A stretch of 64,000 nt of DNA from Arsukibacterium sp. UBA5043 (GTDB lineage: Bacteria; Pseudomonadota; Gammaproteobacteria; Enterobacterales; Alteromonadaceae): positions 62,001 through 126,000 of the forward strand of contig DIBV01000011.1 of NCBI GenBank assembly GCA_002415085.1, read 5' to 3'. Of this stretch, positions 1 through 64,000 are shown piece after piece. The translations under genes were made by a program, and so were the position numbers. Under the pieces are notes generated by a model. The model saw only the letters and a program-made list of their open reading frames with translations, ran no database searches and was not told where the DNA came from. Positions within the stretch are counted from its first letter, which is position 1. Every line of letters begins with the position of its first letter.

Positions 1-1518
1 CATGTTGGTAGCAATCGTTACCGTACCAGGACGGCCGGCATCAGCAATAATCTGTGCTTCATTGGCGTGAAACTTTGCGTTTAATACCTGATGCTTAATT
101 TTAGCTTTGTTTAGTAAGCCAGACAGATACTCAGAGCTCTCGATAGAGGCAGTACCGACCAGCACTGGCCGTTTGGCGTCGCGAGCTTTAATAATGTCTT
201 CAATGATGGCGTTATATTTATCTTCTGCTGTCAGATAAACCAGATCGGCCATATCGTTACGAACCATAGGCCGGTTAGTTGGCACCACGATAGTTTCCAG
301 ACCATAAATTTGCTGGAATTCAAATGCTTCAGTATCGGCTGTACCAGTCATCCCGGCCAGTTTGTTGTATAACCGGAAGTAATTCTGGAAGGTAATTGAA
401 GCCAGGGTCTGGTTCTCGTTCTGGATCCGTACCCCTTCTTTGGCTTCTACCGCCTGGTGCAAACCTTCAGACCAGCGTCGGCCTTCCATGGTACGGCCGG
501 TATGTTCGTCAACAATAACGATTTCACCTTCTTTTACCACGTAGTCAACGTCGCGCTTAAACAACTGGTGCGCACGTAGCGCCGCATATACATGGTGTAA
601 CAGGGTGATATTGGCAGCAGAGAATAAGGTATCGTCCTGTTCGATCATGCCAGCTTCACGTAGCATGTCTTCTACTTTAATCTGGCCTTGTTCGGTTAAG
701 TAAACCTGACGGGCTTTTTCATCAACGGTAAAGTGGCCGTCGCCATGGTTGCCTTCTTCGTCTTCCTTTTCCTGCTTTTCCAGCTGCGGTACCAGAGTAT
801 TAATTTTCTTATACAGCTCTGAACTGTCTTCAGCCGGGCCGGAAATAATCAGCGGGGTACGGGCTTCATCAATTAATATCGAGTCAACTTCATCGATAAT
901 GGCAAAAGCTAAATCCCGCTGTACCCGATCTTGTGGCGAAAACGCCATATTGTCGCGCAGGTAATCGAAACCAAATTCGTTGTTGGTACCGTAAGTAATG
1001 TCGGCCTGATACGCCTGCTGCTTGGCCTGATGGGCCAAACCTGGCACGTTTACACCAACAGTTAAGCCTAAAAAGCTGAACAGTGGTTCATTGGTTTCAG
1101 CATCTCGCCTGGCCAGGTAGTCGTTAACGGTAATGACATGCACGCTCTTGCCGCTTAGTGCATTTAAGTATGCCGGCAGGGTAGCGGTAAGAGTTTTACC
1201 TTCACCGGTTCGCATTTCAGAAATACGGCCCTGGTGCAGCACAATACCACCCAACAACTGTACATCGAAGTGGCGCATTTTAAATACCCGGGTACTGGCT
1301 TCACGCACTGTAGCAAAGGCTTCGGGCAGGATATCTTCTAAACTGGCGCCTTGTTCAATCCGCTGTTTAAACTCGGCGGTTTTTTGCTTTAACGCCTCAT
1401 CAGATAAGGCCTGGTATTCAGCTTCCAGAGCATTAACCTGCTGCACCTGTTTCTGTTGTTTTTTCAAGAAGCGGTCGTTACGGCTGCCAACTAATTTGGC
1501 GAAAAATTTTCCAAACAT
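1..1518 (-). CDS. secA: SecA preprotein translocase ATPase, N-terminal part (cut by window edge)
   Basis: This is the motor ATPase that pushes unfolded preproteins through SecYEG at the inner membrane. The visible 506 codons begin [16 protein letters not shown], the usual SecA N-terminus. They include the Walker A region [13 protein letters not shown], the Walker B/DEAD-like [14 protein letters not shown] and the TGTADTE stretch of NBD1, and run into NBD2. The rest of the protein (wing, scaffold, C-terminal zinc finger) lies outside the window. The start is the ATG at 1516-1518, with only a weak Shine-Dalgarno before it. The gene is divergent from dciA, and no secM-like reading frame lies between it and lpxC. 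The identity is certain. Confidence 0.97.
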
Positions 1519-1730
1519 TATCCAGATACCATTTAAGTTAAAACTGCTTTGCAGCCCTGGCCAGGCCAGTTATTTATTGTCGTTGTAAGTTACTGCCTGC
1601 CGGCAAATCGGCTATTGGCAGGATATGGTGCCAGCCGCGGTGAGTTTCAAGCCCGGCTAACTGTAGCAGCACCGATAAAACCTGTTACACTTATCCGGCC
1701 TGCTGTGAAGCCCTAATAAGTGCGCTGTTG

Positions 1731-2192
1731 ATGAAACGCTATAGTCATAAACCCGAAGATTTAACTAAGCTGTTTGGCCAGAGCTCTCTGGCCACCATGC
1801 AGCAACAGTATGAACTTGTTCGCAAATTAAACGCCGAGCTATGCCATATTTTGCAACTGGAGCAACTGAGCTTTTGTCAGGTGTCGAGCATTAATGCCGG
1901 GCGGGCGGTTATTTTATGTCAATCGCCAGGCTGGGCTAACCGGTTAAAGATGCAGCGCGATGCCATTCTAGACAATTTCAGGCAAAAAATCTTGCCTGAT
2001 TTAGCCGGAATTGATATTGAAGTGTCACCGCATGGCCAGATTGCCCGACCGGCAATAAAAACCCCGGCCAAAGCGCCTGCTAATACTAAACAATCTGATT
2101 TATCGGACAGCGCCCGCGCGTCACTGCAACAGGCACTGGAACACAGTGACGACAAAGTAAAACAAGCCCTGTCCCGGCTATTGGCAAAGTAA
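1731..2192 (+). CDS. dciA: DUF721 protein, DciA-type replicative helicase loader
   Basis: DciA is the ancestral bacterial factor that helps load DnaB helicase at oriC in bacteria lacking DnaC or DnaI. The 153-residue product has the DUF721 core in its first ~100 residues, including the conserved tryptophan patch SPGWANRLKMQRD. A basic, alanine-rich, probably flexible tail ends in a short helix-like segment (ALEHSDDKVKQALSRLLAK). I start at the ATG at 1731, one codon after an in-frame TTG. It lies between secA and lpxC but on the opposite strand from both. That is a common DUF721 position in non-enteric gammaproteobacteria and is where enterics keep secM. The loader function is inferred from family and position. 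Confidence 0.8.
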   Translation: MKRYSHKPEDLTKLFGQSSLATMQQQYELVRKLNAELCHILQLEQLSFCQVSSINAGRAVILCQSPGWANRLKMQRDAILDNFRQKILPDLAGIDIEVSPHGQIARPAIKTPAKAPANTKQSDLSDSARASLQQALEHSDDKVKQALSRLLAK

Positions 2193-2240
2193 CGTAACCC
2201 CCTAATTTCCCCTTTGTCAAAAGGCGTAGTAAAAATTTCA

Positions 2241-2264
2241 TTTAAATCACTCTGACCCTTTTTC
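2241..2264. repeat. Solo half-copy of the REP-like palindrome found at 32003-32047
   Basis: The segment contains TCACTCTGACCCTTTTTC after TTTAAA. It closely matches the right arm of the long palindrome at 32003-32047 (TCACTCCGACCCCTTTTTC after TTTAT). It sits in the short gap between the convergent dciA and lpxC genes and looks like a decayed single arm. No partner arm is evident nearby. Confidence 0.45.
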
Positions 2265-2280
2265 GGTTTTTTTGGGAACA

Positions 2281-2307
2281 AAAAAACCGACATAAAGTCG
2301 GTTTTTT
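2281..2307. terminator. Bidirectional intrinsic terminator between dciA and lpxC
   Basis: A perfect 11-bp stem (AAAAAACCGAC / GTCGGTTTTTT) with a 5-nt loop ATAAA sits between the convergent ends of dciA (plus) and lpxC (minus). The A-tract and T-tract flanks would let it end transcription from both sides, including the tail of the mra/dcw-lpxC transcripts. Confidence 0.85.
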
Positions 2308-2320
2308 CTTAAAACTGCAA

Positions 2321-3232
2321 TTAGGCCAGTTGTGGTGCCAGGTAGGAGATAGGCATCTGGGCTTTGTCTTCAAAGCTGACAAATTCCCAGTTTTCCTGCT
2401 CGGCTAATACGGCGCATAACAGCTGGTTATTTAAGGCGTGGCCGGTTTTATACGAGACAAACTCGCCGAGTACGCTGTAACCTGCCATATATAAATCACC
2501 GATGGCATCGAGAATTTTGTGCTTGATAAATTCGTCTTCGTAGCGCAGACCATCCTGGTTTAATACCCGGAACTCATCCAGTACCACAGCATTGTCGAAA
2601 CTGCCGCCTAACGCCAGGTTATTGGCCCGCAGATATTCGATATCATGCAAAAAGCCAAAAGTACGGGCACGGCTGATATCTTTGATAAAGCCAGCTGCCG
2701 AGAAGTCCATCTGCATCCGCTGAGTGGTTTCAGCAATAACCGGGTGGTCAAAATCAATTGCGAAGTCAATTTTAAAGCCGTTATGGGGCTTAATTTCGGC
2801 CCACTTATCGCCATCTTCAACCCGCACGGAGCGTTTAATCCGGATAAATTTCTTCGCGAGTTTTTGCTCGCTAATACCAGCTTCCAGCAGCAGATAAACA
2901 AACGGGTTGGCACTGCCATCCATAATCGGAATTTCAGCTGAATCAACTTCAATAATCAGGTTATCGATACCCAGGCCAGCAATAGCCGCCATTAAATGCT
3001 CGGTAGTAGACAGGCGCACACCCTGCTCATTGATCAAACACGTACACATTACCGTGTCACCTACCATTTCTGGGGTAACTTTAAAGTCTACTATCGGATC
3101 CAGGTCAACACGACGGAACATAATGCCCGTGTTATCAGGTGCAGGCCGGAGAGTGAGCGTAACCTTTTCACCCTTGTGTAACCCAACACCAATAGTACTG
3201 ACTGTTTTAGCGACGGTACGTTGTCTAATCAT
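2321..3232 (-). CDS. lpxC: UDP-3-O-acyl-N-acetylglucosamine deacetylase LpxC
   Basis: This zinc enzyme catalyses the committed step of lipid A synthesis, removing the acetyl group from UDP-3-O-acyl-GlcNAc in the cytoplasm. At 303 residues it is the standard length. The zinc ligands H79 (in TTEHLMAA), H238 and D242 (in HKILDAIGD) are present, as are the catalytic E78 and H265 (KTGHALNN). It is the last gene of the cell-wall/division cluster and ends at a bidirectional terminator. The 211-bp gap before it is by far the largest in the run from mraZ, so it probably has its own promoter. Confidence 0.98.
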
Positions 3233-3443
3233 AATATTTATTCCTGCTCAAAATTTAAGCAATCACAAAATGGCGGCGAAGCTTAGCATAATTTCGTTAA
3301 CATTACCAATGTATCGGCTAATGCATACGACAGCTATGTTGGCCAATATCAGCTGAACAGCAGCTTAACTTAAACTGTTGCTAATATTATTTATGCTTCT
3401 CCAGCTGTGCGCCAGGCTTGTCACAGCCGGCCACTACAGGCAG

Positions 3444-4604
3444 TTAGTCTGCCTGCTTACGCAAAAACGCCGGGATATCGAAGATATCAATACCGCCTTT
3501 GCTTTCTGGCTGCGCTTTAGTCTGAACCGCTTCTTCTTTATGCGGATTTGCTGCCGGTGCTGCATGGCGCATAGTGTTACCCTGCTGTACATAAGCCTGA
3601 ACCGGTTCAGCGCGGTGGCTTGGCACCAGGCTGATATCTGGCCGGCGATCAGCACCGATACCGGTAGCAACAACCGTGACCCGCAGCTCATCATGCATTT
3701 CCGGATCGATAACTGCACCCACTACCACTGTGGCGTTTTCCGACGCAAACGCTTTTACCGCGTTACCAACAATTTCAAACTCTTCAATGCTGATATCCAG
3801 GCCGGCAGTGATATTAACTAAAATACCCTTGGCACCTGACAAATCGATATCTTCCAGCAGCGGGCTGGAAATAGCCTGTTCAGCAGCTTCTTCAGCACGA
3901 TCAGGGCCTGAAGCGCGGCCGGTGCCCATCATGGCAGTGCCCATTTCAGACATCACTGTACGTACGTCGGCAAAGTCGACGTTGATCAATCCTGGCCGGG
4001 TAATTAATTCTGCAATGCCCTGTACCGCGCCTAATAACACATTGTTCGCCGCTTTAAACGCATCCAGCAGGCTGGTGCCTTTGCCCAGTACTTTTAACAG
4101 CTTGTCATTAGGAATTGTGATCAGTGAATCAACATACTTGCTCAGTTCCAGAATACCTTCATCGGCATAAGCAGTGCGTTTTTTACCTTCGAACGGGAAC
4201 GGCTTGGTGACTACTGCTACCGTTAAAATACCCAGTTCACGCGCGACTTCAGCCACGATTGGCGCGGCACCAGTGCCGGTGCCACCGCCCATGCCGGCTG
4301 CGATAAAGATCATATCAGCACCCTGCAGGGTTTTCTTGATGGTTTCGCGATCTTCTTCGGCTGAACGACGGCCGATTTCCGGGTTAGCGCCCGCACCTAA
4401 GCCTTTGGTTACGCCGGCACCTAATTGCAGGGTAACGTTTGCTGAAGAATTACGCAGGGCCTGGGCGTCAGTGTTTGCCGCCACAAATTCAACACCCTCG
4501 ATATTGCTGGCGACCATATATTCGACAGCATTGCCGCCACCGCCGCCAACACCTATTACTTTAATTACAGCTTCTTGGCTGTGGTTTTCCATTAACTCAA
4601 ACAT
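3444..4604 (-). CDS. ftsZ: Cell division GTPase FtsZ
   Basis: FtsZ is the tubulin-like GTPase that forms the Z-ring at mid-cell. The protein begins MFELMENHSQEAVIKVIGVGGGGGNA, with the GTP-binding signature GGGTGTGAAP further on. It ends in the conserved C-terminal peptide DIFDIPAFLRKQAD that binds FtsA and ZipA. A start 12 codons upstream is possible but would overlap ftsA. The ATG at 4604 has a strong ribosome-binding site (GGAGAGAG at about 4608-4617) and matches the family N-terminus, giving 386 residues and a 25-bp gap after ftsA. The linker between globular core and tail is about 60 residues, ordinary for this group. Confidence 0.97.
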   Translation of the reverse strand: MFELMENHSQEAVIKVIGVGGGGGNAVEYMVASNIEGVEFVAANTDAQALRNSSANVTLQLGAGVTKGLGAGANPEIGRRSAEEDRETIKKTLQGADMIFIAAGMGGGTGTGAAPIVAEVARELGILTVAVVTKPFPFEGKKRTAYADEGILELSKYVDSLITIPNDKLLKVLGKGTSLLDAFKAANNVLLGAVQGIAELITRPGLINVDFADVRTVMSEMGTAMMGTGRASGPDRAEEAAEQAISSPLLEDIDLSGAKGILVNITAGLDISIEEFEIVGNAVKAFASENATVVVGAVIDPEMHDELRVTVVATGIGADRRPDISLVPSHRAEPVQAYVQQGNTMRHAAPAANPHKEEAVQTKAQPESKGGIDIFDIPAFLRKQAD

Positions 4605-4629
4605 AGCTCTCTCTCCGTTTTTACGCTCT

Positions 4630-5865
4630 TTAAAACTCACCTTTGAACCAACTGCTGATTTTCTTCAGCAAGCTGCTAACTGGATCGCGGTTTTGCGCCG
4701 CATTTTTCTGCTGGGCCCGAACATCCTTGCCGTACAGCAATAGCCCGACTACGCTGGCGTAGGCCGGGTCTTGTACATACTCTTTTAAACCGCTGACATG
4801 CATTGGCTGGCCAACCCGCACCGGCATCTGAAACACGTCTTCGGCAAATTCCACTGCCCCTTCCATCTTGGCAGTACCACCGGTTAACACTAAACCGGCA
4901 GCAATTTGCTCTTCCAGGCCAGAGCTGCGAATTTCTTCCAGAACCAACTCGAACAACTCGTGGTAGCGGGGTTCTATTACTTCGGCCAGGGTATGGCGCG
5001 ACATAGAACGCGCCGGCCTGCCACCGACACTGGGCACTTCAATACTTTCTTCTTTACCTACCATGCTGCGCAAAGCGCAGGCGTACTGCACCTTAATATC
5101 TTCCGCGTGGCTTATCGGTGTGCGGAAAATTTTGGCGATATCACTGGTAACCTGATTACCGGCTACCGGAATTACCGCGGTGTGGCGTAGCGCACCATTG
5201 GTATAAATAGATAAATCAATGGTGCCGCCTCCCATGTCGACCACACACACTCCCAGCTCTTTTTCATCGTCGGTTAATACCGCATAGCTTGACGCCAGTG
5301 ACGAGAAAATAAGTTGGTCAACCTGTAAGCCGCAGCGTTCAACACACTTTTCAATATTTTTTGCCATATCGTTGGCACAGGTAATAATGTGGGCCTTCGC
5401 CTCCATTCTTACCCCTGACATGCCGACCGGACTTTTAATGCCTTCCTGCATATCAACTGAGAACTCTTGCGGTAACACGTGCAACATGCGCCGCTCGGCC
5501 GAGATAGGCACTGATTTTGCCGCATGAATCACACTGGCAACATCGTCGGCAGTGACTTCAGTATCGTTAATTGGCACCATGCCGCTTTCGTTCTGGCAAC
5601 GAATATGTTTACCGGTAATGCCAAGATAAACAGACGAAATCTGACAATCAGCCATCAGCTCGGCTTCGTTAATGGCACGCTGTACGGCCTGCACCACCAG
5701 ATTTAGATCATTAACGCCGCCCTTATCCATGCCCCGCGAGGCATGGGTACCTACCCCGACAATACTCAGTCGGTTATCGGGGGTGATTTCGCCTACTACC
5801 GCTTTAATCTGTGCAGTACCGATATCCAGCCCTACGATCAGATCTCGTTCTATCGACTTTGTCAT
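4630..5865 (-). CDS. ftsA: Cell division protein FtsA (actin-like membrane tether)
   Basis: FtsA is an actin-fold ATPase that anchors FtsZ to the inner membrane and recruits later division proteins. The 411-residue product has the actin-family phosphate-binding motifs LIVGLDIGTAQIKAVVGE near the N-terminus and VVDMGGGTIDLSIY in the middle, plus the SHS2/1c region. The C-terminal amphipathic membrane-targeting helix LLKKISSWFKGEF is present. Its start overlaps the ftsQ stop by 4 bp (ATGA), implying coupled translation. Confidence 0.97.
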   Translation of the reverse strand: MTKSIERDLIVGLDIGTAQIKAVVGEITPDNRLSIVGVGTHASRGMDKGGVNDLNLVVQAVQRAINEAELMADCQISSVYLGITGKHIRCQNESGMVPINDTEVTADDVASVIHAAKSVPISAERRMLHVLPQEFSVDMQEGIKSPVGMSGVRMEAKAHIITCANDMAKNIEKCVERCGLQVDQLIFSSLASSYAVLTDDEKELGVCVVDMGGGTIDLSIYTNGALRHTAVIPVAGNQVTSDIAKIFRTPISHAEDIKVQYACALRSMVGKEESIEVPSVGGRPARSMSRHTLAEVIEPRYHELFELVLEEIRSSGLEEQIAAGLVLTGGTAKMEGAVEFAEDVFQMPVRVGQPMHVSGLKEYVQDPAYASVVGLLLYGKDVRAQQKNAAQNRDPVSSLLKKISSWFKGEF

Positions 5866-6617
5866 GCTTTTCTCTTTGGCTCCGTATTGGCATAACGCAC
5901 GGCAATGCCGGTGTCATAGCGCAAATCGACTTCAGCTAATTCCTGTTCCCGATGGTTTTGCATCGTCGGGTACAATTCAATAAAGCGTTGTAACCGTTTC
6001 ATCGTGTCCTGCCGCCCCAGTTTCAGCGCCAGACCACCTTGCAGCTGCAAACGCCAGGAGAACCGTTCGGTTAACCACAGTTGCTCAGCGTGAAACTGAT
6101 TTAATTGCAGCAAATTTTGCATATGGCGAAACATTGTCAGGGCATCCTGCTCACTGCCATCCGGACCGTGAAGCTTTGGCAAGGCCGGAACCAGCTCGCT
6201 TAGCGGGGCGATAAATAACTCCCCTTTATTATTGAGCAAGTGCTGCTGATTCCAGATTGCGACCGGCTGCTGTTCTGTCACAACCACCACCAGGGTATCA
6301 GGCCATTGTTTGCGCACGGCTGCCTGATACACCCAGGGTTGTTGCTGCAGGAACTGCTGCACCTGATCAACGTTTACCCGAAAAAAATTACCCACATATT
6401 CCTGCTGCAACTGTTGTTGTAATACCTGCTGCTGAATATGCTGAAAATCACCGTATAACCGCACCTGTTTAATCGGTGCGCCCTGCTGACTTTGCAGCCA
6501 GCTATGAACCTGAATACCGCCCCAGGTCAGTAGTGCCAGGGCCAGCACAAAAAACAACACGCCACCGACGAAGCCGGGCCTGTGGTTTAGTTGCTGATAT
6601 ACCTGGCGTAAGCTCAT
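5862..6617 (-). CDS. ftsQ: Cell division protein FtsQ
   Basis: FtsQ is a bitopic inner-membrane protein that links the cytoplasmic ring to the FtsB-FtsL subcomplex. The 251-residue product has one transmembrane segment at roughly residues 19-37, a POTRA-like domain (IKQVRLYGDFQHIQQQVL onward) and the FtsQ beta domain (WPDTLVVVVTEQQPVAIWN). The sequence is unusually glutamine-rich. It sits between ddl and ftsA, with a 1-bp gap to ddl and a 4-bp overlap with ftsA. Confidence 0.95.
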   Translation of the reverse strand: MSLRQVYQQLNHRPGFVGGVLFFVLALALLTWGGIQVHSWLQSQQGAPIKQVRLYGDFQHIQQQVLQQQLQQEYVGNFFRVNVDQVQQFLQQQPWVYQAAVRKQWPDTLVVVVTEQQPVAIWNQQHLLNNKGELFIAPLSELVPALPKLHGPDGSEQDALTMFRHMQNLLQLNQFHAEQLWLTERFSWRLQLQGGLALKLGRQDTMKRLQRFIELYPTMQNHREQELAEVDLRYDTGIAVRYANTEPKRKA

Positions 6618-6618
6618 G

Positions 6619-7596
6619 CTATTGCTCCTGTGCTTTGGTATTTAATGCTGCTTGGCCAGCATCTGTTGTGCCATTAAGCGTTTGCTGCAAAATCGTCAAC
6701 ACCAGCTCGGCAAAACTTAACCCCGCCGCTTTTGCTGCCATTGGCACCAAGGATTTTTCGGTCATGCCGGGTACGGTGTTCACTTCCAGCAAAAAGTGCT
6801 CGCCCTGCTGGTTTAGCATAAGATCAACCCGGCCCCAGCCTGAAGCGCCAACCGCTTTAAACGCCGCCAGGGCATCGGCTTGCATTGCCGTAGTTTGCTC
6901 GGCAGTTAACGGCGCCGGGCACAAGTATTCGGTGCTGTTAGCCTGATATTTTGCCTCGTAATCGTAAAAGGCCCTTGGGGTACGCATTTCGACAATCGGC
7001 AATACTGTGTCACCCAGAATAGCGATGGTAAATTCACGGCCGTTAATCCAGCGCTCGACCAGAATTTCGCTGTCGTATTTAAGCGCAGCGGCAATGGCCT
7101 GTTCCAGCTCTGCTGCAGTGTTGGCGGCACTCATGCCAATACTGGAGCCCTCATTGGCCGGTTTAACCATGACTTTGCCACCCAGTTCTGCCAATAATTC
7201 GGCATAATCGATAGTAGCGTCGTGTACTACCGCAAACGGCGCCGTTGGCAGGTTTTGCGCCAAAAATAACCGCTTGCAACGAATTTTATCCATCGCCAGC
7301 GCTGAGCCCAGCACACCGCTGCCAGTGTAAGGCACGCCCAGTAATTGCAAGGCGCCCTGCATAGTGCCGTCTTCCCCACCGCGGCCATGCAATACAACAA
7401 ATACCCGTTCTGCTTTAACCTCACCTACCAAAGCCGTTAAAGGTTGCTCCGCCGGATCGAAGGCCACTGCATTAATACCTGCCTGCTGCAGCGCACTCAG
7501 CACGGCCTTACCCGAACGCAACGACACCTCACGTTCAGCTGAATAACCGCCAAACATCACTGCCACCTTGCCAAAGTTGTTGATGACGTTGCTCAT
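6619..7596 (-). CDS. ddl: D-alanine--D-alanine ligase (DdlB type)
   Basis: This ATP-grasp ligase makes the D-Ala-D-Ala dipeptide that MurF adds to UDP-MurNAc-tripeptide. It contains the family hallmarks [17 protein letters not shown] at the N-terminus, [15 protein letters not shown], the ATP-grasp loop [12 protein letters not shown] and the metal-binding [18 protein letters not shown]. At 325 residues it is about 20 longer than E. coli DdlB because of a polar, low-complexity tail after QTLNGT. The start overlaps the murC stop by 4 bp. Confidence 0.96.
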
Positions 7597-9047
7597 AGCC
7601 CGCCCTCCGACAATTGCTTTAACTGATTAATGTCTAATTTTGCCATTGCCAGCTCTTTTACCAGAGTGCCAATGTTGCCGGCCCCCTGGGTCAGCACCAC
7701 GTCACCATCTTCTAACACTTCGGCCAGGGCCCCTGCCAATGCTTTGGGTTCGGCGACATAAACCGGTTCCAGCTGCCCCCGGGCACGGATTGAGCGACAT
7801 AAATTACGACTGTCGGCGCCCGCTATCGGTGCTTCGCCAGCAGAGTACACCTCCAGCAGCAGTAACTTATCGACACTGGATAACACCTGGGTAAAATCTT
7901 CATATAAATCGCGGGTGCGGCTAAACCGGTGAGGCTGATACGCCATCACCAAGCGCCGCTCTGGCCAGGCGCTGCGCACTGCCGCTATGGTTGCAGCCAC
8001 TTCGGTCGGATGATGGCCATAGTCGTCAATTAACAATGCTTTGCCGCGACCGGTATCAAACTCGCCATATTGCTGAAACCGCCGGCCAATGCCTTCAAAT
8101 TTACCCAGAGCGGTCAGAATGGCCTGCTCGCTGATCCCTTCATCGGCGGCCAGTGCGAACGCCGCCGTGGCATTTAATGCATTGTGTTTGCCAGGTAAAT
8201 TTAACTGTACTTGGCGCTGGTTGCCGGCCGGATCGGTAATAACAAAAAAGCTACGGGTGCCCTGCTGACTGAATTCGGTAATTTTATAATCTGCATCGTC
8301 GCTGAAACCATACGTCAGCACGGTACGGCCAATAGACGGAATAAGGCCGCGCAGTACTTTGTCGTCGATACATAATACTGCCATGCCATAAAATGGCAGG
8401 TTGTGACAAAACTCCAGATAGGTATCTTTCAGCTTTTCGAAATCACCCTCGTAGGTGTCCATGTGGTCGGCTTCAATATTGGTAATTACCGTGGCCATAG
8501 GCTGTAAATGCAGAAAAGAGGCATCACTTTCATCGGCTTCAGCAATTAAATAATGACCGGCACCTAAACGGGCGTTCGAGCCCGCTGAATTAAGTAAGCC
8601 ACCAATCACAAACGTTGGGTCGGTACCGGCTTCGGCAAAGATAGACGCCAGCAAACTAGTGGTTGTCGTTTTGCCATGGGTTCCGGCAATGGCAATACCG
8701 TGGCGAAAGCGCATCAGTTCGCCCAGCATTTCAGCGCGGCGCACCACCGGAATACGCTGCGCCAGAGCCGAGGCCACCTCAGGGTTGGCGGCTTTAATAG
8801 CACTGGATACCACCACCACACTGGCGCCATCTACCTGGCTGGCATGATGGCCAAATTTCACTTCAGCTCCCAGCGCGACCAGCCGTTCTACGACCGGATT
8901 GGCTGCCAGGTCCGAGCCCGTTACTTTGTAACCTTCGTTTAGCAATACTTCAGCAATACCGCCCATACCGGCACCGCCAATCCCGACGAAATGGATCCGC
9001 TCTACCCGGCGCATGGCCTGTTTCTTATGTTGCAGCGTGGTAATCAT
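7593..9047 (-). CDS. murC: UDP-N-acetylmuramate--L-alanine ligase MurC
   Basis: MurC adds the first amino acid (L-Ala) to UDP-MurNAc in the cytoplasm. The sequence has the Rossmann motif [18 protein letters not shown], the Mur ligase P-loop [12 protein letters not shown] and the C-terminal YQPHRFSRT and [12 protein letters not shown] motifs. A longer frame begins 9 codons upstream. The ATG at 9047 forms an exact ATGA overlap with the murG stop, the pattern used at most other junctions here, so I take that start (484 residues). It is translationally linked to murG before and ddl after. Confidence 0.96.
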
Positions 9048-10129
9048 ACTACTTGTCCTGTTACTTGCCGGCACAGTGCGGCAATACGAGCCGCCGCATC
9101 CGTTGTTGCCAGAGCGCTGGCACGCTGAGCTATTTGCTGTAGCGACGTTTTATCGGTTAACCAGGGCGATAAAATAGCCTGTACCCCCTGTTGTTGTAAT
9201 TGTTGCTGCGACAGTAAAACCGCAGCGTTCTGGTCGGCCAGTACCCGGGCATTAGCCGTTTGGTGGTCATCAATGGCACCCGGCAACGGCACAAAAATGG
9301 CCGCTACGCCAACGGCGGCCACTTCGCTTACTGTCAGCGCGCCGGCACGGCAAATTAATACATCTGCCCAGCGGTAGGCTGCGGCCATATCGTCGATAAA
9401 GGCGCTGACCTCGGCAACACTGCCGCTGGCACGTAATGGCTGATATGCCAGGTCTACCTGATGTAACATGGCGGCCCCGGTCTGGTGGCGTACGGCCACA
9501 GCTCCGGTTTTTGCCAGCTCAGCCAACTGCTCCGGCAAGGCGTTATTTAACGCTTGCGCGCCCAGGCTGCCACCTACAATCAGAATATTCAGGCTGGCAC
9601 TTGCCGGCCGGTTGGCACGGCACGCTAATAACTCTGCCCGGATAGGGTTACCAACCAGTTTTCGTTTGCTATTGCCTTTAAAAGCACTGTCAAACGCCAC
9701 TAAAATGTATCTGGCAAACCGTGCCAATAGCTTATTCGTACTGCCAGCCACCGCATTTTGTTCGTGAATGAACAAGGGCGTACCATGTAACCAGCTGGCC
9801 AGCCCACCCGGGCCACTGGCATAACCGCCAAAGCCCAGGGTAATGGTTGGCTTAAGCTGACGACAAACCCTGATCGCCTGCCACAGCGCTTTGCCGATCA
9901 TCCAGGGTGCTCGTAATTTACTGGCAAGGCCTTTACCGCGCAGCCCGGCAACGTTAATACCATAAAACGGCCAGCCGAAGCCCGGCACCAGCTTTGCTTC
10001 CATCCGATCAGTGCTGCCAAGCCAGGCGATATCCCAGCCGTCGGCAGCGAGCGCGCTGGCAACTGCCTGTGCCGGGAAAATGTGGCCGCCGGTGCCACCG
10101 GCCATAATCAACGCCAGCGGTTTAGCCAT
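9044..10129 (-). CDS. murG: Lipid II synthase MurG (GlcNAc transferase)
   Basis: MurG is a GT-B glycosyltransferase on the inner face of the inner membrane. It adds GlcNAc from UDP-GlcNAc to lipid I to make lipid II. The 361-residue protein shows the N-terminal glycine-rich [16 protein letters not shown], the second glycine loop [14 protein letters not shown] and the nucleotide-binding [22 protein letters not shown] region. Its start overlaps the ftsW end by 8 bp. Confidence 0.97.
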
Positions 10130-11321
10130 GTTTGCCTCCGCTTAGTGCCTGTTTGCCTTTGAGCCGCACTTCAAAATCAATTCGTAATAACAGCCCCGTG
10201 GCAATTAACATAATCACCAGACTACTGCCGCCAGAGCTGACAAATGGCAGGGTTAAGCCTTTGGTTGGCAGTGCCCCGGTCGCCACCCCGACATTGACTG
10301 ACGCCTGGAAACCAATCCAGATCGCCAGGGCGTAAGCCATAAAGCCATGAAAGCTTAATTGTTTCGATAATGCCCGCTGGCCAATCCACAGCGCCCGGTA
10401 GACCAGCACAAAGATCAGGGTCATTAATATTGCCACACCCACAAAACCGGTTTCTTCGGCAATAACTGCCAGAATAAAGTCGGTATGCGCTTCAGGCAGA
10501 TATTCGAGTTTCTGAATACTGTTACCCAGGCCCTGACCAAACCAGCCACCGCGGCCAAATGCCATTAACGATTGGGTTAACTGGTAGCCACTGCCAAAAG
10601 GATCAGCCCAGGGATCCAGAAAGGCGGTAACCCGTTTCCAGCGGTATTCGCTGTATACGATTAACACGCCAATGGCCAGCAGGCCGGTGGCCAGTAAACA
10701 CAGAAACTGCCATATTTTTGCGCCGGCTAAAAACAGCAGTGCCACCGCAGTGGCAAACATCACAATAACGGTGCCTAAATCAGGCTGCATCAGCAGCAAT
10801 ACCGCAAACAAAAATAATACCGCCAGCGGTTTCAGGAAACCTTTCAGGTTGTCTCTTACCTCTTCATGCCGGCGCACCAGATAGCTGGCAAGGTAAACAA
10901 AAAAGAATAACTTGGCCGGCTCAGCTGCTTGCAGACCGATGGGGCCCAATGATAACCAGCGGGTACTGCCATTGACGTTGCGACCAAACAGCAACACCGC
11001 CACCAACAGCAAAATTCCCAGCAACAATAACCACATGTTACCGCGATGCCACCAGCTTACCGGCACCCGTAACACCAGCACCGCCATCGTCAGGCCTATG
11101 CCCAGATACACCAAATGACGAATAGTGAAATGCAGCGGGTTATTAAACAACCGCTCGGCAACTGGCATTGAGGCGCTGGTTACCATTACCACCCCAATTG
11201 CCAGGATCAACATCAGCAAGGTTAAAAATAGTTGGTCATAGGCCGCATTATCGTCGCGCTGCCACAGAGCGCTGACGGTTTGCCACGGGTTTTGCCAGCC
11301 GGTTAAAGTAAGCTGCTTCAT
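10122..11321 (-). CDS. ftsW: Septal peptidoglycan glycosyltransferase FtsW
   Basis: FtsW is the SEDS-family polymerase that works with FtsI (PBP3) to make septal glycan strands from lipid II. The 399-residue protein has about ten hydrophobic segments. It carries SEDS signatures, including the YWKRVTAFLDP-like motif (here YRWKRVTAFLDPWADP), GGWFGQGLGNS, PEAHTDFILAVIAEE and the C-terminal PFVSSGGSSL. It lies between murD and murG in the classical dcw order. Confidence 0.97.
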   Translation of the reverse strand: MKQLTLTGWQNPWQTVSALWQRDDNAAYDQLFLTLLMLILAIGVVMVTSASMPVAERLFNNPLHFTIRHLVYLGIGLTMAVLVLRVPVSWWHRGNMWLLLLGILLLVAVLLFGRNVNGSTRWLSLGPIGLQAAEPAKLFFFVYLASYLVRRHEEVRDNLKGFLKPLAVLFLFAVLLLMQPDLGTVIVMFATAVALLFLAGAKIWQFLCLLATGLLAIGVLIVYSEYRWKRVTAFLDPWADPFGSGYQLTQSLMAFGRGGWFGQGLGNSIQKLEYLPEAHTDFILAVIAEETGFVGVAILMTLIFVLVYRALWIGQRALSKQLSFHGFMAYALAIWIGFQASVNVGVATGALPTKGLTLPFVSSGGSSLVIMLIATGLLLRIDFEVRLKGKQALSGGKHG

Positions 11322-12652
11322 AATTTCAGCTCCCTGACAGCCCGGGCAAATAACTCACCGCGCTCGGCATAGCTTTTAAACATATCCAGGCTGGCGCAGG
11401 CTGGTGATAACAAGACCATGTCACCATTTTTTGCCAGTTTGGCCGCCTGTTTTACTGCTGCCGTTAAATCTTTTACCTGGGTAGCGTGCGAATGCAGTGC
11501 GGCAATGGCCGGGCCATCTTGCCCCAGTGTGATTACATGGCTGACATCGCGTGCCAATACCGGGCGCAGTTCGCTTAAATCTGCACCTTTTGCGTCGCCA
11601 CCGGCAATCAGAATAAGCTTGCCTGTTACTTCAGAGCGCAAACCGGCAATAGCGGCCAGTGTGGCCCCAATATTTGTTGCTTTTGAATCATTTACCCAGC
11701 GCACACCGTTATGGGCCAGCACCAACTGGCATCGATGGGCCAGGCCGGTAAACTGACGAAGCGTGCTGGCAATGGCTTTACGGCTGGCGCCTGCACTAAG
11801 TGCCAGCGCAGCCGCAGCCAAGGCATTGAATTGGTTGTGGCTGCCTGTTATTGCCAATTGGTTCACTGGTAATAACGGTTCACCAGCAACGTTCAGCCAC
11901 AGTTGGCCTGCCACTTCAGTAATACCATAGTCAGTATTATCCAAACTGATGGCTAATGGCACCGCGTTATCAGGGTTGTCCGCAGGGTAAGTTAACGGGT
12001 CAGCCTGATTATACACAGCCAGTTCAGTGTGTTGATAAACTCGTTGTTTTGATGCCGTGTAGGCCGCCATATCGGTATAGCGATCCAGATGATCCGCACT
12101 GACATTTAGCAAACAACTGGCCCGGCTTTGCAAGCTGCTGGTGCTGTCGAGCTGAAAGCTTGATAATTCCAACACAAAGATTTCTGTATCCTGCTGGCGC
12201 AGCGCGTCAAGTACCGGCAAGCCAATATTGCCAGCCGCCACTGCCTTTATACCGCTTTGCCGCAGCATTTCAGTAACCAGGGTTGTGACGGTCGACTTGC
12301 CATTAGAGCCGGTGATGGCGATAACCGGTTTTTGATTAAAGCGGGCAAACAGCTCAATATCGCCCAGCACTTCTACGCCCTGGCCTTTGGCAAAGCGGAT
12401 AGCAGGGTGAGTGGTTGCCAGGCCCGGACTAATGATAATCATATCCATTTGTGCCAGGCGGTTGGCGTCAAACTCGCCCAGATAAATACCATCCACTTTA
12501 TCGGCAGCTATCTGTTCCAGTCCGGCGGGCTTGCTGCGGCTGTCCATCAGTACCGGTTTAACCCCTTGCGCCAGCAAAAAGCGCACTGTGGCCAGACCCG
12601 ACAGGCCCAGCCCCACTACCGCTATGCGTTTGGCGTTAAGGTTCGTTTGCAT
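11318..12652 (-). CDS. murD: UDP-N-acetylmuramoyl-L-alanine--D-glutamate ligase MurD
   Basis: MurD adds D-Glu to UDP-MurNAc-L-Ala. The 444-residue sequence has the N-terminal dinucleotide-like motif IAVVGLGLSGLATVRFLL, the P-loop ITGSNGKSTVTTLV, LSSFQLD, and the C-terminal VNDSKATNIGATLAAIAG and LLSPACASLDMFKSYAERG motifs. It starts 3 bp after mraY ends and overlaps ftsW by 4 bp. Confidence 0.97.
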   Translation of the reverse strand: MQTNLNAKRIAVVGLGLSGLATVRFLLAQGVKPVLMDSRSKPAGLEQIAADKVDGIYLGEFDANRLAQMDMIIISPGLATTHPAIRFAKGQGVEVLGDIELFARFNQKPVIAITGSNGKSTVTTLVTEMLRQSGIKAVAAGNIGLPVLDALRQQDTEIFVLELSSFQLDSTSSLQSRASCLLNVSADHLDRYTDMAAYTASKQRVYQHTELAVYNQADPLTYPADNPDNAVPLAISLDNTDYGITEVAGQLWLNVAGEPLLPVNQLAITGSHNQFNALAAAALALSAGASRKAIASTLRQFTGLAHRCQLVLAHNGVRWVNDSKATNIGATLAAIAGLRSEVTGKLILIAGGDAKGADLSELRPVLARDVSHVITLGQDGPAIAALHSHATQVKDLTAAVKQAAKLAKNGDMVLLSPACASLDMFKSYAERGELFARAVRELKL

Positions 12653-12655
12653 CAG

Positions 12656-13738
12656 TTATCTCAGTTTCAGGGTCGCCAGACCCACCAGCACAAAAATGAT
12701 CGATAATATCCAGAAGCGGACAATAACCCGCGGCTCCGGCCAGCCTTTTAATTCGTAATGATGATGAATGGGTGCCATCCGGAAAATCCGCTGGCCCCGC
12801 AACTTGTACGAGCCCACCTGCAATATCACCGAAACGGTCTCCATCACAAAAATACCGCCCATAATAAACAGTACAATTTCCTGGCGGACTAAAATAGCAA
12901 TCACGCCCAGTACTGCGCCCAGTGCCAGGGAGCCCACATCGCCCATAAATACCTGAGCCGGATAAGTGTTAAACCACAGAAAACCAAGGCCGGCACCGAT
13001 CATTGCGGCGCACAGCACCACCAGCTCGCTGGCATAAGGCAGATATGGGATATTCAGGTAACCAGCGAAATTCACGTTACCGCTGGCATAGGCAATAATG
13101 GCAAAAGCACCGGCCACCATTATGGTAGGCACTATCGCCAGGCCATCAAGGCCGTCGGTTAAATTAACCGCATTACTGGTACCAACAATGACAAAGTAAC
13201 TCAGTGCCAGAAACAGCAGGCCCAGCTGCGGCATCACATCTTTTAAAAACGGCAGCAATAACGCCGTTTCTGCCGGGCGCTCTGCGGTCATATATAAAAA
13301 TAATGCGGTAACAATGGCAAAAACTGACTGCCAGAAATACTTCCAGCGGGCGATCAGCCCTTTCGGGTCTTTGCGGATCACTTTGCGATAATCGTCAATA
13401 AAACCAATAGCGCCGAAACTGACCAGCACGAACAGCACAACCCAGATATATTTGTTGCTCAAATTGGCCCACAACAACGTGCTGACCAGAATAGAGCCTA
13501 AGATCAGCAGGCCACCCATGGTGGGAGTGCCCTTCTTTGAGAAGTGACTTTCCGGGCCATCATTACGCACTACCTGGCCAATTTGCATTTTCTGCAATCT
13601 GGCAATCAGGATTGGGCCAAAATACAGGCTTAAAAATAATGACGTTAACACGCCCAGAATCGACCGGAAGGTCAGATAACTGAACACATTAAAAAAGCTA
13701 ATGTACTGGGTTAAATATTCGGCTAACCAAACTAGCAT
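12656..13738 (-). CDS. mraY: Phospho-MurNAc-pentapeptide translocase MraY
   Basis: MraY is the polytopic inner-membrane enzyme that transfers phospho-MurNAc-pentapeptide to undecaprenyl phosphate to make lipid I. At 360 residues it is the E. coli length, with about ten transmembrane segments. The catalytic aspartate motifs are visible: [18 protein letters not shown] and [11 protein letters not shown]. The [19 protein letters not shown] histidine loop is also present. It overlaps murF by 7 bp. Confidence 0.98.
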
Positions 13739-15150
13739 GGGCTACGCTCCTGCTGACATCTTTCTAGCAAGTCCTGCACAACTAACTCCATTTTCGCACT
13801 ACGAGAGCCCTTAACGAGTATGGTGACACTTTGCTGGGTTGTAATTAGCGGGTTCAGCCGATCTAACATCGACTGCCGCGAGCTGAAATGCGCGCCTTGT
13901 CCATTGAACAAGTCACTGGCGCTCTGTGATAACACACCCAGGGTGAATAACAGATTAATACCGGCATCTTTGGCATATAAACCAATCTCTTCGTGGTACA
14001 AACGGGCATTAGCACCCAGTTCAGCCATATCGCCCAGCAGCAGTACCCGGTAGCCCGGATAACTGGCCAGCAAATCAATCGCCGCCTTTACTGACTCGAC
14101 ATTGGCATTGTAGCTATCGTCGATCAGCTTAATCTGCTTGCTAAGTTCAATGACATTGGTACGCCCTTTTACCCCGGCCATTTGCGCCAGTCCCTGCTGT
14201 ACGTCAGTCAGCTTGGCGCCTACCGCCAGCGCAGCCGCTGCAGCGGCCAGAGCATTAGCCACATTGTGTTTGCCAGGCAGGTTAAGCTGCATCAGTATTT
14301 GTTCATTTTCGTAGATCAGGTTAAATTGAGCACAACCCTGAGCATTTAAACTAATTTGCTCAGCGCGGATGTCGGCGCTATGGCGCTTTGCACTTGCGCT
14401 ATCTGGTGTACTGCCGGTTTTAAAATCACTGGCAAAGCTGATAATTTTCAGATCTTTACAACGGTTACGCCAATAGTCGGTGAACTCACTGTCGTGTTGC
14501 ATAATGGCAATGCCCCCAGCGGGCAAGCCAGAGAATATTTCGCCTTTTGCTCTGGCCACACCGTAGGTATCACCAAAGCCTTCCAGATGTGAGGCGGCAG
14601 CATTAGTAATGATCGCGACATCGGGCTTGACCAAAGAGGTGGTGTACGCAATTTCGCCAGCATGGTTGGCGCCCAGTTCCATCACTGCGAACTGGTGCTC
14701 TGTCGTTAAGCGCAGTAACGTTAGCGGTACGCCGATATCGTTATTGAAATTGCCTTCGGTTGCCAGCACCTGACCACAGCGGCTTAATATTGCCGCCAGC
14801 ATTTCTTTCACCGTGGTTTTACCCGCACTGCCGGTGACGGCGATGGTTTTGGGCTGAACGCGCGCTTTAATGGCCGCACCCAGTTGCCCCAGCGCCAGAC
14901 GGGTATCCGCAACCACAATCTGGGTAAGTTCACAATCCAGTGCTCGTTCTACGATAATCGCTGCCGCGCCCTTCTCGATAACATCGGTAACAAAACGGCT
15001 TCCATCGTAATTCGGGCCCTTCAGGGCAATAAATAACGCCCCCGCACTTATCGTTCGGCTATCTGTGCTGACACTGCTGATTGGCTGATTAGCGCCAATT
15101 AATTGTCCCTGTAACAGGGTGGCTATTTCTGCACAGCTTAGCGTTATCAT
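13732..15150 (-). CDS. murF: UDP-MurNAc-tripeptide--D-Ala-D-Ala ligase MurF
   Basis: MurF adds the D-Ala-D-Ala made by Ddl to UDP-MurNAc-tripeptide, the last cytoplasmic step before lipid I. The 472-residue protein contains the P-loop [28 protein letters not shown], the catalytic-domain [12 protein letters not shown] and the C-terminal [17 protein letters not shown] and [10 protein letters not shown] motifs. Its start overlaps the murE stop by 4 bp. Confidence 0.97.
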
Positions 15151-16622
15151 AATGTCATCTCCGACATAAGTTGCCGCACGTAAGCACGCTCATCATAATG
15201 ATGTTGCTCGTGCCCAATGGTCTGCGTCGTTTCGTGGCCTTTGCCGGCCAGCAGGACCACATCTCCTGGCTGAGCACTAACCAGTGCCAGCTTAATAGCC
15301 AGTTTCCGGTCTGGCTCTATCCGGAAATTATCCGCATCCTGCATGCCGGCAGCAATATCCTGGCAAATCTGCATCGGCACTTCACTGCGTGGATTATCGG
15401 AGGTAACAATAGTGTGATCTGCATACTGCTGCGCCAGCTGGCCCATCAACGGCCGCTTGCCTTTGTCACGATTGCCACCGCAGCCAAACACACACCACAA
15501 ACGACCGGTACAGTGCAGACGTAATGCTTGTAACGCCTGCTGCAATGCATCCGGGGTATGGGCGTAGTCAACGACAACGGTAACACCATGGCTGAACGTA
15601 AACTGTTCCATGCGCCCAGCCAGTGGTTGCAAACTGCTGGCTGCATGCAGTAATTCAGTTAAGTCGTAGCCCAGTGCCAGTAAACTACTGATGGCTGCCA
15701 GCGCGTTCTGAATATTAAATTCACCCAGCAGCGGCAAGTGCAGTTTATGCTCACCCGCCTGACTGCTTAATAAACATGCAAAGCCCTGTTCGGTGGCACT
15801 TAACTGGTGATAGCCCAGGAAACGGCTGTGGCCCTGACAATCTTCGGCTTTACCGTAAACCCAGACCGGAATGTCGTTACGGCTAGCCAGTGCTTTGCCC
15901 AGCGGATCAGACACATTCAATACGGCACAGCGGCTCATATCAGGCTGAAATAAAAGGCTTTTTGCCTGGCCATATTCTGCCATGCTGCCATGATAATCGA
16001 GATGATCCCGGCTTAAATTAGTAAACACCGCAACCTGGAAATGGATACCCGCCACCCGTTGTTGCACCAGGGCATGGGACGATACTTCCATTGCAACCAA
16101 TTGGCACTGTTGCTCTACCAGCGCTGCCAGAATGCGCTGCAATTCAATATAGTGGGGGGTGGTGTTGAGCAGCGGTGTCAGCTGCTGCCATTGGCCGTAA
16201 CCCAGGGTGCCAATTACCGCTGCTGGGGTATCACACTGCTCGGCAAGCTGATTAACAAAGCAACTGGTACTCGACTTACCGTTGGTACCGGTAATGCCTA
16301 CCAGTTGCAGCTGCTTTTGCGGTTGCTGATAAAAACGGGCGGCCAATTGCGGCATCCGGCTTACTAAATCGGCCAGCACGACGATCCGTTCATTGTTCAG
16401 TTCCTGACGTTGTTCATCAAGCTTGTCAGTTAAAACCAGCGCAGCGCCCTGAGCTAATGCCTGCTCAATATACTGATTACCGTGCGCACGGGTACCGGGC
16501 AGCGCCACAAATACATCATCAGTGACCACCTGGCGACTATCGAGCTGCAACTGGCGCAGCGGTCGATCGGCCAGTTTTGACATAAGTTCAGGCAACCATA
16601 AATGTAACTGGTTAATCGCCAT
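15147..16622 (-). CDS. murE: UDP-MurNAc-L-Ala-D-Glu--meso-diaminopimelate ligase MurE
   Basis: MurE adds the third residue of the stem peptide. The 491-residue sequence has the P-loop GITGTNGKSSTSCFV, MEVSSHALVQQRV and DYAHTPDALQQALQAL. The substrate-selecting motif is SDNPRSEVP, the DNPR type associated with meso-diaminopimelate rather than lysine, so the wall is of the usual Gram-negative mDAP kind. It overlaps ftsI by 11 bp. Confidence 0.97.
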   Translation of the reverse strand: MAINQLHLWLPELMSKLADRPLRQLQLDSRQVVTDDVFVALPGTRAHGNQYIEQALAQGAALVLTDKLDEQRQELNNERIVVLADLVSRMPQLAARFYQQPQKQLQLVGITGTNGKSSTSCFVNQLAEQCDTPAAVIGTLGYGQWQQLTPLLNTTPHYIELQRILAALVEQQCQLVAMEVSSHALVQQRVAGIHFQVAVFTNLSRDHLDYHGSMAEYGQAKSLLFQPDMSRCAVLNVSDPLGKALASRNDIPVWVYGKAEDCQGHSRFLGYHQLSATEQGFACLLSSQAGEHKLHLPLLGEFNIQNALAAISSLLALGYDLTELLHAASSLQPLAGRMEQFTFSHGVTVVVDYAHTPDALQQALQALRLHCTGRLWCVFGCGGNRDKGKRPLMGQLAQQYADHTIVTSDNPRSEVPMQICQDIAAGMQDADNFRIEPDRKLAIKLALVSAQPGDVVLLAGKGHETTQTIGHEQHHYDERAYVRQLMSEMTL

Positions 16623-18363
16623 TGCGTCCTCCTGTGCGGCTGATCAGCGCCGGGCCGGTGTCGGCATCAGGGGTCACATTCAACAGTTGCAAGGCGGCGC
16701 CCATAATACTGGCAAAAACCGGGGCCGCAATTTCACCACCGTGATAAAAATCGCCGGCTGGCTCGTTAATTACCACTACCGTAACAATGCTTGGATTAGA
16801 AATCGGGCCTACCCCGGCAAAGGATGCAATATAGTCATCACCATAGCCACCGGCAATCGCTTTGCGGGCAGTACCTGTTTTACCGCCAACCCGGTAGCCA
16901 TGAACCTGAGCCCGGGTTGCAGTGCCACCTGGGCCAATATTAGCTTCCATCATTTCCAGCATAGCGAGCGCATGCTTTTGTGCCAGTACCCGCTGGCCAG
17001 GATCGGGCTCGTTGTTTTTAATAATGCTCAGCGGCCGGTTAATGCCGCCATTAGCCATCGTGGCGTAGGCCCGGGCCAATTGCACTGCAGTAACGGATAA
17101 GCCATAGCCGTAGGAGAAGGTGGCGCGTTCAAAATCGGACCAACGCTGCCGATAACTGAAAATACCGCTGCTTTCACCCGCCAGGCCCAGACCGGTGTCT
17201 TCACCAAGTCCCATATTGTTGTATAAACCCACCACATGTTGGTGCGGCATTTCCAGTACCAGTTTCGCCACACCCATATTGCTGGATTTCTGAATAATGC
17301 CGGTTAAGTCCAGCTTTTTATAATTGTTGGGATCGCGGACCCAGCTGCCACCAATCCGCATCGTGCCCGGGTGAGTATCGACTATGGTGTCCAGGGTTGC
17401 AGTGCCAAATTCCAGTGCGCTAAGCACCGCCAGTGGTTTCATGGTAGAACCTGGCTCAAAAGTATCGGTAATTGCCCGGTTACGGAAGCGGTGGACCGGT
17501 GTATTGCGCCGATTATTCGGGTTAAACGACGGACTGTTTACCATGGCCAGCACTTCACCCGTTGCCACGTCAACGACCACGGCCGAGCCGGACGTCGCGC
17601 CATGCGATAACACCGCTTTTTTCAGCTCACGGTAGGCAACGGTCTGAATGCGCTGGTCAATACTCAGTTGTAAATTGGCGGGTGCCGTGGCGTCTTGTCG
17701 TTCCAGTACTTCAATTTCCCGGCCTTTGGCATCTTTACGGAATACTTTACGCCCGGCGGTACCGGTAAGCAGTGCATCAAACCGTTTTTCGATGCCTTCC
17801 ACCCCAACGTCATCAACGTTAGTAAAGCCAATTAGCTGGCCAGTCACTTCACCTGCCGGATAGTAACGTTTTGACTCCTGACGGAAGTAAATACCCGGTA
17901 CCTTTAGTTTTTTAACGTAATCCACCACCGCCGGATTTACCTGGCGCTGCAAATAGACAAAGCGGCGCTTCGGATCATCACCCACCCGGCTTAGCAGCTG
18001 CTGCGGGGTCATTTGCATAATGTCAGCTAGCGCGTGCCAGCGGCGTTCATCACCCGGGGCATTGCGCTCAATAACAATTTTTGGATCAGCCCAAATGGCC
18101 TCAACCGGCACACTAACTGCCAGGGCTTCGCCATGGCGATCGAACACCATGCCACGCATGACGGTATCGGCTTCTACCCGCAAACTGCGCCGATCACCCT
18201 GGCTTACCAGCATGTCAGGCTCAATAACCTGTAACCAGGCAGCGCGCGCCAGTAAAGCGATAAACACCGACGTTATCATCACCATAACAAAGGCAAAACG
18301 CCAGCTCATCACTGACGGATACTGGCGGGCTTTGGCCTGGCTTTTACGAGGTTTGGCGGTCAT
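16612..18363 (-). CDS. ftsI: Septal transpeptidase FtsI (PBP3)
   Basis: FtsI is the class B penicillin-binding protein that cross-links septal peptidoglycan with FtsW. A short basic cytoplasmic N-terminus precedes one transmembrane segment at about residues 22-46. The pedestal domain includes the RGMVFDRHGEALAVS motif. The transpeptidase motifs are the nucleophile S306 in STMKP, SSN at 360-362 and the KTG in VGGKTGTARK. Spacing and the 583-residue length match E. coli PBP3. It overlaps ftsL by 4 bp and murE by 11 bp. Confidence 0.98.
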   Translation of the reverse strand: MTAKPRKSQAKARQYPSVMSWRFAFVMVMITSVFIALLARAAWLQVIEPDMLVSQGDRRSLRVEADTVMRGMVFDRHGEALAVSVPVEAIWADPKIVIERNAPGDERRWHALADIMQMTPQQLLSRVGDDPKRRFVYLQRQVNPAVVDYVKKLKVPGIYFRQESKRYYPAGEVTGQLIGFTNVDDVGVEGIEKRFDALLTGTAGRKVFRKDAKGREIEVLERQDATAPANLQLSIDQRIQTVAYRELKKAVLSHGATSGSAVVVDVATGEVLAMVNSPSFNPNNRRNTPVHRFRNRAITDTFEPGSTMKPLAVLSALEFGTATLDTIVDTHPGTMRIGGSWVRDPNNYKKLDLTGIIQKSSNMGVAKLVLEMPHQHVVGLYNNMGLGEDTGLGLAGESSGIFSYRQRWSDFERATFSYGYGLSVTAVQLARAYATMANGGINRPLSIIKNNEPDPGQRVLAQKHALAMLEMMEANIGPGGTATRAQVHGYRVGGKTGTARKAIAGGYGDDYIASFAGVGPISNPSIVTVVVINEPAGDFYHGGEIAAPVFASIMGAALQLLNVTPDADTGPALISRTGGRNGD

Positions 18364-18668
18364 TGCGGCCTCACCATAATATCCCGCTCGCCGCTGGGTC
18401 GCTGCATATTCAGGCGGCGCCTGGCAATATCTTCAACCCGGCTGTGTTCAGCCAGCGAGCGTTGTTCGAGCAATAAGTTGCGCCATTGGGTATCAAGCTG
18501 ATCCCGCTGTTGATAGTACGTATCCTGAGCGATGGTCAGCTGGCGGTTTAAATGGGCCAGATACACCACGGCCAGCGCTGAGGCAATACATGCCAGCAGC
18601 AACACCCCTGCCAGCTTATGCTGGCGCCAGTCCTGACTAATTAAACGTTCCAGCTGAATTTGGCTCAT
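18360..18668 (-). CDS. ftsL: Cell division protein FtsL
   Basis: This small bitopic inner-membrane protein of the FtsQBL complex helps activate FtsWI. The 102 residues comprise a short cytoplasmic tail, one transmembrane helix (about residues 19-40, [18 protein letters not shown]) and a periplasmic coiled coil ([20 protein letters not shown]). It ends near RRRLNMQRP, a typical FtsL ending. The position between rsmH and ftsI, with 4-bp overlaps on both sides, settles the identity despite low sequence conservation in the family. Confidence 0.93.
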
Positions 18669-19624
18669 AGCGGCTGTTCCTCTGCTATGGCTTGCTTTTC
18701 GGCAATACGCAGCACGGCGCTGCGAGCTCGCGGGTTAGCCGTCAACTCGGCCTCAGAGGGCATAATGGCTTTGCCAATCAGTTTTAGCGGTATCGCCTTG
18801 TTTAGCTGAGCATCCGTCAAGGGCATGCCACGTGGTACCGGCTCACCTTTGGAATAGCGGCGCATAAACTGTTTTACCAGCCGGTCTTCCAGTGAATGAA
18901 AGCTGATCACAACCAGTCTGCCGCCAGGCTTCAGCACGGCCATAGCGGCGTGCAAAGCAAGATTAACCTGCTCCAGCTCGCTGTTAACGTAAATGCGGAT
19001 AGCCTGAAAACTGCGGGTAGCAGGGTGCTTTTTCTCTTTATGGCTTTTAGGCACACTGTCACTAATCAATTTTGCCAGCTGCGCGGTACGGGTGAAGGGG
19101 GTTTCCACTCTGGCCGCCACTATGGCCTGAGCAATCCGCCAGGCAAAGCGCTCTTCGCCATACTCCCGCAGCACAAAGCTGATATCTTCAACATCAGCAG
19201 TGGCCAGCCACTGTGCTGCAGACATGCCGCTACTGGGGTCCATTCGCATGTCGAGCGGGCCGTCACGCATAAAGCTAAAGCCACGGTCAGCATCATCCAG
19301 TTGTGGCGAAGACACACCTAAATCCAGCAAAATACCATCTAATTTACCGCTGAGCTGTTGTTGCTCAGCTACGGTTGCCAGGGCGGCAAAGGGGGTATGG
19401 GTGATGTGAAAACGCGCATCGGCTTGCAGTGGGGCTGCAGCTGCAATGGCGGAGGGATCGCGGTCTATGGCGAATAAGCGGCCGTTCGGACCAAGTAAAT
19501 TAAGTATTTCTCTGCTGTGACCGCCACGACCAAAGGTGCCGTCCAGGTAAATTCCGTCGGTTTTAATGGCGAGTCCATCGATTGCTTCTTTAAGCAAGAC
19601 AGAGATATGGGCTTGGCTTGTCAT
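18665..19624 (-). CDS. rsmH: 16S rRNA m4C1402 methyltransferase RsmH (MraW)
   Basis: RsmH is a SAM-dependent methyltransferase that N4-methylates C1402 in the decoding centre of 16S rRNA. The 319-residue protein has [13 protein letters not shown], the SAM-binding [36 protein letters not shown] and [16 protein letters not shown] motifs. It is the second gene of the mra operon. Its ATG directly abuts the mraZ stop codon. Confidence 0.98.
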
Positions 19625-20089
19625 TTACAGTACAAAGTCCTGTAATCGTTCAGATAATTCAACGGTGCCAGCCTGAGCTTGTTCCAGCTCAATATCCGCA
19701 TTTAAGCGTTCATGCCAGGCGGCTTCGTCCCAGATTTCGAATTTGTTTAACTGCCCTACCAGCCGGATATTTTTCGACAGCCCAGCATGCTGGCGCAGCG
19801 GCGCCGGCACTAATATACGGCCATTTTTATCCATATCGCAGTCAGTGGCATTTCCCAGTAATAACCGCTGCAAGCGACGCTCCTGAGGGTTAAGACTGGA
19901 CAGGGACTTCAATTTTTCTTCTATTTCTTCCCAGTCAGCCAGCGGATACAATAATAAGCAGGGATCATGCAGGTCGATGGTACAGATCAGATGGCCCTGA
20001 TTTTCAGACAGCAGGATCTCCCGGTACCGCGCAGGTAGCGCTAACCGTCCCTTATCGTCCAATGTCAGTGTAAACGAGCCACGAAACAT
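19625..20089 (-). CDS. mraZ: MraZ, transcriptional regulator of the mra/dcw operon
   Basis: MraZ is a ring-forming, AbrB-fold DNA-binding protein that represses its own division/cell-wall operon. The 154-residue protein contains the two SpoVT/AbrB half motifs, [13 protein letters not shown] near the N-terminus and [15 protein letters not shown] in the middle. It heads the operon. The four 10-bp-spaced boxes at 20160-20194, just downstream of the predicted promoter, are its expected binding site. Confidence 0.97.
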
Positions 20090-20159
20090 AACTTATTATC
20101 TGCCTGGTTAATCTGGCTGCGAATTTCAGCGCAGCGCCAGCATGAATCGGTTGGAAAAT

Positions 20160-20194
20160 CCCAAAATGATCCACAATTACCCACAAATCCCCAC
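20160..20194 (-). promoter_or_regulatory. MraZ operator: four GTGGG-like boxes at 10-bp spacing
   Basis: On the minus strand the boxes read GTGGG (20194-20190), GTGGG (20184-20180), GTGGA (20174-20170) and TTGGG (20164-20160). Each is separated by exactly five AT-rich bases. MraZ of E. coli is known to bind TGGG repeats with 5-nt spacers. The array starts at the predicted transcription start, where bound MraZ would block the promoter. The two boxes nearest the promoter are consensus and the outer two degenerate. Confidence 0.85.
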
Positions 20195-20202
20195 AACGAT
20201 AC

Positions 20203-20232
20203 AGTTTAGGGCTCAGCTTTAACCAATGTCAA
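20203..20232 (-). promoter_or_regulatory. Predicted sigma70-type promoter of the mra/dcw operon
   Basis: On the minus strand a perfect -35 TTGACA (20232-20227) and a -10-like TAAACT (20208-20203) are separated by 18 bp. Transcription would begin near 20196, immediately before the MraZ boxes and about 105 bp upstream of the mraZ ATG. No other promoter-like element as good is seen in this gap. Confidence 0.7.
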
Positions 20233-20399
20233 GGTAAAAACAGCCGTGGCTGATCGATATAGATCCGCTAAAAACAGATGCCCGGTTGAAGTTGATGATT
20301 TTGGTGGGGAAAAGTGCTGGAGTAGCTTTTAACAACCTGGCAGTGAAATGAAAATATATTCTGCACCGCCGGCTTTTTTACCGGAAAACTTGCTATTGC

Positions 20400-20414
20400 T
20401 GAATAAATTATTCA
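20400..20414. promoter_or_regulatory. Perfect 15-bp palindrome, candidate autoregulatory operator
   Basis: TGAATAAATTATTCA is a perfect inverted repeat (7-bp arms, 1-bp centre), 75 bp upstream of the RpiR-type regulator gene. The core pattern GAAT-N5-ATTC recurs at 23964-23976, between the NlpC/P60 and TonB-receptor genes. Operators of RpiR-family proteins are typically short AT-rich palindromes in such positions. Binding is inferred. Confidence 0.45.
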
Positions 20415-20488
20415 ATATAAATTTACATATCGCATAATTATTTTTTTATAGCTGGCAACGGTGCCAGCTGAGCCTAAGACCATCGCCT

Positions 20489-21334
20489 ATGCTGAGTTTA
20501 CTGAAGATCCGTGGCATGCTTGATCAGATGTCGGTTATTGAGCGCAAGCTGGCCGAATTTATTCTGGATAATGCCCATATGCTGCGCGACTACTCATCGC
20601 AGCAACTGGCCGATGCGGTAGGGATCAGTCAATCCAGTGTGGTGAAGTTTTGTCAGAAACTGGGCTACAAAGGCTACCCTGATCTAAAGCTGGCAATAAA
20701 TGAAGCGGTGGTTACTGCCAGCACCATGAACCGGGATCAGGCAGATAAAAATAATGAAGATGGCAGTTTACTGGGCATTGGCGAGCAGCTGCAGTTTAGT
20801 CTGCAGCAACATTTGCGCACCTTACTAACCATTAATGATGAGAAAACCCTGTTGCAGGCGGCCCGTTTATTACAAAGTGCTGATAAAATATTGCTGGCCG
20901 GTTTTGCCAAGTCAGCCATAGTGGTAGCAGATATGCAATTTCGGTTGTTGCAGCTGGGTAAGCTGGCGCTGCATCATGCCGATCCGGCGTTAGCATTGCA
21001 GCTGGCCCGCAGTTTAACCGACACCAGTGTGTTGTTGCTGGTGTCCGATTCCGGCCAGAACAGTGACTTGCTGAAACTGGAGCATTATGCCAAAAGCCGC
21101 CAGCTGAAAATTATTTCACTGACCAGCTATAAAACCAATGCTCAAAGCCTGGCCGCCGATATTACCTTATTTACCCTCAGTGCTGAGGAAGACATTCGCT
21201 TAAACCCGCTGTTAACCCAGCTGGCGCAGCAGCATTTATGTCATATGCTGTATTTGCAGCTTTGCCACTGGCAGAACAATGATTTAGCGCTGACCGAAAG
21301 CACAGAGTTATTAGGCTTGCTGGAAAAGCCCTGA
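20489..21334 (+). CDS. MurR/RpiR-family transcriptional regulator with SIS domain
   Basis: This looks like a sugar-phosphate-responsive DNA-binding regulator. The 281 residues comprise an N-terminal RpiR-type helix-turn-helix (about 1-77: SSQQLADAVGISQSSVVKFCQKLGYKGYPDLK) and a C-terminal SIS domain (about 125-260: LLQSADKILLAGFAKSAIVVADMQF ... VLLLVSDSGQNSDLL) that binds phosphosugars in this family. MurR of E. coli senses MurNAc-6-phosphate. The neighbouring muropeptide genes make a cell-wall sugar phosphate the likely ligand, but that is inference. It is convergent with the epimerase gene. Confidence 0.88.
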   Translation: MLSLLKIRGMLDQMSVIERKLAEFILDNAHMLRDYSSQQLADAVGISQSSVVKFCQKLGYKGYPDLKLAINEAVVTASTMNRDQADKNNEDGSLLGIGEQLQFSLQQHLRTLLTINDEKTLLQAARLLQSADKILLAGFAKSAIVVADMQFRLLQLGKLALHHADPALALQLARSLTDTSVLLLVSDSGQNSDLLKLEHYAKSRQLKIISLTSYKTNAQSLAADITLFTLSAEEDIRLNPLLTQLAQQHLCHMLYLQLCHWQNNDLALTESTELLGLLEKP

Positions 21335-21383
21335 CTACTGAACTGGCATGGGTCAACGCCATTTTGTTCAGATAACAGTGTAA

Positions 21384-22478
21384 TCAGGGTAGCATTTTCA
21401 GGCCTTCAATCGCGGTGATACCTAAGCCCGGTGCATTGCCTATGGTGATGTCAGCATCATTAAAATTCACGCTGCTGCGCACCGGGTCAAAGGCACAAAG
21501 CGACGGACCATCTAAATCAATTTTGGTAATAACGTCGGATTTTGCCACCGCCACATGCACCGCGGCCGCGACACTGATACTGCCCTCCAGCATACAACCT
21601 ATCATGCACTGCATATCGTAGAACGAGCAAATATCAGCAATTTTGATGGCATTGGCGATACCGCCGGTTTTCATCAGTTTAATATTGATAATATCGGCGG
21701 CGCGCATTTTAATCAGTTCAATCACTTCTCGCGGACCAAAACTGCTCTCATCTGCCATTACCGGGGTATGTACCCGCTCAGTAATATATTTTAATCCTTC
21801 TAAATCGTAGGCTTTTACTGGTTGCTCTACCAATTCAAGCCGAACGCCGGCATCTTCCAGCTTGCGTAGTGCATATACCGCTTCTTTAGCGGTCCAGCCC
21901 TGATTGGCATCGAGTCGGATTAAAGCTTTGCCGGCCACAGCGGCATAAATGGCTTTAACCCGCTCTATATCTACCCCGATATCTTTACCTACTTTAACCT
22001 TAAGGGTTTCGAAACCACGGTCAATAGCACTTAACGAGTCAGCGACCATTTTGTCGATGTAATCGACACTGATGGTAATGTCAGTAGTTATTTTTGGTAC
22101 GCCACCGCCCAGTATTTTATATAAAGGTGCTTTATACAGCTGCGCGAATAAATCGTAAACCGCCATTTCTACCGCGGCTTTGGCGCTATAATTTTTCATT
22201 ATCGCACCCTGAATCAGCCGGATAATATGGTTTAAATCGGCAATCTGCTGCCCTATCAGCTTAGGTTTTAGTACGCTGTTAATGGCATCTATGATTGAGC
22301 CATGTATATCGCCGGTAATCACCGCAGTGGCCGGAGCTTCACCGTAGCCGGTATGGCCGGTATCGGTTTCTATCATGACCACCACATCTTCAATTTGCTG
22401 CACGGTGCGCAGCGCCGTTTTAAACGGTGTTTTCAAAGGTATGGTTAACATGCCCAGCCGGATATCGGTAATTTTCAT
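21384..22478 (-). CDS. L-Ala-D/L-Glu (dipeptide) epimerase, enolase superfamily
   Basis: The enzyme converts L-Ala-D-Glu released from murein peptides into L-Ala-L-Glu, which ordinary peptidases can split. The 364-residue sequence has the muconate-lactonizing-type barrel with catalytic lysines K160/K162 (LKVKVG) and K267 (IKLMKTGG), and metal ligands D190, E218 (VEQP) and D243 (MADES). The D321-x-D323 pair is present, which in the Bacillus enzyme holds the dipeptide's amino group, so dipeptide epimerase is favoured over other superfamily activities. It follows the NlpC/P60 gene by 11 bp with a good ribosome-binding site (GAGG), as one operon. Confidence 0.9.
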   Translation of the reverse strand: MKITDIRLGMLTIPLKTPFKTALRTVQQIEDVVVMIETDTGHTGYGEAPATAVITGDIHGSIIDAINSVLKPKLIGQQIADLNHIIRLIQGAIMKNYSAKAAVEMAVYDLFAQLYKAPLYKILGGGVPKITTDITISVDYIDKMVADSLSAIDRGFETLKVKVGKDIGVDIERVKAIYAAVAGKALIRLDANQGWTAKEAVYALRKLEDAGVRLELVEQPVKAYDLEGLKYITERVHTPVMADESSFGPREVIELIKMRAADIINIKLMKTGGIANAIKIADICSFYDMQCMIGCMLEGSISVAAAVHVAVAKSDVITKIDLDGPSLCAFDPVRSSVNFNDADITIGNAPGLGITAIEGLKMLP

Positions 22479-22489
22479 AGATGCCTCGG

Positions 22490-23905
22490 TTAACGCAACG
22501 ATTTAATCGCGTATATTTTATCCAGATAACTGCTGTCAGCCGTTAGCTGCAGCGGGGTTAACGGCGTTACCGCCACCCCATTTAAAATACCCTGGTATAA
22601 CGCAGGCTGAGTTGCAGCTGCACTACTATCCGCGTCAGAATTTTTGCGGTGAGTAAAATACGCCAGCTCATGTACTGAATGGATCACAAAAGGCTCGCCA
22701 TTGTCATCGCCTAAATACAACATCACGTGGCCCGGCCGGTAAATTAAATCCCCCACCTGCGCGTTATCAATCGCCGCCAGTTTGTCAGCATGGCTGCTTT
22801 GGCTGGAAAAGCGAATGTTCTGACCATAGCTACCTTCACCCTGCTGGCCGGAGTTTCTTGGCATCAGTAAGCCAAAGCTACGATAAATTTCAATAATGAA
22901 GCCTGTACAATCGCGACTGTCATAATCATGACCCCAGCCGTAGCGATCACCCAGAAACTTAAAAGCCTGTTGCAGAATATTAGCGGTGGTGTAAGGCAGA
23001 TATCCGACACTGACATCCTGCTGGCGGGCAATAAGGGCTGGCGTAAAACTAAGGCTGCCATCAAGGTTTCTGACTGGCAGTTGAACGATATGGCTGGCAT
23101 GCGGGTTCTGGCCATGTACGTTATGACCGGTTTCAGCTGTGCTTAGGAGTGGTAAGCGGATGCCCATATCCAGCAGCAACTGAGATATTGCAGGGTTCTC
23201 AGGGGTAAAACTGGTAAAAACCCGGGCGCCGGTCACTACCAGAAATGGCTGCAGCGTACCGTAATCTAATACCTGTTGCCGGGTACCCAGCGCAATATCC
23301 CGGGCCTGCACCCAACCAGTATAATGATAATTTTGAACCAACAGCCAGTTTTTGTCCTGGCTTTGGTGCAGCACCCCTACTGCTTCTCCAGGAAACAGCG
23401 CCGTTTCCTGAAAGCGGTCTAAATCCAGTGCCATGGTTTCGTTATGCACCCGATCTGCTGTGGGCAAACTGCGTAAATCGGTACGCTTTACTACCAGCGC
23501 AAATCTGACCGGATTGTCCGGCTGCACTGAATCGGTATTCAGGTTGTGCTGGTAGGCCCGCCATTGCTCAGCGCTAACCGCAGTGCCATCAGCATAAAAT
23601 CGTGGCTGGGCCGGGCTGGCGCTGGCTTGACGAATAATGGCATTTAAGGCGGCGGCATTTAGGCTAGCGGGCAGGCTGGCCAGCTCGGTCATTTCTGGCT
23701 GGCTGGCAAACGTATTTTTATTTCTGGCACTGATCTCGCTTTGCGTTAGCAACAGCCTGTTGGCATCGGCAACCTTTGTCAGCCAGTAGTCAGCTGTAAG
23801 ATGATCGGTTTTTAACATAGGAATATCTGACTCAGCATACGTGGTTCCTTGAAAACACCCGCTACCTAAATATAAAAGTACTATTAAACAATGGCGTAGC
23901 TTCAT
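22490..23905 (-). CDS. Secreted SH3-NlpC/P60 (C40) endopeptidase, probable muropeptide hydrolase
   Basis: The protein probably cleaves the D-Glu-mDAP bond of murein peptides in the periplasm, like YkfC. The 471 residues begin with a signal peptide (about 1-24, ending TTYA; a weak lipobox around C17 is possible). An N-terminal stabilising region follows, then SH3-like domains (about 135-300: KRTDLRSLPTADRV and YHYTGWVQARDIAL) and a C-terminal NlpC/P60 domain. That domain has C333 (RDCTGFIIE), H393 (RPGHVMLYLG) and H409 (VIHSVHE) as its catalytic triad. Its product, L-Ala-D-Glu, is the substrate of the epimerase gene 11 bp downstream. GAGGG precedes the ATG. Confidence 0.9.
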   Translation of the reverse strand: MKLRHCLIVLLYLGSGCFQGTTYAESDIPMLKTDHLTADYWLTKVADANRLLLTQSEISARNKNTFASQPEMTELASLPASLNAAALNAIIRQASASPAQPRFYADGTAVSAEQWRAYQHNLNTDSVQPDNPVRFALVVKRTDLRSLPTADRVHNETMALDLDRFQETALFPGEAVGVLHQSQDKNWLLVQNYHYTGWVQARDIALGTRQQVLDYGTLQPFLVVTGARVFTSFTPENPAISQLLLDMGIRLPLLSTAETGHNVHGQNPHASHIVQLPVRNLDGSLSFTPALIARQQDVSVGYLPYTTANILQQAFKFLGDRYGWGHDYDSRDCTGFIIEIYRSFGLLMPRNSGQQGEGSYGQNIRFSSQSSHADKLAAIDNAQVGDLIYRPGHVMLYLGDDNGEPFVIHSVHELAYFTHRKNSDADSSAAATQPALYQGILNGVAVTPLTPLQLTADSSYLDKIYAIKSLR

Positions 23906-23963
23906 TTTTCCCTCTTATCAGCCGTGAAAAAATGCTGACTGACTTTTATAATAGCTGCAAATA

Positions 23964-23976
23964 GAATCAAATATTC
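23964..23976. promoter_or_regulatory. Second GAAT-N5-ATTC palindrome, candidate operator
   Basis: GAATCAAATATTC shares the arms and spacing of the palindrome upstream of the RpiR-type gene. It lies in the 242-bp divergent gap between the NlpC/P60 operon and the TonB receptor, where one regulator could control both directions. Arms are only 4 bp and the region is AT-rich, so chance is not excluded. Confidence 0.35.
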
Positions 23977-24147
23977 CAATTATTAGTAATTTTTAGCATA
24001 AATTATTTTCAAAACCAAAAAATTATTGCTATGTTAATTTTGTGCAGAAAACAAACACCTCGCACTATAAAAATAAACGGGTATTAAAAAGGGCAAGCAG
24101 AACCCTGTTACGGACAGCTACAATACGCAACTCCAGGAGAGATACTG

Positions 24148-27100
24148 ATGAAGTATAACGAGCTTACATTTATAAAAAACAGACTGGCGCAAGCCACCCA
24201 ATTCGCTTTTCGCTCCCCCGCTTCGGTTACAGCTGTTGTACTGGCAGGTATCCTGACTTGTGCCCCTGTCGCAGCGCAGCAAGTGGGCGGTATTCGCGGT
24301 AAAGTTACTGCGGAACAGAGCACCAGTTCAGTCTCCGGTGTTACCGTCGTTGCAACGAGCCCGGTAATGCCAAAACCCCGAACCGTGGAAACACGCGCCG
24401 ATGGCAGTTTTAATCTGCCATCACTGGTACCAGGGCGTTATACCCTGACAATAACTGCTGCTGATGGCGCGGTCAAAACCATGGAAGTTGAAGTATTACT
24501 TGATCAGTTGTCCACTGTAAATGTGGCGTTGTCTTCTTCATCCGGTGTTGAAGTTATCCAGATTGTTGGTTCACCATTCTTCGCGCAGGTTGGTAACTCT
24601 TCACTAAGTAATACTCTGGGAGCTGACGTCGTAGAAGCGCTACCGGTAGGGCAAACCTTTCGTGACCTGCTAAAAGTAATTCCTGGCGTGCAATATACCG
24701 AGAACGGGACTCTGGGTCCCTCTGCTGGTGGTTCAGGTGCGCATAACAAATACGGCTTCGATGGGGTCGATGTTTCTATGCCGCTGTTTGGTAATCTGGC
24801 ATCCGAACCCTCAACACATGATATAGAAATGGTGTCGATGGAGCGGGGCGGCGCTAAAGCAATAGGTTTTAACCGTTCAGGCGGTTTTGCCATCAATACC
24901 CAGTCAAAATCAGGTACCAACGAGTTTAAAGGCAGCCTGGAGTACAAACTACAAAATAGTAATTTTTCGGCCTCACCTGAAGCCGGCACCATACAGGATA
25001 CAGACCGCAGCTGGATTACCGCCAGTCTGGCAGGGCCAATAGTTCAGGATCAATTGTTTTTTTATGGTTCTTATTATCGCCCTGAAGTAACCGGCGACAG
25101 TAAAGTTACGGCTTATGGACCAGCCAAAAACTTTAAAAGTGTCCGGGATGAATATTTTGGCAAGTTAACCTGGGCACCGACAGCAGACTGGCTGTTAAAC
25201 GCAAGTTACCGTGATTCAGATCGCGAAGGCAGTGGCGAGAGTATCGGTGAATTTGAAAGCGACAGTGTGTCAGCCGGCTCGCAGGCTACTCAAAAAATCT
25301 TTACCTTTGACGGTTCCTATATTTTAGGTGACTACACCACAGTTAGTTTCAATATCAACAAATTTGATTACAAAACCGGCGGTAAACCCGATGTTGAATT
25401 AGCCGTTGTGCCGGAACTGGGCGGCAATCTTGATGTGGCTAATCTGGATCAGATGGGTTATTTCAATGTGCCGGATTTATTGCCTGCAACCGATCCCGAT
25501 GCAGCACGCTTCAATAGCGGTGCACAACAATTGATAGATCAGTATGGTTATCAGGAAAATGGCGTGGCAACAGGTGGCGGAGCGGTAGGAGCGTACTATC
25601 AATATAACAATCAGAACTTCTTCAGGGATAGTTTTGAAATTGCGCTGGATCATCAGATCATTGGCGATGAGTTAGTCCATTCAATTCATATTGGACTGAA
25701 ATACTCTGAGGCAGAAGAAGAACTGAGTCGTTTATCAAATGGCTGGGGGTTAATCAGCTATAACGGCGGCCGCGATTTAGCCCTTGAAAGTGCAGTGGCT
25801 GATTTAGATCCGACCTCGGTATATTACATTGCAACCACAGAGCAAATGAGCTTTGTTAATGAAACAGGTGAAACAGTTTCTGCTATCAATTCCTCTTCAG
25901 AATCCTGGAACCTGGAAATTAACGATACCATCGAACACGGTGACTTTACTTACAACATTGGTGTGTTAATCAGTCAGGATACCTATTTTGGCCAAGGCTT
26001 GAGCCCAAATTCTGCCAATGGTTCCGGCTGGGAGTTAGCCAGGGGCGAGAAGTACCAAATGTACAAAGTTGACTGGCAGGACATGATTCAACCGCGCCTC
26101 GGTGTCAACTGGAAATATGATGGTCAGAACACCGTATTTGCTAATTTTGCCAGTTACAACCCTGAAGCCAGTTCGTTGGCCCGCGCAGCGTCGTGGGATC
26201 GCAATACCCAGCAATCTCTGAGGGTATATTTTGACGAAGATGGTAACTTCCTGGACGCCGGCGCAGCCAGTGGCTCATCCGGCAAACTGTTTGCTGATAA
26301 CATGGATCCGCATCGGATTGATGAAATCACCATAGGTACCACTAAAGCAATAACTGACCGCTTCCAGCTACGTGGACATACCCGCTACCGGGAAGGTAAA
26401 AATTTCTGGGAGGATATGCCTAACAATGGTCGGATTGCGGCTTACCCGGATAGCAGCCAGGCAGCCGGGGTACCGGCGCACATTGCGGCCAAGGGCTTGT
26501 TTATTCCTGATTTAGCAGAACGGATGGACGGAATTGGCAATGCCTCAGGCGGCACCTATGTAATAGCTGAAGTGGACGAAGGCAAAACTGAATACTGGGA
26601 AGTCAGCGTAGAGGCGGAATACTTCGGCGACCGGACCTATTTCAACGCTTCTTATGTATGGAGCCAGTATACCGGTAACTTTGACCAGGACAACACCACC
26701 GGCAATACCGATCAAAATATTTTTATAGGCTCATCTAACTATGGTGATGGCCCGGGTCGCTATTCATGGGATCTGAAGCAAGGTAAACTGGCCGGTGATA
26801 AACCGCATTTACTAAAAGCGTTTGGCTACTACACCACTGACTGGAACGCCAATATTGGTGCCTACTTTGTGTACCAGTCTGGCCAACCGTGGGAAACCTG
26901 GGATGGCTCTTACTATGGTTACAGCAGCAGTACAATCCGGTACAGCGAACCTGCTGGCAGCCGGCGTAGCGCAAGTCATTGGCAGTTAGACTTAAGCTAC
27001 ACCCAAAACTTTACCTTTGCCGAAAAATATCTGCTTAAATTCCGGGCAGATATCTTCAACGTGTTTGATCGTCAAACGGGTTACCGCATTCAGCAGGTGG

Positions 27101-27180
27101 CGTCCTCGACTACCTATGGTGAACCGACCCGTTACTACAACCCACGTCGAATTCAGTTGTCTGTCGGTATCGATTTCTAA
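24148..27180 (+). CDS. TonB-dependent outer-membrane receptor with carboxypeptidase-regulatory-like N-domain (Oar type)
   Basis: This is a large outer-membrane gated channel for energised uptake of an oligomeric substrate. A long signal peptide (about residues 1-44, ending CAPVAAQQ) precedes a carboxypeptidase-regulatory-like beta-sandwich (about 47-130: GGIRGKVTAEQ ... ADGSFNLPSLVPGRYTLTI). The plug follows (about 140-260, LGADVVEALPVGQTFRDLLKVIPGVQ), then a 22-strand-type barrel ending IQLSVGIDF with the terminal Phe needed for BAM assembly. AGGAGAG is well placed before the ATG. It is divergent from the NlpC/P60-epimerase operon and has its own terminator. The substrate is not readable from sequence; muropeptides are suggested by the neighbours. 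Confidence 0.88.
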   Translation: MKYNELTFIKNRLAQATQFAFRSPASVTAVVLAGILTCAPVAAQQVGGIRGKVTAEQSTSSVSGVTVVATSPVMPKPRTVETRADGSFNLPSLVPGRYTLTITAADGAVKTMEVEVLLDQLSTVNVALSSSSGVEVIQIVGSPFFAQVGNSSLSNTLGADVVEALPVGQTFRDLLKVIPGVQYTENGTLGPSAGGSGAHNKYGFDGVDVSMPLFGNLASEPSTHDIEMVSMERGGAKAIGFNRSGGFAINTQSKSGTNEFKGSLEYKLQNSNFSASPEAGTIQDTDRSWITASLAGPIVQDQLFFYGSYYRPEVTGDSKVTAYGPAKNFKSVRDEYFGKLTWAPTADWLLNASYRDSDREGSGESIGEFESDSVSAGSQATQKIFTFDGSYILGDYTTVSFNINKFDYKTGGKPDVELAVVPELGGNLDVANLDQMGYFNVPDLLPATDPDAARFNSGAQQLIDQYGYQENGVATGGGAVGAYYQYNNQNFFRDSFEIALDHQIIGDELVHSIHIGLKYSEAEEELSRLSNGWGLISYNGGRDLALESAVADLDPTSVYYIATTEQMSFVNETGETVSAINSSSESWNLEINDTIEHGDFTYNIGVLISQDTYFGQGLSPNSANGSGWELARGEKYQMYKVDWQDMIQPRLGVNWKYDGQNTVFANFASYNPEASSLARAASWDRNTQQSLRVYFDEDGNFLDAGAASGSSGKLFADNMDPHRIDEITIGTTKAITDRFQLRGHTRYREGKNFWEDMPNNGRIAAYPDSSQAAGVPAHIAAKGLFIPDLAERMDGIGNASGGTYVIAEVDEGKTEYWEVSVEAEYFGDRTYFNASYVWSQYTGNFDQDNTTGNTDQNIFIGSSNYGDGPGRYSWDLKQGKLAGDKPHLLKAFGYYTTDWNANIGAYFVYQSGQPWETWDGSYYGYSSSTIRYSEPAGSRRSASHWQLDLSYTQNFTFAEKYLLKFRADIFNVFDRQTGYRIQQVASSTTYGEPTRYYNPRRIQLSVGIDF

Positions 27181-27204
27181 CCCACGTTGTTCCTGGTACC
27201 TTTT

Positions 27205-27227
27205 GCCCGCCTTGCGCGGGCTTTTTT
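27205..27227 (+). terminator. Intrinsic terminator of the TonB receptor gene
   Basis: GCCCGC-CTTGC-GCGGGC followed by six T residues starts 25 bp after the receptor stop codon. Confidence 0.85.
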
Positions 27228-27257
27228 CCGGCAGTTACTGTGATTAAAAAATATCTA

Positions 27258-27299
27258 TAAAAAAACCGCGCTGAAGGCCTGACCTTAGCGCGGTTTTTT
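27258..27299. terminator. Bidirectional terminator hairpin, probable rnpB terminator
   Basis: AAAAAACCGCGCT pairs with AGCGCGGTTTTTT around an inner AAGG-CCTGA-CCTT helix. On the minus strand it follows the 3' end of rnpB by a few bases and ends in a T-run. On the plus strand it would back up the receptor terminator. Confidence 0.8.
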
Positions 27300-27304
27300 A
27301 TTCA

Positions 27305-27676
<372 letters not shown>

Positions 27677-27680
27677 GCGG

Positions 27681-27686
27681 ATTATA
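27681..27686 (-). promoter_or_regulatory. rnpB promoter -10 box
   Basis: A consensus TATAAT on the minus strand lies 5-10 bp before the expected rnpB 5' end, followed by a GC-rich discriminator (CCGCGC) of the kind seen at growth-rate- and stringent-controlled stable RNA promoters. No good -35 box is seen 16-18 bp upstream; that region lies inside the rsmI 3' end. Confidence 0.65.
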
Positions 27687-27695
27687 CCCGAATCG

Positions 27696-28547
27696 TCAAC
27701 TTTCACCAGCCCATTCCAATGCCAGCTTATAAAGGGCGTTTTTCTTTTCATTGTGAATTTGCGCAGTCAGTGCCGCGGCTTGTTTAACCGGCAACTCAGC
27801 CAGCAGAGTTTTTAAGGTTTGCTGCACCTGCTCACTAATATCGCTGGCAGCTCTGGCAGGTGCTGATGCGATCATCAATACCATTTCACCCTGACAACGC
27901 TGCGGATCTTCGTTCAGCCAGGCCTGAATAGTTGCTGCGTTGCCATGGCAAAAGGCTTCAAAGGTTTTGGTCAGTTCTTTGGCCAGTACCAGCTCGCGAT
28001 CGGCGCCGAGTATTAGCGCAACATCATCCAGACATGCCTGAATACGCCGCGCCGTCTCATAACACACTATAGTGCCGACATCGGCCGGTAAGGCAGCAAG
28101 CTGGGCCTGACGCTGTGTGCTTTTCGCCGCCAGAAAACCAATAAACAAAAATTTGTCGGTTGGCAGACCTGCCGCACACAATGCGGTGATAACAGCGCAG
28201 GGCCCGGGTATTGGCACCACCTTTACTCCCGCCTCGCGACATTGCCTGACTAAACTATAACCGGGGTCGCTGATTAGCGGTGTTCCGGCATCGGATACCA
28301 GCGCTAAGTCCTCTCCGGCCTGACAACGGGCGATAATGCTGGCTGCACGTTGCTTTTCATTATGGTCATGCAGCGCCAGGGTACGGGTTTGCACCCCTAA
28401 ATGCGCCAGCAATTTGCCAGTATGGCGGGTATCTTCAGCCGCGATACAGCTAACCTGCTTTAAGGTAGCGACAGCGCGCTCGCTGATATCTGCTAAATTG
28501 CCTATCGGGGTCGCAACAACGTATAAAATTCCGGTTTGTTTCGTCAT
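27696..28547 (-). CDS. rsmI: 16S rRNA 2'-O-ribose C1402 methyltransferase RsmI
   Basis: RsmI adds the 2'-O-methyl group to C1402 of 16S rRNA, the same nucleotide that RsmH (also in this window) methylates on the base. The 283-residue tetrapyrrole-methylase-fold protein has the N-terminal LYVVATPIGNLADISERA, AEDTRHTGKLLAHLGV, LVSDAGTPLISDPGY and VVPIPGPCAVITALCAAGLP motifs. It is divergent from lpoA, the usual gammaproteobacterial arrangement, and its 3' end carries upstream sequence of the rnpB promoter. Confidence 0.97.
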   Translation of the reverse strand: MTKQTGILYVVATPIGNLADISERAVATLKQVSCIAAEDTRHTGKLLAHLGVQTRTLALHDHNEKQRAASIIARCQAGEDLALVSDAGTPLISDPGYSLVRQCREAGVKVVPIPGPCAVITALCAAGLPTDKFLFIGFLAAKSTQRQAQLAALPADVGTIVCYETARRIQACLDDVALILGADRELVLAKELTKTFEAFCHGNAATIQAWLNEDPQRCQGEMVLMIASAPARAASDISEQVQQTLKTLLAELPVKQAAALTAQIHNEKKNALYKLALEWAGES

Positions 28548-28608
28548 ATTTCGCTATTTAATTGAGCTTGGCGGACAGTCTAAGTAAGATAGCCCTATTA
28601 AAAGCCTA

Positions 28609-30462
28609 ATGGTACTGTGCAACGTGAATTCCAGCAAATTAAAGCCACTGCTATTTTTAAGTCTGTGCGGCCTGTTAGCCAGCTGTGCCCAGCAACCTCA
28701 AACCACCATCGAGCGCCCTGCTGATGCGCCACAGCAGCAAGTGCCGGCAACAAAAATTGAATCTGCCGCAGATTTGTATCAGAAAGCACGTGATTATCAG
28801 GGTGAAGCCAGACAAATACATTTACTGCGGGCGGCCAGGGCTGCATTAATACAGCAACAGTACCCTCTGGCGCTGGCAATAACGCATACGCTGGCCAATA
28901 GTGAATACTCTGTAGTGCGTCAGCGCAATATCGTGCTGCTGCTGCAAGCCTATCTGGCCAATAACGAACTGGAGCGCGCCAGTGTATTACTTGATCAGAC
29001 CCCGCTTGATGCACTTCCCACGGCAGATTTAAGCGAATATTTATGGCATGGTGCACAGTTTTACGCCAAACAACAGCGCAGCCTGGCTGCCAGTCGCTGG
29101 TTGTTGCAACTGGACCAGCAACAGCAAAGTACCACCAATTATCCGGAACTGTGGAATTTACTCTGGCAGCAACTTACGGCGCTAAGCCCCGCCAACCTTG
29201 CCACTTTGCGGACCAATGCCACAAACCGCCAGCAAGCCTGGCTTAACCTGGCTGAGCTTAGCCGGCAGCATATTGGTCAGCAAGACGCATTGCAGCAGGC
29301 ACTGGCTGCGTGGCATCAGCGCTACCCTCAAATGCCTGGCCCTGATGCCTTGCCCGAGGCATTGCAGCAACTGCTCTCTTTAACACCCTATCAACCCAGC
29401 CGGATTGGCGTGCTGCTGCCGTTAACCGGTAACTTCCGGGCCCATGCCAAAGCATTGCAATATGGCTTAATCAGTGCCGCCAGTGCACAGCAAGCTTCAA
29501 CTCAGCTGATATTTATTGATAGTCAGCAGAGCCCGGAGCAAATAACCTTACGCTTAAAACAACAGATGGTCGATTTTGTGATCGGCCCATTGCTGCGGGA
29601 TCAGGTTGATCTCATCAGCCAGCAAGCTGACTGGCCCTGGCCCACCTTGTTTTTAAACAGCCGTGATCCGGCACAACCCAAGCGGGACAATCATTTCTTT
29701 TACGCGTTAAGTCTGGAAGATGAAGCGAGTCAGATGGCAGAACTTTTCCAGCAAAAAAATTACCAACGCCCTGTTGTGATTAGTGCCAGAAACAATATCA
29801 GCCAGCGGATGCAACAGCATTTTGCCGGGCAGTGGCAGGCGATGGGCCATCCTGCCCCCGAGCTTTATCAGTTTAGCGCTAAAGCAGAGCTGGAGACCAT
29901 TATCAATGACCTGCTGGAAACCGATATCAGCCAGAACCGTATTCGTAGCATCAGCAGTTTAGTCAGCAGCAAAATCAAACTGGAAGCTGAGCCGCATAGC
30001 CGGCTGGATATCGATGCTATCTATTTGCTGGCTGACCCGATACAAACCCGGTTGTTTAAGCCTTATGTAGATGTATCCGTTAACCAGATCGCACCACGTT
30101 TGCCGGTGTACGCCAGTTCACGTAGTTTTAGTGCCAGCCTCGATAGCAATGAACAACGCGATCTAAACGGCCTGACCTTTACCGAAATGCCGTGGATGCT
30201 TGGCGAACAAAGCAGCGTAAAATTGCGCGAGCAATATCAGCAGTTATTTACCGATCAGGACGAAATATTGCAACGGTTGTTCGCCATGGGCCATGACGCT
30301 TACGCGCTTATTGCCAGATTAAAACAACAACAGCATTTACCAGCACTGGTATTTCCCGGGTTGACCGGCCAGCTTAGCCTGGACCAAAATGGCAGTATTG
30401 TGCGGCGATTAAGCTGGGCCAGTTACCGCAATAACCGGCTGATTTCCGTGCAGGAACCCTGA
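28609..30462 (+). CDS. lpoA: Penicillin-binding protein activator LpoA (outer-membrane lipoprotein)
   Basis: LpoA is an outer-membrane lipoprotein that reaches through the peptidoglycan to activate PBP1A. The 617-residue precursor has a lipoprotein signal ending LLASC. The N-terminal alpha-helical TPR-like domain is rich in Gln, Leu and Ala (about 50-250). The C-terminal domain is of the periplasmic-binding-protein fold, beginning at PSRIGVLLPLTGNFRAHAKALQYG. I use the ATG at 28609; a GTG five codons later (28624) is an equally plausible start, as neither has a clear ribosome-binding site. It is the first gene of lpoA-yraN-diaA-dolP. Confidence 0.94.
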   Translation: MVLCNVNSSKLKPLLFLSLCGLLASCAQQPQTTIERPADAPQQQVPATKIESAADLYQKARDYQGEARQIHLLRAARAALIQQQYPLALAITHTLANSEYSVVRQRNIVLLLQAYLANNELERASVLLDQTPLDALPTADLSEYLWHGAQFYAKQQRSLAASRWLLQLDQQQQSTTNYPELWNLLWQQLTALSPANLATLRTNATNRQQAWLNLAELSRQHIGQQDALQQALAAWHQRYPQMPGPDALPEALQQLLSLTPYQPSRIGVLLPLTGNFRAHAKALQYGLISAASAQQASTQLIFIDSQQSPEQITLRLKQQMVDFVIGPLLRDQVDLISQQADWPWPTLFLNSRDPAQPKRDNHFFYALSLEDEASQMAELFQQKNYQRPVVISARNNISQRMQQHFAGQWQAMGHPAPELYQFSAKAELETIINDLLETDISQNRIRSISSLVSSKIKLEAEPHSRLDIDAIYLLADPIQTRLFKPYVDVSVNQIAPRLPVYASSRSFSASLDSNEQRDLNGLTFTEMPWMLGEQSSVKLREQYQQLFTDQDEILQRLFAMGHDAYALIARLKQQQHLPALVFPGLTGQLSLDQNGSIVRRLSWASYRNNRLISVQEP

Positions 30463-30478
30463 GCATGAGCCACTTATC

Positions 30479-30823
30479 ATGAACGATAAAGGGCAATATT
30501 ACGAGCAACTGGCGCTGGACTACTTGCAGCAGCAGGGGCTGAGTCTGGTTTGCTGTAATTTTCAGTGCAAAGCCGGCGAAATAGATTTAGTGATGCGCCA
30601 GGATAAGCAACTGGTGTTTATTGAAGTAAAATACCGCGCCAGCAATGCATACGGCGGTGCCCTCGCCGCAGTAACAGTTGCCAAGCAGCAGAAACTGCTC
30701 AGGGCTGTGCGCTGGTATTTGCAGCAGCATGGTGGCCAGAATCAGCCATGCCGGATTGATGTATTAGCAATTGAAGGGCGTGAGCCGTTTCATTACAACT
30801 GGCTGCAAAATGCATTCAGTTAA
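30479..30823 (+). CDS. yraN: YraN family protein (UPF0102, restriction-endonuclease-like fold)
   Basis: This is a small protein of unproven function with a PD-(D/E)XK-like nuclease core. Likely metal/catalytic residues are E34 and D36 (GEIDLVM) and E49-x-K51 (FIEVKYR). The 114-residue length is typical of the family. It follows lpoA by 16 bp and precedes diaA by 12 bp in the conserved gene order. The name is secure; the activity is not established. Confidence 0.93.
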   Translation: MNDKGQYYEQLALDYLQQQGLSLVCCNFQCKAGEIDLVMRQDKQLVFIEVKYRASNAYGGALAAVTVAKQQKLLRAVRWYLQQHGGQNQPCRIDVLAIEGREPFHYNWLQNAFS

Positions 30824-30835
30824 CAGGACAGGGTA

Positions 30836-31423
30836 ATGCAGGAACATATCCGACAACTTTTCAGTGAAAATATTCAAACGATGATCGCCACCAGTGAAGC
30901 GCTGGCCGAACCGATTGAAAACAGCGCGCTGGTTATCGTTAATAGCCTGATCAGCGGCGGCAAAGTGTTATGCTGCGGAGCGGGTGCCAGCCAGTCTCTG
31001 GCCTGCCACTTTGCCCAGCTGCTATTGGATCAGTTTGAAACAGAGCGCCCCTGTTTGCCTGCTTTGGCGCTGCAGGACGATATTTCGAGCCTGCATCCGA
31101 ACAACCATATTAACCAGGATTTTCTGGCGCGCCAGGTACGGGCCATTGGCAACGCCGCAGATGTGCTGCTGGTTATTTCACTGACCGGTTCCGAACAAAG
31201 CTTAATTAAAGCGGTCGAAGCAGCGGTAACCAGTGATATGAAAGTCGTGGCGCTGACGATTGATAACGACAGTGATCTTGCTGGCTTGTTAAATCAGCAG
31301 GATGTCGAGTTAAAAGTACCCGCCCACCGGCCGGCCAGAGTATTCGAATGCTATACCTTTTTACTACATTGTATTTGCGAGCTTATCGACACTACGCTGT
31401 TTCCACAGCAGGGAGAACTATGA
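30836..31423 (+). CDS. diaA: DnaA initiator-associating protein DiaA (SIS domain)
   Basis: DiaA forms tetramers that bind several DnaA molecules and stimulate orderly initiation at oriC. The 195-residue protein is a single SIS domain (SLISGGKVLCCGAGASQSLACHFAQLLLDQFETERP; VLLVISLTGSEQSLIKAVEAA), the same length as E. coli DiaA. Its stop codon overlaps the dolP ATG (ATGA). A GmhA-like sedoheptulose isomerase is a related alternative, but the gene order argues for DiaA. Confidence 0.92.
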   Translation: MQEHIRQLFSENIQTMIATSEALAEPIENSALVIVNSLISGGKVLCCGAGASQSLACHFAQLLLDQFETERPCLPALALQDDISSLHPNNHINQDFLARQVRAIGNAADVLLVISLTGSEQSLIKAVEAAVTSDMKVVALTIDNDSDLAGLLNQQDVELKVPAHRPARVFECYTFLLHCICELIDTTLFPQQGEL

Positions 31424-31989
31424 ACATCAGTAAACTTGTTGCACTGACTGCCACCGTGATTATGCTTCAGGGCTGTGCGGCGGCTGTCGTTGCAGGTGGT
31501 GCTACTGCGGCCAGCGCCGCGAACGACCGTCGTACCCTTGGTTCCCAGCTCGACGACAACAGTATTGTCATTCGTGCCAGAAGAACATTAGGCACCGCGG
31601 AAAGCATACCGGATACCAGCAATATTAATGTTACCAGCTACAATGGCGTTGTTTTGTTAACCGGCCAGGTCAGTAACGCAACGATAAAACAGCAGGCTGA
31701 ACAACTGATTAAAGACACCCCGGGGGTACGGGATATTCATAATCAGATCCGGCTGGGTAACAGTACCTCGTTAACCACCCGTACCCGCGATGGCTGGATC
31801 ACCACCAAAGTGAAAACCCAACTACTAACCGATGACGATGTGGCTGGCTTGAATATTAAGGTGGTAACTGAAAATGCTGAAGTGTTTCTGATGGGCCTGG
31901 TGCAGGGCCCGGAAGCAGATAAAGCGGTAGAAATTGCCCGCCATGTCGAGGGCGTATCCCGGGTAGTCAAAGCCTTTGAACGGCGCTAA
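31420..31989 (+). CDS. dolP: Dual-BON-domain outer-membrane lipoprotein DolP (YraP)
   Basis: DolP is a division-site outer-membrane lipoprotein that supports envelope integrity and BAM function. I start at the ATG at 31420, which overlaps the diaA stop and follows CAGGGAG. An upstream in-frame start inside diaA would bury the signal peptide. The 189-residue precursor has the lipobox MLQGC (C19) and two BON domains (about 48-115, NINVTSYNGVVLLTGQV; and 122-188, GLNIKVVTENAEVFLMGLV). The following palindrome can serve as its terminator. Confidence 0.94.
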   Translation: MNISKLVALTATVIMLQGCAAAVVAGGATAASAANDRRTLGSQLDDNSIVIRARRTLGTAESIPDTSNINVTSYNGVVLLTGQVSNATIKQQAEQLIKDTPGVRDIHNQIRLGNSTSLTTRTRDGWITTKVKTQLLTDDDVAGLNIKVVTENAEVFLMGLVQGPEADKAVEIARHVEGVSRVVKAFERR

Positions 31990-32002
31990 GCCCAAAAAGC
32001 AT

Positions 32003-32047
32003 AAAAAGGGGTCGGAGTGAATAATTTATTCACTCCGACCCCTTTTT
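32003..32047. repeat. 45-bp near-perfect palindrome, REP/MITE-like element and probable bidirectional terminator
   Basis: Arms at 32003-32024 and 32026-32047 are perfect 22-bp inverted repeats around one T, with outer AAAAAGGGGTCGGAG and inner TGAATAA. The A/T-tracts at both ends make it a workable terminator for the convergent dolP and DUF599 genes. The core is longer and more regular than an ordinary terminator. One arm recurs in degenerate form at 2241-2264, which points to a dispersed REP-type repeat. Confidence 0.75.
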
Positions 32048-32067
32048 CTAGTTTCAGCTCTCAGGGT

Positions 32068-32745
32068 TTAACATTCCTGCAGTGCTTTTAGCACTTTAGA
32101 ATGAAATTCGCGCTGCTTCATCACTATCATAACTACCACTGAAGTTATCATAAATAAAACCGGGTCGATAAACCACGACAGTGCGGATAGCGAAAAATAA
32201 ATCGAGCGCAGGCCATAATTAAACGAATGACCTGCCTGGTCTATTACTTTAGCCGCCCGGTTTGCATACAACGCCTGATCCTCTTCATTTAAGTTACGGC
32301 CGTCTGGCGCCGCGCCGATTAACACGCCGCAAAAACCGTACTGGCGCAACGACCAGGTGAACTGAAAAAAAGCAAAAACGAAAATAAAGGTCATCAGTAA
32401 TAGCTTCAGCTGTACCGAACCCTCGGTATAATTTGCCCAGGGCACCAGATTTGACAACATTACACTGAGTTTTTCAGCTGATGACATTGCGGTCAGTAAA
32501 CCGGCTAAAATAAGCAACGAACTTGAGGCAAAAAACGTGACGTTACGTTCCAGGGTAGAAATCAGTCCGACGTCAGCCATTTTGTTGTCGCGGGTTAACA
32601 TTTTCTGCATCCAGTCAGTCCGTTTACGTCGCAGTTCAAACGACAAACAACTCACTTTTTTGGCTTTACGTTTGGCAAACAGGGTATAGCCTATCCACAA
32701 GATAAAAAACCAGATAACAGCAATTAAGTCTAGCGGGCCTGGCAT
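32068..32745 (-). CDS. DUF599 family inner-membrane protein
   Basis: This is an integral membrane protein of unknown function. Four or so hydrophobic segments are visible (DLIAVIWFFILWIGYTLF; FASSSLLILAGLLTAM; LKLLLMTFIFVFAFFQF; the C-terminal FMITSVVVMIVM). Between them lie the DUF599 cytoplasmic motifs RKRTDWMQKMLTRDNKMADVGLI and GRNLNEEDQALYANRAAKVIDQAGHSFNYGLRSIYF. I start at the ATG at 32745, eight codons inside the longest frame, because AGGAG lies just upstream. That gives 225 residues. No function should be assigned. Confidence 0.85.
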   Translation of the reverse strand: MPGPLDLIAVIWFFILWIGYTLFAKRKAKKVSCLSFELRRKRTDWMQKMLTRDNKMADVGLISTLERNVTFFASSSLLILAGLLTAMSSAEKLSVMLSNLVPWANYTEGSVQLKLLLMTFIFVFAFFQFTWSLRQYGFCGVLIGAAPDGRNLNEEDQALYANRAAKVIDQAGHSFNYGLRSIYFSLSALSWFIDPVLFMITSVVVMIVMKQREFHSKVLKALQEC

Positions 32746-32788
32746 ATTATGCTCCTGCAACTGAACCAAAGATTACGTATAAGCGGAT

Positions 32789-33703
32789 TTAACATACTGC
32801 ACTGCGCAACAGCTTGCGCTGGTAGCGAAGATGCCGCCAGGCATCTACGCTGTAAATAAACAAAGCCAGCCAGATAAAACCAAAGGTAATTATATTGGCC
32901 ATTTGCAATGGCTCATGATAAAGCCAGACACCAAATACAAACATCAAACTGGGGCCAATATACTGAAAAAACCCCATAGTCGATAACTGCAATCGGCGGG
33001 CTCCGGCAATAAAACACAGTAACGGAATCGTGGTCACAAAGGCAGCCGCCACCAGCAAAAGGTTAAGCGCAGTAGAATTATTCAGCATATTTGCCGCGCT
33101 ACTGTCGGCATAGTGCCACCAGTATAGCAATGCCACTGGCAGCAACAACAATGACTCAACAAACAAGCCCGTTAATGCCTCTACCGCCAGTTTTTTACGC
33201 AGTAATCCATACACCGCAAATGAACCAGCCAGCGCCAGCGCCAACCAGGGAATTGAGCCAAAAATAACCAGCTGTATTATCACGCCGGTTGCCGCCAGAC
33301 CCAGCGCCAGCCACTGCAGTACTCTTAGCCGTTCCCCCAGAAATAACATACCCAGCAGCACATTCAGTAAAGGGTTAATGTAATAGCCGAGGCTGGCATC
33401 AAGCATATGATCACTGTTTACTGCCCAGATAAATAAGCCCCAGTTCACTCCCAGAATTAACGCGGTAAATAACAGCCATAACAACAGCTTTGGCTGACGC
33501 AACAGTCTGATTAGCTGCGCGCCTTGCTTCAGGGCCAACAGTACCAATAGCAACAACAGACACGACCAGACAACCCGGTGCACCAGAATTTCAGTGGCGG
33601 CAATAAAATCAATTTGCTTAAAATAAAGCGGGGCAATGCCCCAAAGGCTGTAAGCGCTGGCAGCGAAAGCACCACCGAGTTTTTGCTCCCTGCTTAACGA
33701 CAT
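32789..33703 (-). CDS. rarD: RarD family EamA-type transporter
   Basis: The protein is an inner-membrane drug/metabolite-superfamily permease. The 304-residue sequence has ten predicted hydrophobic segments in two EamA-like halves and the RarD-specific N-terminus (GAFAASAYSLWGIAPLYFKQI, EILVHRVVWS). Further family landmarks are NWGLFIWAVNSDHMLDASLGYYINPLLNVLLG and FQYIGPSLMFVFGVWLYHEP. The substrate is unknown; RarD was named for chloramphenicol sensitivity in Pseudomonas. Confidence 0.93.
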   Translation of the reverse strand: MSLSREQKLGGAFAASAYSLWGIAPLYFKQIDFIAATEILVHRVVWSCLLLLLVLLALKQGAQLIRLLRQPKLLLWLLFTALILGVNWGLFIWAVNSDHMLDASLGYYINPLLNVLLGMLFLGERLRVLQWLALGLAATGVIIQLVIFGSIPWLALALAGSFAVYGLLRKKLAVEALTGLFVESLLLLPVALLYWWHYADSSAANMLNNSTALNLLLVAAAFVTTIPLLCFIAGARRLQLSTMGFFQYIGPSLMFVFGVWLYHEPLQMANIITFGFIWLALFIYSVDAWRHLRYQRKLLRSAVC

Positions 33704-33726
33704 TGTTTAATCCCAAAAACGGCTGG

Positions 33727-34185
33727 TTAACCAACCAGATATGTACCGGTGCCCAGTGCAATATGCACGCCTTGTTCGTTGTGCAATTCCATCCGGCATA
33801 CTGCCACTTTATTGCCGGCGCGGATTACCCGGGCCGTAGCAATAAATTCTGCGCCACGGCCCGGTCTTAAGTAATCAGTGCGAATATCGATGGTACTCAT
33901 TTTACCAAACCGTTGTACCAATTCAGCTTGCTCTATTTCGCTAAACCGTCCCAGGGCGCTCGCCACCGCCATCATACCGCCGGCGACATCCAGCACCGTG
34001 GCAATGACACCGCCATGCAAAATCTGTTGGATAGGGTTGCCAACCAGTTGCTCCGCCCATGGGAACCGTACCTCAACTTCATCGTCAGCAAAGCGACTTA
34101 CCTGCAAGCCGAGTAAGCGGTTAAAGGGCATTTGATCAAAGGTTGCCGCGATATAGGGCAGCAGCTGTTCAGCAGACTGGGCCAT
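33727..34185 (-). CDS. Hotdog-fold thioesterase family protein
   Basis: A 152-residue PaaI/4HBT-like acyl-CoA thioesterase domain. The helix-proximal motif ILHGGVIATVLDVAGGMMAVA and the strand STIDIRTDYLRPGRGAEFIATARVIRAGNKVAVCRMEL are characteristic. The acyl substrate cannot be read from the sequence. It begins 1 bp after ampE ends, so it is probably cotranscribed with ampD-ampE. Confidence 0.88.
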   Translation of the reverse strand: MAQSAEQLLPYIAATFDQMPFNRLLGLQVSRFADDEVEVRFPWAEQLVGNPIQQILHGGVIATVLDVAGGMMAVASALGRFSEIEQAELVQRFGKMSTIDIRTDYLRPGRGAEFIATARVIRAGNKVAVCRMELHNEQGVHIALGTGTYLVG

Positions 34186-34186
34186 C

Positions 34187-35080
34187 TCAGTGCAACCAGC
34201 CGCTTAAAGTCAATATCGCAACCAGTGCCAGAAAAAATAACATATTGCGCTTACCCAACTGCACCAAGGCACTACTTTCGTCCAGCGTATTCAATTGCTC
34301 CGCCTCCTGCGGTTCGGCTGCCATAGCCACTTCGGTCAGTACCTGTTCGTTATTGGTGGTAAAGTCCATAAAGTAAGCCAGTAATGCATTCGATGCCCGG
34401 GAGAAATAGCCGACCAGCGCAAAACCTAAACCAAATAATCGGGTAGGAAACCATTGTGCCCAAAACGTCAGGTAATATACAGCGTCAGGTCCATCGGTAT
34501 CGGTTTGCAATTTGCTATAGGCTGTCGCGTTTTGTTCGCTGTCAGCTGCTGTGGTGCTTTCATTCAGGGTTCTTGGCTCCTGCAACTGACGCACCAAAGC
34601 ATAAGTGATCACCCCAAAGGCGCCGAGCAATAAAAACCAGAATACGGTAGCCGCATAGTAACGAAAATTGAGCCAAATCAGAGTTTGACCATAACTGTTT
34701 TGCTCAATATCACTACCTGATTCAGTACGAATTTGCTGCATCACCAGATAAGCGGCCTCGTCGTCGCCCCGCTCCTGCGCGTTCAGATACTGTTTGTACA
34801 ATTGCCGATAATGCCAGCAGCCGATACCTATCAGCAATACCAGAGTGTTGACAATAAGGCTTAGCAGACGGTTATCAATTAAACATAATAACAGCGCAAC
34901 CACAGCCCCAGGCAGCACCAGCCAAAGGTACTGGCCCAGTTGATGCCGGGCTAAACCCGCCAGCGGGGTTTTTAAACTAAACCTTAAATATGCTCTGACG
35001 TAACGGTGGGCCTGCCAGGCATCGTGGCGCACGGCCAGCCGCTCAATAATTAGTGCCAACAACATGCTGATTAACGTCAT
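34187..35080 (-). CDS. ampE: AmpE, inner-membrane signalling modulator of beta-lactamase induction
   Basis: AmpE is a polytopic inner-membrane protein, encoded with AmpD, with an unclear role in beta-lactamase regulation. The 297-residue sequence begins MTLISMLLALIIERLAVRHDAWQ, typical of AmpE. It has four or five hydrophobic segments and an internal FWAQWFPTRLFGLGFALVGYFSRA. The ATG overlaps the ampD stop by 4 bp. No ampC or ampR gene is in the window. Confidence 0.93.
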   Translation of the reverse strand: MTLISMLLALIIERLAVRHDAWQAHRYVRAYLRFSLKTPLAGLARHQLGQYLWLVLPGAVVALLLCLIDNRLLSLIVNTLVLLIGIGCWHYRQLYKQYLNAQERGDDEAAYLVMQQIRTESGSDIEQNSYGQTLIWLNFRYYAATVFWFLLLGAFGVITYALVRQLQEPRTLNESTTAADSEQNATAYSKLQTDTDGPDAVYYLTFWAQWFPTRLFGLGFALVGYFSRASNALLAYFMDFTTNNEQVLTEVAMAAEPQEAEQLNTLDESSALVQLGKRNMLFFLALVAILTLSGWLH

Positions 35081-35661
35081 TCCCTGCTCTCCTTTATTGC
35101 GGCTAGAATTGCGGCCCGATAATACGGCCAGTCAAACGCCGGCCCCGGATCCGTTTTGCGACCGGGAGCGATGTCACAATGGCCAACAACCCGCTCCGGT
35201 GTTATATCCTTATAGCGCGCCAGCAAATAATGGCTCAGGGCTATCAGGCTTTGGTACTGCTGCTCAGTATACGGTAAATCATCGCTGCCTTCTAACTCTA
35301 TCCCAATCGAAAAGTCGTTGCAGTTGGCCCGACCAGCAAATTCACTTTTGCCGGCATGCCAGGCTCTGTTCGCAAAGGGCACATACTGAAAAATTGTGCC
35401 ATCGCGCCAGATCACGCAATGGGCCGCTACCCGTACCTCCTGTAACGAGCTGAAGCTTGGGTCAATGCTGCAATCAAGAGTGCCGCAAAATAAGCTATCA
35501 ACCGGGCACCCCTGCTGCGGTGCCGTGGCAAAGTTACCTGCCGGCAAACTGATATTGTGAATAACTAATAAGCTTACTTCCTCAGCATGCGGGCGATCAT
35601 CAAAATGAGTACACGGGCGTTGATGCATCGGGGGGCAAACGGGCAGAGCAAGGGTTTTCAT
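35077..35661 (-). CDS. ampD: 1,6-anhydro-N-acetylmuramyl-L-alanine amidase AmpD
   Basis: AmpD is the cytosolic zinc amidase that removes the stem peptide from anhydro-MurNAc-peptides during murein recycling, lowering the AmpR inducer. The 194-residue protein has zinc ligands H35 (VIHN), H161 (GHCDIAPGRKTDPG) and D171, with E122 (GIELEG) and K169 as catalytic-site residues. There is no signal peptide, so this is the cytoplasmic AmpD rather than AmiD. It links the recycling pathway to the two scavenging clusters in this window. Confidence 0.96.
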   Translation of the reverse strand: MKTLALPVCPPMHQRPCTHFDDRPHAEEVSLLVIHNISLPAGNFATAPQQGCPVDSLFCGTLDCSIDPSFSSLQEVRVAAHCVIWRDGTIFQYVPFANRAWHAGKSEFAGRANCNDFSIGIELEGSDDLPYTEQQYQSLIALSHYLLARYKDITPERVVGHCDIAPGRKTDPGPAFDWPYYRAAILAAIKESRE

Positions 35662-35729
35662 CAGAATTTTTGCCTTTAGCCTGTACTGTGATTAAGCTAG
35701 AACGCTATTGTCAAGGTTGAGGAGCGCGA

Positions 35730-37167
<1,438 letters not shown>

Positions 37168-37260
37168 GCAACGCCAAACTTTGCAGGCCAGTTAAACCAC
37201 CGTTAAGCAAACTTCTGATACACTCGGTTAATCGCAACACATGTAGTTTGGTGACTGGCC

Positions 37261-37902
37261 ATGCCGCTGACAGGAAAAGTAGTGCACTGGCGCGACGATA
37301 AAGGTTTCGGCTTCGTCGTACCTGATCATGACACCCGACAAGTGTTTTTCCATATTCGTGATTTTACCGACAGCAAAATCCGCCCGGCGGAGGGCTGTCG
37401 CCTGCAATTCGACCTGAGTCAGGATAAACAAGGCCGGCCACTTGCCGTCAAGCTTGAGGTTATCAGTGCCTCAGCCTCATCGCCACCGTTGCCAGAACAT
37501 GAAGTTGTTGATCTGGATTATACCCAGGATGTGGCATTGTATTTTCGTTGCGCTTTTCTGGTACTGGTGGTTATTGCGCTGTTGTTCGGCACCCTGCCTT
37601 ATGTGCTGCCAATTTTGTATATTGAAGCAAGCCTGTTTACTTACTGGCTGTATCGTGCCGATAAAGCTGCTGCTAAAGCCCGCCAGCGTCAGCGTTTACC
37701 GGAACAAAGTTTACAGCTGTTCAGTTTGATAGGTGGCTGGCCCGGCGCCCTGCTGGCTCAGAAAAAATTGTCACATAAAAAGCGTAAGTTTTTATTCCAG
37801 AGAGAGTTTTTACTGGTGATTGTCGGCAATGGCATTTTACTTATCTGGTTATTATCGCAACATGGCCAGCTGTTTCTGGGAAGGTTGGCGCTCTGGTCTT
37901 AA
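37261..37902 (+). CDS. Cold-shock-domain / DUF1294 membrane fusion protein
   Basis: The N-terminal 70 residues form a cold-shock (CSD, OB-fold) domain with the RNP-like motifs KGFGFVVPD and VFFHIRDF, implying single-stranded nucleic acid binding. After an acidic linker, residues about 93-213 are a DUF1294 domain: two hydrophobic segments (YFRCAFLVLVVIALLFGTLP; YVLPILYIEASLFTYWLY), then DKAAAKARQRQRLPEQ, GGWPGALLAQKKLSHKKRKFLFQ and a last membrane segment. CSD-DUF1294 fusions are known, but their role is not. It would place a nucleic-acid-binding domain at the inner membrane. Confidence 0.88.
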   Translation: MPLTGKVVHWRDDKGFGFVVPDHDTRQVFFHIRDFTDSKIRPAEGCRLQFDLSQDKQGRPLAVKLEVISASASSPPLPEHEVVDLDYTQDVALYFRCAFLVLVVIALLFGTLPYVLPILYIEASLFTYWLYRADKAAAKARQRQRLPEQSLQLFSLIGGWPGALLAQKKLSHKKRKFLFQREFLLVIVGNGILLIWLLSQHGQLFLGRLALWS

Positions 37903-37942
37903 CGTGAGGCCGCAATAACTACGCCTGGTATTGGTTCTCTTT

Positions 37943-40528
37943 TCAGCCTGGCCGCTGTGCTTGGCCGCTTAACTGGGCAACGGGCGCCGGTCGGCCCAGT
38001 AAATACCCCTGAAACTGTTGGCATCCCAATTTACATAACGCCTGGTATTGTGCAACCGTCTCCACGCCTTCGGCAATAACCTCCAGTTCCAGACTATTGC
38101 CCAGTGCCAGAATAGTTCTGATAATGGCGACATCACTGGGGTCAACCAGTAAATCCCGGACAAAGCTGCCATCTATTTTCAACTGGTTAAGTGGCAGTCG
38201 TTTTAAATAACTCAGTGATGAATAGCCGGTTCCAAAATCATCCAGTGAAAATCGTATGCCAAGCGCACCCAATTGCTGCATTTTCAGAATGACCGCCTCG
38301 ATATCCTGTAATAACTGGGTTTCTGTCAGTTCCAGTACCAGGTTTTTTGGATTAGCGCCACTGTGATATAAGGTGTCGCGTACCAGTTCAACAAAATTCG
38401 GATCATGCAGCTGGCGCACACTTAGATTTACCGCCAGATGCCAGCCTGATCGTTGCTCATCATGTTGCCAGTCGGCCAGTTGCTGGCAACTTTGCTGCAA
38501 TACCCAGGCGCCGATCGGTAAAATTAAGCCACAATCTTCGGCCAGTGGAATAAATTCAGCCGGCGATACCGAACCCAACTCAGGATCATTCCAGCGCAGC
38601 AGCACTTCAGCTCCGACTACGTGCCCTTCGCGGTGATATTGCAGTTGAAAATGCAGACTAAACTGTTGCTCAGTCAGCGCCTGGCGCAAACCATTAAGCA
38701 TTGCAGAACGCGCAAGTACCCTGGCTTGTAATTTACTGTTATAAAAAGAATAACGGCAGCGGCCCTGGTTTTTGGCATCATACATGGCCAAATCTGCCCG
38801 TTGCAGTAGTTCGTTTACGGTGTCGGCATCGCTGAACATGGCAATGCCGATACTGGCGCTGATCGTGTAAGCGTGCTCAGCCAATTGAAACGGCTGGCTT
38901 AATATATCCATCAGTTTCATCGCCAGTAATTCTACCCGTTGCCCGGCTAAATCGGCCCGGGGCTGCAACTCTGGTAGCAAAATAACAAATTCATCACCCC
39001 CAAACCGCGCCAGGGTATCGCTTTTACGTAGCTGATCGCTAAGCCGTCTGGCAGCCTGGCTTAGCAACTCATCACCTACGGCGTGGCCCAGGGTATCATT
39101 TAAATCTTTAAAATGGTCCAAATCGATAAACAGCACGGCCCCCTGCGAAGACACCCTGCCTGCCAGACTAAACGCTTGTTCCAGCCGTTCCAGCAATAAG
39201 CGGCGGTTGGGCAAAGAGGTTAGCGCATCATAAAACGCCAGTTGGTGAATCGCCGCCTGATTTTGTTTATGTTCGGTCACGTCAGTGGAAATACCGCATA
39301 AAGCATAAATTTCACCATTGGCATGGCGCAGCGGTAATTTTACTGACAAAAAAACCCGCTCTTTATTGTCATTTATCGTGGTATTGGCCTCTTCTTCAAC
39401 AATCCGTTCGCCGCCGCTAAGCACCCGCTCATCGTTAACCTGCAAGCGGCTGACCGTTTTCGCATCAAAAAACATATCGTCGGTATGTCCGACAATTTGC
39501 TCAGGCGAGCGGCCAAATAATGCTGCAATTTTATGATTAACATACTGATAGCGTGACCGTTTGTCTTTAATATAAATATGAGCGTCAACACTATTGAGGA
39601 TAGTTGTCAGCCGATCCTCACTGAGCCGAAGCCGGTTCAGTTGCAAGATACTGCGGCGTTGATACCAAAACAGTGCTGCAATAATCAGTATGAATAATAC
39701 GCCACTGATTCCCGACCATAGCAACAACCTGGAAACGTTGGCGTTTGCGGCAAGGCCGGGCTTGCTCCAGCGATTGATCGTTTGAAAATAATACGACTGA
39801 GGTTCAGCCTGCCATTGTCGCAAATATCGATCGATAGTAGCTAAGGTCTGCAAATTACGGCCATGAGCCGAAGCATAAAACAATTCAACCGGATCGAAAC
39901 GCAGCGGATTAGCCTGCAGTTCAAATTCAGCAGCGCGAACCTCACCGAATAAATGATTTGCTACCGCCACATCGGCCTGGCCGGCAGCAACCAGATTAAA
40001 CGCTGCCTGTAACGATTTAACCCCCTGTAATTTAATGTCCAGCTGATGCTGCTGGCTGTAATTTTGCAGAAAAAGATACTGGGAACTGCCCTGCAGCACC
40101 GCAACCTGCTGGCCGGCTAAATCTGACAAGTTTGCTATTTGGTTGTCGGCCAGGCTGTATAAGCGCGACCAGCTATATAGCGCAGGCGTTTGATGAAAAC
40201 TCATTACCTGCGCCCGCTCCTTACTGAACGCGACGTCAGGCAAAATATCGATATCGCCACTATTCAGCAATTCAAGGCAGTATGCCCAGTCACAACTCAC
40301 CGGCTTTAACTGCCATTTCTCCTGCATGGCAATTTGCGTCAGCAAATCGCCAAAAATACCGGTTGGCATGCCACCGGCGCTTACCGTTATTTTCGGTGGG
40401 TTCTGGTAAATACCCACTACCAGTTGCCGGTTGTTCAGCTGACTGGTTTCAGCAGCGGTAACCATTGTTGGCAGAAAGCCTTGCACAGTTAACATCAGCA
40501 AAGTCAGCAACAGGGTAATACGAGGCAT
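37943..40528 (-). CDS. Periplasmic-binding-domain / PAS / GGDEF / EAL cyclic-di-GMP protein
   Basis: A large sensor that both makes and breaks cyclic-di-GMP. The 861 residues comprise a signal peptide (1-25), a bacterial extracellular solute-binding family 3 domain (about 34-253) and a transmembrane helix (about 269-289). PAS (about 303-420), GGDEF (about 430-595) and EAL (about 605-855) domains follow. The GGDEF site is intact (RFGGDEF, 508-514) and an inhibitory RxxD site (R501-D504) lies five residues before it. The EAL motif reads EVL (641-643), but ETE, DDFGTGYSS, the catalytic-region lysine (LKIDGSF) and AEGVET are all present, so hydrolysis is plausible. The ligand is unknown; family 3 domains often bind amino acids. 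Confidence 0.93.
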   Translation of the reverse strand: MPRITLLLTLLMLTVQGFLPTMVTAAETSQLNNRQLVVGIYQNPPKITVSAGGMPTGIFGDLLTQIAMQEKWQLKPVSCDWAYCLELLNSGDIDILPDVAFSKERAQVMSFHQTPALYSWSRLYSLADNQIANLSDLAGQQVAVLQGSSQYLFLQNYSQQHQLDIKLQGVKSLQAAFNLVAAGQADVAVANHLFGEVRAAEFELQANPLRFDPVELFYASAHGRNLQTLATIDRYLRQWQAEPQSYYFQTINRWSKPGLAANANVSRLLLWSGISGVLFILIIAALFWYQRRSILQLNRLRLSEDRLTTILNSVDAHIYIKDKRSRYQYVNHKIAALFGRSPEQIVGHTDDMFFDAKTVSRLQVNDERVLSGGERIVEEEANTTINDNKERVFLSVKLPLRHANGEIYALCGISTDVTEHKQNQAAIHQLAFYDALTSLPNRRLLLERLEQAFSLAGRVSSQGAVLFIDLDHFKDLNDTLGHAVGDELLSQAARRLSDQLRKSDTLARFGGDEFVILLPELQPRADLAGQRVELLAMKLMDILSQPFQLAEHAYTISASIGIAMFSDADTVNELLQRADLAMYDAKNQGRCRYSFYNSKLQARVLARSAMLNGLRQALTEQQFSLHFQLQYHREGHVVGAEVLLRWNDPELGSVSPAEFIPLAEDCGLILPIGAWVLQQSCQQLADWQHDEQRSGWHLAVNLSVRQLHDPNFVELVRDTLYHSGANPKNLVLELTETQLLQDIEAVILKMQQLGALGIRFSLDDFGTGYSSLSYLKRLPLNQLKIDGSFVRDLLVDPSDVAIIRTILALGNSLELEVIAEGVETVAQYQALCKLGCQQFQGYLLGRPAPVAQLSGQAQRPG

Positions 40529-40635
40529 AAATCCTTCACTTAGTTACTATTCTGCTATTGAGCTTACTGCAGGGGCCGCAAATTGCAAATGCCATGCAAG
40601 GCCGGCACATGCCCGGGCATCACCGTTCGCTGCTG

Positions 40636-41844
40636 TCACACCCTGAAAATCAGGCCCCGCCGATAACACCAGTGCATTAACAAATAAGATAGCCCCAGAA
40701 ACACCAGCGCAAAGGCCAGAGAGCCATTTAAATTACCCAATAACGGCTGAAAAAGCCGGCTGAATAGCCAACCTTTGAGCAAACCATCCCCTACCGGGAT
40801 CATGACCAAGGCCCGCGCTATTATCCCGGCCAGCATAAAGAACAAAATCGCATTGGCACCAAACACCACGAAAGGCGCGCTCCAGCGTCGCCAGCGTTTA
40901 ATATCACACAACCAGATACATGCCGAGAGCGCAATCGCGCAATAACCGCTGCTTAGCAGCACAAAACTAGGGGTCCATAAGCTTTTATTAATTGGCAGGG
41001 AAAAATGCCACAATTCGGCCAGCCATACCGCTATCACACCGGCCAGCAGTAAACCACGGACTTTGTGCGCCAGGCTGCGGTCGGTCTGAAGCCACTGCGC
41101 CAGCAACACCCCGCTTAAACAACTGGCTGTAGCAGGCAACGTTGACCAGATACCCTCAGGGTCAAAAGCAAACGGCGTCGCCGTCCGGTAATACAAATGG
41201 TTAACCCCCAGCACAGTATGATCAAGCCAGGCGGCAAAACTATTGCCAGATAACAGCAGGCCACTGAAAGTATTACCCTGGCTGTCCTGATAAGGCAGGT
41301 ACCACATGGCCAGCAGGTACACCAGACAAAGCCCGCCCAGCCAGGCCAGCCGGCCCCGGGTACCACAGTACAGCACAATCAGCATCGTAGCGAAGTACAC
41401 CAGGCCAATCCGCTGTAGCACGCCAAGCCAGCGCAGGTTCAGCAGTTTCTGTTCAATATAACTGTAAGCCGGATCAGCAAAATTAAAATAAAACAAAGCC
41501 AGAAACAGCCCCAGGCCAAACAGTTTAAGGCTTCGCGTGGCAGCATGGCGGATCAGCTGCGATTTGGGCAGGCTGTTTTTACCCTGATTGTGTTGCCGCT
41601 GCAGGCTGAACTGCAACGACATGCCAACAATCACGATAAAAAAGGGGAAAATCAGATCCGTCACCGTCCAGCCGTGCCACTGCGCATGGCGCAGCGGCCC
41701 GTACACATAATTCCAGCTGCCCGGGTTATTAACCAGAATCATCCCGGTAATGGTTAAGCCCCGCAGCGCATCCAGCGCCAGCAATCGTTGTGCAGGCACA
41801 CTGGCCAATATGGCATCGCAATGGGCTTTCAGCCAGCTTATCAT
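40636..41844 (-). CDS. NagX-like membrane acyltransferase (heparan-alpha-glucosaminide N-acetyltransferase family)
   Basis: An integral membrane protein of about ten to twelve segments, related to HGSNAT and to NagX of marine chitin/GlcNAc loci. It begins with the family motif RLLALDALRGLTITGMILVNNPGSW, followed by WHGWTVTDLIFPFFIVIVGMSL. NagX genes recur in N-acetylglucosamine regulons, though the biochemical role is not settled. Its ATG overlaps the stop of the secreted GH3 gene by one base (TGATG), so it is translated together with a cell-wall-sugar hydrolase. Confidence 0.85.
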   Translation of the reverse strand: MISWLKAHCDAILASVPAQRLLALDALRGLTITGMILVNNPGSWNYVYGPLRHAQWHGWTVTDLIFPFFIVIVGMSLQFSLQRQHNQGKNSLPKSQLIRHAATRSLKLFGLGLFLALFYFNFADPAYSYIEQKLLNLRWLGVLQRIGLVYFATMLIVLYCGTRGRLAWLGGLCLVYLLAMWYLPYQDSQGNTFSGLLLSGNSFAAWLDHTVLGVNHLYYRTATPFAFDPEGIWSTLPATASCLSGVLLAQWLQTDRSLAHKVRGLLLAGVIAVWLAELWHFSLPINKSLWTPSFVLLSSGYCAIALSACIWLCDIKRWRRWSAPFVVFGANAILFFMLAGIIARALVMIPVGDGLLKGWLFSRLFQPLLGNLNGSLAFALVFLGLSYLLMHWCYRRGLIFRV

Positions 41845-43790
41845 CAGGGGGTTTGGTGCTGTTTATCGGCTTCAGGCCGCTCAGCTGCGAGCGGTTTCAC
41901 GGTTACCGGTAACTGACCGGTTGGCTTAACCTGACCGAGCAATACCCGGGCCAGCGCGGTATACGTCGCCCCAGGATCACCAGCGGCAATGGCGCTATCA
42001 TCGCTGTTATAGGCATAGCTGGCCAGGCTGACATCGGCATACTGGCCATAACTGGCGGCATCATAAGGCGCGCGCAGGCTGATAAACACATGCGGGGTTT
42101 GTAACTGCGCCAGCTGGCGCAGCAACGCCAGAAAATCCTGTTGCTGGCGCTGATAACGGGCCGCTAATGGCCCAAGCGCACTGACATCGTCCATGCCGCC
42201 AATTTCTGCCAGCGACGGCATTGGCGTGATAAAGCCACTGATCACTACCTCGGCCTGTGCCAACAGAGCCGCTGCGCCGGTCAAATCGTCCTGCAGTAAA
42301 CTCAGGCTGGTAATGGTCAGCGGCTGCGGGCTTTGCTGCTGCAGCGCCAGGCTTAGCGCTGCAGCTTTATTAGCGTCTGGCATAATCAGCAATACTTGCT
42401 TATCCGTAAGCAATGGCATGCTGGCTTGTTCAGTCTTGCCCATCAGTGCAATACGGGTAATCGCTGCCTGAGCCAGTGCCAGTTCAGCCTGACGATGTGC
42501 CGGGCTGCCGAGCACATTATCTGCCTTTGCCAGCTGCTGCTTGGCAGAACCCTCTGGCAATAGCGGATACTGCTGTTTCAGCCTGATAATCCGCTGATAG
42601 GAAGCGCTCAGCTCGGCACGGTCGAGCTGGCCACTGAATACCGCTTGCTCCAGCGCATCCAGTAATGCGGCTAAGTTTGCCAGTTCCGCCGGGTTTTGCA
42701 GTTTCACCGGCATCAGCGCGATATCCGCGCCGGCGGCAAAGGTAGCAATAACGGCGTCATGCGGGCTGAAAAAATGGCTGATGCCGGCCATATCCAGCGC
42801 ATCGGTAACAATAAGGCCCTGGTAACCGAGCTGTTCTCGCAGTAAATCTTGCAGGATTGCCCGCGATAAGGTAGCCGGCTTCAGCATCTGCTGGCCATCT
42901 TTGGCAGTAAAGGTACTGCTGTCGAGCGCAGGGTACTGAATATGGGCGGTCATAATCATGCCCGGCTGTTGCTTGTTAATGATGTCAGTAAACGGCAGTA
43001 AATCGACCTGATCAATCTGCTCGCGGCTATGCTCTACTCTTGGCAGGCCTAAATGACTGTCGACATGGGTATCACCATGGCCCGGAAAATGTTTCAGCGC
43101 CGCAATAACCCCACGTTGCTGCATGGCTGCAGTCATGGCGCCGCCCAGCTCTGCCACGACAGCGGGGTTTTCGGCAAAAGCCCGGACATTAATCACCGGG
43201 TTATCCGGGTTAACATTGACATCAACGGTAGGTGCAAAGTTAACATTAATGCCCAGAGCCAGCAGCTCGTCGGCCATTACCGTGCCGGCCAGTTCGGCAA
43301 AATGATTACCATGTTCAGGATAGGTGGCGCCGATAGCCATATTGCCACTGAACGACGTGGCCAGTTGCCGCGGCAGGCGGGCGACCCGGCCGCCTTCCTG
43401 ATCAATACTGATAAATAACGGCTGTTTTAACGCAGATTGGGCTGCGGCTTGCTGCAACTGCCGGTTCAGACCAATAATCTGCTGTGTGTGCTGCAGGTTT
43501 TCAGCAAATAAAATTACCCCACCAATATCATACTGGCTAATCAGCTTGGCCAACTGTGGTGGCAGACTGGTTAGCGGCGTACGACATTTGCCAGCAGCCA
43601 CAGGCTCCGTGCAGTAATAGCGCAAATCGAGCATCAGCTTCTGGCCGAGCATCTGGCGTACCGTCGCTGCGGTTGCATGGTCAGCCTTTGGCTGCGCCTG
43701 GCTGCTCATTACCAGCACTCCTGATAGCACGCCCGATAACATCCATTTTCCCCACCGTAACCGTTGCCACCAATTTTGCTGATCTGACAC
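41844..43790 (-). CDS. nagZ: Secreted two-domain GH3 beta-N-acetylglucosaminidase (NagZ/YbbD type)
   Basis: The enzyme hydrolyses terminal GlcNAc from GlcNAc-MurNAc fragments, here outside the cytoplasm. A GTG start at 43790 with GGAG upstream gives a signal peptide ending SSQA. The GH3 barrel (about 40-380) carries the NagZ loop KHFPGHGDTHVDSH (233-246) with the D244-x-H246 dyad, the nucleophile D330 (IVTDALDM) and IDQEGGRVARLP. A second alpha/beta domain fills about 400-640. The cytosolic NagZ of Gram-negatives is single-domain and about 340 residues. This 648-residue secreted form resembles B. subtilis NagZ (YbbD). It is divergent from the symporter-kinase-murQ-namZ operon. Confidence 0.9.
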   Translation of the reverse strand: MSDQQNWWQRLRWGKWMLSGVLSGVLVMSSQAQPKADHATAATVRQMLGQKLMLDLRYYCTEPVAAGKCRTPLTSLPPQLAKLISQYDIGGVILFAENLQHTQQIIGLNRQLQQAAAQSALKQPLFISIDQEGGRVARLPRQLATSFSGNMAIGATYPEHGNHFAELAGTVMADELLALGINVNFAPTVDVNVNPDNPVINVRAFAENPAVVAELGGAMTAAMQQRGVIAALKHFPGHGDTHVDSHLGLPRVEHSREQIDQVDLLPFTDIINKQQPGMIMTAHIQYPALDSSTFTAKDGQQMLKPATLSRAILQDLLREQLGYQGLIVTDALDMAGISHFFSPHDAVIATFAAGADIALMPVKLQNPAELANLAALLDALEQAVFSGQLDRAELSASYQRIIRLKQQYPLLPEGSAKQQLAKADNVLGSPAHRQAELALAQAAITRIALMGKTEQASMPLLTDKQVLLIMPDANKAAALSLALQQQSPQPLTITSLSLLQDDLTGAAALLAQAEVVISGFITPMPSLAEIGGMDDVSALGPLAARYQRQQQDFLALLRQLAQLQTPHVFISLRAPYDAASYGQYADVSLASYAYNSDDSAIAAGDPGATYTALARVLLGQVKPTGQLPVTVKPLAAERPEADKQHQTP

Positions 43791-43922
43791 ACTGTTTACT
43801 CCGCTTATGTTAAGGTAATACTTGTCCAGCTATGGGCTTGCAGTAAAACAAAAAAACAACCTGCCCGCCAGTAGCGGCAGGTAGCAAAATTAAAAATAAA
43901 ATCAGGCTTTGGGAATTCTGCC

Positions 43923-45503
43923 ATGCAACTGACGTTGTTAGACTGGACGGTATTTTTTGGGTATTTTCTGCTACTGGCGACACTGGCGGTCTGGGTAAAC
44001 CGGCGCCGGGCCGATACCAGCAGTGACTACTTTCTCGGTGGTAACAATATGCCGCCTTTTCTGGTAGCAATTTCGGTGTTGGCGACCTCGCAATCTGCGG
44101 CAACCTTTCTGGGCGGCCCCGACATGGGTTTTCGGGGTAATTTAACCTATCTGGCCACCAACATCGGCGCCATTATTGCCAGTTTACTGGTAATAAAATG
44201 GCTGATCCCTCGTTATTATCAGCTAAAAGTCACCACTGTATACGAACTGCTGGAAAGCCGCTTTAATGCCACCGCTAAAAACCATGCCGGTAAAATGTAT
44301 TTATTTGGCCGGGTTTTCGCCAGTGGCGCCCGGCTGTACATGGCGGCACTGGCGGTTGCCATGCTGTTATTCAGTAATATCGATGCCAGCAGTGTAATCA
44401 TCGCCATCATCCTGCTGGCCATGGTAGGTCTGGCTTGTACCATGGCCGGTGGTATTCGCTCGGTTATTTATACTGATGCGATGCAATGCGCGGTTTATGT
44501 CACAGCGGCACTGGTGGTGCTCGGCTATCTGTATAGCAGCCTGCAACTGGATCTGGCCAGCTTATATTCTGTACTCAGTGAGCCACTGGCCGACGGCACC
44601 TCTAAATTATTACTATTTGATTTCAGACCCGATTTTAGCAGCAGCGGCGTGTTTACGGTCTGGTCGGCGCTAACTGGTTTTGTGCTGTTAAATATTGCCG
44701 CCTTTGGTCTGGATCAGGATATGACTCAGCGGGTGCTAACCTGTAAAACGGCTGCCGGTGGCGCCAAAGCCCTGCTATCCTCGGCACTGCTGGTGATCCC
44801 GGTAATGCTGGTATTTATTGTGATTGGTTTACTGCTGTATATTTATTATCAGCGGCCCGATGTCTTCGCCAATAGCACCAGTTACAACGGCAGCTTTAGC
44901 GGTGAACAAATTACCGTCTTTATGTATTATGTATTAAACGAGATGCCATCCGGTTTGCGTGGCCTGGTAGTGGTGGGCGTGATTGCCGCAGCGTTATCAA
45001 CTATCACCTCCGGTCTAAATTCGATGGCATCGGTACTGGTGGCGGATATTTATAAGCCCTGGCGCCAGCAGCGCCAGGCTGCAATCACAGAGCGGCATTA
45101 TGTGCGCGCAGGTCAGTGGGCCATGTTATTAACCGCAGTAACCTTGTCGGCGATGGCCATTTTGTGTTTTTACTGGCAGCAGTATTCTGCTATGCCGTTA
45201 CTGGCGTTTGCGTTGAGTGTAATGGTATTTTCATACAGTGGGTTGCTGGGAGTATTTTTTACCGCGCTGTTCAGCAACAGAGGCAACAGCATAAGTGTTA
45301 CCGCGGCCCTACTGGCCGGGTTCACGGTTACCCTGTTAATGCAGCCGTACCTTTTACGGTTGATCAGTCCGACGCTGGCAGCCTGGGATCTGGGCTTTAC
45401 CTGGCAATTGTGCCTGGGCACCCTGGTTGCCTGGCTGGTTTGCCTGAGTGGTGCGCCCCGTCCCACGGTGTCAACAACACTAGCTAATAATCCGGAGCAT
45501 TAA
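43923..45503 (+). CDS. Sodium:solute symporter (SSS family), candidate MurNAc/amino-sugar transporter
   Basis: An inner-membrane Na+-coupled symporter with 13-14 hydrophobic segments over 526 residues. SSS signatures include the first helix and loop (SSDYFLGGNNMPPFLVAISVLATSQSAATFLGGPDMGF), TMAGGIRSVIYTDAMQCAVYV and AALSTITSGLNSMASVLVADIYKP, the conserved sodium-site serine region. It is the first gene of an operon with a sugar kinase, MurQ and a NamZ homologue. Hence uptake of MurNAc, GlcNAc or the disaccharide is inferred, replacing the PTS MurP of enterics. The Tannerella murTKQ operon has a comparable non-PTS transporter, as I recall it. Confidence 0.85.
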   Translation: MQLTLLDWTVFFGYFLLLATLAVWVNRRRADTSSDYFLGGNNMPPFLVAISVLATSQSAATFLGGPDMGFRGNLTYLATNIGAIIASLLVIKWLIPRYYQLKVTTVYELLESRFNATAKNHAGKMYLFGRVFASGARLYMAALAVAMLLFSNIDASSVIIAIILLAMVGLACTMAGGIRSVIYTDAMQCAVYVTAALVVLGYLYSSLQLDLASLYSVLSEPLADGTSKLLLFDFRPDFSSSGVFTVWSALTGFVLLNIAAFGLDQDMTQRVLTCKTAAGGAKALLSSALLVIPVMLVFIVIGLLLYIYYQRPDVFANSTSYNGSFSGEQITVFMYYVLNEMPSGLRGLVVVGVIAAALSTITSGLNSMASVLVADIYKPWRQQRQAAITERHYVRAGQWAMLLTAVTLSAMAILCFYWQQYSAMPLLAFALSVMVFSYSGLLGVFFTALFSNRGNSISVTAALLAGFTVTLLMQPYLLRLISPTLAAWDLGFTWQLCLGTLVAWLVCLSGAPRPTVSTTLANNPEH

Positions 45504-46373
45504 ATGTATTTACTGGCGGTAGATGGTGGCGGCAGTAAAACCCTGGCCAGACTGCAGCATTCACTCAGTGACCAGCAGTGGCAGGCTGCCGGCGGCCCTG
45601 CCCAGTTGTCCAATAACCTGGAGCTGGCCATCAGCACGGTACGCCAGCTGAGTTTACAATTATGCCAGCAGGCCGGTATTGGCCTGCATCAGGTCATGGC
45701 CTGTATTGGTCTGGCCGGTGCCGGTAATCCGCAATTGCACAGCGCCTTTTGCCAGCAATTGCAGCTTGATTTCGCCGCCTGGCAACTGACTACCGACGCC
45801 CGCACCTCCTTGTATGGCGCCAACAACGGCCAGCCGGTGGTGATGGTGGCACTGGGTACTGGCTCGGTAGCGATGCGGCTGGACCAGAATGGCAGCGAGC
45901 AGCAGACCGGCGGCTGGGGTTTTAATATCGGCGATGAAGGCGGTGGTGCCTGGCTGGGTAAACTGGCCGTGCGCCAGCTGCTCTGGCAACTGGACAGTGA
46001 CGAGGGCCTGACCAGCCCGCTCACCCGGGCCCTTAGCCAGCATTGTGGCGATAATGTCAGTACGGTGCTGCCCTGGTTAAAGCAGGCCCTTGCTACAGAT
46101 TTTGCCGCGCTGGCGCCGCTGGTGTTCAGCCACCAAAGCTGCCCGCTGGCCCAACAGATCCTACGCCAGCAAGCGGCTGCCATTAGTAAACTTATTCATT
46201 GTTGCCGTGGCGAACGCCAGTTACCGGTAGTAATGCTCGGCGGCCTGGCCGCCAGCAGTCAGTCGCTGCTAAGCGCAGATATCGGCAAGCTGTTACAAGC
46301 TCCTCGCGGTGATGCACTGGACGGCGGCCTTATTCTGGCAGCCAGGCAACTGGCCCGGATCAGTCCGGTCTGA
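45504..46373 (+). CDS. BadF/BadG-type ATPase, N-acetylmuramate/N-acetylglucosamine kinase (MurK-like)
   Basis: This is an actin-fold sugar kinase predicted to phosphorylate imported amino sugar with ATP. The 289 residues show the phosphate 1 motif LLAVDGGGSKTLARL, a second phosphate motif VMVALGTGSVAMRL, GGWGFNIGDEGGGAWLG and an adenosine-motif VVMLGGLAASS. Its ATG directly abuts the symporter stop codon, and murQ follows. Clostridial and Tannerella MurK belong to this family and act on MurNAc and GlcNAc. Position before murQ, which needs MurNAc-6-phosphate, favours MurNAc kinase; the distinction from a pure GlcNAc kinase cannot be made by eye. Confidence 0.85.
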   Translation: MYLLAVDGGGSKTLARLQHSLSDQQWQAAGGPAQLSNNLELAISTVRQLSLQLCQQAGIGLHQVMACIGLAGAGNPQLHSAFCQQLQLDFAAWQLTTDARTSLYGANNGQPVVMVALGTGSVAMRLDQNGSEQQTGGWGFNIGDEGGGAWLGKLAVRQLLWQLDSDEGLTSPLTRALSQHCGDNVSTVLPWLKQALATDFAALAPLVFSHQSCPLAQQILRQQAAAISKLIHCCRGERQLPVVMLGGLAASSQSLLSADIGKLLQAPRGDALDGGLILAARQLARISPV

Positions 46374-46406
46374 TTTATAATCCTGAATTTTCAAAGTGAG
46401 TGTCTG

Positions 46407-47327
46407 ATGAGTCAATCTGAATTACTGCAACAGCTGGCCGGCATGAGTACCGAGGCACGTAACCCCGCTTCCGCCGAGCTGGATAAGCTGAACAGCCTGG
46501 CCATCGTCAGCCTGATTAATCAGGCCGATCAGACTATTGCTTCCGCCATTACCCCCTGTTTACCGCAGGTCGCCCGGGCAGTTGATGCCATAGTGCAGGC
46601 ATTTTCCGTTGGCGGCCGCTTAATCTATGTTGGTGCCGGCACCAGTGGCCGGCTGGGTATTCTGGACGCCGCAGAATGCCCGCCAACCTTCAGCGTACCG
46701 GCTAACCAGGTAATCGGCCTGATTGCCGGTGGCAGCAAAGCTATTCAGCAGGCTGTAGAAGGCGCAGAAGACAGCCCACAGCTGGCAGTGGAAGAACTGG
46801 CTGCCATTAACTTTGGTCCGGATGATGTACTGGTGGGCATTGCCGCCAGTGGTCGCACACCCTATGTGCTGGGTGCACTGGCTTATGGCCGCAAGCTGGG
46901 TGCCACTTCCGTTGCCATCAGCTGTAATGCCAGCGGCCCCATTCTGGCCGCAGCAGATATTGCCATTTGTGCCGAAGTAGGCCCGGAAGTGCTAACCGGC
47001 TCTACCCGGATGAAAGCCGGCACCGCCCAGAAAATGCTGCTGAATATGCTAAGCACCGCCGCCATGGTGCGCAGCGGCAAGGTGTATCAGAACCTGATGG
47101 TTGATTTACATGCCAGCAATCAGAAATTGGAAACCCGCGCCGTACGGATTGTGATGCAGGCCACTGACTGTGACAGCGCAACGGCCAACGCTGCGTTGCT
47201 GCAGGCCGGGATGAGTGCCAAGCTGGCTATTTTACTGATCCTGACCGGCCAGGATTTAGCCAGCTGCCAGCAGGCCCTGGCCGATAACAACGGTTTTGTT
47301 AGTAAAGCGCTGGAGACAGCAAAATGA
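46407..47327 (+). CDS. murQ: N-acetylmuramic acid 6-phosphate etherase MurQ
   Basis: MurQ cleaves the D-lactyl ether of MurNAc-6-phosphate to give GlcNAc-6-phosphate and D-lactate in the cytosol. The 306-residue SIS-fold protein has IYVGAGTSGRLGILDAAECPPTF with the catalytic E90, and GAEDS with E121, matching the two glutamates known in the E. coli enzyme. The internal VGIAASGRTPYVLGAL and GSTRMKAGTAQKMLLNMLSTAAM motifs are typical. It sits in the symporter-kinase-murQ-namZ operon, and the 4-bp ATGA overlap with namZ indicates translational coupling. Confidence 0.97.
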   Translation: MSQSELLQQLAGMSTEARNPASAELDKLNSLAIVSLINQADQTIASAITPCLPQVARAVDAIVQAFSVGGRLIYVGAGTSGRLGILDAAECPPTFSVPANQVIGLIAGGSKAIQQAVEGAEDSPQLAVEELAAINFGPDDVLVGIAASGRTPYVLGALAYGRKLGATSVAISCNASGPILAAADIAICAEVGPEVLTGSTRMKAGTAQKMLLNMLSTAAMVRSGKVYQNLMVDLHASNQKLETRAVRIVMQATDCDSATANAALLQAGMSAKLAILLILTGQDLASCQQALADNNGFVSKALETAK

Positions 47328-48529
47328 GGCGTCTGCTAACTGCACTGGCAATGCTGTGGCTGGCCGGGTGTCAGCCGAATCCGGCTGTGCTCTCTGCCGC
47401 TGAACCGTCGACTGCCGCAGCCCCCGAAACACCGGCCAGGATCACCCCCGGCGCAGAGCAACTGGCAGCCTATCTGCCGTTGTTGCAGGGCAAAAGAGTG
47501 GGCCTGCTGGTAAATCAGACCTCACGTATCGGTAGCGAGCATCTGGTAGACGTGCTGCTGGCCAATAACGTGAACATAGTCAGCATTTTTGCGCCCGAGC
47601 ATGGCTTTCGGGGCGATCATGATGCCGGGGCAAAAGTCAGCTCTGGCATCGACAGCAAAACCGGTATTCCGCTGCTATCGCTGTATGGCGCCAGCAAGGC
47701 GCCGAGCGCAGCACAAATGCAGGCGCTGGATCTGGTTATTTTCGATATTCAGGATGTTGGTGTGCGTTATTACACTTATATCAGCTCAATGCATTACCTG
47801 ATGCAGGCCGCTGCTGAGCATAATGTCGCCATGCTGGTACTCGACCGCCCCAACCCGAATGGCCGCTATCTGGATGGCCCGGTGCTGGATTTAGCCTTTC
47901 AGTCTTTTGTTGGTATGCACCCGATACCGTTACTACACGGTATGACCGTTGGTGAGCTGGCAATGATGATTAAAGGCGAGCGCTGGATTAACCAGGCTGA
48001 ACAGCTGCAGCTGACCGTGATCCCGGTGGCGAATTATCAACGCGATATAGCCTACAGTCTGCCGGTACCGCCCAGCCCGAATTTGCCCAATGACCAGGCC
48101 ATTGCCCTGTATCCGTCACTTGGGTTTTTTGAAGCCACCCCGCTAAGTGTTGGTCGTGGCACCGCTATGCCGTTTCAGGTGCTGGGCTATGATAAGTTCA
48201 GCATCGGCGATTTCAGCTTTACCCCGGTAGCCACTCCTGGCGCGGCGATGAACCCGCCATTAAAAGACACACCCAGCCAAGGCCAGGACCTAAGCCAGGT
48301 GAATGCCGGCGGCTTGGATTTAAGTTATTTAATTACCTGGCACAACTTATTTGCGGCCAATAATGTGACATTTTTCAGCTCGCCCGGCTTTATGGATAAA
48401 CTGGCTGGCGGTGATTCCTTACGCCAGCAAATTGAGCAGGGGCTGACCGAGCAGCAAATCCGCGCCAGCTGGCAAAGCGCACTTCACGAGTTCGCGGCCA
48501 AACGCCAGCCTTATTTGCTCTACCCCTGA
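47324..48529 (+). CDS. namZ: NamZ-type exo-beta-N-acetylmuramidase (DUF1343), lipoprotein
   Basis: DUF1343 founding member NamZ (B. subtilis YbbC) removes MurNAc from the non-reducing ends of glycan chains. This 401-residue protein has a lipoprotein signal ending WLAGC (C16), so it should be membrane-anchored in the periplasm. Family motifs are VGLLVNQTSRIG, SIFAPEHGFRGDHDAG, PLLSLYGASKAPS, DIQDVGVRYYTYISSMHYLM, LDRPNPNG and LPNDQAIALYPSLGFFEATPLSVGRGTAMPFQVLG. It is coupled to murQ by an ATGA overlap and lies opposite the secreted NagZ gene. The MurNAc it frees is the expected substrate of the symporter and kinase. Confidence 0.9.
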   Translation: MRRLLTALAMLWLAGCQPNPAVLSAAEPSTAAAPETPARITPGAEQLAAYLPLLQGKRVGLLVNQTSRIGSEHLVDVLLANNVNIVSIFAPEHGFRGDHDAGAKVSSGIDSKTGIPLLSLYGASKAPSAAQMQALDLVIFDIQDVGVRYYTYISSMHYLMQAAAEHNVAMLVLDRPNPNGRYLDGPVLDLAFQSFVGMHPIPLLHGMTVGELAMMIKGERWINQAEQLQLTVIPVANYQRDIAYSLPVPPSPNLPNDQAIALYPSLGFFEATPLSVGRGTAMPFQVLGYDKFSIGDFSFTPVATPGAAMNPPLKDTPSQGQDLSQVNAGGLDLSYLITWHNLFAANNVTFFSSPGFMDKLAGGDSLRQQIEQGLTEQQIRASWQSALHEFAAKRQPYLLYP

Positions 48530-48558
48530 TAAACTGGCTGCGGCAGACTGAGCAGTCA

Positions 48559-49404
48559 CTACTCAGCGGCTGTCGGCACCCGGCTAAAACGGGCCAGCGG
48601 CGCCATTCTGGCCCGGTTCAGTCTCAGCTCATCAGCGGCAATGCTGATGTTATCTACCTTGCTTAATGCATCCAGTAGTTGCGGTTCAACGGTCTCTTCC
48701 AGACAGGCTTTGCGCGTTGTCGCCAGCGGCCCGAAACTCAGCTGACTGCCATGCAACTGATAGGGGCCGGTCAGGCTGTTGCAACCGGTATAGCCGGTTA
48801 CCCGGCCAGCCGGATCAAACTGTAAAAACACCTTGTTATCGGTATCTACCTGCTGTTGCTGCAGTTCAGTCAGTTGCCATTTGCCAGCAATAATTACGCT
48901 GTCAGCATCTGCCGGCGTAGTGTCATCCTGCTTATCCAGCCAGTACTGTGCCGCCAGCTCGCCTTCAATTTTTTGCCCCTGCGGGTCCAGCAGTAGTAGC
49001 CGGTTTTCACCGACCAGAAATTGCGTACCGGCGGCATCGTCCAGCGTGATCTGCCGGCCATCGCTGCTCCAGCTAAACTCGCCTTCTGTCTGCTCCGGCT
49101 CATCGGCCCGCTCCTGATAATACCGCGCCAACTGATAACGCTGATCGGCCTGCAGTTGCAACGTCAGTTTAATTCCTGGGCAATCGGCACAAGGGATCAC
49201 CCCCTGATAGCTACCAGGCCAGTCCAGCGCATTCTGACTGGTATCGGCCGGCGTTGGCGACTGTTGCCGGGCCGGCTCACTGGCCGGGCGGGTTGATTCT
49301 GGCTGGCAAGCGGTCAGCATAAACATGCCTGTCGCGGCACAAAACAGGTAAAACATATTTTTAAAATGGTATCTGCTGCCAGGCAGACTAACTGAGTAAC
49401 GCAT
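48559..49404 (-). CDS. NlpE-N / META double-domain lipoprotein
   Basis: An envelope lipoprotein with two small beta domains. I start at the ATG at 49404 (GGAG six bases upstream), ten codons inside the longest frame, giving 281 residues. A signal ends MLTAC. Residues about 70-165 are NlpE-N-like (WPGSYQGVIPCADCPGIKLTLQL) with the CxxC motif found in copper/surface-sensing NlpE. Residues about 170-275 are a META/HslJ domain (IAGKWQLTEL, VTGYTGCNSLTGPYQL, FGPLATTRKAC). The function is probably envelope stress or metal related and is unproven. It is convergent with namZ. Confidence 0.82.
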   Translation of the reverse strand: MRYSVSLPGSRYHFKNMFYLFCAATGMFMLTACQPESTRPASEPARQQSPTPADTSQNALDWPGSYQGVIPCADCPGIKLTLQLQADQRYQLARYYQERADEPEQTEGEFSWSSDGRQITLDDAAGTQFLVGENRLLLLDPQGQKIEGELAAQYWLDKQDDTTPADADSVIIAGKWQLTELQQQQVDTDNKVFLQFDPAGRVTGYTGCNSLTGPYQLHGSQLSFGPLATTRKACLEETVEPQLLDALSKVDNISIAADELRLNRARMAPLARFSRVPTAAE

Positions 49405-49583
49405 AACAAGCTCCGTGTCGAAAAATAGTAGCAATAGATAGTAGTATCGGAAAGCGACGGTATCGCGGCCATTTTCGCGCCGCCAACTTTACCCAGCCTG
49501 AACTTAAAACAGACATCCGGCCCGGATGAACTACACTGAAAGCCGGCCTGTATAAAAACCGGTATGCATAAAAAGGAGTGAAG

Positions 49584-50138
49584 ATGAGTATAAATGTGTT
49601 AGCCATTTGCGGCAGCCTGCGGGCGAAATCAACTAACCGGGGGCTGGTGCGCTACGCGATGGCTAACTGCCCGGACGGCATGAAAATCCACCTGGCCGAT
49701 TTAATGGAGGTGCCATTTTATAATGCTGACCTTGGTGCAAAACCGCCGGCAGTGCAAACCCTGCAGCAGCAAATGGCAGAGGCTGATGCCTTATTACTGG
49801 CCTGCCCCGAATACAACTATTCGCTGGCACCGGCACTGAAAAATGCGCTGGACTGGGCCTCACGCGAGCCTGACAATCATTTATTAAGCGGCAAACCGGT
49901 CGCCATTATGGGTTCAGCCGCCGGTATGGGCTCCAGCCGCGCTCAGTATCACTTACGTCAGGTCTGTGTTTATCTGAACCTGCACCCGCTGAATCAACCC
50001 GAGGTATTTGCCAATGCCTTCAGCGGCGCCTTTGATACCGACGGCGATTTAATTGACGAGAAAATTCAGGGCAATGTCCGCAAATTGCTGGCCGCGCTAC
50101 TGGCCTGGCAGCAGCGTTTAAATGGTCAGAAAAGCTGA
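49584..50138 (+). CDS. NADPH-dependent FMN reductase / NAD(P)H quinone reductase (flavodoxin-like)
   Basis: A 184-residue cytosolic flavoprotein of the ChrR/YieF-like FMN-reductase family. The FMN phosphate loop CGSLRAKSTNRGLVRYA, PEYNYSLAPALKNALDWAS and the glycine-rich IMGSAAGMGSSRAQYHLRQ motifs are all present. AAGGAG lies at 49573-49578, giving proper spacing to the ATG at 49584 rather than to the GTG two codons earlier. It likely makes two-electron reductions of quinones or other electrophiles. There is no evident link to the cell-wall genes. Confidence 0.9.
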   Translation: MSINVLAICGSLRAKSTNRGLVRYAMANCPDGMKIHLADLMEVPFYNADLGAKPPAVQTLQQQMAEADALLLACPEYNYSLAPALKNALDWASREPDNHLLSGKPVAIMGSAAGMGSSRAQYHLRQVCVYLNLHPLNQPEVFANAFSGAFDTDGDLIDEKIQGNVRKLLAALLAWQQRLNGQKS

Positions 50139-50181
50139 ACCAGCAATGCTGAACCAGAAAAACTTAAACAGTCGTGCAGAT

Positions 50182-51609
50182 TTAATTGCCGCCAAACGGA
50201 TCGATCAGGCTGCCATCCGCCAGCCTGATCAGCCGGCCATTAATCACCGCAAGCTGCACCTTGTTATCTTTACTGAGTAAAAAGGTCGTGCTGGCATGCC
50301 GCTGCGGCCATGGTCCGTTTACACCGCGCGGATTTATTGCCACCGGCAGGCCGGAGTTATTGCTGAGCAGGCCTGCATCGCCGCTGAAATGGCTGTAGCC
50401 GTCAGCCAGCAGCTTAAGGTAATTATCGGTAGTTAACTGTAGCGGTTTAACCAGCGGATACGCCTTACCGGCTTGGTACGCCATACCACTGGCATCCAGG
50501 CTGTGATATGCGCCATAAATACGGGCGTCACCTATTTCATCCAGGCCCGCACTACCGCGGCCATTGCCACCGGCAGTAAAGGCTAAATCGACCCGCGCCA
50601 GCACACCTTTGCCATCAACCTTGGGCAAATTGATATTGCTGATAATTAAATCTTTCATACCGCCACTGTTGTTCATCGGTATGCTGTTATAACCGCTTAA
50701 ATCGTAATCACGGTAGCTGCCACTGCTAATCAATTCCAGCCAGCGTAAATACAACTGCACATTTAGCTGACGGGCCAGCTGGCGAAACGGATCATTGTAA
50801 TTACCCCCTGCTTCCACCAGCACGGTACTGATCCCCATGCCGGAAAACGTATCACCGAACGAGCGCATTGAATACTCATCATCATAGCGGCCCAGCTGCT
50901 CAGGTATCGCCTTATCCAGCAGTGGCTTTACCGCGCTTATCAGCTGCATTGCCGCATGGCGGCTGGGGTTAATCTGCCGGGCCTCGTTATAAGCCGGTGC
51001 CAGTAAAGAGATGGTGGCGGGCTTTTTATTATCCCCGGCGCCGTGGTAGCGATTCTGATCATGCAGGTTAAAGCCATAATGTGGTTTGATTTTTTTGGCT
51101 GCCTGCATCAGTAACTGGCCTTCCGGGGTCTGCAGCGCCAGCGCATCACGGTTAACGTCAATGCCCAGCGCGTTATAGCGGCTGTTGCGCTCAGCGCCAT
51201 CCGGGTTAAGCATCGGGATCAGATACAAACTAATCTCATCCAGCCAGGCCGGGCCGCCTTTACCGGTTGCCGCATGTTGTTGCTGCTGGGCATCAATAAT
51301 GGCCAGCAAATCAAAAATGGCGGCTGTGGCGGTTGGCTCATCACCATGCATTTGTGACCAGGCCAATACTTTGCGCTCACCGTGGCCAATTTTCAGCAGA
51401 TAAACCGGCCGCTGCTCCACCGAGCGGCCAAGCTCGGTCACCTCCAGCCAGTTTTGTTGCTGATAATAACTAATTAGCGGCGCGATATCGCTATGAGTTA
51501 TCTGTGCTTTGGCCAGGCCCGGCGTGGTAAATTTGCTGTAATCCGCTGCGCTGGCCAGGCCTGATAACACAGCAGTTAATGCTAACCATAATGATACGTG
51601 CTTTAACAT
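50182..51609 (-). CDS. Secreted M14-family zinc carboxypeptidase
   Basis: An exported metallocarboxypeptidase. The start at 51609 is chosen for the ribosome-binding site GAGGA and a clean signal peptide ending GLASA, giving 475 residues. Zinc ligands are HGDE in SQMHGDEPTATA and the histidine of GFNLHDQNRY. The substrate-binding stretch is IPMLNPDGAERNSRYNALGIDVNRDA and the catalytic glutamate lies in STVLVEAGG. A C-terminal beta-rich region follows (about 330-475). M14 members include murein tripeptide and gamma-D-Glu-mDAP peptidases, so a role in stem-peptide breakdown would fit the neighbourhood, but general peptide digestion is equally possible. Confidence 0.88.
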   Translation of the reverse strand: MLKHVSLWLALTAVLSGLASAADYSKFTTPGLAKAQITHSDIAPLISYYQQQNWLEVTELGRSVEQRPVYLLKIGHGERKVLAWSQMHGDEPTATAAIFDLLAIIDAQQQQHAATGKGGPAWLDEISLYLIPMLNPDGAERNSRYNALGIDVNRDALALQTPEGQLLMQAAKKIKPHYGFNLHDQNRYHGAGDNKKPATISLLAPAYNEARQINPSRHAAMQLISAVKPLLDKAIPEQLGRYDDEYSMRSFGDTFSGMGISTVLVEAGGNYNDPFRQLARQLNVQLYLRWLELISSGSYRDYDLSGYNSIPMNNSGGMKDLIISNINLPKVDGKGVLARVDLAFTAGGNGRGSAGLDEIGDARIYGAYHSLDASGMAYQAGKAYPLVKPLQLTTDNYLKLLADGYSHFSGDAGLLSNNSGLPVAINPRGVNGPWPQRHASTTFLLSKDNKVQLAVINGRLIRLADGSLIDPFGGN

Positions 51610-51694
51610 GGCATCCTCTTTTTTCACAAAGTGACTGGGGCCAAATGTTAACCATAACATAGCCGGCCGTACAGGGCATATTTAGCGACAGTAA

Positions 51695-51706
51695 GCTAAG
51701 CTTAGC
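51695..51706. promoter_or_regulatory. 12-bp perfect palindrome in a divergent promoter gap
   Basis: GCTAAGCTTAGC is a perfect inverted repeat in the 125-bp gap between the divergent M14 peptidase and TPR genes. It might be an operator; I recognise no cognate regulator for it. Confidence 0.25.
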
Positions 51707-51734
51707 CAATGCTAAATTAACCCGGATAATATCA

Positions 51735-53918
51735 GTGTTCAGTCCCCGCCAGTGTTATCAGCAATTGCGCCAGCGTAAGGTGTTAACCACCGTACTGGCG
51801 TACCTGATTATTGTCTGGCTGGCGCTGCAGGTGGTGGCAGTGGTTTCTCAGCTGCTGCAGCTGCCGCCGCTGCCCGGTCGTATTATCGCCATTAGTCTGG
51901 TCGTGGCAGTGCCGTTAGTGTGCTATCTGGCCTGGTTTTATCAGGTTCAGCACGGCCGGCTGCAGTTAATTGCCGCTACTGATGGCCCGCCGCCGGCTTT
52001 TGGCGCTAAGCAGCTTAGCAGCCTTCTGCTAATTGCTCTTTGCAGCGCCCTGCTCGGGTATCAGTATTATTTACTTAGCCGGCCGGCAGCGATACCCGAG
52101 CCACTGAGCCTGATGACCAACTCGATTGCCGTGCTGCCTTTTACCGCTATAAATCCAACTGAAAACAGCCCTGAACTGGCGCCGTTGGTAAAGAGCCCTG
52201 AGCTGGCATTATTGGCTAACAGCCTGGCCGAAGAAATCAGCAGCCAGCTTGCCCGCAGCCCCGGTTTAACGGTAGCCGCAGCCAGCTCCGGCCAGGTACT
52301 CAGCCGCCAGCAATTAAGCCCAACCGACATTGCCAGCCGACTGCAGGTCGCTGCATTGCTGACCGGCACTATCAGTACTACCGGCCAGCAACTGCACATT
52401 CGCTTGCAGCTGCTCGATGGCCAAAACGGCCAGACTTTATGGACCCAGCAGCTTAGCCGCGAGCTGAAAAATATATTTTCGCTGGAAACTGAAGTCGCCC
52501 GCACCGTCGCTAATGCGCTGCAGGCAAGCTTAACTGACGCCTCATCGCTAAAAGATTTATCGGCCAATGCCAGCACCCAGAGTGCCGATGCCTATATCAG
52601 CTATTTAAAAGCCCGCGAGCAATACCGGCTGCAAACCAGTGAAGCGATGCAACAGGCCCGCCAGTTATTTGAGCAAGCCATCGGCCAGGATCCGGAATAC
52701 GCGCTGGCCTATGTCGGCCTGGCTGATACCTTGTTGCTGCTAAGCGATGGTAAAAAGGAATTTGGTATTTTAAAAGTGGATATTGCCACAGAATTGGCTG
52801 CTGAGTATCTCGATAAAGCACTTACCCGCGCGCCGCAGCTGGCCGAAGCCTTTACGATTAAAGGCAAAATGCTGGAGTTACAGCAACAATTGGAGCCAGC
52901 GCTGGCCGCTTATCAGCAGGCCATAGCGCTTAACCCTAACCTGGCAATAGCGCATATGTGGCAGTATCTATTGTTAAAACAGCAGGGCCGTTATGCCGAA
53001 TCGTTGCATGCGCTGCAGCGGGCTTATGAATTAGATCCTGTATCGGTGGCGGTGCTGTATAACCGCGGCTATGAACAGGCAATCCGCGGCCAGTTTGCTA
53101 AGGCTGGTGGAACCTTTAATCAGTTATTACAGGACTTCCCTGAATCACCATTGGGCCATGCTGGTCTCGCACTCACAGCCTTTCATCAGGGGCATTTGGC
53201 TGACAGTCTGCACCATTGGCAGCAGGCCTGGCAGTTATCTTCAGATAACCTTTTTTATAAGCAAAATTATCAATCTTTATTGCTAACTCTCAATTTGGCA
53301 GCTGGCCACCCCGAGCTGAAGAATGATCCCAATAACATGCTCCGTCAGGGAAATTATCAAGCTTTATTCAGCGAAATGGAGTTTCGTATGGCTGCCCAAC
53401 CAAATGACTACTGGCTAACTTTTTCGGCCGCCTGGTACCAAATGTTAGTTGGCGAGCAGCATATTGCCATTGATCTACTGATTCAAATTAACACAATGTT
53501 TAGCGATGAAGAGCTTTACAGTATGCCAATGTGCAGCCCGGCGATTGAGATAGCCTGGGCCTTGCAGCAACAACATGAACAGCAGCTGACCGAGTTATTG
53601 CTTGCCCGCTGCCAGCTACTACTGCGTAAAGCCATGCAGAACGACTTAAGGGAAAGTGAACTAAATCATCTAGCAGCGCGACTAGCGGCGTTGCAGGGCA
53701 ATAATGAACTGGCAGTGGAACAACTGCAGCAAGCCATGGCCTATGGCTGGCGTGAATGGTGGACTTTTGATGACCCTATTTTTAACACAATCTCAGAAAA
53801 ACTGCTGGCGCCACTGCGCCAGCGACTGGAAGCGGAACTGGCTGAACAGCGCCAGTTAGCGCTCGCGCAAGCCGAAAAGGATCTGGCGGCGGCAAAACCA
53901 CAGCAGACCGGCAAATAA
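51735..53918 (+). CDS. Membrane TPR protein with TolB/FlgO-like N-domain
   Basis: The 727-residue protein begins with a likely GTG. Three hydrophobic segments (about 18-38, 51-69 and 94-112) are followed by a domain starting NSIAVLPFTAINPTEN ... LANSLAEEISSQLARSPGLTVAAASS. This is the pattern seen in FlgO/TolB-like or CadC-type proteins that combine it with tetratricopeptide repeats. At least four TPR units are visible from about 310 to 520 (such as EYALAYVGLADTLLLL, AEAFTIKGKMLELQQQLEPALAAYQQAIALNPNLAIAH). There is no DNA-binding domain. A 27-bp tandem duplication lies within it (52167-52220). Its 3' end overlaps the next convergent gene by 63 bp. The role is unknown. Confidence 0.8.
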   Translation: MFSPRQCYQQLRQRKVLTTVLAYLIIVWLALQVVAVVSQLLQLPPLPGRIIAISLVVAVPLVCYLAWFYQVQHGRLQLIAATDGPPPAFGAKQLSSLLLIALCSALLGYQYYLLSRPAAIPEPLSLMTNSIAVLPFTAINPTENSPELAPLVKSPELALLANSLAEEISSQLARSPGLTVAAASSGQVLSRQQLSPTDIASRLQVAALLTGTISTTGQQLHIRLQLLDGQNGQTLWTQQLSRELKNIFSLETEVARTVANALQASLTDASSLKDLSANASTQSADAYISYLKAREQYRLQTSEAMQQARQLFEQAIGQDPEYALAYVGLADTLLLLSDGKKEFGILKVDIATELAAEYLDKALTRAPQLAEAFTIKGKMLELQQQLEPALAAYQQAIALNPNLAIAHMWQYLLLKQQGRYAESLHALQRAYELDPVSVAVLYNRGYEQAIRGQFAKAGGTFNQLLQDFPESPLGHAGLALTAFHQGHLADSLHHWQQAWQLSSDNLFYKQNYQSLLLTLNLAAGHPELKNDPNNMLRQGNYQALFSEMEFRMAAQPNDYWLTFSAAWYQMLVGEQHIAIDLLIQINTMFSDEELYSMPMCSPAIEIAWALQQQHEQQLTELLLARCQLLLRKAMQNDLRESELNHLAARLAALQGNNELAVEQLQQAMAYGWREWWTFDDPIFNTISEKLLAPLRQRLEAELAEQRQLALAQAEKDLAAAKPQQTGK

Positions 53919-54620
53919 GCTAAGCGTTGCCGGCACGGGAACTTGCACAGCTGTGGGCTCAAGAATAAATACCCACTCTTCCGGCGAACTAAAGCTCAGA
54001 ACATCTGCCTTGCGACCAAGATAGTAGTAACAGTTGTCATCACCATCATCGATAAAAACCGGATAACATTCATCACGTGCCTGACGGTAATAAAAGTCCT
54101 GATCAGCTCCTGAGTAAAAGGTACTGGTAAAGGTCAGCCAGTATTGACCAGGCATTAGCTCAGCTGGCATCAGCGCAGCCGGGCTAAAGCTATCGCTGCG
54201 ATCGCTAATAAAATCCCAGCTTTGTTCGCCCTGGCGTAAAGTCCAGCGAAATTCAGCGGCATAAGCCGCCGGAAAATCCCACAGCAACGCACCTTCAAAA
54301 TCCAGCTGCTCGCCAAGTTCAAACTCATAGTAACAAGGGTCTTCCTGCCAGAACTCAGGTGGTGGCAATAAGTCGGTAATCAGCCAGCAATCCCGCGGCA
54401 CCGCTAATAACTCTAAATCCCCGATGGTAAAGTTAACAGTGTTTATAGCAGGTGCACCTTGCACTAAATAACCGGTACTGAGGTAACTGTTATCGTACAA
54501 ACCATAACTCTGCGGGTTGGTCGAGGTTTCAGCTCCCCGACCACCACGGCGAACTAAGGTAGCCTCAGCCACAAAACTGCAAAATAGCAACAGCACCACC
54601 GCATATTTAACAAAACGCAT
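53856..54620 (-). CDS. Secreted protein with PEP-CTERM-like sorting tail, unknown function
   Basis: A 254-residue exported protein. The start at 54620 fits GGGAG eight bases upstream, and a signal peptide follows (MRFVKYAVVLLLFCSFVAEA). The body is acidic and aromatic with no domain I recognise, and it contains several cysteines. The C-terminus is a PEP-CTERM-like module: VPVPATLSLFAGLLWFCRR, that is, a VPxP motif, a hydrophobic helix and a basic end. Such tails are processed by exosortase; none is encoded in this window. The last 63 bp overlap, tail to tail, the coding end of the TPR gene. Confidence 0.72.
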   Translation of the reverse strand: MRFVKYAVVLLLFCSFVAEATLVRRGGRGAETSTNPQSYGLYDNSYLSTGYLVQGAPAINTVNFTIGDLELLAVPRDCWLITDLLPPPEFWQEDPCYYEFELGEQLDFEGALLWDFPAAYAAEFRWTLRQGEQSWDFISDRSDSFSPAALMPAELMPGQYWLTFTSTFYSGADQDFYYRQARDECYPVFIDDGDDNCYYYLGRKADVLSFSSPEEWVFILEPTAVQVPVPATLSLFAGLLWFCRRQILFGLRER

Positions 54621-54863
54621 AACCGACACTCCCTGTTATTGATGCTGCTATTCACCGGCTTACTGCTTACCGAACCACGAAGGCAAACTTCAGGTTAATA
54701 AAAATTGATAATCAGATAATTTAGATTCGACTTATTTTAAAGTTAGCTAAGTAAAGCAGAAAACGGCCAAAACGCCAGTAGCCGGCTTGCCCGCTGGCAT
54801 GCTTATCTGTATAAAAGTAACTGTATAAATTAGTTGTATAAAAATAATAAAAAGGAGCCTAAG

Positions 54864-56255
54864 GTGGCTGACTGGTTAACCCTGCTTCCGGCGCTTGTCG
54901 CCATTGCCGTGGTACTGTGGCGCAAAGAAGTGATTCTGGCCTTGATGTTATCACTATGTACCTCAGAGCTGCTGATTTTTCTGCAAAATGGCCAGAGCTT
55001 TGGCGCTGGTTTACTGCTGGATGGCAGTATTCAGACTCTGGAGCGGATTATTGCCGTTACCGGCGATAGTGACAACGCCCGCATTTTAATGTTTTCGCTC
55101 TTAGTTGGCGGCTTACTGGCCTATATGCGCTACTCTGGCGGGGTGTCGGCCACGGTGGCGATGCTGGTTAATAAAGGTATTGCCCGCAATGGCCGCCAGG
55201 CCGGCTTACTGACTTTTTTCATCAGTAGTGTCACCTTTATTGAATCGAATTTAAGCTCGCTGACTGCCGGTATTAGCTCGCGTGGCCTGTTTGATAAATT
55301 TAAAATGAGCCGGGCCCGGCTGGCCTATATTATCGACAGCACCAGTGCGCCGATTTGCATTATTATTTTACTCAATGGCTGGGGCGCTTATATTCTGGGG
55401 CTGCTTAGCACCTATGATTTACCAGAGAGCCCGGTGGCTATTTTAATTGGCACTATCCCGCTTAATTTCTATGCCCTGATCACCTTAGTGGTAGTGCTGT
55501 ACACCATTATCAGTGGCAAGGTATACGGGCCGATGCGTACCTCAGAGCAGCAGCTGCATACCTTATCGCACCACAGCGAAATTGAGACTGCACCCAGCCA
55601 TCCATCTTATATGTTAGTGCCACTGGTAACCCTGGTCGGTGCCATGCTGGGCTTTATGCTGTTAACCGGCAATGGCCAGCTGGTGCAGGGCTCAGGTTCT
55701 AAGTCGGTGTTATATGCCACCGCACTGGCCTGCGTGGTGGTGTATGCCATGATGCTGCTAAGCCGCCGTTTTAAACATCAGCAACTGGTGGATATCGGCT
55801 TTAAGGGCATTAGTGAACTCCTGCCGCTGGTAACCATCGTGTTGTTATCGTTGTCGCTCGGGTCCAGCTTAAAACTGCTGGGCACCGGTACCTTTATTGC
55901 CAGCATAGTTGATCAGAACCTGCCGCAGGTGCTTATTCCGGCGCTGCTGTTTTTAGCCGGTGCATTAATCTCCTTTACCACCGGTACCAGCTGGGGCACC
56001 TTTGCCATTCTTATTCCGATTGGTATGCCAATGGTCAGCCTGCTCGGCCTACCGCCACAACTTATTCTGGCGGCGATATTAAGCGGTGGGGTGTTTGGCG
56101 ATCACTGCTCGCCTATTTCCGACAGCACCGCAGTAAGCTCGGTTGCTGCTGGCTGTGATTTACTGGAACATGTGAAAACCCAGCTGCCCTATGCGCTGGT
56201 GTGTGGTGCTATCGCCTTACTCAGCTTTTTGGTTGCCGGTGTACTAATGATCTAA
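54864..56255 (+). CDS. NhaC-family Na+/H+ antiporter-like transporter
   Basis: A polytopic inner-membrane transporter of the NhaC/ArsB-like ion transporter group. I start at the GTG at 54864 because AAGGAG lies just before it, giving 463 residues and about eleven hydrophobic segments. Family motifs are FFISSVTFIESNLSSLTAGISSRGLFDKFKMSRARLAYIIDSTSAPIC, SFTTGTSWGTFAILIPIGMPM and GGVFGDHCSPISDSTAVSSVAAGCDLLEHVKTQLPYAL. Members can exchange Na+ for H+ or organic anions and amino acids. It is 11 bp upstream of a D-Ala-D-Ala dipeptidase gene, so uptake or efflux of a dipeptide product such as D-alanine is conceivable. Confidence 0.87.
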   Translation: MADWLTLLPALVAIAVVLWRKEVILALMLSLCTSELLIFLQNGQSFGAGLLLDGSIQTLERIIAVTGDSDNARILMFSLLVGGLLAYMRYSGGVSATVAMLVNKGIARNGRQAGLLTFFISSVTFIESNLSSLTAGISSRGLFDKFKMSRARLAYIIDSTSAPICIIILLNGWGAYILGLLSTYDLPESPVAILIGTIPLNFYALITLVVVLYTIISGKVYGPMRTSEQQLHTLSHHSEIETAPSHPSYMLVPLVTLVGAMLGFMLLTGNGQLVQGSGSKSVLYATALACVVVYAMMLLSRRFKHQQLVDIGFKGISELLPLVTIVLLSLSLGSSLKLLGTGTFIASIVDQNLPQVLIPALLFLAGALISFTTGTSWGTFAILIPIGMPMVSLLGLPPQLILAAILSGGVFGDHCSPISDSTAVSSVAAGCDLLEHVKTQLPYALVCGAIALLSFLVAGVLMI

Positions 56256-56266
56256 CGAGGATAACG

Positions 56267-56953
56267 ATGATGAAAATGGCTCTGCTTACCACCCTGCTGG
56301 CTCTGACCAGCCCGTTACCGCTTGCTGCTGAGCCATCAGTACCAGCCGACTTTACCGAGGTTTCATCGCTGATACCCGATGCCCAAATTCATATGGCGTA
56401 CCTTGGCAGTAACAACTTTGTTGGTAGTCAGGTGGATGGCTATCAGGCCAATAAATGCTATTTGCAGCAAAACGCGGCTAATGCGCTGGTAACAGCCCAG
56501 CAATTGGCCGCGGCTAAAGGTTTAACCCTGTACATTTATGACTGTTACCGACCACAACGGGCGGTTAACCACTTTATGCGCTGGGCCAACGATTTAGCCG
56601 ATACCAGCACCAAAGCCGAATATTACCCTAACCTTGGCAAAGATCAGCTGATTGGCGAATATATTGCACAAAAGTCCGGCCATAGCCGCGGCAGTACCCT
56701 TGATTTAACCCTGGCAGCCAAAGATGAAGCGGGCAACTGGCAGCCGCTGGATATGGGCTCACCGTTTGATATGTTTGACCCGGTATCCAATGTCGGCCAC
56801 CCTACCATCAGCAACGCCCAGCAGGCTAACCGCCAGCTGCTTGAAACCATTATGCTGCAGGCCGGTTTTAAGGTGTACAGCATGGAATGGTGGCATTTTA
56901 CTCATCAGCCGCCGGTATATACTGATCAGTATTTTGATTTCGTCATTAAATAA
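56267..56953 (+). CDS. Secreted D-alanyl-D-alanine dipeptidase (VanX/DdpX, M15D)
   Basis: A zinc dipeptidase that hydrolyses D-Ala-D-Ala. With the ATG at 56267 (GAGG upstream) the 228-residue precursor has a signal peptide ending PLAA, so it works in the periplasm. Motifs are YDCYRPQRAV (transition-state arginine), SGHSRGSTLDLTL (zinc H and D) and MEWWHFTHQP (catalytic Glu and zinc His). As a periplasmic enzyme, salvage of D-Ala from peptides fits better than vancomycin resistance. It is cotranscribed with the NhaC-type transporter. Confidence 0.9.
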   Translation: MMKMALLTTLLALTSPLPLAAEPSVPADFTEVSSLIPDAQIHMAYLGSNNFVGSQVDGYQANKCYLQQNAANALVTAQQLAAAKGLTLYIYDCYRPQRAVNHFMRWANDLADTSTKAEYYPNLGKDQLIGEYIAQKSGHSRGSTLDLTLAAKDEAGNWQPLDMGSPFDMFDPVSNVGHPTISNAQQANRQLLETIMLQAGFKVYSMEWWHFTHQPPVYTDQYFDFVIK

Positions 56954-57060
56954 GCGGCAAATAATTACAAACGATTACATAGGATTAATATTTGATTCAT
57001 CTGGTCCTTGCTATACCTGTTAGTGACTTTACTCGTCTTAATCGCAATTAAGGAGTCACT

Positions 57061-57642
57061 ATGCGTAAACTACTAGCAACCACCCTACTCGCAGGGACCT
57101 TCTTCTCCGCAGCTGCCGCTGCCCAAAGCTACGACAAGGGCTTTTATCTGGGCGGCCACTACGGTCAGCATAAAGTAGAACTGGAATCCGATTTTGCCGA
57201 TACCGATGTTAAATTTGGGGTAGCCGGAGTCAATGCTGGTTTGCAACTTACCAGTTTTCTGGCGCTGGAAGCCCGCTATGCTATTGGCGTAGAAGATGAA
57301 GAAATTTTTGATAACGACGATTCAGCCCGTTATGAAATAGACCGCCATATGGCATTGATGGCTAAAGGCTCTATACCATTGGGAGATCGTTTCTCCCTGT
57401 TTGCCACCGCAGGTTATGGTGAAACCAAATACAATTTCGCCTACGATATTCCCGGTTTAACCGGCTCAGAGTCGACCACCGAAAGTGGCTTTATTTATGG
57501 CGCAGGCGCCAACTTTCACCTGACCAACAGTTTAAGTCTGGTAGCCGAGTACAATGTACTGCCCGATCTGGAAGATGAAGACGACGGCCTGGTTGAGTCT
57601 GATGTGTCATTAATGACTGTCGGCCTGAACTATACGTTTTAG
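57061..57642 (+). CDS. Small outer-membrane beta-barrel protein (OmpA/OmpW-like)
   Basis: A 193-residue precursor with a clear signal peptide (ending AAAAA-QSYDKG). Alternating strands follow, typical of an eight-stranded porin-like barrel: GFYLGGHYGQHKVELE, FGVAGVNAGLQLTSFLALEARYAIG, FSLFATAGYGETKYNFAY, FIYGAGANFHLTNSLSLVAEYNVL. The C-terminal strand is SLMTVGLNYTF with a terminal Phe. It lacks the OmpA peptidoglycan-binding domain. AAGGAG precedes the ATG. The function is unknown. Confidence 0.87.
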   Translation: MRKLLATTLLAGTFFSAAAAAQSYDKGFYLGGHYGQHKVELESDFADTDVKFGVAGVNAGLQLTSFLALEARYAIGVEDEEIFDNDDSARYEIDRHMALMAKGSIPLGDRFSLFATAGYGETKYNFAYDIPGLTGSESTTESGFIYGAGANFHLTNSLSLVAEYNVLPDLEDEDDGLVESDVSLMTVGLNYTF

Positions 57643-57666
57643 GTTGCACTGTTACCGATAAATATA

Positions 57667-57687
57667 GCCCGCCAGCGCCCTGGCGGG
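57667..57687 (+). terminator. Hairpin after the outer-membrane barrel gene
   Basis: CCCGCCAG-CGCC-CTGGCGGG forms a strong 8-bp stem 25 bp after the stop codon. The following T-run is very short (TTC), so termination may be weak or factor-assisted. Confidence 0.5.
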
Positions 57688-57824
57688 TTCACCGTTTAAA
57701 TCCCCCATTTCAGCGTCGCTACTGCTTAATTATCCAACAGCACCCTGATTTTGCATTTTCAACCTTGCTTTCAGCTGTTCCATCAAACACACTGAGACTA
57801 TCTCAGGTTCAGCGGTAGTACAGT

Positions 57825-60800
57825 TTGTTATCTGTAATTCTGAAGCGACTTATCACAGCTCTGGTCTATATTTGCCTCGGTTGCTATTGGTTAACTACCG
57901 GGGCGGCTGCTGCCACTTATTTTGAAAAAATATTAATAGACAATAACTTACCCAATGTAGGTATTTACAGTATTACCCAGGACCGTAACGGTTACCTCTG
58001 GCTGGCATCAACCAATACCGGTTTAATGCAATTTGACGGTTATCAGTTTCAGCAACAGCCACTGTTAAACAAAACCCTGACCAAGCTGAAATCAGTACCG
58101 GATATTGATGCCATTACCTTCGACAGCCAGAACAACTTGTGGGCAGGCAGCTGGGGTTATGGCCTGGCTAAAATTCATGCTGATAGCGGTACCATTGAGC
58201 TGTTTGACGGCGCATCTGATGCCCTGGCCAGCCCATTTGTGCAGAAGTTATTTACTGATCAGCAGCAGCGCGTATGGGTTGGCACCACCAAGGGAATAAA
58301 CCGTTATGATGAAAAAAATGGTTTTAGCCGCATCGATCAGACAAGTGATAACTTACCCAGCAGACGAATTTGGGATTTTGCCCAGACCCCCGATCAAACG
58401 CTATGGATTGCCACCTCCGCTGGTTTACTAAGCTGGCAGGATGACAAAGGGTTTGGCAAACCGTTGTATCCACATGGCAATAGCGGTACTGATAACGAAA
58501 TCCGGGCATTACAGGTGGTAGGTAATGAGGTATGGCTTGGCACCAGCCGCGGCTTATTTGTCTACCAGCCCGCACAGCAGCGCTTTATGCGGGTAAGGTT
58601 ACCTGATCAGCAAATACTGCCGGTAATTAATGCGCTAAGCACCAGCGTTGAAGGTAATTTACTGATTGGTACTTTCAATGGCATTTATTCAGTTGATCCG
58701 GTAAAGCGAACTTTTGTAAAACGTCTGCAAGATTATGTTGAGCTGGAGCATATTAATGTCCGGACTTTTTTTATTGATAAAAGTCAGGTCACCTGGGTTG
58801 GTACCCGGGAAAGTGGCCTATTTTTTAAAACACGCCAGCGCAATGCGTTTCAGAATACCGCCGATGCGGCACTGGCAACACTGCAAAACAGCATTACGGC
58901 CCCGGTATTAAGTTTGCTGGCGGAAGCAGACCAACTTTGGTTTGGTCAGCATGGCAGCGTCAGTCGTTATTCTCATAGGTCAAAGCAGGTACAACAATAT
59001 GACCTGCCTGGCAGAGTAAATGTAATTCGGCGCGCCCCTGACGATGTTATCTGGGTCGGCAGCGACAATGGTATTTTCCGGTATTATGAAACCAGCGACG
59101 ATACCAGCGGCAATGCCATCAGCGATATCAGTGGCCAGTTTATCCGCTTTGCCACCCCATACACCGCATCAGGCATGGCACAGCAAAATGCCCGAGATAT
59201 CCAATTTACCGATGACAATAAAACCATTATTAACATTTGGAACAATGGTGTTTTATTGTTTGATAACCAGACCGGGGCGGTCAGTCATTTTTTAGCCGAT
59301 ATAAGCCAGACTATGATAGGCGACGCCATCCAGGCGATGTTGGTTACCCCCGATTATATCTGGCTGGCAAGCCGGCTTAGCGGTTTGTATTTAATAGACC
59401 GGCAAACTCTGTCAATTGTACCAATAAAAACATTAAGCAACTCGTCGCTACTGTCGCCAGACTTTACCGGTCAGCTCACCTGTCTTGCTCATGCTCCCGA
59501 CAATAGTGTTGTGATATGCTCTGAACAGGGTTTACTACGCGTTAACCAAAATAACGGTGCCGTTCAGCTCATTGCTACCACTAGTGGTCTTTCGGGTAAA
59601 TCGCTGGTTGGTGCGCATACCGACAAACTGAATAATATCTGGGTAATGAGCACCGTCGGCCTTGATTTGATTAAGCCTGATGGCACTATTGCTTATTTTG
59701 ACCAGATTGATGGTTTAAACAGCAATGAAATGATGTTTGCTGCTGTGGCGGAAGACGACAACCAGCTTTATTTTGGTTCTGACGCAGGTTTAGAATTAGT
59801 GACACCCAGCAGGCTGCTGCCACCACTGTCAGCGGTTGCCCAGGCCATAACCAGAGTAACCTTTGATCAAAAACCGGCTACTGCCAGTGGTCTGTTAAGC
59901 CCTATTGAGTCAATATCTGTACCTGCTGAGGTCTCCAGAATAGCATTTCACTTCGCCAGTTTCGATTTTAATAACCCCGTCCGCAATCGTTATTTATATA
60001 AACTCAGTGGTTATGACGAAAGCTGGCAACAACTTAACAACGGCAATGTTGCGTCCTTTACTAAGCTGGCACCAGGTACCTATACCCTGTTTATGCAAGC
60101 AAGTAATAATCAGCAACTTTTCAGTGGCGAAATAACCCGGTTAAAAATTGAGGTGCAACCTCACTGGTGGCAGCGCAAAACAGTTCAGCTGCTATTTGCA
60201 CTGGTCATTATCGGCCTGTTAAGTTATATCATCAAATCTCATATCAACAAGGTACATCAGGTTAATGCGCTGCTGGAAGAAGCCGTTGCAGAACGGACCA
60301 CTGAGCTTGAACACAGTTTAAAAAAACAACAACAGGCCTATCAGGAACTGCAACAGCTTGATTTAATGAAAGACCAGTTTATCTCTACTGTCAGCCATGA
60401 ATTACGCACCCCCCTTACTTCAATCAGCGGTGCCCTCAATCTGGCATTGTCTGGCGCCCTTGACGCCAAACCGGCTAAAAAACAGCACTTATTGCAAATT
60501 GCTAACAGTAACAGCCAGCGGCTGACCCTGCTGATTAACGATTTACTGGATTTGGAAAAGCTGGCAGCCAGCCAGATGGTCTTGTCCATGCAACCGCATG
60601 ATATTGCGGTCATTACTCAGCGTGCTGTTACAGAGAACTCTCCCTATGGCCTTAAGCGGCAGATAAGCTTACGCTATATACCGCCAGCCGAAAATATGGC
60701 CACCATCGCCCTGGTCGATGAAAACCGCTTACTGCAGGTTTTAGCGAATGTGCTGTCTAACGCCATTAAATTTTCGCCCGAACAGGACGAGGTGAACATC

Positions 60801-61055
60801 AGCCTGCAACAGCAAAACACCGATATAGCCATTGTTATTAGCGATAACGGCCCGGGTATTACGGTTGCATTTCAGCAACGGATATTTCAGCGTTTTGCCC
60901 AGGAAAATGCCAGCAATACCAGAGAGCAAGGCGGCACGGGGCTGGGGCTGGCCTTGTCACAGGAATTAATGCACGCAATGGACGGCGATATTTCCTTTGT
61001 CTCTGAACCTGGCAAGGGAACAACATTCTATGTAACCCTGCCGCTGCAGGCATAA
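57825..61055 (+). CDS. Histidine kinase with periplasmic two-component-regulator propeller
   Basis: An inner-membrane sensor kinase. The start is uncertain: the longest frame opens with TTG at 57825 and no better codon precedes the signal peptide (RLITALVYICLGCYWLTTGAAAA). Residues about 30-680 contain Reg_prop repeats (SITQDRNGYLWLASTNTGLMQFDG, DQQQRVWVGTTKGINRYD, DNVIWVGSDNGIF-like), forming beta-propellers. A Y_Y_Y domain (about 690-760) and a transmembrane helix follow. HisKA has the phospho-acceptor in FISTVSHELRTPLTSIS, and the HATPase has N box NVLSNAIKFSP and G boxes SDNGPGI and GGTGLGLALSQEL. It ends there, without the receiver or DNA-binding domain common in this architecture. No response regulator gene is in the window. 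Confidence 0.9.
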   Translation: MLSVILKRLITALVYICLGCYWLTTGAAAATYFEKILIDNNLPNVGIYSITQDRNGYLWLASTNTGLMQFDGYQFQQQPLLNKTLTKLKSVPDIDAITFDSQNNLWAGSWGYGLAKIHADSGTIELFDGASDALASPFVQKLFTDQQQRVWVGTTKGINRYDEKNGFSRIDQTSDNLPSRRIWDFAQTPDQTLWIATSAGLLSWQDDKGFGKPLYPHGNSGTDNEIRALQVVGNEVWLGTSRGLFVYQPAQQRFMRVRLPDQQILPVINALSTSVEGNLLIGTFNGIYSVDPVKRTFVKRLQDYVELEHINVRTFFIDKSQVTWVGTRESGLFFKTRQRNAFQNTADAALATLQNSITAPVLSLLAEADQLWFGQHGSVSRYSHRSKQVQQYDLPGRVNVIRRAPDDVIWVGSDNGIFRYYETSDDTSGNAISDISGQFIRFATPYTASGMAQQNARDIQFTDDNKTIINIWNNGVLLFDNQTGAVSHFLADISQTMIGDAIQAMLVTPDYIWLASRLSGLYLIDRQTLSIVPIKTLSNSSLLSPDFTGQLTCLAHAPDNSVVICSEQGLLRVNQNNGAVQLIATTSGLSGKSLVGAHTDKLNNIWVMSTVGLDLIKPDGTIAYFDQIDGLNSNEMMFAAVAEDDNQLYFGSDAGLELVTPSRLLPPLSAVAQAITRVTFDQKPATASGLLSPIESISVPAEVSRIAFHFASFDFNNPVRNRYLYKLSGYDESWQQLNNGNVASFTKLAPGTYTLFMQASNNQQLFSGEITRLKIEVQPHWWQRKTVQLLFALVIIGLLSYIIKSHINKVHQVNALLEEAVAERTTELEHSLKKQQQAYQELQQLDLMKDQFISTVSHELRTPLTSISGALNLALSGALDAKPAKKQHLLQIANSNSQRLTLLINDLLDLEKLAASQMVLSMQPHDIAVITQRAVTENSPYGLKRQISLRYIPPAENMATIALVDENRLLQVLANVLSNAIKFSPEQDEVNISLQQQNTDIAIVISDNGPGITVAFQQRIFQRFAQENASNTREQGGTGLGLALSQELMHAMDGDISFVSEPGKGTTFYVTLPLQA

Positions 61056-61129
61056 AACTGCCCCCATCTGCGCCAGATCTGTTAGAATTCGCAAACGCTA
61101 TTTTTTAAACTTCTGACAGTAAATTAACT

Positions 61130-61747
61130 ATGCCCAGACGTACTAAAGCCGAAGCAGAAAGCACCCGCGCTGCCATTCTTGATGCTGCAGAACTGCTGTT
61201 TTTTGAGCAGGGAGTGTCCCGCACTACGCTGGAAAAAATTGCGGTAGCAGCTAATGTCACCCGCGGCGCAATTTACTGGCATTTTCAGAATAAAGCCGAT
61301 TTATTTAATGCCATGATGGAGCGGGTCCGGCTGCCGTTTCAAACAATGCTAACGGAAATAGATAATAACCTTGCCGCTGATCCGTTCAGTCAGCTACAGC
61401 AGCTGTTTAGCAATGGCTTACAGCTGATTGCCAGTAGTGAGCAGAAACGGCGGGTTCTGACGATTATTTTTCACCGCTGCGAATATATTGATGAGTTAAA
61501 CCCCGCGGTAACCAAACAAGATGAATTAGATACCCAGACCGTCGCCGTGATGCAGCGGGCATTTGAGCGGGCTGCGGCCGCAGGCACCTTGCGCGACGGT
61601 ATTACTCCTCGGCTGGCCGCTAATGCCATGCATATGTATGTCGGCGGTATCATCAGCCATTTCTTGTTAAAACCGCAGCAGTGTGACCTGATGCAACATG
61701 CCCCGGCGCTGATTGATACTATGTTGCAGGGCCTGAAAAAGGCATAA
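61130..61747 (+). CDS. TetR/AcrR-family repressor
   Basis: A 205-residue repressor closely patterned on AcrR/TtgR. The N-terminal helix-turn-helix is ILDAAELLFFEQGVSRTTLEKIAVAANVTRGAIYWHFQNKADLFNAMMERV. The all-helical ligand domain follows, ending near MLQGLKKA. It is convergent with the RND permease gene, whose operon it probably represses; the operon promoter is outside the window. No convincing operator palindrome is visible immediately upstream of its own start. Confidence 0.9.
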   Translation: MPRRTKAEAESTRAAILDAAELLFFEQGVSRTTLEKIAVAANVTRGAIYWHFQNKADLFNAMMERVRLPFQTMLTEIDNNLAADPFSQLQQLFSNGLQLIASSEQKRRVLTIIFHRCEYIDELNPAVTKQDELDTQTVAVMQRAFERAAAAGTLRDGITPRLAANAMHMYVGGIISHFLLKPQQCDLMQHAPALIDTMLQGLKKA

Positions 61748-61786
61748 AAAAACCAGCTGGCCGTAATTGCAAAACGGTTCAGCTGG
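61746..61786 (-). terminator. Intrinsic terminator of the RND efflux operon
   Basis: On the minus strand CCAGCTGAACCGT pairs with ACGGCCAGCTGG (one small internal mismatch) around a 9-nt loop and runs into seven T residues. It lies between the converging RND permease and TetR genes and overlaps the last base pairs of the TetR stop. Confidence 0.75.
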
Positions 61787-61813
61787 CAAAGGTACTAACA
61801 TTTCAAGCCTGAC

Positions 61814-64000
61814 TCAGCTAACCGCTGTAGTCTTTTTGGCAAACACTTTCATTATCACCAGATAAAATACCGGCACTAAGAACACCGCCAGCACTGTGGC
61901 CGAGATCATGCCACCGAGCACGCCGGTACCAATGGCATTGCGACTGGCCGAGCCAGCACCGGAGCTGATTGCCAGCGGCAATACCCCCAGTGAAAACGCC
62001 ATCGACGTCATAATTATCGGCCGCAAGCGCAGGCGCACCGCTTCCAGAATTGCCGCGGTGAGCTCTTTACCCTGCTGCTGCAGCTCACGGGCGAACTCAA
62101 CAATTAAAATCGCGTTTTTCGAGGCCAGGCCCATCGTTGTCAACAGCCCGACCTGAAAATAGACATCGTTGCCCATACCGCGCAGATAAGCAGCCGTAAG
62201 GGCGCCGATAATCCCCAATGGCACCACTAAAATAACCGCAAAAGGCACACTCCAGCTTTCATACAGCGCCGCCAGACATAAAAACACCACCAGAATAGAC
62301 AGGGCATACAGCGCCGGGGCTTGTGAGCCAGACAGTTTTTCCTGATAAGAGGTTGCGGTCCACTCAAAGCCGATACCAGCGGGGAGCTGACTAATTAGTT
62401 GCTCCATGGTTGCCATGGCATCACCCGAGCTGGTGCCGGGCGCCGGCTCACCCTGAATTTCCATCGCCGACACGCCATTATAGCGTTCCAGCCGCTGCGG
62501 CCCGTATACCCAGTCACTGCTGGCGAAAGAGCTGAAACTAACCATCTCGCCATCGCGGTTGCGGACATGCCAGCGCTGAATATCTTCCGGGGTCATCCGA
62601 AACTCAGGTTCTGCCTGCACAAACACCTTTTTCACCCGGCCGCGATCAGTAAAGTCATTAACATAGGTCGAGCCCCAGCCAATCGACAATGTCTGGTTGA
62701 TATCGCTCAGCGCCACACCCAGTGCCTGGGCTTTTAACTGATCAACATTAATTTGCAGTTGGGGCGCATCTTCCATGCCGTTGGGCCGCACGCCAAGCAG
62801 GTTGGGTTGCTGTGCCGCCATTCCCAGCAACTGGTTGCGGGCATTTAACAGCGCCTCATGGCCCAGGCCGCCGCGATCCTGTAAAAACAATGAAAAGCCG
62901 GTTGCCCGGCCAAGCTCGGCAATCGGTGGCAGGTTAAAGGCAAAAATCTGCGCCTCTTTTACCGTACCGAAAAAGCCCCAGGCCCGGCCTATTACCGCCT
63001 GCACGCTATCAGCCGGGCCACGCTGGTCCCAGTCCTTTAACCGGACAAACGCCAGGCCCATATTCTGGCCGCTACCGGCAAAGCTGAAACCCGACACGGT
63101 AAAGACCGATTCCACAGCCTGTTCAGTGGCATAGTGGGCAGCGACTTTATCCATTACCGCCTCGGTCCGCTCTTGGCTGGCACCGGTGGGCAACTGGACC
63201 ATACTTAAAAATACACCCTGATCTTCTTCCGGCAAAAACGAGGTCGGCAGGCGGATAAACATCAGTGCCATTACCAGCACAATAACACCGTACACCAGCA
63301 TCGAGCGTTTCGGTCGGGCCAGCATACCGGCCACACCGCGCTGGTAGCTTTGGTTACTGCGCTCAAAGCCGCGGTTAAACCAGCCAAAAAAGCCGCGTTT
63401 TGCCTGGTGATCGCCAGCAACAGGTTTCAGCATGGTGGCACACAAAGCCGGGGTAAAAATAACCGCTACCAGCACCGACAGCGCCATTGCGGTAACGATG
63501 GTAATGGAAAACTGCTGATAGATAGCACCGGTGGCGCCACCAAAAAAAGCCATTGGCACAAATACCGCCGATAATACCAGGCCAATGCCCACCAGGGCGC
63601 CGGTGATCTGACCCATTGATTTACGGGTTGCTTCAACCGGGCCCAGGCTTTCCTCACTCATTACCCGCTCAACGTTTTCTACCACGACTATGGCATCATC
63701 TACCAGCAGGCCGATGGCCAGCACCATACCAAACATGGTCAGGGTATTAATGGTAAAACCAAAGGCGGCCATCACGCCAAAGGTCCCCAGCAGCACTACC
63801 GGCACCGCCAGGGTCGGTATTAACGTCGCCCGGAAGTTCTGTAAAAACAAGTACATCACCAGAAATACCAGAATAATGGCTTCAATCAGGGTTTGCACCA
63901 CTGAGCTTATTGATACTTCAACAAAGGGCGTGGTGTCATAAGGAATAACGGCGGTTAAGCCCTGTGGAAAATACGGCTCTAACTCGGCCAGTTTGGTTTT
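61814..64000 (-). CDS. RND multidrug efflux permease (AcrB/MexB, HAE1 family), C-terminal 70%
   Basis: This is the proton-driven inner-membrane pump of a tripartite efflux system. The visible 729 codons start within the first porter/transmembrane region ([19 protein letters not shown]) and run to the stop. They contain TM4 with the proton-relay aspartates ([23 protein letters not shown]), the RND motif PVFYL near the end, [25 protein letters not shown] and [12 protein letters not shown]. The first ~320 residues and the expected membrane-fusion partner lie beyond the window edge. Spacing matches AcrB-type pumps for hydrophobic drugs rather than metal exporters. Confidence 0.95.

Follow-up and report, generated by a model that had tools for sequence, protein, structure and literature searches.

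A conserved divergent locus for a proposed periplasm-first peptidoglycan sugar salvage route in Arsukibacterium and its relatives

Six genes in two divergent operons

In the window, a 64,000-nucleotide stretch of DNA from Arsukibacterium sp. UBA5043, nagZ-nagX on the minus strand and symporter-kinase-murQ-namZ on the plus strand make up two divergent operons (Table 1). Domain profile searches and open reading frame (ORF) coordinates confirmed all six genes where the first-pass annotation had placed them, overlapping or abutting as it claimed. The kinase begins at the very next base after the symporter stop, murQ and namZ share 4 bases, and nagZ and nagX share 1 base.

Conservation was followed in 25 genomes of the Rheinheimera/Arsukibacterium genus (the window's own genome and 24 relatives fetched; hereafter, the genus genomes). 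The six-gene order was retained in 24/24 relatives, except that G021 (L040) keeps the five other cluster genes and has no symporter match at the locus. The set is present in 25/25 genus genomes, with the symporter in 24. Because the order is retained, the adjacency goes beyond chance, and accidental adjacency of the genes was ruled out. The predicted absence of a MurP-type PTS was borne out for the window's own genome, which gave 0 PTS_EIIC matches (controls were positive in E. coli and B. subtilis); this also excluded a PTS hidden elsewhere in that genome.

Table 1. Features of the cluster and possible partner genes in the window
Feature	Position	Strand	Basis or remark
RpiR-type operator TGAATAAATTATTCA	20400..20414		Upstream of the window's RpiR gene
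MurR/RpiR-family regulator RpiRa	20489..21334	+	PF01418 and SIS
L-Ala-D/L-Glu epimerase-like enzyme (murein peptide catabolism)	21384..22478	-	PF13378/PF02746
SH3-NlpC/P60 peptidase (murein peptide)	22490..23905	-	PF12913 and PF00877
NagX-like transmembrane N-acetyltransferase (HGSNAT family)	40636..41844	-	PF07786
Secreted two-domain GH3 beta-N-acetylglucosaminidase, B. subtilis-type NagZ	41844..43790	-	PF00933, 3bmx match
Divergent promoter region, intergenic	43791..43922		132 bp separating the two operons
SSS-family sodium symporter, candidate MurNAc (or anhydroMurNAc) importer	43923..45503	+	PF00474
BadF/BadG-type sugar kinase, probable MurNAc (possibly GlcNAc) kinase	45504..46373	+	PF01869
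MurQ, N-acetylmuramic acid 6-phosphate etherase	46407..47327	+	TIGR00274
Predicted NamZ exo-beta-N-acetylmuramidase, lipoprotein signal	47324..48529	+	PF07075, PF20732
M14 metallopeptidase, possible partner (murein peptide)	50182..51660	-	PF00246
NhaC-like transporter, possible partner	54834..56255	+	85% identical to operator-linked NhaC-like gene of G012

Enzymes and transporter of the cluster

NagZ starts at a GTG codon and matches PF00933 at 293.8 bits. Its C-terminal GH3 domain scores only 24.3 bits, under the cut-off of 31; residues 43 to 632 align to YbbD/NagZ 3bmx (E = 3.5e-104). The catalytic KHFPGHGDTxVDSH loop and the nucleophile Asp330 are conserved in 25/25 genus copies (positions checked; x variable), as is a hydrophobic N-terminal segment (simple scan). 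NagZ thus has the loop, nucleophile Asp, N-terminal export signal, and second domain of a B. subtilis-type secreted enzyme. The first-pass identification of a secreted two-domain GH3 NagZ was upheld by the export segment, PF00933, and the 3bmx alignment. A canonical cytosolic NagZ was defined as a signal-free protein of about 340 amino acids (aa) scoring above 207 bits with NF003740. At 203.6 and 205.1 bits and 648 aa, with a signal segment, the window protein is not of this kind, and the 10/25 genus copies marginally above 207 (207 to 215 bits) are of the same long, signal-bearing type. In searches with the NagZ model, a canonical-strength match was found in 0/25 genus genomes and in 14/16 other families. 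The best NagZ-like match of each genus genome sits in the cluster; outside it, the next-best match in the relatives was a 555-aa GH3 protein in G013 (154.5 bits), with the rest below 50 bits. A second NagZ in the window's own genome was rejected: its sole other GH3 protein has 866 aa and scores 36.6 bits with the NagZ model.

MurQ scores 404.9 bits with TIGR00274 (cut-off, 302), and each of the 25 genus genomes has one above-cut-off MurQ, located at the cluster. NamZ is above the curated cut-offs of PF07075 (262.7 bits) and PF20732 (89.6 bits) and matches 4jja (E = 2.1e-115); its PEHG and DRPNPNG motifs were invariant in 10/10 sequences aligned. The two NamZ domains and an LAGC lipobox bear out the annotation of a NamZ lipoprotein, and other genus copies carry a lipobox or a hydrophobic signal-like segment (simple scan). 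In a NamZ tree, a 21-row marine gammaproteobacterial set (SH-aLRT, 95), in which an alphaproteobacterial MAG and two further class genomes (L106 and L120) were also present, lay within a 91-row, mostly Bacteroidota set (98). This nesting suggests that NamZ was acquired, and it is the only feature used from the tree (113 rows, quick method without bootstrap, for which the tool warned of long branches and uneven composition).

A scan of named NamZ loci listed 80 of at least 588 stretches, with many loci cut by contig ends. Among the matches listed, MurQ lay within 10 kb of NamZ in 10/12 named gammaproteobacterial loci, and the remaining 2 run into a contig end on one or both sides. Microbulbifer has RpiR opposite SSS-kinase-MurQ with NamZ-NagX close by, and in Flavobacterium SusCD adjoins NamZ.

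The BadF-type kinase (PF01869, 76.5 bits) has the catalytic Asp (Asp98) expected of a MurK-type fold and is the sole PF01869 match in its genome at E = 0.001. Its similarity to 8oqw and 8ow9, the solved Tannerella MurNAc kinases, is remote (E about 0.003), and it scores 124 bits with the NagK SO_3507 equivalog NF046058, under the cut-off of 370. MurK has small residues at S133-P134-L135 and at T94 (PMC10465942). When mapped via NagK G145 = MurK P134, the window kinase has G-G-W at the former positions, as do 1zc6, 2ch6, and 8zo3, and T97 at the latter. The GGWGF stretch resembles GlcNAc kinases and also 8zo3, a solved MurNAc/GlcNAc kinase, and is therefore nondiscriminating. The T94-equivalent residue is N in Psychrosphaera L176 and L177, where a kinase homologue and MurQ are joined in one ORF, and S in Microbulbifer. 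The kinase probably acts on MurNAc and possibly on GlcNAc too.

The first-pass annotation gave NagX no role. The protein is a member of the NagX family (PF07786, 35.2 bits; cut-off, 22) and not a NagX equivalog (NF046061, 167 bits, under the cut-off of 480). His53, counted by hand, aligns to the catalytic His297 of HGSNAT (PMC9007349), and the His is present in 25/25 genus copies. Since this residue is conserved, its predicted role would be re-acetylation of glucosamine-type sugars.

The symporter is above the PF00474 cut-off (101.9 bits) and under that of TIGR00813 (169.9 versus 184). The nearest solved chain is the sialic acid symporter SiaT 5nv9 (E = 4.3e-37). The Na2 and Na3 ligand positions are retained as Ser or Thr (for Na2, Ser359 and Thr360 at SiaT 342/343), as are the carboxylate-site Ser60 and Thr63. 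Carboxylate-binding Arg135 is not conserved in place in the alignment; an Arg lies 4 residues beyond this position in every symporter checked. SiaT carries another acidic N-acetylated sugar, and the symporter keeps both of its Na+ sites. From its sequence, the symporter is a candidate importer of MurNAc (or anhydroMurNAc).

Published work points to two candidate importers: the Tannerella MurNAc transporter TfMurT is assigned to the sodium symporter superfamily in PMC5790795 and described as a distant relative of NagX in PMC9007349. The annotation's analogy with Tannerella accordingly stands for the grouping of a non-PTS transporter, kinase, and MurQ and is not straightforward for the transporter itself. 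If the NagX-like protein were the importer, as a MurT-type permease, the symporter would carry GlcNAc or another product. Retention of NagX in G021, where the locus lacks a symporter, agrees with such an arrangement, as does the relationship to TfMurT. We nevertheless consider it unlikely: PMC9007349 itself makes the case for an acetyltransferase, in line with the invariant His; PMC5790795 places TfMurT among the symporters; and the kinase-MurQ unit contains the symporter and not NagX, both here and in Microbulbifer.

Slightly less improbable is that secreted NagZ trims GlcNAc-anhydroMurNAc and the symporter imports anhydroMurNAc for AnmK, leaving GlcNAc to the BadF kinase. AnmK is present in 25/25 genus genomes, none of which has a canonical-strength NagZ match, and in sub-clade B the operator described below is common to AnmK. 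In Flavobacterium phragmitis (L223) the order is MurQ-SSS-NagZ-AnmK-NagX, and the 21 kb fetched gave no BadF-kinase match, but its symporter is only 25% identical. Moreover, a MurNAc kinase is needed because NamZ would release MurNAc, and the kinase-MurQ fusions link the kinase to MurNAc-6-phosphate.

An operator shared in sub-clade B by cluster promoters and peptidoglycan genes

No regulator gene adjoins the window's cluster. RpiRa, encoded elsewhere in the window, best matches PRK11557 among NCBIfam models (163 bits, under its cut-off of 355) and is 36% identical to the AnmK-adjacent regulator of sub-clade B; the regulators score under the PRK15482 MurR cut-off. In sub-clade B, the operator was found in 13/18 cluster promoters exactly and in 17/18 with at most 1 mismatch, against 0.012 and 0.22 expected from mononucleotide shuffles; the 18 promoters are related and do not count as 18 independent events. 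It was found in 0/7 cluster promoters of sub-clade A, the window included.

The operator also precedes AnmK in 4/4 sub-clade B loci fetched; sub-clade B genome G024 has no exact match near AnmK. It precedes an LD-carboxypeptidase gene in G012 and a D-2-hydroxyacid dehydrogenase (D-lactate-dehydrogenase-like) gene in G012 and G018. This dehydrogenase shares 50% identity with the enzyme whose gene lies just downstream of MurQ-NamZ in Colwellia, and D-lactate is a by-product of MurQ (PMC5061867).

Across seven genomes, the operator gave 60 matches, versus 13 for a reversed-pattern control. Peptidoglycan-linked genes follow 18 of the 60, a count that includes RpiR/epimerase and M14/NhaC sites: 6/8 in G012, 4/7 in G018, 3/12 in G019, 2/8 in G024, 1/12 in G000, 1/4 in G001, and 1/9 in G008. 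G012 and G018 are the best cases and not the average. Of these 18, the G018 site at AnmK was judged from coordinates only, and in G019 a 258-aa ORF lies between the operator site and RpiRa. Three matches (G000, G001, and G008) are upstream of a PxpA/YcsF gene, and five fall within the repeat GGGTCDGAGTGAATAATTTATTCACTCHGACCC. From the other 34, 29 were inspected, and all lie in ORFs or near other genes, such as those for a response regulator and cardiolipin synthase in G019.

Candidate murein peptide genes occur near RpiRa and beyond the cluster in the window (Table 1). The M14 homologue in G012 is 52% identical, and the G012 and G018 copies are divergent from a NhaC-like transporter gene, with the operator between them. 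The epimerase-like enzyme best matches NF041118 (249 bits, under the cut-off of 500).

A proposed periplasm-first salvage route

A periplasm-first route for salvage of peptidoglycan sugars is the best explanation of the locus (probability roughly 0.77). Outside the inner membrane, both glycosidases would work on glycan fragments from their ends, NagZ taking off GlcNAc and NamZ MurNAc. MurNAc would then enter through the Na+ symporter or, with lower probability, through the NagX-like protein. The BadF kinase would convert it to MurNAc-6-phosphate, which MurQ would cleave into D-lactate and GlcNAc-6-phosphate. Glucosamine-type residues, probably re-acetylated by NagX, could then enter the same route. 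The exolytic pathway proposed in the annotation thus remains the best reading, in light of the conservation, the fusion, and the operator shared in sub-clade B; it is probably more than a scavenging add-on, and the Tannerella analogy is not straightforward.

Salvage is retained from the original view of a scavenging locus, but the cluster probably does not serve scavenging alone. AmpG, like AnmK, is present in 25/25 genus genomes. Since the sole above-cut-off MurQ and the best NagZ-like match of each genus genome lie in the cluster, own-wall recycling probably also runs through it. MurNAc-6-phosphate made by AnmK would also depend on this route for its MurQ step, and the route would probably replace the GlcNAc trimming that relatives perform in the cytosol. 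Secreted NagZ may serve own-wall recycling too, because canonical-strength NagZ matches are absent from all 25 genomes although AmpG and AnmK are kept. It is improbable that the locus handles only exogenous peptidoglycan, as food, with no part in own-wall recycling. Such a use would suit the acquisition suggested by the NamZ nesting and the SusCD next to NamZ in Flavobacterium. AnmK and AmpG are nonetheless present in 25/25 genus genomes, the AnmK product would have no other known MurQ, given that the only one above the cut-off is in the cluster, and the operator is common to AnmK and, in G012, LD-carboxypeptidase.

The resemblance to the ong cluster of the marine gammaproteobacterium Pseudoalteromonas, with its RpiR regulator, SSS symporter, beta-hexosaminidase, and sugar kinase (PMC9537276), raises the question of whether a chitin or oxidized-chitin locus was mistaken for a muramic acid locus. 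We rejected this as very improbable. The D-aminoacylase, deaminase, and RidA families were absent from the ten ORFs scanned (the six of the cluster and four neighbors), in which MurQ and NamZ, families named for muramic acid and the most widely recurring partners among the loci listed, are present. MurQ and NamZ are not mentioned in the passages of PMC9537276 describing the ong cluster.

The proposed salvage route has parts familiar from B. subtilis murQRP-amiE-nagZ-namZ and from Tannerella murTKQ, combined in a new variant. The last B. subtilis gene, ybbC, is namZ. That cluster (order murQ-murR-murP-amiE-nagZ-ybbC; PMC5061867) likewise unites two-domain NagZ, NamZ, and MurQ and has a MurR/RpiR-type operator, as sub-clade B does here. 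It differs in using the PTS MurP in place of an SSS symporter and BadF kinase, and in AmiE, of which no related family was found among the cluster proteins and neighbors scanned. The present locus adds NagX, has no adjacent regulator gene, and belongs to a Gram-negative host. Tannerella forsythia also groups a non-PTS transporter, a BadF-type kinase, and MurQ and has AmpG (PMC5790795, PMC7670621, PMC5388701). Here, in contrast, the NagZ and NamZ genes share the divergon, and AnmK, not predicted in Tannerella according to PMC7670621, is present. MurQ, AnmK, and AmpG are shared with E. coli, which has murQP and the cytosolic AmpG-NagZ-AmpD-AnmK pathway (PMC5061867), whereas the window's genome has no PTS EIIC match and no canonical-strength cytosolic NagZ match, and its NagZ-type enzyme is secreted.

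A broader interpretation, which we offer tentatively and hold to be doubtful, is that the whole genus replaced the textbook cytosolic NagZ step with an exolytic route in the periplasm, Bacillus/Bacteroidota-like in type and obtained through gene transfer, together with an RpiR regulon and a new importer. The regulon would span part of the genus and take in the kinase for anhydroMurNAc as well as murein peptidases and the oxidation of D-lactate; as an importer of MurNAc (or anhydroMurNAc), the sodium symporter would represent a new class.

The Gram-negative recycling model, in which AmpG is followed by cytosolic NagZ, underlies beta-lactamase induction and ideas for NagZ inhibitors. If the present reading is true, retention of AmpG and AnmK in a genus whose sole NagZ-like enzyme lies outside the inner membrane would indicate that the steps can occur in more than one order. 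The locus supplies a candidate non-PTS MurNAc importer and natural, easily assayed kinase-MurQ fusions, and it hints that marine bacteria use peptidoglycan as a carbon source under regulation.

A six-gene cluster in Rheinheimera and Arsukibacterium

The six ORFs described in the first-pass annotation were recovered at the positions given there, with the expected families, by ORF listing and family search in the window's genome (G000:C2; 3.88 Mb). A 132-bp gap separates two divergent units, nagZ-nagX leftward and symporter (SSS)-kinase-murQ-namZ rightward. The genes overlap or abut as had been described: nagZ and nagX share 1 base, the kinase gene abuts the symporter gene, and murQ and namZ share 4 bases. 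Residues 43 to 632 of the window NagZ aligned to YbbD/NagZ (3bmx; E = 3.5e-104), and NamZ matched structure 4jja, listed as a "hypothetical protein" (E = 2.1e-115). The predictions that NagZ is secreted and NamZ is a lipoprotein are supported by a hydrophobic N-terminal segment in 25/25 genus NagZ copies and a lipobox in the window NamZ, each found by simple scan rather than a signal-peptide program.

Conservation in related genomes had been proposed as a check. The loci of all 24 genus relatives were fetched; R. pacifica (Rheinheimera) and Arsukibacterium sp. MJ3 are among the named members of the genus. NagX, NagZ, kinase, MurQ, and NamZ were present in 24/24, and the symporter was present in 23/24; family search of the remaining locus (genome G021) gave no symporter match. 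At the positions checked, residues of NamZ, MurQ, and kinase, as well as NagX His53/Trp56/Gly58, were identical in 25/25 genus copies, as was the NagZ loop save for one variable position.

Ties to muramic acid and a predicted operator

Muramic acid is indicated as the probable substrate by a single MurQ, a kinase-MurQ fusion, and an operator in sub-clade B. Exactly one MurQ over cut-off was found per genus genome, always in this cluster (25/25). Two Psychrosphaera genomes encode a natural MurQ-fused homologue of the kinase, 34% identical to the window protein. The kinase pocket residues (T97, G136-G137-W138, and F140) are compatible with MurNAc by residue criteria found in PMC10465942, but equally with GlcNAc.

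Sub-clade B comprises 18 of the 25 genus genomes and is defined by a divergent AnmK (about 296 to 320 bits versus about 474 to 486 in the other 7). In sub-clade B, the gap between nagZ and SSS contains the predicted RpiR-type operator TGAATAMTTTAY as an exact match in 13/18 genomes and within one mismatch in 17/18; shuffling of those promoters gave expectations of 0.012 and 0.22, respectively. The operator was also found upstream of AnmK, beside an RpiR gene, in all four sub-clade B loci fetched; a genome scan of G024 gave no exact match at AnmK. In genome G012, 6/8 genome-wide matches precede the cluster or peptidoglycan-linked genes: RpiR/AnmK, RpiR/L-Ala-D/L-Glu epimerase, an LD-carboxypeptidase, an M14 peptidase/NhaC-like pair, and a D-2-hydroxyacid dehydrogenase. 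G018 also has the sites at the dehydrogenase and at the M14/NhaC pair; the one at the LD-carboxypeptidase was seen in G012 only. Across seven genomes, 18/60 matches precede peptidoglycan-linked genes, the association being weaker outside G012 and G018.

The operator-linked dehydrogenase is 50% identical to a 990-aa FAD/Fe-S enzyme encoded directly after MurQ-NamZ in Colwellia, and its best NCBIfam match, far below cut-off, is glycolate oxidase GlcD. D-Lactate is given as the MurQ by-product in PMC5061867, and the dehydrogenase may oxidize it.

The operator was not found in the window's own cluster promoter or in any of the 7 sub-clade A promoters. The window holds only two sites, one before an RpiR gene at 20489 and one in a repeat at 32018.

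The symporter is only a candidate MurNAc importer, because NagX is described as a distant relative of TfMurT (PMC9007349), whereas TfMurT is described as a sodium symporter (PMC5790795). The SiaT Na2 and Na3 ligand positions and carboxylate-site Ser60/Thr63 are kept in the window symporter; in the alignment to SiaT, Arg135 of the carboxylate site is not.

Coordinates of features in the window and in fetched loci (L handles)
Feature	Location	Remarks
Cluster promoter gap, genome G021	L040:6590-6896	Kinase and NagZ without symporter between; gap kept, with exact operator match
NlpE-META lipoprotein gene	window 48559-49434	Directly downstream of namZ; homologue in 19/24 relatives' loci
MurR/RpiR-type regulator with perfect operator, L-Ala-D/L-Glu epimerase-like gene, SH3-NlpC/P60 gene	window 20400-23905	Adjoins mraZ/rsmH; operator directly upstream of window-type RpiR in 6/7 scanned genomes, with a 258-aa ORF in between in G019
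Palindromic repeat GGGTCDGAGTGAATAATTTATTCACTCHGACCC with operator core	window around 32018-32032; L254, L261, L267, L274	Sub-clade A genomes; candidate terminator-like repeat or decoy
Operator-like site before PxpA/YcsF (5-oxoprolinase subunit) gene	L253, L268, L270	Three sub-clade A genomes
TonB-receptor-like ORF (named by reading the sequence)	L165:6323-9103	Flanked by RpiR and AnmK in G019 and G007, no match there in G016 or G012; candidate outer-membrane muropeptide receptor
Two unlike AnmK types of the genus	L165:9322-10524; L161:9337-10419	33% identical
Kinase-MurQ fusion ORFs	L176:7954-9882; L177:6655-8565	Two Psychrosphaera genomes
Alanine racemase gene	L174:7695-8777	Colwellia marinimaniae; diverges from MurQ-NamZ
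NagZ-like protein	L223:14716-17715	Flavobacterium; additional beta-lactamase-family domain C-terminal to GH3 domains

Occurrence and variants of the set

NamZ was found in 25/25 genus genomes versus 1 of 16 genomes that represent other families of the same order, and in 25/369 genomes of the class sample. Among the 24 class-sample loci fetched in addition to the window's own, several of which end early at contig ends, NagZ, NamZ, and MurQ occurred together in one (G387, same family, other genus); one further locus (L109) had a weak NagZ-like match. Of at least 588 named NamZ loci, 80 were listed. A MurQ match lay within 10 kb in 10 of the 12 gammaproteobacterial ones; the remaining two, L172 and L188, run into a contig end on one or both sides. 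Of the 68 others, many of which are also limited by contig ends, a single one (Flavobacterium phragmitis) had a MurQ match within that distance.

Arrangements differ. Colwellia has MurQ-NamZ; in Psychrosphaera, NagZ faces a single kinase+MurQ ORF (642 and 636 aa), which is followed by NamZ; in Microbulbifer, RpiR faces SSS-kinase-MurQ, and NamZ-NagX is nearby; and Flavobacterium has SusCD-NamZ and MurQ-SSS-NagZ-AnmK-NagX. In a quick NamZ tree, a marine gammaproteobacterial group (21 rows; SH-aLRT, 95) falls within a set made up mostly of Bacteroidota sequences and is separate from an 18-row set of other gammaproteobacterial NamZ, a placement that fits transfer from Bacteroidota.

Every enzyme family of the cluster is already known, and Bacillus subtilis and Tannerella have partial equivalents. 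Among the matches listed, titles and abstract openings of open-licence papers yielded no description of the six-gene set in gammaproteobacteria, no paper on a MurNAc kinase-MurQ fusion, and no SSS MurNAc importer beyond the Tannerella MurT papers. Since the search covered open-licence papers, prior mention of the set elsewhere is possible.

NagZ, AnmK, and probable recycling of the cell's own wall

Canonical-strength NagZ, defined as at least 350 bits with NF003740 (model cut-off, 207), was found in 14 of the 16 other-family genomes (exceptions, G026 and G035) and, by the same search, in 0/25 genus genomes. The best match in each genus genome was the cluster's secreted enzyme (198 to 215 bits; frames of 630 to 740 aa), just above the cut-off in 10/25 copies. 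The single other GH3 found in the window's genome (866 aa) scored 36.6 bits with this model, and G013 has an additional 555-aa GH3 scoring 154.5 bits. AnmK and AmpG were each nevertheless present in 25/25 genus genomes. Therefore, GlcNAc trimming in the genus is either periplasmic or carried out in the cytosol by an enzyme outside the reach of NF003740.

The sub-clade B AnmK is 52% identical to the Flavobacterium AnmK of the MurQ-SSS-NagZ cluster. This resemblance, together with its unlikeness to the other genus type, suggests a replacement by transfer.

In the 16 other-family genomes, MurQ was over cut-off in 6 and AnmK was present in 14. The first-pass annotation had called this a scavenging locus; scavenging stands, but probably not as the sole role. 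Because the AnmK product needs MurQ and the sole MurQ over cut-off sits here, the cluster very likely serves recycling of the cell's own wall as well as scavenging.
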